Below, piece by piece: positions 1 through 33,377 of a DNA stretch of 33,377 nucleotides. The translations under genes and the position numbers were made by a program. This DNA comes from Nanobdellota archaeon. Its GTDB lineage: Archaea > Nanobdellota > Nanobdellia > Woesearchaeales > WJIZ01. The notes under the pieces were generated by a model. The model searched no databases. It saw only the letters and a list, made by a program, of their open reading frames with translations, and had not been told where the DNA came from. How positions within the stretch are numbered: the stretch's first letter is position 1; the number at the start of each line of letters is the position of its first letter. The stretch is from NCBI GenBank assembly GCA_023140175.1, contig JAGLMD010000019.1:1-33377 (forward strand). The letters run 5' to 3'.

Positions 1-3000
1 GAAACAAATCCTGAGATAGTGCTTAATCATCCAGGAGAAGGCGAAACAATAGAGAATAGTACAATTGATTTTAATTTTACAGTAACAGATAACATGGATA
101 CTGAATTGAACTGTAACATTACATTAGATGGAAAGATAAATAACACAGAGAGCATAACAGCAGCTAATGGCACACCAGAAACTTATTCTATATCCGGCTT
201 AAGTGATGGTATCCATTACTGGAATATTACATGTATAGATGAAGCATCTAACTCAAATATAAGCTTAACTTATAACTTTACTGCTGGGCAGCCGCCCTCT
301 ATAACACTAGTAGAACCAGAACAGGAATATTGGAATAATGATGGAAATATCAGCTTTATTTATTATGTAAGTGATAACAATGGGCTTACCAATTGTTCTT
401 TGATAATAGATGAGGTATTTAACAAAACAAACGAAACAACATTAACAAATAACGCAAATAATACAATAAATCTCACAGGCATCAATGAAGGAACATACAA
501 TTGGAGCATCAATTGTACTGACACTAGCGGCAATATTGGAAGTTCTTCTACAGCAAGAACATTTTATGTTGATAAAACAAAACCAACTGTAAATTTAAGC
601 CGGCCAGAAAGCGGAGCAGTCATTAGCGGTTATGCAGCCGACCTAAATTTCACAGTGATTGATAATATGGATTCTTCTTTAGAATGTAATTTAACATTAG
701 ATGGAAGTGTACAGAATTCTAATCCAATAAGTGCTGATAATGGAAGCATTACCCATTATCAGGCCTCAGCTATTGAAGACGGCACCCATTATTGGAATGT
801 AACATGCTGGGATAATGCATCTAATAGTAACACAAGTCTAACTTGGAATTTCGAAGCGCTCGTTCCCCCTATTGTTTCTTTGATAAGCCCGCCAGACTGG
901 CATTTAAACAGTACAGCAAATATAACATTCTTCTATAATGTGACTGATTTATCGGGTATTGCTAACTGTTCCCTCATATTCAATGGCGAATTAAACAAAA
1001 CAAACAGCACAACAGTCTTAGTTAATAGCCTGAATAATTTCACACTGGATAATATCGAAGAAGGTATCCATACCTGGACTGTAAATTGTACTGACAACAC
1101 AGGCCTTGAAGGAACAGGCACGGCAAGAACCATATATATAGACAAAACACCGCCGGATATCAGCCTGGATTATCCTGCAAATAACAGTCTTGAAAATATG
1201 GCCTCATTTAGCTTTAATTTTACAGTAACAGACAATGTTGCTGCAGATTTAGAATGTAATCTTACACTGAACGGAAAAGTAAACAATACCATCCCGATAA
1301 GTGCAGCTAATGGAACAGTAACTGCCTACCAAATAACTGATGTATATGACGGCATTTATTCATGGAACGTTACTTGTTGGGACAACTTATCCAACACCAA
1401 CACAAGTGAAACATGGAACTTTACTGTGGGTGTGGCTCCCAATGCCACATTATTAACTCCTGTAAATGAAACCTGGTTCAGTACAGATAATGTAACAGTA
1501 ACTTACAATGCCAGCGACTTATTTGGTGTGGCTAATTGCTCATTGTACTTTGACGGCAGCCTAAATCAGACAAATACAACCATCCAGAACCATGGCTCAA
1601 ATAATTTTACCCTTGCAAATATGGGTGAAGGCGCGCATACATGGTATATAAGATGCATTGATAGTGGAAACTTAATTGGATACTCTGAAGAATGGACAAT
1701 GTATATTGATACTGTTGCTCCTGAACCATTTATCCGCACAGCAAACGGAACAAATTTCACTGATTCTGCACCAGAAATTGAATTTAATATAACAGATGGC
1801 TTATCCCCTACTATAAATTACACATTCATAATTGATTACACTATTCTGAATACAAACGGAACAGCAGCCGCCAATGTAACAACATATGACAATCTCTCAA
1901 ATTTAGATGACGGCACTTACAATATAACTTTGCTGGCGATAGATAAAGTAGGCAATAAAAAGAATTCTTCTACAATACATATTCGGATAGACACACAGGC
2001 ACCGGCAATTTCTATACAGAATCCAGGCATAGATGAGGTGCTTGGATTCACAATTTATTTGCAGACAACCATAAGTGATGATGGTATCGGCCTGGATCAG
2101 GCATCATACACATTATATAATAGCTCAGGCTATTACTATCAAAACGGCTCACTAAACTCCTCTGATAGTTTTGACGCACAATGGGACTCCAGAAATGATA
2201 TCAATGATGCTGATGATACCATCTATGTTTATTTCAACATAACTGCAAATGATACCCTGGGAAACACTAACTCACAAGTCATAAGATTTATTGTTGATAA
2301 TAAAAATCCAAGCATAACATTTACTTATCCTGATGGAAACTATGTAAATAGTAATTTCAATCTCAGCATATTAATACAAAATGACCACTTAAACATATCA
2401 TATTATAATATTACAGACAGGTATGGAAATCTCAAAGACAACAACTCAAATAATTCCATCGGCTGGGCAACATTTAGTTGGACTGACTTGATTAATATAA
2501 CAGATACAGGCAAATACCCGGATGGATACTACAATATAACAGTCTATGCAAATGATAGTGTAGGCAATAACAGAACAAGCAGTAATTTCTTTATAATTGA
2601 TAGAGTCGCACCAGCCATTACACTGGAAATGCCAATAGGGGGATATAATACATCTACAACCAGTATAACATTCAATTTTACTGTGAATGATAGTCTTGAT
2701 GGCAATTTAACATGCAATCTATCAATAGATGGCGTTGTTATGCCCGGCCACAATGAATTTAACGCAGAAAATGCCTCAACAATAAACAGGACAGTAAATG
2801 GCTTATCGCAGGGAACACAATACTGGAATGTGACATGCTGGGATGATGCTGGTAATATTAATGTCTCCTTAACAAGACAGTTTACTGTTGATACAAGTTC
2901 TCCAACAATCAGTTTAGCTGAGCCGGAAGATAATTATTGGAACAACACAGGCAATATCACATTTATCTACACTCCAAGCGACACATACACAAGTATTGCA

Positions 3001-4641
3001 AACTGCTCATTGGTAATAAATGGAGAGATAAATCAGACAAACACAACAATAATTGAAAGCACGCAAAATAACTTTACAATCTACAATTTAAATGAAGGAG
3101 AATATAACTGGACTATCAATTGTACAGATACAGTTGGAAATATAGGGAGTAATGGAATCAGGACATTATACATTGACTGGACCAGCCCGACAGTAAGTAT
3201 CACAACAAACAATAACACATGGTTCAATGACCCTACTCCAGAAATATCATTTAATATAATAGATAACTTAGACCCTGCACTTAATTACACATTCTATATC
3301 GATTACACAACCCAAAGTACAAATGGCACTGCTGCTTCAAATACAATTAGTTCTGATAATCTATCTAGTTTAAAGAACGGCACTTATGTGATAATTTTAG
3401 AGGCATGGGATGAGATTAATGCAAAGGTAAATTCTACCCCAATTACTATCTACATTGACACTGTCAAGCCAGCCATAACACTACAGAACCCGGAAAATAA
3501 TAGCAACACAACCCAAAATATTGACTTTAATTTTACAGTGACAGATAACATGGATACAAACATGGCTTGTAATCTAACTATAGACGGTAAAGTAAATAAA
3601 AGCAATATTCAGGCTGAAAATGGCAGCATAACAAATATTACAGTATTAGGCATACCCAATGGTTACCATAATTGGAGTATTGCATGTATAGATAACGCCA
3701 GCAACACACAAACAAGCACTAGTTGGTACTTCAACGTCACCCCCCCAGATCTGTTCATTAATGGAACAGAAATTGATTTTAATAATACCTCCCCAAGAGA
3801 AGGAGAGAATATCACAATTAATGCAGCAATAAGAAACATTGGCACTGCTGATGCAGGCAATGTCATAGTGCAGTTCTTTGATGGTGATCCGGATAATGGA
3901 GGAACACAGATTGAAGGAGATAAAACAATAAATGTAGGATATGGCTCATATGTCGTTACTAACGTTACGTGGATTGCAGGTATTGGAACCCATTATATCT
4001 TTGTAAAGATAGACCCGTATGATTCCATTATAGAACTGGATGAAGACAACAATAAGGCCAATAGAAGCATAACAATTAGCTCATGGCACACTGTTTATGG
4101 ACGAAACGTTGGCGATTTAGTAATAAGGGATCTATCAAATAGGACAGTATTCAGTTGGTATGTCTCAAATGCATCCTCAGGAAATGTATTTGCTGCTGAT
4201 TATGATTCCTCTATAACCTGGTCAAATTTAACTGCTATTGGTAGAAATATTTCTGGCAGTATTATGATAGATGACTTTGAAGAAATCGACACTGTATTGA
4301 ACAGTACAGGTTATATTGACTCAGTAAACAGAACATACACTGTTAATAGCACATCCAAAAATACTGCTTCTTTCATTATCTTTACCAGTACCATAGCTAA
4401 CATCTCTATCGCCAATTCTACAAACACATCCAACTTCATAACAGGAATCCTATGGGATAAAAGCGATGACACAAACAGCCAATATAATGGCACCCAGGAC
4501 ATAGTTTTTGCAAGTAAAATAAACCCGGATAAGCAGGGCAAATATGGCATTTATGATTATGAGATAAGAGTACCATCAGAACTTAAGAAATACAAGACAA
4601 CGAATATCCAGTCTGTTGTATTTTACGCTGAACTAAGGTGA
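1..4641 (+). CDS. Giant secreted Ig-like repeat surface protein (adhesin/S-layer-like), 5' truncated by the window edge; alternating Ig-like modules, CARDB-like domain, then a C-terminal domain shared with the small A proteins
   Basis: Frame is open to base 1 (ETNPEIVLNHPGEG...), so the GTG at 19 is not the real start. Repeats of the type 'FNFTVTDNMDxxLxCNLTLDGKVNNT...HYWNVTCWDNASNSNTS' and 'WNNxGNITFxYxxSDxxGIANCSLIxxGxxNxTNTT...WxxNCTDxxGxxG...RTxYIDxTxP'. DLFINGTEIDFNNTSPREGENITINAAIRN...DEDNNKANRSI resembles CARDB. Stop TGA at 4639-4641. Confidence 0.9.
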   Translation, partial: ETNPEIVLNHPGEGETIENSTIDFNFTVTDNMDTELNCNITLDGKINNTESITAANGTPETYSISGLSDGIHYWNITCIDEASNSNISLTYNFTAGQPPSITLVEPEQEYWNNDGNISFIYYVSDNNGLTNCSLIIDEVFNKTNETTLTNNANNTINLTGINEGTYNWSINCTDTSGNIGSSSTARTFYVDKTKPTVNLSRPESGAVISGYAADLNFTVIDNMDSSLECNLTLDGSVQNSNPISADNGSITHYQASAIEDGTHYWNVTCWDNASNSNTSLTWNFEALVPPIVSLISPPDWHLNSTANITFFYNVTDLSGIANCSLIFNGELNKTNSTTVLVNSLNNFTLDNIEEGIHTWTVNCTDNTGLEGTGTARTIYIDKTPPDISLDYPANNSLENMASFSFNFTVTDNVAADLECNLTLNGKVNNTIPISAANGTVTAYQITDVYDGIYSWNVTCWDNLSNTNTSETWNFTVGVAPNATLLTPVNETWFSTDNVTVTYNASDLFGVANCSLYFDGSLNQTNTTIQNHGSNNFTLANMGEGAHTWYIRCIDSGNLIGYSEEWTMYIDTVAPEPFIRTANGTNFTDSAPEIEFNITDGLSPTINYTFIIDYTILNTNGTAAANVTTYDNLSNLDDGTYNITLLAIDKVGNKKNSSTIHIRIDTQAPAISIQNPGIDEVLGFTIYLQTTISDDGIGLDQASYTLYNSSGYYYQNGSLNSSDSFDAQWDSRNDINDADDTIYVYFNITANDTLGNTNSQVIRFIVDNKNPSITFTYPDGNYVNSNFNLSILIQNDHLNISYYNITDRYGNLKDNNSNNSIGWATFSWTDLINITDTGKYPDGYYNITVYANDSVGNNRTSSNFFIIDRVAPAITLEMPIGGYNTSTTSITFNFTVNDSLDGNLTCNLSIDGVVMPGHNEFNAENASTINRTVNGLSQGTQYWNVTCWDDAGNINVSLTRQFTVDTSSPTISLAEPEDNYWNNTGNITFIYTPSDTYTSIANCSLVINGEINQTNTTIIESTQNNFTIYNLNEGEYNWTINCTDTVGNIGSNGIRTLYIDWTSPTVSITTNNNTWFNDPTPEISFNIIDNLDPALNYTFYIDYTTQSTNGTAASNTISSDNLSSLKNGTYVIILEAWDEINAKVNSTPITIYIDTVKPAITLQNPENNSNTTQNIDFNFTVTDNMDTNMACNLTIDGKVNKSNIQAENGSITNITVLGIPNGYHNWSIACIDNASNTQTSTSWYFNVTPPDLFINGTEIDFNNTSPREGENITINAAIRNIGTADAGNVIVQFFDGDPDNGGTQIEGDKTINVGYGSYVVTNVTWIAGIGTHYIFVKIDPYDSIIELDEDNNKANRSITISSWHTVYGRNVGDLVIRDLSNRTVFSWYVSNASSGNVFAADYDSSITWSNLTAIGRNISGSIMIDDFEEIDTVLNSTGYIDSVNRTYTVNSTSKNTASFIIFTSTIANISIANSTNTSNFITGILWDKSDDTNSQYNGTQDIVFASKINPDKQGKYGIYDYEIRVPSELKKYKTTNIQSVVFYAELR

Positions 4642-7600
4642 AATTAAACAAAATAATTTGGACTAGTATGATTTTACTAATTATATCTATGTCAATTGGA
4701 TTGAATAGCTCTGCCAGTACAATAACTATAGATAAGAACCAATATACAATAGGAAATGTTGTCGAGATAGATCTTGGGCTTTCAGATTATACAAATATAT
4801 ACCTTTCAATTATTTCTGATTCTGAAGTATATCGGTTCTTAGGTATTCCGGAAAACCCTGTAAAATTCATTCCGAAAACAATAGGCAATTATTCAATAAA
4901 ACTATTCAATCTGTCAAATAACAGTTTAATTTCTATTTATAATTTCAATGTAGAAGCGCCTGCAGAAACAGAAGAAGAAAAAGAAGAGAATAAAGAGGAA
5001 AACAAAAGCAAAGAAGGATTGGAACAAAGGATTATCAAAACAATAAATATTTCATCCATAAAAGAAGATATACTAAATAAAAACAAAACAGCAAAATCAG
5101 ATACAACAAACACAACTAAAGAAAATGTCGCAGTCTTTACTGATAAGATAAACTATACATTAGGAGAAAAGATTATTATTAGGATAGAGCCAAAAACAGA
5201 GCACTATCATCAATTATACATAAGTTCTGAAGACAGCACCTATAAATTCTTAGGAATCCCGGAAAAAGAACTAACATTTATCCCAAAAAATAGCGGAAAA
5301 TATTATATTGAATTAAGAGATGATACTAAATTACTATCTTATTATGAATTCACCATAATCCAAGATAACACAGAAAACCCACCCATAAACAGCTTAGCAG
5401 ACCTTAAAGAAAAAATAGCTGAAATAACTAAATATACAAAAACAAAAAAACCAGAATTAAGACCAATTAGAAATCACTTTAAACCAGATGAAGATCCAAC
5501 CTTCAATTTCGAATTTGAAAAAACAAAAAATCAAACAAAGCCAGCAATATTTAGTACACTATCTTACCCTAAAAAACAAACTGGAAAATGGGAATCAGAT
5601 GAAGAGACTATAAAAACCAGGATTCTTGATAGTAAAAATAGATTAACGTCTTTAACAACTGAAATTGAAGAAGTAGATGATGGAAAATTTAAGATATCTA
5701 TACAAGAAGAAAGAGCATTCAGGCCCGGACTTTATTTCTTAGAGATTAACTTTTCAGGAAGCGGCGAAGACACAATAATAAAGCAGAATTTCACATGGGG
5801 AGTTTTAGCAATTAACACCCATAAGAGCATTTATCTTGAAAATGAACTGGCTGATATCGGTATAGCTGTCCTGGATAATAATGGAAAAATGGTCTGTGAT
5901 GCAAATGTTACTCTGGAGATTACAGACCCAGCTGGTATTAAAACAACCTTAACCACTCCCCAAGATATTATTGTTACAGAAGCATGTAGAATATATGATA
6001 TAACACAAAGACCAGATTATTATACAAACTATAGTATCAACTCCGCAGGCACCTATTTGATAAACCTAACTGCCATAACAAAAGATGGAACATGGAACAT
6101 ACAAGATAATTTCTCTGTTAGTGAAAATGTTGATTTTGATGTCAGCAGAGGCATTCCTCAGACAAGGATTTATCCTGCTGTTAATTATATTATGAACATA
6201 TCCATCAAAGCAGATAAAGGCCATAATGGCATTATTAATGAATATGTTCCAGCTAGTTTTGATATATCACTTTATCAGGGAATGACAATAACAACTATCG
6301 GAGATACAAAGATATTAAGCTGGGATGTAAACTTAAAAGCAGGAGATACAATAAGTCTGGCTTATGAATATGATGCTCCTGATGTAAGTCCGGAATTCTA
6401 TCTCCTGGGCAGGCTAAATATTGGTTCCTGGGAAGAAGCAAGATATTGGCAGATTGCTTCAGATGCAGCAAATGGTCAGCTAGAAGACACCCTTTTTAGC
6501 TGTGAAAAAAGTATTTTAGCAGTAGGAGAAAGAACTAATTGTACTGGTGTATACGAAGAAACAGCTAACAAAGTAGAAACTTGGATAGTATGGCTGGAAG
6601 ATGATGCTGTCCAAATTACAAGAGACGACTGTCTTGGAGATGATTTCAAAATCACTGATGTAGATCTCACAACAGATAATACTGAATGCAACAGCGAATT
6701 AGACGGAGCAGTGACATGTACTGATTGGGGAAAACAAGTGGCTAACCAATATATAAGATGGGAGATTGAAGCGTGTCTAGCAGACGTTGACAATCAAATA
6801 ATAACTGCTGCCTCAAGCTCTACCCAAGGTACTTTTGTTCTTGACAATGTTTCTGTAATAGAAACAAAAGCAGCAGATTATAGCATCAACATCTCAATAA
6901 ACGGCAACCCCAACACAGATAATACAATAGATTACATAACAAACGCAACCATCAATGGTACATGTGGAGCTCAGGCAATTACTTGTTATCTTTATGGAAA
7001 TGTATCCGGAACAATGGAAATGCTCGCATCCGACAATACCCTGCCCTTTGTTGTAAGATATAATGCTTCTATACCAGCAGGATCTTATACATTCCAGGTC
7101 AATAGCACAAATAACATAACAGGAAGAACAAATTATCTTACTGTAAATAAAGCAGGCTCATCTATTCAATGCTTGATCAATGGCAGCCAATCTAATTTCG
7201 GGCCGTATAGATATCCCTTTGATGTAAATGTAACCGCGAACTTAGTAACTCCTGCTGCAAAAACAGCCAACATATCAATAGATAGCTTTGTAAATAATAG
7301 TGGCAGTTCTCCTTTAATACAGATAACTACAATAAACAAAGGCGGAAATTTCACAGCAAACTGCTCTTTTGACGGAAATCAAAATTATAGCAGCATTTCA
7401 GAAAGCTTTTGGATCTATTCTAATTTTGCTCCCTATTGGTCACAGAATAAAAGCAATGACACAGCAATATATCAGGGAGAAGATATCAATCTAAGTGTTG
7501 AATGGGGAGATGATTATGGCTTAAGTCATTATATTTTTGGCACCAACTTATCGGGTTCTTTAGTTAATAGTTCACCAATTTTGTTCACAGGCAGCCCTGA

Positions 7601-10600
7601 AACCACATGGAATACAAGTATTATAAATCATACTCCTGGTATTGTTATTGGATGGCAATTTTTTGCAAACGATTCATATGATGCCTGGAATCAAACAGAT
7701 ATTTTTTCATTTACTGTGCTGGGTATAAGATGGAACGATACAGCTGCTCTTGAAATGGGATTAATTGAAGTAGGAGACCATATCCTGGACTATAAAGAGA
7801 TATTATCATATGGCACTAATGTTAATGTGCACGTAGATTGTTCCGGCAGCTGCACTGAAATTACTGATGATTTTCCTGATACAATAATTATGAATGATGA
7901 AGACACCATAACAGTAACATTTGATTGCTCTTCAAACAAAGAGGGAAGCTATTCAGCAAATTTTTCAGTATATTCCAACACAGACACCATATTAGATATC
8001 ATAACGGTTAATTGTACTGTTAAAGATCAAACAGCCCCATATTGGCAGGATAATGTGGCCTATCCCGCCTCACCAATAAATTATTCACCAGGACAGAAAT
8101 ACCAATTTAATGTAACCTGGAATGACAATACGGGTGTTGCTAATGTAACCATTGAACATAATTTTACAGGAATACTAAAGAATTATAGCGTCGATAAGGA
8201 TGGAAATGTTTATTACTATGATATTTATGATTTAAGTGTTGGAAGCTATGTCTGGAGATATTTTGCTAATGACAGCACAGGCAATTTAAATCTGACAGAT
8301 CAATGGATTTATGCAGTAAATAAGAGTGATTCATTTGTAAATCTTACATTGAATGGTTCTGATGATGATATATATATCCTGCCGGGAGAAGAAGTCAATA
8401 TCACTGGCAGATTACTCAAACCAGCTAATGGCTTCCTGCAAATATTTGAGAATGGCATCCCAATTTACAATGGTAATGATTTAATAAGTAATATTAGGGC
8501 ATACCCTGCAGGAGGAAACTACAATATAACTTTGGTATATGAAAACAGTAATTATACAAATAGTACAGATTCCCTTTTCGTCTATGTTCAGGACTTTGCA
8601 CCGCCCATTATTAATTTAAATTATCCTGAAAATAATTCATATCTATCAGTATATAATATTACATTTAATTTTACTCTCAGTGACAATGTTGGATTGAAAA
8701 ACGCAACATTATGGGCAAATTTTTCTGGCACTTGGCAGGAGAACGAAACCAACCAAACTGGATTGATTAACGGAGCATCGAATTTCATTAATGTTAGCTG
8801 GCTTGCAGAAGGGCAGTACATATGGAACGTTTTAGCATATGATACATCAGGCAATAGTAATTTTTCTGTTTCAAATTTTACATTAATAATTGACAGGACT
8901 CCTCCAGCAATTGAATTTATAGCTCCAACGCCGGTAAATAATAGTAACCAAACAGGCAGTGCAGCCATAATTAATGTTACTCATTCAGAATATCATCCGG
9001 ATAGCATAACACTATATTGGAATGGCACAAATGAAACATACAGGTACTCTGGAGGTTGCACTAATATTACTAAAAATAACTTAGAAGATGGCACATACAC
9101 ATATTATGTATGGATTAATGATTCAGCAGGAAACAGTAATCAGACCGAAACATACACACTAACAAAAGATTCAACACCTCCCTCCCTATTTTTAGTGTCG
9201 CCATTTGACAATAGATGGAATTCCAGCAGCTTGATAAAATTCGAATACAATGTCTCTGATAATATTATGGGTGTAAATAACTGTAGTCTTGTAATGAATA
9301 TTATAGATAAAGCCAGTGATGGAACACTTACAGGATCCTATACCAGTTCTGAAGGGGATTATACAAACTTAACTTATAATGATAATTCTTATTGGTATGT
9401 TGGAAGTGATGCACCATTTGCAGTAATAGATGCATTTGCTGAAGTGGCGTTTAATCTAAGCTCATTAATAATAGATGAAAATGATGTTTCTGGTATAAAC
9501 TTTTCATTAAACTATTGCCATAGCAGAGAAACCATTTGCAATGGAAATAATGCAACTGGAAATGCAGAAATCGGCCAAAATGTTTCAGTTTATAATTATT
9601 CTTCTGGAAAGTGGGTAACTTTAGGGCATCTTAATTTTGGCAATGGGGGAAATGAAACTAACTCATCCTATTCTGCAAAAGGAACTATGGGCGATTTTAT
9701 CAATGACAGCAGTAAAGAAGTTAAGGCCAGGTTTAGGGTGCAGTTTGCAAATCAGAATCCGGGTTCTGCCAGCTTCTTGGTTATGGATCTCTCTTCCATC
9801 ATAGTTACAGCTGGAAAAACAAATAATACTGTTCAGGAAGGAATATTACAATATTTTGAACGAGATCTTCCCGATGGATCACATGATTGGAGTATCCACT
9901 GTTATGATATTTTAGGAAATGTGAATATATCAGAAACAAGAACTATTAATATTGATACAGTCACTCCAACAAAAGTAACATTACTAAGTCCACCAGATAA
10001 CACCACCTCAAATAACCAAAATCCCCTGCTAAATTGGACACAAACAACAGAAAATAACTTCGCTAATTATACTATACATGTAGATAATGATCAAAGCTTT
10101 TCCTCAATAGATCATATATACTATACCTACCAGATCGATAATACAAGCTTCCAGGTTGCAGATACATGGCTTAATAAAAACCATTGGTATTGGCGTGTCA
10201 TAGCATACGATAAAGCAGGAAATAGCAATATATCCGAATTTTTTAATTATACCGTTGATATAGATGCTCCAGAACTAACCTTAATCACAGAGAACAATAC
10301 TTATAGCAATACATTAACTAATACTATTCAATATAGTGTCAATGATTTTGTTAATGTAAGCAATTGCAGCTTATCTATAAACAACAAGCATAACCAAACA
10401 GATAAATCAATCATAAGAGGGATTACACAAAGCTTTATAGTTGATTTCTCAGAAGAGCAAAGCTTCTACTGGAATATCAATTGTACAGATCTTGCAGGCA
10501 ACATAAATGTCTCAGAAACAAGGCTTTTCACTATAGATATCTCTTCCCCATTAGCATTCAACATTAATTTTCCAAAAAACAATACAAACACAAAGAACCA

Positions 10601-13511
10601 GACCCCCTCTCTCAATTGGTCAAACTCTTCTGACATTAATTTCGCTAACTATACCCTATTAATAGACGACAGCTCAGATTTCACCTCCCCCCTTAGATAC
10701 TATACCTACAATGAGACTAACACATCCTATGACCTCACTTCTCCATTAGCAGATAATATATGGTATTGGCGTGTAATAGCACATGATAAAGCAGGCAATA
10801 CCAGAAATTCAACAGATGACTTTGTATATATAGTTGATACTGCCGCTCCAAATGATTTCAATCTATATCTTCCTTCAAACAACACAGCATCCGCAAATAA
10901 CACCCCTTTCCTGAATTGGACCCAAAGCAGTGATGATTATTTCACAAATTATACTATTTATGTTGATGATAATAGGAGCTTCAGCTCTATCAATTTCACT
11001 TACTATACATTCAATAGTACCAATAATTCATATAGTGTAACTGCACCATGGACAAACAACACCATCTGGTATTGGCGAGTCATAGCATATGATATAGCAG
11101 GAAACATAAAGAATTCTACAGATATTTTTGTTTACATAACAGACAATCGCCCGCCTGTTATTAATTTATCTGCCCCTGGCAATGATTCAGAACAAAAATC
11201 TTCTGTTATAAATTTTGAATTTAACGTGACTGATCTTAGTTATATCTCAAATTGCAGTTTAATAATCGATGGACAAGTAAGAAAAACTGAGACAAGCATA
11301 CAAAAGAATGTGCTCAACACCATAACAGGCACATTCACAAATGGTTATTATGACTGGAGCATCAACTGCACAGATGCTGCAGGAAACATAAATGAATCAG
11401 AGACAAGAAGACTTAATATAAATGTAACACTGCCCCAATATAGATTTTATGAGAGTTGGTTCCAAAATGAATTATCTTCTGCCAACATAAATCTCTCGAC
11501 ACAGATAGATGGTACACAAAATACTATAATACTAAATGATATCATCGGTTTAAATAATTTCAATAATGCTACACTCTCAGTTGCAAATATTAGCAAACAG
11601 GGATTTTTGATACCTGCCAGCTCAACTATAACATTCAGTAGTTTTATGGATGCACAGAGCCCTGGCTCAGGCTTTCTTACTTGGGAAATATATAAAGTAA
11701 ATTCCTCTGGAGAATATCTCATCTGCCAGATAGGAGACAATGCTGGAACCGCCCCCCCTGCAGTTGAGATAGATAGCAACCAAGACAAACAATATATAGG
11801 CTCCTGCACATCCCCTGCATCAAGCACATTCCTTTCAGTTGATGACAGCTTCAAATTAGTTACTAACTTAAACAGCCTGTCAGCCAAAGACTATACAAAA
11901 TATGTTGATGACCTTAATACATATGTAGAGATACAGGGATATGCATTAGGAAATTTAACAGTCACTTTAGTAGAGCCAGGTTCTGATCCAAAACCAGGAG
12001 AAGGAGAGTATCTTAATTTATCCTGCCTCTTAAATTGCGAGCTGGGCTATTGCCTTGAAACAAACGTTTATGCTCAATTCAACACATCAAAAGAAGATTG
12101 GAAAGACATCTCAACAGACCAATTAGACAATATCATTCTTAACATAAGCCAAAATAATCCTGTTGTCTTAGGAATAATCAACACAACAACAGACGGAAAT
12201 TTCTCCTTATTAGCAAATAACGTATCAGAGGATAACAATATAAGGTGCTTTGCCGCATCTACATATGCAGATGCAATAAGTGATTATCAAAATGTCAGTA
12301 TTTTAGATAAGACAGCTCCAAATATCTCTCTGGTAAATCCGATAGAAGCTTATTCTGGAGCACCACAAACTATAACATTCAGCTACATCCCAAAAGACGC
12401 TCATTTAAAAAATTGCAGCTTATATGGAAATTTCTCAGGAATATGGACAATTAATCAAACAAATACAACACTAGTCTCAGGCCAGACAAACTATTTCCAG
12501 CCAGTCTATCTTTCCTATGGAAGCTATATATGGAATGTAAAATGCTATGACACATCTGGAAACTATAACTTCTCATCAGAAAACAGGACAATGATAATAG
12601 CAGGCGATCTTTTCATCAATTCTTCTGGCATTAAATTCAGCAAAGAAAATCCAATTGAGGGCGATAGCATAATGATTAATGCCACAGTACATAATCTTGC
12701 TGATAAAAATGAGACCGATGTCTTAATAAGATTCTATGAGGGTAATCCAGATAATGGAGGAATACAGATTAATAGCGACATTATTGTTAATATCACTGCC
12801 TTAAATAATAAAACAGTCAATGTTAGCTGGACAGCAAAAATAGGGAGCTTTGATTTCTTTGTCAAAGTTGATCCTGAAGACAATATAATTGAATCTGATG
12901 AAAACAACAACAAAGCTAACAATTCTTTATCTATATCTTCATATCATATCTATTATGGTAAAACAATAACAAACGTCCTGTTAGACAATGCTTTCAATAT
13001 GACAGTATTTTCATGGTTTAATGAAACAAATATAACAGGAAATATCTATGTAATAGACTCTGACAGCAGTATAGATTGGACAAGCTTATATGCAATAGGA
13101 AGAAACGATACAAATGGTTTCCAGGTAAATGATTGGGAAGAAGTTGACAGCCTATTAAATATGACCAATCTGACAGATTCTATCAATAATACATATATAC
13201 TAAACAGCCAGCCCAAAAACCTAACTGATTTTATTGTTAGAGGAAGTACAATTTACAATGTTTCTTTTGTCAATAGCACAAATTCATCTGATTTTATAAC
13301 AGGAATCATGTGGGACAGAAGCGATTCTGGAACTAATACATACTATGATGAAAACGAAATGGAAGACCTGGTTTTTGTAACAAAGCTCAATCCCAATAAT
13401 GAGGGAAAATATGGAAATTATGATTACGAGATCAAAATTCCTGCTAATCTAAGAAAATACAGGGTGCCGAATAACTATGACTCGGTTTCGATTTACACAG
13501 AATTAGAATAA
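4638..13511 (+). CDS. Giant (2957 aa) secreted multi-domain surface protein: signal peptide, duplicated N-terminal beta domain, Ig-like and FN3-like repeats, CARDB-like domain, shared C-terminal domain
   Basis: Single long ORF with hydrophobic N-terminus (IIWTSMILLIISMSIGLNSSAS). Start GTG overlaps the stop of the upstream giant ORF (GTGA). C-terminal ~300 aa aligns by eye with the end of the upstream protein. Confidence 0.92.
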   Translation: MKLNKIIWTSMILLIISMSIGLNSSASTITIDKNQYTIGNVVEIDLGLSDYTNIYLSIISDSEVYRFLGIPENPVKFIPKTIGNYSIKLFNLSNNSLISIYNFNVEAPAETEEEKEENKEENKSKEGLEQRIIKTINISSIKEDILNKNKTAKSDTTNTTKENVAVFTDKINYTLGEKIIIRIEPKTEHYHQLYISSEDSTYKFLGIPEKELTFIPKNSGKYYIELRDDTKLLSYYEFTIIQDNTENPPINSLADLKEKIAEITKYTKTKKPELRPIRNHFKPDEDPTFNFEFEKTKNQTKPAIFSTLSYPKKQTGKWESDEETIKTRILDSKNRLTSLTTEIEEVDDGKFKISIQEERAFRPGLYFLEINFSGSGEDTIIKQNFTWGVLAINTHKSIYLENELADIGIAVLDNNGKMVCDANVTLEITDPAGIKTTLTTPQDIIVTEACRIYDITQRPDYYTNYSINSAGTYLINLTAITKDGTWNIQDNFSVSENVDFDVSRGIPQTRIYPAVNYIMNISIKADKGHNGIINEYVPASFDISLYQGMTITTIGDTKILSWDVNLKAGDTISLAYEYDAPDVSPEFYLLGRLNIGSWEEARYWQIASDAANGQLEDTLFSCEKSILAVGERTNCTGVYEETANKVETWIVWLEDDAVQITRDDCLGDDFKITDVDLTTDNTECNSELDGAVTCTDWGKQVANQYIRWEIEACLADVDNQIITAASSSTQGTFVLDNVSVIETKAADYSINISINGNPNTDNTIDYITNATINGTCGAQAITCYLYGNVSGTMEMLASDNTLPFVVRYNASIPAGSYTFQVNSTNNITGRTNYLTVNKAGSSIQCLINGSQSNFGPYRYPFDVNVTANLVTPAAKTANISIDSFVNNSGSSPLIQITTINKGGNFTANCSFDGNQNYSSISESFWIYSNFAPYWSQNKSNDTAIYQGEDINLSVEWGDDYGLSHYIFGTNLSGSLVNSSPILFTGSPETTWNTSIINHTPGIVIGWQFFANDSYDAWNQTDIFSFTVLGIRWNDTAALEMGLIEVGDHILDYKEILSYGTNVNVHVDCSGSCTEITDDFPDTIIMNDEDTITVTFDCSSNKEGSYSANFSVYSNTDTILDIITVNCTVKDQTAPYWQDNVAYPASPINYSPGQKYQFNVTWNDNTGVANVTIEHNFTGILKNYSVDKDGNVYYYDIYDLSVGSYVWRYFANDSTGNLNLTDQWIYAVNKSDSFVNLTLNGSDDDIYILPGEEVNITGRLLKPANGFLQIFENGIPIYNGNDLISNIRAYPAGGNYNITLVYENSNYTNSTDSLFVYVQDFAPPIINLNYPENNSYLSVYNITFNFTLSDNVGLKNATLWANFSGTWQENETNQTGLINGASNFINVSWLAEGQYIWNVLAYDTSGNSNFSVSNFTLIIDRTPPAIEFIAPTPVNNSNQTGSAAIINVTHSEYHPDSITLYWNGTNETYRYSGGCTNITKNNLEDGTYTYYVWINDSAGNSNQTETYTLTKDSTPPSLFLVSPFDNRWNSSSLIKFEYNVSDNIMGVNNCSLVMNIIDKASDGTLTGSYTSSEGDYTNLTYNDNSYWYVGSDAPFAVIDAFAEVAFNLSSLIIDENDVSGINFSLNYCHSRETICNGNNATGNAEIGQNVSVYNYSSGKWVTLGHLNFGNGGNETNSSYSAKGTMGDFINDSSKEVKARFRVQFANQNPGSASFLVMDLSSIIVTAGKTNNTVQEGILQYFERDLPDGSHDWSIHCYDILGNVNISETRTINIDTVTPTKVTLLSPPDNTTSNNQNPLLNWTQTTENNFANYTIHVDNDQSFSSIDHIYYTYQIDNTSFQVADTWLNKNHWYWRVIAYDKAGNSNISEFFNYTVDIDAPELTLITENNTYSNTLTNTIQYSVNDFVNVSNCSLSINNKHNQTDKSIIRGITQSFIVDFSEEQSFYWNINCTDLAGNINVSETRLFTIDISSPLAFNINFPKNNTNTKNQTPSLNWSNSSDINFANYTLLIDDSSDFTSPLRYYTYNETNTSYDLTSPLADNIWYWRVIAHDKAGNTRNSTDDFVYIVDTAAPNDFNLYLPSNNTASANNTPFLNWTQSSDDYFTNYTIYVDDNRSFSSINFTYYTFNSTNNSYSVTAPWTNNTIWYWRVIAYDIAGNIKNSTDIFVYITDNRPPVINLSAPGNDSEQKSSVINFEFNVTDLSYISNCSLIIDGQVRKTETSIQKNVLNTITGTFTNGYYDWSINCTDAAGNINESETRRLNINVTLPQYRFYESWFQNELSSANINLSTQIDGTQNTIILNDIIGLNNFNNATLSVANISKQGFLIPASSTITFSSFMDAQSPGSGFLTWEIYKVNSSGEYLICQIGDNAGTAPPAVEIDSNQDKQYIGSCTSPASSTFLSVDDSFKLVTNLNSLSAKDYTKYVDDLNTYVEIQGYALGNLTVTLVEPGSDPKPGEGEYLNLSCLLNCELGYCLETNVYAQFNTSKEDWKDISTDQLDNIILNISQNNPVVLGIINTTTDGNFSLLANNVSEDNNIRCFAASTYADAISDYQNVSILDKTAPNISLVNPIEAYSGAPQTITFSYIPKDAHLKNCSLYGNFSGIWTINQTNTTLVSGQTNYFQPVYLSYGSYIWNVKCYDTSGNYNFSSENRTMIIAGDLFINSSGIKFSKENPIEGDSIMINATVHNLADKNETDVLIRFYEGNPDNGGIQINSDIIVNITALNNKTVNVSWTAKIGSFDFFVKVDPEDNIIESDENNNKANNSLSISSYHIYYGKTITNVLLDNAFNMTVFSWFNETNITGNIYVIDSDSSIDWTSLYAIGRNDTNGFQVNDWEEVDSLLNMTNLTDSINNTYILNSQPKNLTDFIVRGSTIYNVSFVNSTNSSDFITGIMWDRSDSGTNTYYDENEMEDLVFVTKLNPNNEGKYGNYDYEIKIPANLRKYRVPNNYDSVSIYTELE

Positions 13512-13629
13512 AGCATATTCATCATGCACAAAAATTCCGAAGGAATTTTTGGCACAACAAAATCAAAGATTTTGTGTGCAATTGAGCTTTGCTCAATTCG
13601 CACCCTAGAAATGCGGAGCATTTCTATGG

Positions 13630-13673
13630 CATTTGCGCCTTGCTCCTTTCCCCAAAGGAGTTGGGCGCTTTAT
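13630..13673 (+). repeat. 44-bp exact direct repeat, copy 1 (contains a hairpin)
   Basis: catttgcgccttgctcctttccccaaaggagttgggcgctttat, identical to 13749-13792. Confidence 0.9.
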
Positions 13674-13748
13674 ATTCATCACATTTGCGTCTTTTCCCTT
13701 TTAAAACAAAGGGGAAAGGCGCTTTATGTTCGCAATTTGTGTTCATCA

Positions 13749-13792
13749 CATTTGCGCCTTGCTCCTTTCCCCAAAGGAGTTGGGCGCTTTAT
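13749..13792 (+). repeat. 44-bp exact direct repeat, copy 2
   Basis: Identical to 13630-13673. Confidence 0.9.
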
Positions 13793-13929
13793 GCTCATGT
13801 TTTCATCATGCCTAGAAATGTAAGCGTTTCTATGGCACTTGCGCATTGACACCTTTATCCATATAATAAGAGTTTCTTGCACTTCAGCATCGTCGCCAAT
13901 ATACAAATAGACTACTTGAAAATAATTAC

Positions 13930-13944
13930 AAAAGCTTTTAAATA
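13930..13944 (+). promoter_or_regulatory. Archaeal BRE/TATA-like promoter for the DUF5752 protein
   Basis: aaaag + CTTTTAAATA about 33 bp upstream of ATG 13977; purine-rich ggggtgg (13967-13973) as a possible SD. Confidence 0.5.
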
Positions 13945-13976
13945 CACAGAAAAAATAAAGAAACAAGGGGTGGACT

Positions 13977-15296
13977 ATGGTTACTAAATTCATTAGTGGA
14001 TTAATGAAGAAAAAAGGCGAAAAAGTAGACAGTAAAGAGAAGAAAAGCACAGAAGATATTCCTGATGAATTGCCGACACTGGCAGATGAGATAACTGAAG
14101 AGCAAGAAGAAAAAAGCACAGAAGATATTGAAAAAGTAAATGATTTCAAAGAGATTGAAGAGAAACCCGAAGAGGGAGCTAACAAAGTAAAAGACTTTGA
14201 AGAACTGGATGAAAAACCAATAGAGAAAGCTGAAAAAGTAAAAGACTTTGAAGAACTGGATGAAAAACCAATAGAGAAAGCTGAAAACGATTCTGCCCCG
14301 CTCCAACAGCCTGTTGATTCTGAAGCTATAGAACATGAAAAAGTTCCAGAAACAAAAGAAGCCCCAGTCCAGCTTAAACCATTGCCCCCTGAAAAGAGAG
14401 TAGAAGAAGAGAAAAAACAGCATATTAATAATGAAGAAATTGTAGAACAGCCAATTATTGACAAAAAAACAGAAGAGGGTAGAGGCTTTTTCTCAGAAAT
14501 CCTGTCCTTGTCTATAAATCAGGGAATTAACGAAAACATATTAAAGCAGGATCTAACTAAAGGGATGAAAGATTTCTGGTATTTCCATCCACAGCAGAAG
14601 GGAAGGTTTAAGAATAAGGAGCTCCTAAGACATGATATAATTAATGGATTGACTGAATTAAAAAGGCTGGAAGATAGGTGGACAGCCCAAAAAGCATTCT
14701 TAGATGAAGATAAAAGATCTCTTTTTGAGAAGGAAAGAGACATCAAGACTAAAGCAGAAGAACTGCAAAGAACCTTAAGCCAGCTCAAATTTTACGAAGA
14801 TTTACCTGCAAAAAAATTCTTTTGGCTGAAAAATGGCATAGTCATAAAAAATATTTATGAGTTGATGAATTTATTAGAGGTAATGAACAATAGCACATTT
14901 AATCATCATGTAAACGATAACGTAAATGACTTCAGCGAGTGGATAGAAAACAGCGTAGGAAACAAAGAATTAGCAAAAAAGATTGGTTCTGCAAGAACAA
15001 GAGAAGAGATGTCTATTATCCTGGAGAACGCCTTGATAGGAAGCACATATAGAGTAGGGTCTGATGAATATTTCAGGATGTGCAATGGACAGGTAATAAA
15101 GAATATCAAAGAACTGATAACTGCATTGAAAGAGATAAATGAGCCTATTTTCATGACACATGTAAATGAAGAAAAGAATGATTTTGACTTATGGATTAGG
15201 CATGTCTTTAAAAATGAGTATCTCGCAGACAGATTGAAAATAGCAAAATCAAGGGAAGACATGATAAATATTCTGGAAAGTTATTATTATCTATAG
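13977..15296 (+). CDS. Protein with acidic low-complexity N-terminal region and two tandem C-terminal DUF5752-like domains
   Basis: 439 aa. Two copies of 'FxxxNGxVIKNIxELxxxLxxxNxxxFxxHVNxxxNDFxxWIxxxxxNxxLAxxixxAxsrEeMxxILE' at about 14809-15030 and 15062-15290. Confidence 0.8.
   Translation: MVTKFISGLMKKKGEKVDSKEKKSTEDIPDELPTLADEITEEQEEKSTEDIEKVNDFKEIEEKPEEGANKVKDFEELDEKPIEKAEKVKDFEELDEKPIEKAENDSAPLQQPVDSEAIEHEKVPETKEAPVQLKPLPPEKRVEEEKKQHINNEEIVEQPIIDKKTEEGRGFFSEILSLSINQGINENILKQDLTKGMKDFWYFHPQQKGRFKNKELLRHDIINGLTELKRLEDRWTAQKAFLDEDKRSLFEKERDIKTKAEELQRTLSQLKFYEDLPAKKFFWLKNGIVIKNIYELMNLLEVMNNSTFNHHVNDNVNDFSEWIENSVGNKELAKKIGSARTREEMSIILENALIGSTYRVGSDEYFRMCNGQVIKNIKELITALKEINEPIFMTHVNEEKNDFDLWIRHVFKNEYLADRLKIAKSREDMINILESYYYL
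14184..14285 (+). repeat. Two tandem 51-bp units encoding KVKDFEELDEKPIEKAE
   Basis: 14184-14234 and 14235-14285, essentially identical at the DNA level. Confidence 0.85.
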
Positions 15297-15525
15297 CCCC
15301 CTTATCTTATATATAATATATTCTAACACTGGGCATTTCATAAATATCTAGACAGTAACAGATAGATTTGTTTTAACACTTTACTAAGAAATGTAATAAC
15401 AAAAATATCTTAATTTTAGTCTCAACCAGAGGACAATAAAGCAGGCTATAACCCGGATATTTCTCCAAAAAAGATTGTTAACATATCATTTTCTTCGTCG
15501 ATAAACCCCTGCATCTAAAAAAATA

Positions 15526-15539
15526 GAAACATTTATATA
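15526..15539 (+). promoter_or_regulatory. Archaeal BRE/TATA-like promoter upstream of the first Sm-like gene
   Basis: gaaac-a-TTTATATA at 15526-15539, followed by palindrome ATTAGTATACTAAT (15551-15564). Confidence 0.5.
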
Positions 15540-15627
15540 TAAGTATATAAATTAGTATACTAATCTAGTATAAATATAACTAGATGATTAATTAAGATAC
15601 CAGTAATGTAAAGCGTGATAAAAGCAA

Positions 15628-15837
15628 ATGGAAGAACCAAGCGTATTCGAAGAGTTTATCGAAAAAGAAGTAAAGGCCCCTTACAGAGATGGAACTCAAT
15701 TCAAGATAGCTCGCGGCAAATTAGTTTCTATAAATAATGGCTTTGTAAAAATTAAGGGCGGCCTTGGCACAATAATAATCAACGAAAAGAATATAGAGAA
15801 AATGTCTAGCGTTAGCGGAAAGAAAAGAGTAAGCTAA
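15628..15837 (+). CDS. Small (69 aa) Sm-like / small beta-barrel protein, paralogue 1
   Basis: FEEFIEKEVKAPYRDGTQFKIARGKLVSINNGFVKIKGGLGTIIINEKNIEKM; strand pattern similar to an Sm1-Sm2 fold; near-identical to 20927-21118. Confidence 0.75.
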   Translation: MEEPSVFEEFIEKEVKAPYRDGTQFKIARGKLVSINNGFVKIKGGLGTIIINEKNIEKMSSVSGKKRVS

Positions 15838-15890
15838 TTCTAGACAGCTCATTATGAACTAAGAGTTCATAATTCACAAAAAAATAACCA

Positions 15891-15896
15891 CGAGGT
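15891..15896 (+). promoter_or_regulatory. Shine-Dalgarno-like site for A0
   Basis: GAGGTG about 10 nt upstream of ATG 15906. Confidence 0.5.
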
Positions 15897-15905
15897 GTAA
15901 ATTAG

Positions 15906-17180
15906 ATGAAAAAGAATGAGTTAATTAGGAGAATTTTTCTTATGGCGTTATTATCTACTATAGCTATAGGCGTTGTATATGCAGCCCCTACAGATCCAAC
16001 AGGGCCGCAGAATATAACTATAAGTCCTAGTTCAAGATTTGATACTGGCAACTATCCTGCTATGACACTATACGCAGAAGCAGGAAACCTTACCCAATTG
16101 ACTATTACATCACTATCCCAAACCCAAACATGGCAGGGATATTATGGTGAAATATCAGGTACAATAACATTAGATGATGCAAGTGAATATACTTTATATG
16201 ACTGGTATTCTGCAGAGCCTCAGGGAGAAATTTATGCTGCTTCTGAAATAGTCTCAGACTGGGAAACAGTACATTGTTTTAACTATAGCAACAATGGAAC
16301 CAATCACTTCTATTATTATGATGGTGGAACCAAAAACACAACAACCACTATTGTTTTAAACCTATCTGAACTAGAAACAGGCAGCCTGGACTGGTCTTTA
16401 GGGCTATCAGCAGGCAATTATGATGGAGTAGATGAGACATTCAATGAAAGTGGAACAATAGCTAGTGTCTGGACCCCAAGTGGAACAACATATGCAGATC
16501 ATATGGAATTTATGGTTGGCACAATTAATATCTCAGGAGGATCCTGCCCGGCAACAAACACATATGAAATAGCCTGTATAAATAAGACAAATCCATCACA
16601 AGCTAATCAGGCTGAAGCACTTAGAAGAAATTGTTATAATGTAACTGACGGCACCGAATTAGTTAATATTATTGCAGATGGAAGTAATGCTACTTATGGA
16701 AACCAGACAATATGTGATATAAATCTCACTAACCCATCTCTATTAGGAGATATCGAGATATGGGTGGGCAATGCAAACTACTCTGACCAGTCATTTGAAC
16801 ATGGTGGATGGTATGAAATCAAAGTAAATGCCAGCAATGCAGAATATGGAAATCAGACAATATGCGATGTTTATACTGCTGATGCAACCCAGATGGCAAA
16901 TGCCAGCTTATGGGAAGGAGATATATATACTAACCAGATATTCCAATTGGATGGATGGAAAGATGGCAGCAATTTCCAGGAAGTTCTGCTAACAATAAAC
17001 AACACTGAAACAATAATCTACACAACAATCATAGAAAACAGAAGACAAGATAACTTAACAGACCCAAAAGGCTACAACGACCAGACGCATGATTTCCAGA
17101 TGTTGGTAGGAGACGACGGCCACGCAGGCCCAAAACAGGATACAACAACCACCTATTATTTCTATGTGGAATTGGAATAA
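15906..17180 (+). CDS. Secreted 'A-family' protein A0 (424 aa, with internal expansion)
   Basis: Signal peptide (IFLMALLSTIAIGVVYA-APTDP); shares 'YYGEISGTITLDD..YTLYDW...GEIYAASE', 'FQEVLL...IYTTIIE' and 'DFQML...YYFYVELE*' with A1-A3. Confidence 0.85.
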   Translation: MKKNELIRRIFLMALLSTIAIGVVYAAPTDPTGPQNITISPSSRFDTGNYPAMTLYAEAGNLTQLTITSLSQTQTWQGYYGEISGTITLDDASEYTLYDWYSAEPQGEIYAASEIVSDWETVHCFNYSNNGTNHFYYYDGGTKNTTTTIVLNLSELETGSLDWSLGLSAGNYDGVDETFNESGTIASVWTPSGTTYADHMEFMVGTINISGGSCPATNTYEIACINKTNPSQANQAEALRRNCYNVTDGTELVNIIADGSNATYGNQTICDINLTNPSLLGDIEIWVGNANYSDQSFEHGGWYEIKVNASNAEYGNQTICDVYTADATQMANASLWEGDIYTNQIFQLDGWKDGSNFQEVLLTINNTETIIYTTIIENRRQDNLTDPKGYNDQTHDFQMLVGDDGHAGPKQDTTTTYYFYVELE

Positions 17181-17185
17181 ACTGA

Positions 17186-17202
17186 TTTATTTTTTTATTT
17201 TT
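17186..17202 (+). terminator. T-rich archaeal-type terminator after A0
   Basis: tttatttttttattttt immediately downstream of the A0 stop. Confidence 0.5.
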
Positions 17203-17226
17203 GCATAACAGAAAATATGACATAAA

Positions 17227-17997
17227 ATGAAAACAAGCAAAAACATAACTCTGGCTATAATTATTCTAATTGTTTTAGCAGGAATCAGCTATGTTTTCGC
17301 CCTGCCTTCTGCACCAACTATTACTTATTTAGGCAATAGCACAAAAACCACTGCAAGCGGCCTAAAGGTAAATACAACAGGAAATGACACCTCTGCTCCA
17401 GATAAGGCAGGAGGCTTCATATTTACAATAAGGCTTAACGCTGATTCACAAACCGATAGATGGAAAGGCTATGTAGGAAATGTTTCTGGTTCATTAGTCT
17501 TGGATGATACAGACGGATATACTATATATGATTGGGCCATGACAACAAGCATAAGTGGTGAAGTATATGCAACAAGAACATCTGGCGCTATTACATGGGA
17601 TGATGTCAACTGCTCTACATCTACAAATATCACTAATGAAGAAATAGCTATGAACCATACAGAAAATCCTAATGATAACATCTCTACAACATTCAACGAT
17701 ACGGGCAACAGTGAATTCTATATTGGGAGCACAATAATCGGTGCAAATACCTGCTATACAACAAACCTGTTTGTAAATGATTCATCCCCTGTAAATGATA
17801 ATTTTGAGGAAGTGCTGCTGCATGACGGCAGCAATATGATCTACACAAGCATTATCGAAGAAAATCAGGATGGATACAACAATCGTGCCGCAGGTGATCG
17901 AACATATACCTATGATTTCCAGATGATTTTGCCTGAAAGAGGTTATTCCGGGTGGTCGCAATCAACACCCTATTATTTCTTTGTTGAACTGGATTGA
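17227..17997 (+). CDS. Secreted A-family protein A1 (256 aa)
   Basis: Signal peptide; 'WKGYVGNVSGSLVLDDTDGYTIYDW...GEVYATRTSGAITWDDVNCS...NFEEVLLHDGSNMIYTSIIEENQDGY...YDFQMILPERG...PYYFFVELD*'. Confidence 0.88.
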   Translation: MKTSKNITLAIIILIVLAGISYVFALPSAPTITYLGNSTKTTASGLKVNTTGNDTSAPDKAGGFIFTIRLNADSQTDRWKGYVGNVSGSLVLDDTDGYTIYDWAMTTSISGEVYATRTSGAITWDDVNCSTSTNITNEEIAMNHTENPNDNISTTFNDTGNSEFYIGSTIIGANTCYTTNLFVNDSSPVNDNFEEVLLHDGSNMIYTSIIEENQDGYNNRAAGDRTYTYDFQMILPERGYSGWSQSTPYYFFVELD

Positions 17998-18036
17998 ACA
18001 AAGAAAGCAAGATTGTAAAAAGATACGTGAATGTAA

Positions 18037-19014
18037 ATGAAAGAGCATAAGATAAAACAAATTATTTGGACTTTAGGGTCACTTTTACTTACGATTTCTT
18101 TATTCTTAGGTGTGCCTATGATAACAACAGATGTTATAGGGGCTAATCGCACAAATGAGACAGTTGTGACTAAAGTATGGGTATGGAACACAGAACCAAA
18201 TATAACTCTCGTTGAGATAAGCCCCAGCTCTATAAGCCTTAATCCGGGGGGTACATTCAGGGTAAACTGTACAGCATATATTTGGGATTATAATGGCTGG
18301 CAGGACATAAACTTCACAAATGCTACATTTTATCACGCTGGTACCAGCAAAAATCATTATGAGGATGATAACAATAACCACTATACTGCAAATTCAACTG
18401 CCTGCAACTGCACAGATGCAGGTGATGCTGACGGCACCAATATAACATGCCTATGTGTATTTGATATCTGGTACTATGCAGATAATGGAACCTGGATATG
18501 TAATGTAAGCGCATATGACAACGGCGGAAATGCCACAACGCGTATTCATAATTTTAATAGTACAAATTATGCCTCTGCCACAATACTCGAGATTATAGGC
18601 ATTAACACTGTTAACGAAATAGACTTTGGCAACCTGTCTGTTACAGAAACATCTAATTCTATTGTAGCTAATGTAACTAACTGGGGTAATGTCCCTATTA
18701 ATGTAAGCATAAGGGGCTGGGGAGGATCCAGCGAAAATGTCACAAATGCAGGTAATTTTGATATGCTGTGTGATTATGGCAATATCTCCCATGGATATGA
18801 AAGATACAGCGGAAATAATATCTCCTGGGATGATATGTTCAATGTATCAAACACATCAATACAGCTCCCTCATTTTTGGCTGCCTGTAAGAACTAACGAT
18901 GATTTCAACACTAATGATACCAATAACACATTTTGGAGAATACAAATCCCCCCAACAATAGGCGGATTTTGCAACGGAACTGTAATGTTTAGCGCTATAG
19001 ATAGAACAATATAA
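18037..19014 (+). CDS. Secreted 'B-family' protein B1 (325 aa)
   Basis: Hydrophobic N-terminus and VIGA-N cleavage-like site; 'VTKVWVWNTEPNI', 'CLCVFDIWYYADNGTWICNVSAYDNGGNATTRIH', 'VNVTNWGNVPINVSIRGWGG', 'FWRIQIPPTIGGFCNGTVMFS'. Paralogue of 19940-20917. Confidence 0.88.
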   Translation: MKEHKIKQIIWTLGSLLLTISLFLGVPMITTDVIGANRTNETVVTKVWVWNTEPNITLVEISPSSISLNPGGTFRVNCTAYIWDYNGWQDINFTNATFYHAGTSKNHYEDDNNNHYTANSTACNCTDAGDADGTNITCLCVFDIWYYADNGTWICNVSAYDNGGNATTRIHNFNSTNYASATILEIIGINTVNEIDFGNLSVTETSNSIVANVTNWGNVPINVSIRGWGGSSENVTNAGNFDMLCDYGNISHGYERYSGNNISWDDMFNVSNTSIQLPHFWLPVRTNDDFNTNDTNNTFWRIQIPPTIGGFCNGTVMFSAIDRTI

Positions 19015-19049
19015 GAAATGTTTAGCTAAATGCGATTGAAATGGTATAT

Positions 19050-19066
19050 ATGGCTAAAAAAGCCAT
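19050..19066 (+). other. Perfect 6-bp hairpin upstream of A2
   Basis: atggct-aaaaa-agccat. Confidence 0.4.
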
Positions 19067-19092
19067 TTATCGAAATAAAAAAATTAATGTAA

Positions 19093-19869
19093 GTGAAAAT
19101 GGAAAAAAAACGTAATTTCAGAATTGGCTCACTAGTAATCTTGCTCTTATTTATCATGATAGCAATCAGCCATGTCTATGCTATACCTACAGATCCCACT
19201 GCTACTTATATATCTAATAGTACAAAAACCTCTGCACCCGGCCTAATGGTAAATACAACAGGTAATAATTCAATTACCTCAGATGCTAAAGACCAGGCAG
19301 GTAGTTTCATATTTACAATAAGGCTCACAGGCGAAACCCAGAATGATAGATGGAAAGCTTATGTAGGAAATGTTTCTGGTAATTTTGTTTTGGATGATGC
19401 CGAAGGATACAGCCTATATAGCTGGAACATTAAAACAAGTATAGGCGGCGAAGTCTATGCCACAAGGACTAATGGAAGCATCGATTGGACAAGTATGAAT
19501 TGTTCCAACAGCACACACATAACCAATGAAGAAATAGCTATGAGCCATACTAATAATCCTGATGATAATATCTCCAGAACATTTAACGGAACAAATAATA
19601 GCCTAATTTATGTCGGCAGCTTATTGATTCCGGCAGACACATGCCCTACCACAAACATATATGTGAATAGTACAGTCCCAAGTAATGACGAATTTGAAGA
19701 AGTATTATTGTTTGATGGAAGTAATTTGGTGTATACAACTATTATTGAAGATAATAAAGAAGGTTATCGTAACGGCTCAACATATGACTTCCAGATGATT
19801 TTGCCTGAAAAAGGAACAGCAGGTTGGGCGCAATCAACTCCTTATTACTTTTTTGTCGAATTGACTTAG
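19093..19869 (+). CDS. Secreted A-family protein A2 (256-258 aa; GTG 19093 or ATG 19099 start)
   Basis: Same family signature as A1: 'WKAYVGNVSGNFVLDDAEGYSLYSW...GEVYATRTNGSIDWTSMNCS...FEEVLLFDGSNLVYTTIIEDNKEGY...YDFQMILPEKG..GWAQSTPYYFFVELT*'. Confidence 0.87.
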   Translation: MKMEKKRNFRIGSLVILLLFIMIAISHVYAIPTDPTATYISNSTKTSAPGLMVNTTGNNSITSDAKDQAGSFIFTIRLTGETQNDRWKAYVGNVSGNFVLDDAEGYSLYSWNIKTSIGGEVYATRTNGSIDWTSMNCSNSTHITNEEIAMSHTNNPDDNISRTFNGTNNSLIYVGSLLIPADTCPTTNIYVNSTVPSNDEFEEVLLFDGSNLVYTTIIEDNKEGYRNGSTYDFQMILPEKGTAGWAQSTPYYFFVELT

Positions 19870-19939
19870 AGAAATAGTTGACTAAAGTATTAGCATGTAT
19901 TAAACGCAAACGAGATTGAAAGAGAAAGTATGAATGTAA

Positions 19940-20917
19940 ATGAAAAAGAGCAAGATAAAACAAATTATTTGGATTTTAGGATCATTTTTACTTGTGATTT
20001 CTTTATTCTTAGGTGTGCCCATGATAACAACAGATGTTATAGGAGCTAATCGCACAAATGAATCTGCAGTGACTAAAGTATGGGTATGGAACACAGAACC
20101 CAATATAACAAGCATGGTTGTAAGCCCGAGCCCCATTGACCTTACCCCTGGAAACGTGACTATAGTCACCTGCACAGCATATGTTTGGGATTACAATGGC
20201 TGGCAGGACGTAACTATTGTAAAATCCTCATTCTATGATATAAATGAAGGAGATGGCACAACAGCCGATAAGAACTATAGATATCTCAATTCAACATGCG
20301 GAAATTGCACATCAGCTGATAGTTCAGGAACTAATGCGTCCTGCAGCTGTCAATTTGGAGTTTGGTATTTTGCAAATAATGGAACATGGGAATGCAATAT
20401 GACTATTCGCGATAGAGGAGGCAACGCTACAACACGTATCCACCTCTTTAATGATACAATGCAATCCGGCAGTATAATATTGAACAGCATATTGGGGGTT
20501 GATATAAGTGAAGGAGTAATAGACTATGGCAATTTATCTGTTACAGAGCTGTCTGATCCCGAATCAGTCAATATAACTAACTGGGGCAATGTGCCAATTA
20601 ACATAAGTGTACGTGAGTGGGGCGGAACTGAGGAAAGCGAAACAAATGTAGGCAATTTCTCTATGTTATGTGACTATGGTAATATCACGCATGGTTACCA
20701 AAGGTATAGTACTAGTAACTTTACTGATTACACCAATATGACGAATGTGACAAACACATCAACAGTCATCCCTAATTGGAACTTGCCTGTAAGAACTAAT
20801 GATACCCATATCGGAAAAGATAGAAACCAAACATTTTGGAGAATAAAAATACCATTAACAGTTGGTGGATTTTGCAACGGAACTATAATGTTTAGCGGAA
20901 CAGAGTATTACAACTAA
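19940..20917 (+). CDS. Secreted B-family protein B2 (325 aa)
   Basis: Same length as B1; first ~50 codons nearly identical at DNA level to B1. Confidence 0.88.
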   Translation: MKKSKIKQIIWILGSFLLVISLFLGVPMITTDVIGANRTNESAVTKVWVWNTEPNITSMVVSPSPIDLTPGNVTIVTCTAYVWDYNGWQDVTIVKSSFYDINEGDGTTADKNYRYLNSTCGNCTSADSSGTNASCSCQFGVWYFANNGTWECNMTIRDRGGNATTRIHLFNDTMQSGSIILNSILGVDISEGVIDYGNLSVTELSDPESVNITNWGNVPINISVREWGGTEESETNVGNFSMLCDYGNITHGYQRYSTSNFTDYTNMTNVTNTSTVIPNWNLPVRTNDTHIGKDRNQTFWRIKIPLTVGGFCNGTIMFSGTEYYN

Positions 20918-20926
20918 AGGATCAAA

Positions 20927-21118
20927 ATGGCAGACAAAAGTGTATTCGAGGAATTTGTTGGAAAAGAAGTGAAGGCCCCTTACAGAGACGGAACTCAGTT
21001 CAGGATAGCACGAGGCAAATTAGACTCTATTGTAAATGGTTTTATAAAAATAAAAGGAAAATTAGGCACGATAATAATCAATGAAAAGAACATAGAGAAG
21101 ATGTCTTTGTTGAAATAG
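20927..21118 (+). CDS. Small (63 aa) Sm-like / small beta-barrel protein, paralogue 2
   Basis: FEEFVGKEVKAPYRDGTQFRIARGKLDSIVNGFIKIKGKLGTIIINEKNIEKM; very similar to 15628-15837. Confidence 0.75.
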   Translation: MADKSVFEEFVGKEVKAPYRDGTQFRIARGKLDSIVNGFIKIKGKLGTIIINEKNIEKMSLLK

Positions 21119-21126
21119 GGTCTATA

Positions 21127-21133
21127 TTTTTTT
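21127..21133 (+). terminator. T-tract terminator after second Sm-like gene
   Basis: T7 run just downstream of the stop codon. Confidence 0.35.
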
Positions 21134-21185
21134 AGAGATTATAAAATATAATTTCAGCACTGCCATTACTTACATAACGAGTATT

Positions 21186-21644
21186 ATGACAGAAGAAAGT
21201 TGCGTATTAATTGGAAACAATATTAATTCTCCTAATCATAAAAATATATACATTCCGCTTTCTATATTTAATAATTTCCATTTAAGCGCCCTTGAAACAA
21301 TTACAAAGTATATGAAAGAAGAGTTGGGCTTAAGCTATAGGGAAATTTCATTTCTTATCAACAGAAATGAGAGAACAATATGGGGCTCTTACAATAATTC
21401 TAGAAGAAAAATGCAGGAAAGTTTCTCTATAGAACAATCAAAATTTTTCATTCCATTCGATATACTCAAAGACAGGTCATTAAGCATACTTGAGGCAGTC
21501 ACAGAATATCTCAAAGAAGAGTTTAATCTTAGGTATTGCGAAATTGCGGCTTTATTGAATAGGGATGATAGGACTATTTGGACCGTCTATAACAGGGCCA
21601 AAAAAAAGCGGAGAAGAAAAAACTATGAAGAAATGTTATCATAA
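21186..21644 (+). CDS. Tandem-HTH DNA-binding protein (two sigma-region-4-like / wHTH-like units)
   Basis: Two units: 'IPLSIFNNFHLSALETITKYMKEELGLSYREISFLINRNERTIWGSYNNSRRK' and 'IPFDILKDRSLSILEAVTEYLKEEFNLRYCEIAALLNRDDRTIWTVYNRAKKK'. Confidence 0.75.
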   Translation: MTEESCVLIGNNINSPNHKNIYIPLSIFNNFHLSALETITKYMKEELGLSYREISFLINRNERTIWGSYNNSRRKMQESFSIEQSKFFIPFDILKDRSLSILEAVTEYLKEEFNLRYCEIAALLNRDDRTIWTVYNRAKKKRRRKNYEEMLS

Positions 21645-22353
21645 ATTTCAGATTAGTGCACTAATTATCATGGCATTGATAGTCACACTAGTAATCCCAG
21701 AAGTAGTTTCACTTCCAAGTGCACCATCTGTAACTTCGCATGGCAATGAGACTGCACCCCTAACAACAGGCATTGGAATCAATACATCTGGCGGCTCTAT
21801 AACAACAATGGTTCTTAACGTAACAACCCAAAATTTAAGATGGAAAGCATATGTAGGAAATGTTACAGGATCTTTAGTACTTGACGACGCCGGCAGTTAC
21901 ACCATATATGACTGGGACATGATAAGCATATTAGGAGAAATCTATGCTACCAGATCTCCTTCATCCATAAGCTGGCCGGATATTAACTGTTCCACAGCTG
22001 TAAATATAACCAACGAAGAGATATATCTATACCATACATCTAATCCGAATGACAACATCTCTACTACATTTGCAGTAAAAAGCCATGCTGCATTCTACAC
22101 AGGCAATGTAAAAATAGATGCAGATAATTGCTTCTCATTGCATACATATGTAAATGACACAAACCAGGATGCTGCTTTCGAGGAATTTTTGCTTCACGAC
22201 GGAAACAATATGATATATACTACTATAATTGAAGAAGATATCCCTGGCTACGCACCAAATGAGACCTTCGACTTCCAGATGATTTTACCGGAAAATGGCC
22301 TGGCTAATTGGACATCCTCAACAGCTTATTACTTTTATGTTGAGCTGACATAA
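21625..22353 (+). CDS. Secreted A-family protein A3 (242 aa)
   Basis: Start moved from 21565 to ATG 21625 (MKKCYHKFQISALIIMALIVTLV...) on the basis of the signal peptide; overlaps the HTH gene end by 20 nt; ends 'TAYYFYVELT*'. Confidence 0.85.
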   Translation: MKKCYHKFQISALIIMALIVTLVIPEVVSLPSAPSVTSHGNETAPLTTGIGINTSGGSITTMVLNVTTQNLRWKAYVGNVTGSLVLDDAGSYTIYDWDMISILGEIYATRSPSSISWPDINCSTAVNITNEEIYLYHTSNPNDNISTTFAVKSHAAFYTGNVKIDADNCFSLHTYVNDTNQDAAFEEFLLHDGNNMIYTTIIEEDIPGYAPNETFDFQMILPENGLANWTSSTAYYFYVELT

Positions 22354-22392
22354 ATGATGATTACAAAAAACAAAAAATTGGAGCTGATATAA
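22354..22392 (+). CDS. Possible 12-codon mini-ORF MMITKNKKLELI* between A3 and the Cys-rich gene
   Basis: ATG immediately after the A3 stop; lies in a 39/40-bp imperfect tandem duplication of the stop/start junction. Confidence 0.25.
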   Translation: MMITKNKKLELI

Positions 22393-22393
22393 A

Positions 22394-25300
22394 ATGATGA
22401 ATACAAATAAAAAAATAATGATAATGGCAGCCGTTCTGATTATCTTAGTAACCATAACCACAACATCTATACTAAGAAAGGAAAATGAAGAAAAAATAGA
22501 AATGATATCATCTATGGTTAAAAAAGCAGAAGATTCGATTAAAAATAATGGCATATTAGAACTGAATAATATACAATATCCTAAATCTGATAATATCCTG
22601 GTTGAAGTATATTATAAAGAAAGCTGCTGCCTGAAGAAGATAAAAGACATTGCAGATAAATTTGAAGGCGTAAAAATAGAGAAAATAGAGAAAACACAAA
22701 AAATAGAAAATCTGCCGGATAACATTAAAACTATGGGGAGCATTATTGAATTTCCTGTTGTCATATTAAAAGAAAAAGATAAGAGAGAAGAAAGAATAAT
22801 CGCGGGCATATCTGCCTGTTCTGAAAAAATATTAACTTACACAATATGCGATTCAATAAATAATCCTCCGATACACTGTAGCAAGAGTATATTTGCCAGA
22901 ACGAAAGTCAAGAATCCGGCACTAAGGCTGGCAGAAGACAAAGAATGTTATGAAAATTGTTTTGTCGAATATAATAACAATAACAATATTATAAATCAGT
23001 TATGGCATGGCCCGCCGTGCAAAAGAATTGAAGGTTATACCGAAGGAATAAGTAAGATAGTAACAAAAGAATGTCTGGGAAAATCATGTAAAAGTGATAG
23101 CGAAGATAGGGCTTGCTGTAATAAAGATAATTGTGTATACCAAAATAAATGCTATAACGAAAGAAAAATATATGATGTAGATAGTGACGGCCAAAAAGAA
23201 GTATGCACTCCGTATGAGGATAATTCTATCTGGATAGACCCGGATAAATCTGAATCTGTATGTTCTTTTGCAAAATATAATTGGCTTGACTGTAAGCCAA
23301 AAACAGAATGCATAAATGGAATAAATAAGATTGGGGGGAAACAGGACGGCCTTTGTTGCGGCGATGATGAAGGAGAATTTTTCACAGAATGTAAAGGAGA
23401 AATATGCCAAAAAGAGAGCCTTGCCTGCTGCAATGCAGGCCAATGCGTCTTTGAAAACAAATGCTATAACACGGGTTGTAGAGCCCTCAAAACAGATACC
23501 GGAACTAAGAAAGCATATTGTGATGGCAGAAGAAATACATGGATTGACCTTGATAAAAATGAACAATACTGCAAAAAATGCCTGGGGCCGAAATCCTGGT
23601 CCGGTTATTTCTGTTGTGGTGACGATAAAAATGAGGGGCGCTACTATGATGAACTAATGATTAATAATGGGTCAACGAAAAAAGGAACAGGAATCATCTT
23701 TTGCACAAATAAAAAATCGCAGTGTATAAGCCCGGCTAATGGAGACATAGTGCCAAATGGATGTTATAGCATCACTGAAACTGAAACAAATATTAGTGAA
23801 AGGTACTACTGTAAAAAGGGGGAATGGTATGACACCGACTTAAATAAAGGATATTGTGAAGAATGCGGCTTTAACTGGATTGCTGATAGAGAAGAAAATA
23901 ATTGCTGCGGAAATAACGAGAAAGAGTATTTTACAATAGGAAAAGATGGAACATCTGCATGCTGCAATTCAAGTGCATCTCCAGTTAATAATGGAAAATG
24001 CTGCTATTATCATGCATGTGGAAATGGCATATTAGAAGGAACAGAGAAATGTGAGCCGACAAATACCAATAATAATATACACTGCACTCAAACAACAGAA
24101 ACATGTTTTAAAGAAAAATTAGGTACAAGAGATGGGTTCGGAGATTGTGATAGTGCTTGTGGATGCCAATATGACGAGTTTAGTTATAGTTGCACAAAAG
24201 GAAAATGTAATGCAGAATGCAATAATGATAAAGATTGCAATGAAGAGAATACTTGCAATATGAATAATTGTAAATGCGAAAAACAGAAGATTTCCAATTT
24301 ATCAGGAAGATGCCCCCATAAAGTGCATATAAAAACCAACAAAAAAAAGGTTTATATAAATGAAACAATTATAATTGAGATTAACATATACGATAAGAAT
24401 AATAAAACAATGCCGAGTGTAGAATTCTGGCTGGATATAATAGTGGATAATGAAATAATTGGTGCATCTTTATATTCCACAGGCCTAAATGGAAAATATA
24501 CTATTAAAAGATTAATTGGAAAGAATTCATATTCCGGATTATTTAGATTTGTAGTAAAAGTCACGCATGAAAATTGCAATCCGGTAGGAGATTCTGTATC
24601 AGTAGAATTTATTACCCAGCCATCGGCTGCAGATAAAAAAAGAAAATTAACAGAAAAAATAAAAAGAGAGATTATTGAAAAATGGAAGATAGAAAAAATA
24701 AATTTTGAACAGCCCATATGCGGAAATAGTGAGATTGAGATTGGGGAAATATGCGAAGGAAACTCTGTATGCAGGGCTTCTTTAGGCTGCGATTACACAA
24801 CAAATAAATATGATATTATAGAATATTGTAATAATTGCAATTGCCCGGAGGACAGGTGGTCTGAACCAAACAGCAATAACTACTGCAAAAATTGCAGGCA
24901 TTGTGGTGACAATATACTTAATTGCGATGAATTATGTGATAATGAGACAATTTATGCAGGAAATATGTGCGAAAATGATGCATTATATGAGAGATTTAGT
25001 GTCTGCACAGGTTGTGATAGCTATGAGAACATTACTTCAGAAATCCTTGCAGATAACTGCTCTTGTGATTGTCCAGAAACACCGGAAGATAATTGTATTG
25101 ATGGAAATTATATATCATATCCAGAAAACCATTTTGCCGGATGCCATGGCGATGAATGCAACGAATGTAAATGTGAAGATATATATAAAAAGGATACAAA
25201 TAAAGATAATATAGAAGACAAATGTGGTCCGGAAATTTGCGGCAATAGGTTTGATGATAATGACAATGGCATCATAGATGAAAAAGAATGCATATGGTTC

Positions 25301-25795
25301 TACTGTTCACAATGCGGCCATGATCTATTTAATATTTGTGATAAAGAAGAATGCCGGGAATACAAAGAAGGCTGCTTTTTTGAAGAAGCCTTTTTTGATT
25401 ATGGTTTTTGTTCCAGCTGCTCTTTATTGGGCAGTTGTGAAGATTATTATTACGATAAAGAAAGGTGCATAAAAGATCCCTGCAATTTCAACTCATGTCT
25501 CTGGAATAATATCACATGTTGTACAGATACAGATAAAGACAATATATGTGGCTATAATGACAATTGTCCAAATATTTTTAATCCATTACAGGAAAATAAA
25601 GACGGGGACAGCAGAGGCAGTAAATGTGATCTCTGTGATAATGAGCCATATTTATTTTACCCGCAGGAATATAAAGAAACAATATGCAACGACAGTATAG
25701 ATAATGATTGCGATTACCTGACTGACTGTGAAGATAAAGACTGTTTCACACAATGCATTAATATTTCCATAGGTGCTGTTAATGAAAGCAAATAG
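22394..25795 (+). CDS. N-terminally anchored, extremely Cys-rich extracytoplasmic protein (1133 aa) with a possible thioredoxin-fold segment near the N-terminus
   Basis: Single N-terminal TM; 'VEVYYKESCCLKKIKDIADKFEGVKIEKI...EFPVVIL'; repeated 'CC..(D/N)xCVxxxKCYN...WIDxDKxxxxC' and 'CCGxDxxE' modules; 'DNCPNIFNPLQENKDGDSRGSKCD' resembles a thrombospondin type-3 repeat. Confidence 0.85.
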   Translation: MMNTNKKIMIMAAVLIILVTITTTSILRKENEEKIEMISSMVKKAEDSIKNNGILELNNIQYPKSDNILVEVYYKESCCLKKIKDIADKFEGVKIEKIEKTQKIENLPDNIKTMGSIIEFPVVILKEKDKREERIIAGISACSEKILTYTICDSINNPPIHCSKSIFARTKVKNPALRLAEDKECYENCFVEYNNNNNIINQLWHGPPCKRIEGYTEGISKIVTKECLGKSCKSDSEDRACCNKDNCVYQNKCYNERKIYDVDSDGQKEVCTPYEDNSIWIDPDKSESVCSFAKYNWLDCKPKTECINGINKIGGKQDGLCCGDDEGEFFTECKGEICQKESLACCNAGQCVFENKCYNTGCRALKTDTGTKKAYCDGRRNTWIDLDKNEQYCKKCLGPKSWSGYFCCGDDKNEGRYYDELMINNGSTKKGTGIIFCTNKKSQCISPANGDIVPNGCYSITETETNISERYYCKKGEWYDTDLNKGYCEECGFNWIADREENNCCGNNEKEYFTIGKDGTSACCNSSASPVNNGKCCYYHACGNGILEGTEKCEPTNTNNNIHCTQTTETCFKEKLGTRDGFGDCDSACGCQYDEFSYSCTKGKCNAECNNDKDCNEENTCNMNNCKCEKQKISNLSGRCPHKVHIKTNKKKVYINETIIIEINIYDKNNKTMPSVEFWLDIIVDNEIIGASLYSTGLNGKYTIKRLIGKNSYSGLFRFVVKVTHENCNPVGDSVSVEFITQPSAADKKRKLTEKIKREIIEKWKIEKINFEQPICGNSEIEIGEICEGNSVCRASLGCDYTTNKYDIIEYCNNCNCPEDRWSEPNSNNYCKNCRHCGDNILNCDELCDNETIYAGNMCENDALYERFSVCTGCDSYENITSEILADNCSCDCPETPEDNCIDGNYISYPENHFAGCHGDECNECKCEDIYKKDTNKDNIEDKCGPEICGNRFDDNDNGIIDEKECIWFYCSQCGHDLFNICDKEECREYKEGCFFEEAFFDYGFCSSCSLLGSCEDYYYDKERCIKDPCNFNSCLWNNITCCTDTDKDNICGYNDNCPNIFNPLQENKDGDSRGSKCDLCDNEPYLFYPQEYKETICNDSIDNDCDYLTDCEDKDCFTQCINISIGAVNESK

Positions 25796-26468
25796 AAAAA
25801 TATCTGAGAAAACAATAGCAATAATTGTATTGATAGCTGCAATTATATTTATCACGGTAATTCCTTTCGAGACCCTTGTAGGCAAGCCATCTATATTAGG
25901 CGCAGTAATTACAAAGGTATATGTTAGGCCAATAGAAGTAGACAATACATGTAATATTACATTAGGTGAAAACTGGAATCTAATTTGTATTGCATGTCAG
26001 CCAGAAAATAAATCAGTAGATTCTGTACTAAAAAATATAAGTGAAAACTATACCTCAATCCATACATACGATGCCTCTGACACTATAGATCATTGGAAAA
26101 GCCATAATCCAGATATGCCATCATGGGTTATTCAGGATCTTGCCGCAATAAATGAAAAAAGCGGCTATTGGATAAACATGGATCACAACAGTAGTTTAAG
26201 GGTAAATGGCGTGATATCATCTCCAAATAATATACCCCTGATACAAGGATGGAATCTTATTGGTTATCCTGCAGATGAGTCCAAAAGCCCGGAAAATGCA
26301 TTCTCGGGCATAAGTGGAAGCTATTCCATAGTTTGGAGATATAATACCAGTACAGGTACATATCCTTACTATGATCCAAATCTGGCTGGTGGAACCATAA
26401 AGACAATAACCAAGGATAGAGGATATTGGATAAACATGACAATAGGTGGTACTTTATGGATAACATAA
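25782..26468 (+). CDS. Membrane-anchored protein with duplicated GWNLIGYP/GYWINM-type domain
   Basis: ATG 25782 preferred over GTG 25773; overlaps the upstream stop. Two units: 'ITLGENWNLICIACQ...SGYWINM' and 'IPLIQGWNLIGYPADE...RGYWINM'. Confidence 0.75.
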   Translation: MKANRKISEKTIAIIVLIAAIIFITVIPFETLVGKPSILGAVITKVYVRPIEVDNTCNITLGENWNLICIACQPENKSVDSVLKNISENYTSIHTYDASDTIDHWKSHNPDMPSWVIQDLAAINEKSGYWINMDHNSSLRVNGVISSPNNIPLIQGWNLIGYPADESKSPENAFSGISGSYSIVWRYNTSTGTYPYYDPNLAGGTIKTITKDRGYWINMTIGGTLWIT

Positions 26469-27001
26469 AAAGTACAGGCAGAATCTTTTTATTATTTTTA
26501 CTAATCATAGGAATATTTATTAGAGATGTTTTAGCATTTCCGGTTCTTCCTTCCCAGTTCTATGGAGAAATAATCATAGATGGAAAATTTGCTCAGATTG
26601 GCACAAATATCTCAGCTTATGATACCAGCGGAATATTATGCGGCTCTTGTGTCGTTGAAAAAAAGGGGGAGTATATCTTATCATGTAAAGGAGACAACCC
26701 AACAACAGCAGAAGATGAGGGAGCCGGAGAGAATGAATTTGTTATAGTTTATGTGAATAATAAAAGCATAAACCCAGAAGCAGAATGGCATTCTGGAGAG
26801 TTTTCAAGACTAGATCTTATTATAGGAACACAAACTGAAAACATGGTTTCAGATCCAGAGTACCCATCAAAAGAGAAAATGGAATATCCTTCAAAAGAGA
26901 GAATTTCCCCAATCGACTATATACTTATTATCTTGTTTTTGGTCATTATTGTCTTTGTGATTGTAATGATGAAAAAACAAGAAAGTGAGATAAATCTATG
27001 A
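26456..27001 (+). CDS. Secreted/membrane protein with FYG-type beta domain and C-terminal TM
   Basis: ATG 26456 inside the 26426 ORF gives a signal peptide (IFLLFLLIIGIFIRDVLA-FPVLPSQFYGEIIIDGK); C-terminal TM 'YILIILFLVIIVFVIVMM'. Confidence 0.75.
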   Translation: MDNIKSTGRIFLLFLLIIGIFIRDVLAFPVLPSQFYGEIIIDGKFAQIGTNISAYDTSGILCGSCVVEKKGEYILSCKGDNPTTAEDEGAGENEFVIVYVNNKSINPEAEWHSGEFSRLDLIIGTQTENMVSDPEYPSKEKMEYPSKERISPIDYILIILFLVIIVFVIVMMKKQESEINL

Positions 27002-29457
27002 AAAGAACAAAATTAAAAGGAAGCACAATAGTATATTATAGTTTATTAGTAGTTTTAATAGTGTTGTTTATAAAAAATACTAGTGCTATTCCCGTACCCG
27101 CTGTTGAGTTTTATGGCAGAGTGACAATTAATGATACAGACGCTATAGCTGGAATTAATATAACAGCATATGATGCTGATAATACCCTATGTGGATATTT
27201 TATTATCGTTAATGGCGGCTATTATGGGCTTTTATCCTGTGATGGAGATGATATTACAACCAATGAGGATGAAGGCGCAGAAGACTATGATCAGATTGCA
27301 TTCTATGTTAACAGCACCAGGGCGGTTCCATTCGGTAATGTTTCATGGGAACCAGGAGAATATCGTTTTGTTAATCTTTCTGTCAAAAATTACCCGCCAT
27401 ATTTTTTACATAATTTCACAACACAATACATAAACGAAAGCTTAAGCCATATTTACGATGTCAATTGTTCTGATTTGAATGTGGGGGATAATCTCACTTA
27501 TTATGATAATACAACCAGGTTTGATATAGACCCAACAACAGGAATTATTGACTGGATCCCGCAAAATAATGATGTTGGCGATTATACAATATTAATTACC
27601 TGCTCAGATGGAGTATTTAATGTAACAGGAATCCTTCCATTCGTTGCCTATGATACCAACAACCCGCCAGTATTAGCAAATATAGGGCCGCAGATAGCTG
27701 CCGGAGGAATAAGATACCACTATGACGTAAATGCCACAGATCCTGATAATGACACATTAACTTATTCATCCAATTCCACATTATTTACAATTAACCCTGC
27801 CACAGGAATAATAGATTTTATGCCCCAAAATTCACAAGCCGGCACTTATACAATAAATATCTCAGTAAGTGACGGCAAATTAATAGATTACGAACTTATT
27901 CCATTCACAATTACTGAAAGCCCTGCCGCTCCAGGAAGGGGAGGGGCTGCAGAAGGAGACACTGCAGGAACAGCTGGCAGCATCCCCCTAACAAAGAAAG
28001 AATCAATGGCTGCTTGTTTCGAGAACTGGAAATGTAGTGAATGGTCAACCTGTTCACTAGATGGATGGCAGACCAGAAAATGCATAGATATAAACGATTG
28101 TAAAACATATAAGAAAAAGCCCAAAGAAACCCGGGAATGTGAATATGTTGGAACATGTTCAGATAAAATAAAAAATTGTCATGGCGGCTCTTGTGAAGAA
28201 GGCATTGATTGCGGCGGGCCCTGCCTGCCCTGTCCCTTCTTCCCTTCGTGTTCTGACGGCATTCAAAATTGTCATGGCGGCTCTTGTGAAGAAGGCATTG
28301 ATTGCGGCGGGCCTTGCTCTGCTTGTGAAGCTGAAGAATTCATAGGAATACCCATACCCCAACTTGCACCATTAATCAAAAGATTCCCCTGGCTATTGCT
28401 CCTGATAGTGATTATATTACTAATCTCCTCCATAATAGGAGATAGAACATATGTAAAAAAGATATCTAAGAAAGAGTTCGAAGAATATAGGAAAAAGCTA
28501 AAACAATACAAAAGAATTAGAAAGAAGATCTACTTTACTAGTGGAATACTTTCATTCATAGGCTTGGTTCTTATCTTCTATATGTATCAAATGAGTGATA
28601 AACCAATAGAATCTATTTTGAAATTTATATGGATACCCATAATATCCTGTATCATAGTTCTTGCATCAGTCTACTTCATTATAAGGCACTTTAGCTATTA
28701 TGAATATAGGAAGAGGAAAAAAGAAGAGCTTTTCTTCTTAGAACACAAGAAAAGAAAACATGGCCTTATAAAGATAGAAGACGAACTTCTCATATCACTA
28801 GAAACAAAGTTACAGTTTATGATACTCTCCATATGGAAACAAGGAATATTCAAGGAAAAAGAAGTATTAGACAGCATAAAAGAAATATACAACCTCTTAG
28901 GTGACTTAAAGAAAGAGAGAACAGAAAAAAATAAGCCAATAACAACAAAAGAAGAGATCAAAACACAGTTATCTCATCTGCAGATAAATCCGAGTCTAAT
29001 CGATCTCTCAAAAAATTACCCTGAATTCAAAGAAATATTAGCCGCCATAAAAGAACTTAGAGGCGGTGAAGATGAAGAAGGAAAAATCAAGAGAGTAGAG
29101 CGGTTCCTTCTTGGTGTAGTTGAAATTTCTCAAGATATACACATCTTAAGTATAGTAAAATCAAGCCATGCAAGAGTAGACTCCTATAATGCCCTTGTAG
29201 ATATTTACGAATATTACAAGAACCAGCTCGACAATAAAGCAAAGTCAGAGGACAATCTCACGAAGAAAGAAAACCTTTTCATGAGAAAAACTGATGAAAT
29301 CACAAATAAGCCAAAAATAATGCAGCACATAAGGGGCCATATGGAATCTATCCCGATGTATAATAGCTCAGTTGAATTATATGATCATTACAAGAAGAGA
29401 CAGGATATGCATAACGAGATGGAAAAAATAAAAAGAGAACGAAAAATTATCTCTTAG
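26998..29457 (+). CDS. Multi-domain membrane protein (819 aa): FYG beta domain, two cadherin/He_PIG-like domains, TSP1-like region, duplicated Cys motif, several TMs and a cytoplasmic helical domain
   Basis: Start overlaps the upstream stop (ATGA). 'FYGRVTINDTDAIAGINITAYD'; 'RFDIDPTTGIIDWIPQNNDVGDYTILITCSDG' and 'LFTINPATGIIDFMPQNSQAGTYTINISVSDG'; 'CFENWKCSEWSTCSLDGWQTRKC'; TM 'WLLLLIVIILLISSIIG' and later hydrophobic segments. Confidence 0.88.
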   Translation: MKRTKLKGSTIVYYSLLVVLIVLFIKNTSAIPVPAVEFYGRVTINDTDAIAGINITAYDADNTLCGYFIIVNGGYYGLLSCDGDDITTNEDEGAEDYDQIAFYVNSTRAVPFGNVSWEPGEYRFVNLSVKNYPPYFLHNFTTQYINESLSHIYDVNCSDLNVGDNLTYYDNTTRFDIDPTTGIIDWIPQNNDVGDYTILITCSDGVFNVTGILPFVAYDTNNPPVLANIGPQIAAGGIRYHYDVNATDPDNDTLTYSSNSTLFTINPATGIIDFMPQNSQAGTYTINISVSDGKLIDYELIPFTITESPAAPGRGGAAEGDTAGTAGSIPLTKKESMAACFENWKCSEWSTCSLDGWQTRKCIDINDCKTYKKKPKETRECEYVGTCSDKIKNCHGGSCEEGIDCGGPCLPCPFFPSCSDGIQNCHGGSCEEGIDCGGPCSACEAEEFIGIPIPQLAPLIKRFPWLLLLIVIILLISSIIGDRTYVKKISKKEFEEYRKKLKQYKRIRKKIYFTSGILSFIGLVLIFYMYQMSDKPIESILKFIWIPIISCIIVLASVYFIIRHFSYYEYRKRKKEELFFLEHKKRKHGLIKIEDELLISLETKLQFMILSIWKQGIFKEKEVLDSIKEIYNLLGDLKKERTEKNKPITTKEEIKTQLSHLQINPSLIDLSKNYPEFKEILAAIKELRGGEDEEGKIKRVERFLLGVVEISQDIHILSIVKSSHARVDSYNALVDIYEYYKNQLDNKAKSEDNLTKKENLFMRKTDEITNKPKIMQHIRGHMESIPMYNSSVELYDHYKKRQDMHNEMEKIKRERKIIS
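28172..28313 (+). repeat. 49-bp exact direct repeat within the 819-aa gene (28172-28220 and 28265-28313)
   Basis: aaaattgtcatggcggctcttgtgaagaaggcattgattgcggcgggcc twice, 93 bp apart, encoding NCHGGSCEEGIDCGGPC. Confidence 0.9.
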
Positions 29458-29463
29458 TTTGTA

Positions 29464-29588
29464 TATACTAAACCGCAATGAATTCGGATAAATATCGTGA
29501 ATTGCGGTGATTAGTGTATATTATTTAATGCAATTCGCTAGATTGATAATTACGCCTATATTTTATACTAATTAGCGCAATTATCAAT
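29464..29588. other. Intergenic inverted repeats between convergent genes (possible bidirectional terminator/structured element)
   Basis: accgcaat (29472-29479)/attgcggt (29501-29508) with outer tatacta/ttagtgtata arms; attgataatt (29542-29551)/aattatcaat (29579-29588). Confidence 0.55.
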
Positions 29589-29612
29589 AGTTGTGGATGA
29601 GTATATCCCTAA

Positions 29613-30266
29613 TCAGGGCTGAATCAAATCATCTCTCGCATCAGCTATAGATTGAATGATATCTATATTATTCAGAACATACGGCACACCAGGATTTAAT
29701 TTCTCTGTCCTCTTAAGATACAATAAAGCCTGCTCTAAATCACGATAATCCGGCTTATCTTCATCTTCAGACTTCCTGAATCTTGCCACATAATTCTGTG
29801 CTAAATCAAAGTTAGCATTAGCATTATCCGGCTCAAGCTGAACAACATTTTCAAAATAAGTAATTGCATTATCAAGATCACCTAATTCAAAATACAAAAC
29901 ACCTATTGAATAATGTGCCTTTGCATAAGAATCATCTATCTCAACCGCCCCCATAAACACATCCAAAGCATTATCATATTCTCCTTTACCATAATAAATC
30001 ACACCAATATTATGATAAGCAGTAATAAATGTTGGTTTAAACTCAACAGCCTTTTCAAACATCTCTAAGGACTCATCAATCATATCCATCCTGAAATATA
30101 GCTTCCCGAGTGTAAAATACAGCAAATAAGGTTTTGACTTTATCTCATCAATTATATATTTTGGATTAATATAAGAGATTACATTTATTTTTGTAGACTC
30201 AGCAAATGCTATCGGTAACATTAAGAAAACTGAGAATAATGCCAAAAATAATATTATTTTTTTCAA
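29613..30266 (-). CDS. Secreted or membrane-tethered TPR-repeat protein
   Basis: Signal peptide MKKIILFLALFSVFLMLPIAFA; TPR units such as 'ITAYHNIGVIYYGKGEYDNALDVFMGAVEIDDSYAKAHYSIGVLYFELGDLDNAITYFENVVQLEPDNANAN'. Confidence 0.88.
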   Translation of the reverse strand: MKKIILFLALFSVFLMLPIAFAESTKINVISYINPKYIIDEIKSKPYLLYFTLGKLYFRMDMIDESLEMFEKAVEFKPTFITAYHNIGVIYYGKGEYDNALDVFMGAVEIDDSYAKAHYSIGVLYFELGDLDNAITYFENVVQLEPDNANANFDLAQNYVARFRKSEDEDKPDYRDLEQALLYLKRTEKLNPGVPYVLNNIDIIQSIADARDDLIQP

Positions 30267-30298
30267 GTTATACTCTATCTTGACTATAAAAAAACCAA

Positions 30299-30308
30299 TA
30301 TTTAAAAG
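30299..30308 (-). promoter_or_regulatory. TATA box for the TPR gene
   Basis: CTTTTAAATA on the minus strand, the same 10-mer as at 13935-13944, ~33 bp upstream of the start codon. Confidence 0.5.
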
Positions 30309-30445
30309 TTTGCTTTTAATAATAAACTAATTAAATGATTAATTAAGTAGTGAATTTTAATACTTAACCACCTAATTTTTTAATTTATAAATAACTTATA
30401 AATGCTTTCTAAAAATCATAAAAGTCATTTTTATCATAAAAAATG

Positions 30446-30459
30446 CAAAAGTATTTATA
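30446..30459 (+). promoter_or_regulatory. BRE/TATA-like promoter for the RHH-878aa operon
   Basis: caaaag + TATTTATA; inverted repeat around 30478-30503 downstream. Confidence 0.5.
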
Positions 30460-30509
30460 TTAGTAATGTTATAAAAGTGTATATATAGCTATAAGAGTAT
30501 ACAGAATAG

Positions 30510-30677
30510 GTGAATTTTTTGAAAAAAAGGGTAAATATAGGTCTAAAAGAGAAAATACATACCCAGGCTAAAATAATTTCTACGATAAAAAAGGTGCCAT
30601 TAGGTGAATATTTTGAGAAAGCGATAGCTGAAGCTGTAAAAAAAGATAAAAAACTGTTAGAGGATTTATTCAAATGA
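30510..30677 (+). CDS. Small (55 aa) ribbon-helix-helix (CopG/Arc-like) protein, absent from the supplied ORF track
   Basis: GTG start; translation MNFLKKRVNIGLKEKIHTQAKIISTIKKVPLGEYFEKAIAEAVKKDKKLLEDLFK*; stop overlaps the next start (ATGA). Confidence 0.75.
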   Translation: MNFLKKRVNIGLKEKIHTQAKIISTIKKVPLGEYFEKAIAEAVKKDKKLLEDLFK

Positions 30678-33310
30678 AGCAGATCAAAATATATGCAATA
30701 ATGCTGGCATTGCTTCTTCCTCTTATTCAGGGTGCTTCAATCGAACTATCGTTAGATCCGGAAATAATCCAGGGAGACACTGAAACAGCATCTATCTCAA
30801 TACAATCAGATAATTCATTTGATGGCTTCGTATATCTTAGCTTCAATAATCTTAATTCAATAACAGTAATCCCATTTAATAATGGCGAATTTACAGGCAC
30901 CGGCCCATTTAGCTATGAATATAACTGGCCCATTTATGGCATAAACACAGGAATCTATTCAATCTCTGCAAATCTCGCTTACAGTAATGGTTCTATAATA
31001 GCAGCAGATGAATTGGAGGGAATAGTAAATAGCTCTGCTCCAAAAATACTATCAACATCCCCTTCTGAATTTGTAACCACTACAACCACAACATTGATGG
31101 TAACAACAAACGAAGACTCAACCTGCAGGTATAGTACAAATAATAATACATATATGAATAATTCTAATACATTTACCCTAACAGGCAGCTTATCACATAC
31201 ACAGATAATAACTGGCTTATCACAGGGTCAACATACTTATTACGCAAGATGTGCAGATTCAAAAGGGAATGAAATGAACGAACCAGAAGCTATTAGCTTC
31301 ATAGTAGATTTCCCGCCAAAAGCAGATATAAGCCTTAGTGATGAATCTCCCATAAAGGCTGGAACAATAGAAGTTACAGTAGTAACATCCGAAAATCTGG
31401 ATAATGCACCAACATTATATTATAGTTTCAATGATGCGCCTGGTTCAAAAAAGATAATATCCCTTACTGGCGAAAATTCGTTCTGGAGGGGATATATGAT
31501 AATCACTAGTAATGATGATAATAAAGTGGGTACATTCCAGTTCAGTGGAGAAGACAGCCTGGGAACAGTGGGCAGTTTAATAGAAAAAGGAAAAATATTC
31601 CTGGTTGACACATCCAATCCTCCGGCTCCGATAAATATTGAAGCAAAATCCCTGCCAAATGGAAATATAAAACTTGAATGGTACTATGAAGGTGAACCGA
31701 TTGACAGCTTCAATATCTACAGAGGGACTGATTCCGGGTTAGACTATATAGACTTCTATACCTCGACAGACAATGACACACAATATATTGACACATCAGT
31801 TACAGATAAAGTGACATATTATTACAAAGTAGTTGCGATAGATAAAGCAGGAAACATAGGGCCCCTTTCAGAAGAAGTATATGCTACATCTATAGAAGAA
31901 AGCTCAGAAACTGAAGAAAATGAAAAGGAAGAAGAGGAAGAGGAAACAAAAACAGAAGAACCAAAGGTGCTCCCGCCTAACCTGGTAATAAAAGTGAATG
32001 ATATTATCAAAAAAGTCGAGCAGCTGGAGATTGACGTTAAAGATGTTAGTATAAAATTTGAAAACGGTGAGGCAGGAGAAAAGGATATTGTTAATGAATT
32101 AGATATAATGGCTGCTATAAATAAAGCAAAATTAACAATAAACAAGCTAAAAACACAATTAGAAGATCTAAAATTAGAATATAAGACTCCTGAACAGCTA
32201 GACTCTGAACTAGACAAGGTCAATCTAGAAATAATAAAAACCAGGAAATTGACTCCTAAACAGGTTGCACTGATAGAAAAAGCAGAATTTATACAAAGCA
32301 CCAGCAAAGAGGACACAGAAATTGCAGTAGAAGAGATCTTCCCTGGTTTCAGTAAAAAGGAAAAATCAGCATATATCAATAAAAATAGAAAGATCCAGGA
32401 TGACATAAACATTGAAGTATATATAAAGATAATAAATATTGAATATTTAGATGAATCATCTAAAGAACAAACAATAGTTAGAAAAAAGATATCATATCTA
32501 AATCCTGAATCCATAGAAGATATAATTGTGATGGAGATAATACCAAAAACATTTGCTGAAAGCACAGATGAGATAAATTTTAAATCAGAAGGTTATGAGA
32601 TAATCAAAAAAGACCCGATAGTTAAATGGGGTTTTCTTAAACTAAACTTTGAAGGTAAAACAATAGAGTATAGTACAGATAAGAAAGTTGACATGAGCAG
32701 GGCAAAGGAGATTAAATCAGTTGTCTTAGTGGGCCCAATTCAGCTCGAAGAAAGGCTAAATTCCAATGTAGTAGGATATTCTATTCTCCCTTTCTTTAAT
32801 CAGGACTCTAGCTTCACTTCCCTGGAAAAGTTCTTTATTTATTTGGGTACTATCATAATAATTGTGCTATGTATATACTACTTCATTTTTGTTAAAGGCA
32901 ATGCACCAAAAATTCAGGGATTAAAAAAGAAGATTATGAATTTTAGAAAAAAAGACAAGAAAAAAGCATTATTTATAGAGGAGAAATACCCGCCAGTTAC
33001 CAGGATAAAGGAAAATAAAGAAAATAAAGAAACACCGATTTATTCAAGTATAGTCTCTTCTTTTGAAAACAACGTTTCAAAGAAAATAGAGAAGAATGAT
33101 GATTTTGAACATATTAAGGAAGTTATCAATCAAACACAAGAGTACATAAGTGTTGAAGACTTTGACAAAGCCGCACTCTTATACCCGCAAGTGCAGTTAT
33201 TATATAGGGGCCTCCAAAAAGACCTTAAACAAGATATATATCCCCAGTGTGCAGAGCTTCAAAAAAATATCAAAGATGGCAGCCAGGAAATATATAAAAG
33301 CATATTATAA
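30674..33310 (+). CDS. Membrane-anchored surface protein (878 aa) with beta-rich ectodomain, FN3-like domain, coiled region, TM and cytoplasmic tail
   Basis: Signal peptide MKQIKIYAIMLALLLPLIQGA; 'NPPAPINIEAKSLPNGNIKLEWYYEGEPIDSFNIYRGTDSG...VTYYYKVVAIDKAGNIGPLSEEVYAT' (FN3); TM 'FFIYLGTIIIIVLCIYYFIFV'. Confidence 0.88.
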   Translation: MKQIKIYAIMLALLLPLIQGASIELSLDPEIIQGDTETASISIQSDNSFDGFVYLSFNNLNSITVIPFNNGEFTGTGPFSYEYNWPIYGINTGIYSISANLAYSNGSIIAADELEGIVNSSAPKILSTSPSEFVTTTTTTLMVTTNEDSTCRYSTNNNTYMNNSNTFTLTGSLSHTQIITGLSQGQHTYYARCADSKGNEMNEPEAISFIVDFPPKADISLSDESPIKAGTIEVTVVTSENLDNAPTLYYSFNDAPGSKKIISLTGENSFWRGYMIITSNDDNKVGTFQFSGEDSLGTVGSLIEKGKIFLVDTSNPPAPINIEAKSLPNGNIKLEWYYEGEPIDSFNIYRGTDSGLDYIDFYTSTDNDTQYIDTSVTDKVTYYYKVVAIDKAGNIGPLSEEVYATSIEESSETEENEKEEEEEETKTEEPKVLPPNLVIKVNDIIKKVEQLEIDVKDVSIKFENGEAGEKDIVNELDIMAAINKAKLTINKLKTQLEDLKLEYKTPEQLDSELDKVNLEIIKTRKLTPKQVALIEKAEFIQSTSKEDTEIAVEEIFPGFSKKEKSAYINKNRKIQDDINIEVYIKIINIEYLDESSKEQTIVRKKISYLNPESIEDIIVMEIIPKTFAESTDEINFKSEGYEIIKKDPIVKWGFLKLNFEGKTIEYSTDKKVDMSRAKEIKSVVLVGPIQLEERLNSNVVGYSILPFFNQDSSFTSLEKFFIYLGTIIIIVLCIYYFIFVKGNAPKIQGLKKKIMNFRKKDKKKALFIEEKYPPVTRIKENKENKETPIYSSIVSSFENNVSKKIEKNDDFEHIKEVINQTQEYISVEDFDKAALLYPQVQLLYRGLQKDLKQDIYPQCAELQKNIKDGSQEIYKSIL

Positions 33311-33377
33311 TAAAAGCGTTCTATAATAGATTCGATATTAAATCAACATCTAAACAGATATCTCTAAGATTATATTC

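Follow-up and report, generated by a model that had tools for sequence, protein, structure and literature searches.

The dense array of short hairpins downstream of the giant gene is, in our judgement, probably a nest of small, non-autonomous mobile palindromes together with locally duplicated GC-rich hairpins (13635-13787). The window, that is, the whole stretch of 33,377 nt that was analysed, carries this nest at 13522-13848, beginning 11 nt past the stop codon (13509-13511) of a plus-strand gene that encodes a protein of 2957 aa with Big_13 and CARDB domains (4638-13511). The next gene on the plus strand (13977-15296, 439 aa) is DUF5752-like, and between it and the nest lies an AT-rich TTTTAAATA stretch that looks TATA-like by eye. 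The 439-aa protein contains an ~80-aa C-terminal domain twice (residues ~275-350 and ~360-436), and very large ORFs in many relatives contain this domain as well.

The first-pass annotation had described about nine hairpins; the density of the array holds in both sequence and folding, while the count comes to eight main hairpins, five of them AT-rich (four perfect) and three GC-rich. The perfect hairpins that it had reported, whose 3-nt loops are gaa, aaa, ttt and gga, were all located, four in number, at 13529-13626. Hairpin 1 (13529-13551) reads CAAAAATTCC gaa GGAATTTTTG, and hairpin 2 (13552-13579) reads GCAC-A-ACAAAATC aaa GATTTTGT-GTGC, with a perfect inner stem of 8 bp at 13557-13575 and a 4-bp outer clamp. 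Hairpins 3 and 4 occupy 13580-13632 with the linkers CGCAC and GGCAT, the former being AATTGAGC ttt GCTCAATT (13580-13598) and the latter CCTAGAAATGC gga GCATTTCTATGG (13606-13626). The GC-rich hairpins follow. B1 (GCGCCttgCTCCTTTccccAAAGGAGttGGGCGC, 13635-13668) and B3 (13754-13787) are the same hairpin, each within its own 50-nt unit (13630-13679 and 13749-13798, respectively); the two units are 96% identical at a spacing of 119 nt. Between them lies B2 (13687-13722; GCGTCTTTTCCCTTT taaaac AAAGGGGAAAGGCGC), scored as terminator-like, with the tail TTTATGTT. Finally, hairpin 5 (13811-13835; CCTAGAAATG taag CGTTTCTATGG) is an imperfect, diverged duplicate of hairpin 4, with which it has the right flank GGCAYTTGCGC in common. 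Given this duplicate and the near identity of the B1 and B3 units, the sequence indicates that local duplication took part in the array. No relatives of B1-B3 were found in the genome itself or in 60 relatives.

The comparison with dinucleotide-shuffled controls that the first-pass annotation had called for sets the region clearly apart. The predicted RNA fold of 13505-13860 has an energy of -143.1 kcal/mol, against -85.5 +/- 5.4 in the shuffles (z -10.8), and folding with DNA parameters gives -82.5 against -41.9 +/- 3.9 (z -10.5); in each case 0 of 100 shuffles folded equally well. In a 378-kb sample of this draft genome (184 contigs), which served for the genome-wide folding statistics, the array is the most structured spot (z -9.4, the runner-up reaching -6.3). 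As had also been remarked, the array is richer in GC (0.425) than the sequence before it (0.327), the sequence after it (0.346) and the window as a whole (0.349), and neighbouring outer arms overlap: GGCACA, GTGTGC and CGCAC compete for pairing in the predicted folds.

A search for similar hairpins in the same genome and in relatives, likewise proposed in the first-pass annotation, brought out a dispersed double-hairpin family. BLAST with the array against its own genome returned short relatives on other contigs with the same hairpin-linker-hairpin plan, two of which sat in dinD (Bro-N) genes. The plan of the element is CACT-[hairpin]-GGTG-TGCC-[hairpin]-GAGCAT, ~55-65 nt in length, in which the linkers are conserved and the arms vary with compensation. 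Hairpins 1 and 2 were shown to be one complete copy of it (13522-13580, minus strand), with BLAST relatives in contigs C125, C53 and C48. A covariance model built from 13 copies (R1), partly picked for being hairpins, matched this copy in its own genome with E=1.6e-8; the copy belongs to the training set, so the match is partly by construction. We therefore made a second model (R2) from the six dinD-site inserts alone, chosen by location. Its best match in the 33-kb window under full scoring is 13515-13582 on the minus strand (32.6 bits, E=1.5e-5), and it also picks up other dispersed copies in the genome and in relatives; loci from 11 bacterial genomes and one euryarchaeal genome gave nothing at E<=0.1. 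The E-values of both models are rough. Within the array, clear membership of the family is limited to 13522-13580. Hairpins 3 and 4, matched weakly (R1, E=0.0044 at 13588-13633; R2, E=1), are probably a second, diverged double-hairpin unit, going by these scores and by a linker pattern seen by eye. A second hairpin-dense stretch of the window (30244-30403; AT-rich, GC ~0.2, four hairpins of at least 7 bp) has no significant match to R1 or R2. The window copy interrupts no gene, and no empty site for it was found among the relatives, none of them being close enough.

Empty and filled versions of one and the same site are available in dinD. We compared gene copies from this genome and from three that belong to other families: exactly at ILTxE|ISKATF, six copies in four genomes contain an insert of ~50-60 nt with the plan ACACT-[hairpin]-GGTG-TGCC-[hairpin]-TTAGC (L062:9976-10031; L112 ~640-710; L004:197-259; L119:113-171; L120 ~675-737; L130:828-884). 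The same site is filled in at least one further dinD copy, which comes from a MAG with the label Nanohaloarchaea (L218:3241-3303). Filled and empty sites differ by at most one ambiguous base of target duplication, and arm sequences vary freely even between copies at this one site. On a maximum-likelihood tree of DinD, five changes are required to account for the five filled rows, and well-supported branches force at least four of them; this indicates that the site has been filled or emptied repeatedly, with at least four gains or losses. The dinD copies of the element break the reading frame or add a stop. In some filled genes the downstream half is nevertheless conserved despite the stop or frameshift, which could reflect recent insertion, or else that the insert is spliced out or bypassed. 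Neither of the latter two has to be invoked, since the L004 and L120 copies show decay elsewhere too and the insertions recur; an intron-like reading is possible for L062, L112, L119 and L130. The dinD gene of another genome (G133; L125:830-1000) holds a different insert of ~170 nt with inverted-repeat ends.

Other genes have received the element in frame. In GDT1 of G015 it encodes ~18-20 extra amino acids that are missing in a 72%-identical homologue, and in a DUF4143 ATPase of G019 it is inserted in frame at YYW|KGEIDFVV. Moreover, two genomes (G037 and G103) carry blocks of 95-220 nt, ~97-99% identical, at several places with unrelated flanks; these blocks point to recent spread, and in some genomes the element appears to be mobile to this day. 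We considered and rejected a larger insertion sequence enclosing it, the common blocks being just ~95-220 nt long. Further palindromes were seen alongside the family. A HIT-family gene (L005:1466-1522) has a palindromic insert near its start that keeps the frame, introduces no stop and is accompanied by the short flanking repeat GATTGCATA / GATTGTATA. The genome of the window holds a second, larger family of dispersed palindromes, in which GGAAC-hairpin-GTTC-hairpin-TTTGAATCATT precedes a long stem whose arms are GTCGAGCC/GGCTCGAC (L067:8850-8960, L067:14470-14560 and L003:1510-1620). At L010:1480-1700, three tandem long hairpins (AAAATGAA...TTCATTTT) around AAATC/GATTT-like stems lie immediately ahead of a gene start.

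The element is widespread in the order. R1 finds ~21 distinct sites in the genome of the window. Of 147 Woesearchaeales genomes, 87 have matches at E<=1e-4 (up to 36 each), and five genomes from other orders of the same class contain a few as well. Scanning 85,462 species for a 20-base core gave 19 matches; the double hairpin forms only at those from DPANN, whose records bear the titles Woesearchaeota, Nanoarchaeota and Nanohaloarchaea. Four DPANN genomes yielded 8, 11, 56 and 76 R1 matches, counted on both strands, so that the number of sites is about half of these figures; the 12 genomes with chance cores (11 bacteria and one of the Euryarchaeota, ~27 Mb) yielded none at E<=0.001. Nests with four to five perfect hairpins occur in six other genomes (G077, G037, G103, G005, G019 and G070), and clustering is thus typical of the family. 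In one genome (G117, contig C7:166309-167384), a double-hairpin element and a gene for reverse transcriptase share a strand and are ~400 nt apart.

The inner stems bear on how the perfect arms are kept. Across 65 distinct copies they comprise 926 Watson-Crick cells, seven G-U and six A-C. Covariation reaches 0.469 in the whole 65-copy alignment (0.154 shuffled), an alignment that is fitted to the covariance model, and 0.236 (0.092 shuffled) in the dinD-site inserts alone, which were picked by place. Covariation with almost no wobble suggests that the arms are copied from each other at the DNA level rather than maintained through RNA selection; we leave this at a suggestion because the larger alignment is fitted to its model.

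We weighed several other explanations of the nest. The array might serve the giant gene as a structured 3' UTR or as a cluster of terminators, stopping transcription or protecting the 3' end of the mRNA. Its position just past the stop codon and ahead of the next gene would suit such a role, as would the strength of the RNA fold and four terminator-like matches where shuffles give 0.4 +/- 0.8, the terminator-like patterns falling at B1-B3 only. However, a T-rich tail stands directly past the stem in B2 only. Regions downstream of ten giant-gene homologues in relatives lack the array (with mononucleotide shuffles their z runs from +0.7 to -4.4, compared with -16 here, and none has more than one hairpin), which speaks against a conserved 3' UTR of giant genes, the same element occurs inside unrelated coding genes, and the stems are nearly free of G-U, unlike most selected RNAs. 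We therefore consider this role unlikely, and the structured 3' UTR of the giant mRNA put forward in the first-pass annotation did not hold up. Given that B2 and its neighbours are terminator-like, the nest may still end transcripts here as a by-product. For an abundant ncRNA, another of the options raised, no positive evidence emerged: nothing in Rfam matched above the gathering cut-offs, and the sub-threshold matches (searched to E<=1), a lysine riboswitch at 17.9 bits against a cut-off of 30 and ST7-OT3_1, were taken as chance. A protein-binding or chromosome-organising DNA element would be in keeping with the perfect palindromes dispersed in the genome, but the arm sequences differ freely, even at a single dinD site, and copies interrupt genes; the chromosome-organising role found no positive evidence, and we regard this class of explanation as highly improbable. 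That the array is an assembly artefact, or that its palindromes arose by chance, could be argued from the draft state of the genome. Yet no shuffle folds as well and the element is common to dozens of other genomes; the family being order-wide, we give this explanation almost no credence.

The 'REP-like repeat nest' of the first-pass annotation came closest among its options, and its interpretation is partly supported overall; the marks of REP sequences proper were missing. REP and REPIN are paired palindromes in intergenic clusters that show compensatory changes, carry a GTAG or CGTC tag and are associated with RAYT (PMC3733652, PMC3116915). The present element resembles them in its paired palindromes within intergenic nests and in its inverted doublets with compensatory changes, being near-dyad symmetric so that both strands match. 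In contrast, no GTAG or CGTC tag appears in the 65-copy consensus. In favour of REPs or REPINs moved by a Y1 transposase of the IS200/IS605 type, whether RAYT or another, the element is associated with Y1_Tnp (PF01797) across 147 genomes, with an odds ratio of 2.3 and p 0.024, uncorrected for relatedness. This association is weak, and the domain is missing in 15 of 33 element-rich genomes, including the complete single-contig G016; we thus rejected the Y1 transposase as mobiliser and hold the REP/REPIN reading to be very doubtful. The reverse transcriptase PF00078 was rejected as well, as it shows no association (p 0.70). Eleven element-rich genomes have neither enzyme, and neither is required in the same genome.

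We thus return to the nest of mobile palindromes and to how it could have formed. A putative trans-acting protein would recognise the folded single-strand shape together with the linkers, and insertion would take place between GAR-like and ATNT-like sequences without clear target duplication. New copies would be tolerated in spacers, here from the stop codon to the next promoter, and the nest would also grow by local duplication, as with B1/B3 and hairpins 4/5. The perfect arms would result from copying one arm from the other at the DNA level, perhaps through foldback synthesis or template switching, and any effect on the giant gene, be it on transcription termination or on mRNA stability, would be a by-product. 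More tentatively, and with some doubt on our side, the family could be a shape-recognised mobile element, in which a putative enzyme moves double hairpins of nearly any pairing arms, prefers the dinD site and leaves the arms to be copied mutually.

Comparable elements are known from bacteria and organelles. The double-hairpin elements (DHE) of Allomyces mitochondria and related repetitive hairpin elements (as cited in PMC2800124) are two short hairpins side by side, judged mobile by comparison, with no target duplication reported for those of Allomyces. The likeness is that two adjacent short hairpins form one mobile unit, whereas the element described here resides in archaeal chromosomes and not in a fungal mitochondrial genome, has AT-rich arms and fixed linkers (CACT/GGTG-TGCC/GAGCAT) and returns to a dinD site; we claim no shared sequence. 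Rickettsia palindromic elements (RPE) are ~150 bp long with a conserved encoded peptide, and lie in frame in protein genes as well as between genes (PMC10969869). Ours are likewise small palindromes, found in frame in unrelated genes (GDT1, DUF4143) and in intergenic regions, but they measure ~55-65 nt, have freely variable arms, break the frame in several copies and lack a conserved encoded peptide. Archaeal MITEs from Sulfolobus, Haloquadratum and others are non-autonomous and multicopy (PMC10969869), as is the present element, in which we saw none of the long terminal inverted repeats that derive from an autonomous insertion sequence.

In the open-access papers searched we found no such small mobile palindrome described for this DPANN order. 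The double-hairpin element is therefore apparently new to description, with kindred kinds known in bacteria (REP, RPE) and in organelles (DHE). An order-wide family with repeated insertion at one gene site and with empty homologues makes the mechanism testable by comparison alone: such work could look for the protein that tracks the element, for any strand specificity of insertion, and for the reason why arms covary without wobble intermediates. The element also accounts for odd broken or enlarged proteins in the annotations of these genomes.

What the first reader, a model, noticed from the sequence alone, without database searches (positions are those of the whole stretch)
15906..22353. Cluster of A and B secreted proteins with tandem A-B duplication: candidate two-component envelope or filament system
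Order is A0, A1-B1, A2-B2, (Sm2, HTH), A3. A1-B1 and A2-B2 are a duplicated two-gene cassette with an offset of about 1.9 kb. All are small, signal-peptide-bearing, Asn-rich beta proteins with no enzymatic motif. Retention of the A-B pairing suggests that A and B proteins interact. The B motif 'VNxTNWGNVPINxSIxxWGG' and 'GFCNGTxMFS' ending suggest Ig-like folds. A donor-strand type polymer, as established for TasA-like and archaeal bundling-pilus proteins, is one testable idea but not shown here.
Basis: partly seen in the sequence, partly recalled or inferred. Interest (0 to 1): 0.7.

Follow-up and report, generated by a model that had tools for sequence, protein, structure and literature searches.

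The report
Conserved archaeal surface-protein assembly operon
The cluster is real and is one example of a widespread, undescribed set of secreted proteins (two unrelated modules, A and B) that tiny uncultured archaea encode side by side and also use as end-pieces of giant surface proteins, so it probably builds and anchors their cell surface.

Summary
On the + strand lie Sm1-A0-A1-B1-A2-B2-Sm2-HTH-A3, with the A-B pair duplicated (offset about 1.87-1.90 kb) under purifying selection. The pairing is conserved: 57 of 70 standalone B genes in DPANN loci have an A gene directly upstream (13 of 24 in B-selected loci). In 99 relatives A and B co-occur (21 of 25 B genomes, p=9e-8).

The core is Aα-Aβ-B, often preceded by a giant (1900-3000 aa) Ig protein. 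A is also the extreme C-terminal domain of those giants, including both window giants, and the predicted outward domain of a transmembrane HerA ATPase. A models well (pTM 0.83) but has no PDB fold match.

B is a tandem-Ig protein. It also ends large Ig proteins and co-occurs in 25/25 genomes with F2, a membrane-anchored Ig protein (p=1e-19). This small/large/anchor set resembles the Firmicute WxL-WxLIP platform, but B lacks WxL motifs. Standalone B carries a conserved N-terminal segment, low-confidence in the model and absent from fused copies: a donor-strand candidate.

Best reading: a Woesearchaeota/Pacearchaeota surface-display platform. A-B contact is not shown (linked-chain AlphaFold pTM 0.51, inconclusive); polymerisation is possible, untested.

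The parts
1..4641 (+). Giant Ig/CARDB surface protein G1 (5' end beyond the contig); extreme C-terminal A-type domain at about 4072-4638
   Evidence: Pfam Big_13, CARDB; A7 profile hit 4072-4638 E 2.7e-13; hhalign of giant C-termini to A, prob 99.1, E 4.5e-19
4638..13511 (+). Giant surface protein G2, 2957 aa; C-terminal A-type domain at about 12951-13508
   Evidence: homologous giants stand in front of A-A-B in about a dozen other loci; C-terminal alignment
13977..15296 (+). 439-aa cytosolic-type protein with DUF5752-like C-terminus; similar tails occur on TM Ig proteins of the same genome
   Evidence: Pfam DUF5752 E 1.2e-6; family F7 in 4 loci; similar tails read in L173
15628..15837 (+). 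Sm1: small conserved protein, Sm-like by resemblance only; paralogue of Sm2
   Evidence: 11 homologues next to A/B clusters; no Pfam/PDB hit
15906..17180 (+). A0: A protein of the first-position type (A-alpha), with an inserted repeat-containing stretch of about 100 aa
   Evidence: A domain residues 16-221 and 324-423; falls in the first-position clade
17227..17997 (+). A1: A protein of the B-adjacent type (A-beta); signal peptide, conserved Cys129/Cys176, C-terminal strand YYFFVELD
18037..19014 (+). B1: signal peptide, conserved N-segment, two Ig-like domains
18154..18198 (+). B1 residues 40-54: candidate donor strand (its core is the most conserved stretch of B, low-confidence in the model, absent from fused B)
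19093..19869 (+). A2: duplicate of A1
   Evidence: 63% aa identity, dN/dS about 0.17; tree support 0.996
19940..20917 (+). B2: duplicate of B1
   Evidence: 60% aa identity; tree support 0.998
20057..20101 (+). B2 residues 40-54: candidate donor strand
20927..21118 (+). Sm2: second small Sm-like protein, 79% identical to Sm1
21186..21644 (+). HTH protein with two sigma70-region-4-like repeats, overlapping A3; an H-then-A order recurs in relatives
   Evidence: Pfam Sigma70_r4_2 E 4.4e-7; 46 A genes directly behind such an H gene
21625..22353 (+). A3: A protein directly behind the HTH gene
25773..26468 (+). F5: secreted 231-aa protein with GWNL-type repeats; in relatives part of an F5-F9-F4-B arm
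   Evidence: families and order
30674..33310 (+). F4: Ig-type extracellular part, TM, cytosolic tail; in several other loci directly followed by B on the same strand; the window's contig ends just behind it

Best explanation
The cluster encodes the small subunits of a surface-display platform of Woesearchaeota/Pacearchaeota-type archaea. Shown: A and B are secreted modules that occur both alone (small proteins) and as the last domain of very large Ig-repeat proteins; their genes are kept together in a fixed order; each also has a membrane-linked counterpart (F2, a membrane-anchored Ig protein, always present with B in the genomes tested; a transmembrane HerA-family ATPase that itself carries an A domain). 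Inferred: small A and B proteins form a layer or short polymer at the membrane, and the large proteins are held in it through their terminal A or B domain, as in the small-WxL/large-WxL/WxLIP clusters of Firmicutes. Inferred, weaker: B-B or B-partner joining uses the conserved N-terminal segment of standalone B as a donated beta strand; fused B copies, which lack it, would only accept a strand and so sit at an end, like tip subunits. The duplicated A-B cassette would add a second flavour of subunit pair.
For: Synteny: A directly upstream of 57/70 standalone B genes, gap mostly -4 to +20 bp; A-alpha/A-beta/B and H-A strings in dozens of loci; the two A positions are separate clades, 97% correct split, support 0.998, all 47 first-position A genes in one clade. 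Co-occurrence in 99 genomes: B-A 21/25, p 9e-8; HerA-A 24/31, p 1e-7; B-F2 25/25, p 1.3e-19. Shared terminal modules: 15 giants end in an A-type domain (window giant 2.7e-13); 11 large proteins end in a B domain, in the clear cases with only 3-7 aa behind it. HerA: A domains in front of CarboxypepD_reg and DUF87/HerA, also in the own genome at C13, A-like domain E 1.6e-12 between two TM segments; a HerA paralogue lies in the own genome's second A/B cluster on C98. F2 is adjacent to B or its fused form in 9 of 17 cases and has a weak WxLIP_HBD hit, E 3.7e-4. N-segment of B: entropy 1.54 against about 1.8 in the domains, block pLDDT 57, PSSM median 32.8 in standalone against 3.0 in fused B, AUC 0.99, while the rest of B stays recognisable. 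Foldseek matches of B include CsuE and CfaE tip subunits, E about 2e-5.
Against: No experiment, no proteomics, no complex structure. The linked A1-B1 model gives no confident A-B arrangement (pTM 0.51). Foldseek hits for B are generic tandem-Ig hits (Fabs and integrins score about as well) on a two-protein model with low TM-scores. A is absent in 4 of 25 B genomes and B in 17 of 38 A genomes, so neither strictly needs the other. Loci fetched with A inflate the 57/70; in B-selected loci it is 13/24 (counted). Genomes are related, so Fisher p-values overstate. F2's WxLIP hit is in 1 of 10 members. A conserved N-segment could simply be the first strand of domain 1.
Confidence: 0.58

Rival explanations
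1. A donor-strand filament: B is the major pilin of a thread- or TasA-like fibre, B-capped Ig proteins are tip adhesins, F2 is a membrane-tethered chaperone or base.
For: Conserved N-segment only on standalone B; tip-subunit-like fold hits; weak ASH/PapD-type hits for F2; no prepilin motif, so signal-peptidase-I-type export is likely; many sequons, as in the glycosylated Sulfolobus thread (PMC9715654).
Against: No incomplete Ig fold demonstrated; no homomultimer could be predicted; no sequence or Pfam match to TasA-type families; does not explain A, which is more numerous than B.
Confidence: 0.3
2. A and B are the S-layer (or its two-component lattice) of these archaea, with giants as major wall proteins.
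For: Multi-copy, sequon-rich, secreted, next to giant Ig proteins.
Against: Patchy: A in 38/99 and B in 25/99 genomes of one order, odd for a sole wall protein; a different CWB2-like family (F6) is also found at these loci.
Confidence: 0.2
3. A paralogue array for surface variation: many tandem A copies diversify by duplication and conversion, and A-B order is incidental.
For: Many tandem A copies per genome; lineage-specific or homogenised A-B duplicates in the window and in L092.
Against: Order is conserved at the level of A subfamilies across deep divergences; dN/dS 0.17-0.29.
Confidence: 0.07

Closest known systems
WxL protein clusters of Firmicutes (small WxL, large WxL, WxLIP = DUF916-DUF3324-TM); PMC10599100, PMC9772566
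   Same: One module as a stand-alone small protein and as the C-terminal domain of large display proteins, plus a signal-peptide, multi-Ig, C-terminal-TM partner encoded next to it; WxLIP is predicted to complete WxL by strand insertion.
   Different: B has no pair of WxL motifs (4/68), no Pfam WxL hit; archaea without peptidoglycan; second module A and HerA ATPase have no WxL counterpart; only one of ten F2 proteins hits WxLIP_HBD, weakly.
Archaeal thread (Saci_0406), archaeal bundling pili, TasA: donor-strand filaments; PMC9715654
   Same: Sec-exported, sequon-rich Ig-type subunits with an N-terminal extension.
   Different: No sequence or Pfam match; B has two Ig-like domains; strand donation untested; many extra components.
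Chaperone-usher pili (CsuE, CfaE tip subunits)
   Same: Two-domain tip subunits are among the best fold matches of B.
   Different: No usher found and no outer membrane expected; F2 is membrane-anchored; fold hits are generic.
HerA/FtsK-type ATPases (DUF87)
   Same: Cytosolic ATPase domain.
   Different: Here joined through TM segments to an outward A domain and CarboxypepD_reg repeats, an architecture I know of no description for (from memory, not searched exhaustively).

Membership tests
WxL cluster | Small protein and large protein sharing a C-terminal domain | tested here: met
   68 standalone B, 11 B-capped large proteins
WxL cluster | Two conserved WxL motifs in the domain | tested here: not met
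   4 of 68 standalone B have two WxL
WxL cluster | Partner with DUF916-DUF3324-TM | tested here: inconclusive
   F2 is signal peptide, Ig-type domains, TM; weak WxLIP_HBD hit 3.7e-4 in one member, no DUF916 hit
WxL cluster | Peptidoglycan binding | not testable with these tools
   needs a binding assay; not expected in archaea
Donor-strand filaments (TasA, thread, bundling pili) | Recognisable sequence homology to a described subunit family | tested here: not met
   no Pfam/NCBIfam/PDB sequence hit for B
Donor-strand filaments (TasA, thread, bundling pili) | N-terminal strand extension outside the fold | tested here: inconclusive
   conserved, low-confidence in the model, lost in fused forms
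Donor-strand filaments (TasA, thread, bundling pili) | Subunit fold completed by the neighbour's strand | not testable with these tools
   no multimer prediction on offer
Type IV pilins | Class III signal peptide motif before the N-terminal helix | tested here: not met
   loose motif in only 20/211 A and 2/50 B
Immunoglobulin-like fold (A protein) | Fold match to Ig-like structures | tested here: not met
   best PDB match E 0.62, prob 0.03, model pTM 0.83
Immunoglobulin-like fold (B protein) | Fold match to Ig-like structures | tested here: met
   111 PDB matches at E <= 1e-3; those listed are mainly tandem-Ig structures

The most novel reading that the evidence does not exclude
A previously unrecognised, ATPase-linked envelope machine of Woesearchaeota/Pacearchaeota: a new-fold exoplasmic module (A) links a transmembrane HerA motor, small A/B subunits and giant A- or B-tipped surface proteins into one apparatus for display, secretion or cell-cell transfer.
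Probability: 0.22. Interest if true: 0.85.

Novelty: new variant of a known kind. Interest (0 to 1): 0.64.

Why it matters
How DPANN archaea, most of them thought to live on other cells, build their surface is largely unknown. This gives a recurrent gene set with three tight partners (A, B, F2), a module with no known fold, and an ATPase that carries the same module. It turns many 'hypothetical secreted proteins' into one testable system: which parts bind, whether B polymerises, and whether HerA drives it.

Tried and rejected
Pfam, NCBIfam and PDB sequence searches for A and B: nothing significant. Viral origin: no A relative in viral contigs, no viral fold match. Rfam and tRNA: none in the window. 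Homology of A and B to each other: not detected by hhalign. B as a WxL domain: rejected on motif. Type IV pilins: rejected on signal motif. A as an Ig domain: rejected. Bacterial promoter/terminator scan: at the level of shuffles, uninformative for an archaeon. Sm label: unsupported. The A-behind-HTH genes form no single clade containing A3. B alignments A1 and A3 were too divergent for a genome-contig scan, so the scan used A4. Distance correlation of A and B across loci (0.58) is no better than for the other A (0.55), so it gives no evidence of specific co-evolution. Paper searches on DPANN surface systems found nothing describing this set.
Full report
OBSERVATION. The A-B cassette is duplicated with offsets of about 1.87-1.90 kb; A1/A2 and B1/B2 are 63% and 60% identical with dN/dS about 0.17 and 0.29. 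Gaps between genes are -20 to 78 bp. A3 best starts at 21625 and overlaps the HTH gene. A0 is an A domain with an insertion of about 100 aa.

WHERE IT COMES FROM. The window is a whole contig (C96) of a 2.07-Mb genome. Named relatives of A are almost all Woesearchaeota, Pacearchaeota and other Nanoarchaeota-type DPANN MAGs; in a phylum-wide draw 37 of 147 genomes have A, 36 of them in the window's own order. No viral contig carries a recognisable relative. The organism itself could not be named.

FAMILIES. A and B have no Pfam, NCBIfam or PDB-sequence relatives and no detectable relation to each other (hhalign). AlphaFold of A1 with 120 homologues: pLDDT 88.6, pTM 0.83; best PDB fold match E 0.62, best viral match E 0.31, so A is probably a fold without a solved example. 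This rests on one model searched with its signal peptide in place. B appears as two Ig-like domains in the linked model and matches tandem-Ig structures, CsuE and CfaE tip subunits among the first, but antibodies and integrins too.

SYNTENY. Among non-redundant standalone B genes with a neighbour in view, 57 of 70 (71 counting an edge case; the tally lists 57 A, 4 B and 10 others) have A directly upstream on the same strand. Most loci were fetched with A, which inflates this; in the loci selected with B it is 13 of 24 (counted). The recurring strings are A-alpha/A-beta/B and H-A, and in about a dozen loci a giant protein precedes them, as in the window. A genes in the first position and those next to B are separate clades (96.9% of genes correctly split, support 0.998). 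With all A genes, all 47 first-position genes fall in one clade with 7 labelled intruders; genes behind the HTH do not form one clade that includes A3.

CO-OCCURRENCE. In 99 related genomes from about 87 families: A in 38, B in 25, HerA-type protein in 31. B-A 21 shared, p 9e-8; HerA-A 24 shared, p 1e-7; HerA-B 19 shared. F2 at E <= 1e-40 is in 29 genomes, including all 25 with B (p 1.3e-19). The 1e-40 cut was chosen after seeing a gap in the hit list. Shared ancestry makes these p-values optimistic.

THE SAME MODULES ON LARGE PROTEINS. The last 190 or so residues of 15 giants, both window giants included, are homologous to A (hhalign prob 99.1, E 4.5e-19), confirmed by a direct profile hit at 4072-4638 (E 2.7e-13). 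Eleven large Ig proteins end in a B domain. A third setting of A is the N-terminal, predicted outward part of membrane proteins that continue with CarboxypepD_reg repeats and a HerA/DUF87 ATPase; the window's own genome has one on contig C13 with TM segments at 23-41 and 861-879 and an A-like domain between them (E 1.6e-12), and a shorter HerA paralogue in its second A/B cluster on C98.

F2 AND THE WxL PARALLEL. F2 (about 390 aa; signal peptide, Ig-type domains by pattern, C-terminal TM) lies directly beside B or a B-capped protein in 9 of 17 cases and beside A in three more. One member has a weak WxLIP_HBD hit (3.7e-4) and two weak ASH hits. The WxL clusters of Firmicutes have this composition: small protein, large protein with the same C-terminal domain, and an Ig-Ig-TM partner predicted to insert a strand into WxL (PMC10599100; PMC9772566). 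B is not a WxL domain (two WxL motifs in only 4 of 68). So it may work like a WxL platform (inference) but is not a member.

A CANDIDATE DONOR STRAND. Residues 44-54 of B, just behind the signal peptide, are more conserved on average than the folded domains (entropy 1.54 against about 1.8), with alternating conservation, yet the AlphaFold block that covers B residues 41-50 has pLDDT 57 and no strand. Scored with a leave-one-out matrix, standalone B have median 32.8 and the 11 fused copies 3.0 (AUC 0.99), while domain regions stay recognisable in the fused copies. This is what donor-strand subunits and strand-less tip subunits would look like; it is not proof, since the fused copies have other sequence in front and the segment could be an ordinary first strand.

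A-B CONTACT. A chain read through the window DNA from A1 into B1 (stops read as residues, 16 such paired rows among 124) was folded as a stand-in for a multimer. Both proteins fold well but pTM is 0.51; no error matrix is returned, so the contact question stays open. A-B distance correlation across loci (0.58) is no higher than with the other A (0.55), so there is no sign of specific co-evolution.

THE DUPLICATION. In both the A and the B tree the window's two cassettes are sisters (supports 0.996, 0.998), and the same is true in the relative L092, which has the same Sm-A-A-B-A-B-H-A order (supports 1.0, 0.96). Either the two-gene unit was duplicated twice independently or older copies were homogenised; both speak for A and B moving together.

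VERDICT. A real, ordered, widespread and apparently undescribed DPANN surface system.

Noticed in passing
window 13617-13848: Short non-coding tandem-like repeats (a 50-nt unit at 13630 and 13749, 96% identical) between the second giant and the 439-aa gene; not dispersed elsewhere in the genome.
   Followed up: partly
window 25773-33377: Genes F5 and F4 stand in a conserved order in front of B, B-capped protein and F2 in other genomes (L049, L053, in part L050); the window's contig ends right behind F4.
   Followed up: partly
L173 (own genome C13): Two TM Ig proteins and the window's 439-aa protein end in similar DUF5752-like cytosolic tails, as does the 768-aa HerA paralogue: a possible shared cytosolic docking domain.
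   Followed up: partly
window about 16560-16880 (inside A0): The insertion in A0 holds an internal duplication around 'YGNQTICD'.
   Followed up: no
L105: A contig titled 'Patescibacteria group bacterium isolate KA32' carries a full giant-A-A-B locus; probably a mislabelled or mis-binned archaeal contig.
   Followed up: no
L044 9170-10837, L046 15833-17596, L047 11952-13787, L053 17263-19029: A 550-610-aa secreted family (F6) with weak CWB2 similarity recurs beside A/B loci; a candidate wall protein.
   Followed up: partly
window 22394-25795: A 1133-aa Cys-rich protein with an N-terminal hydrophobic segment directly behind A3, no Pfam hit.
   Followed up: no
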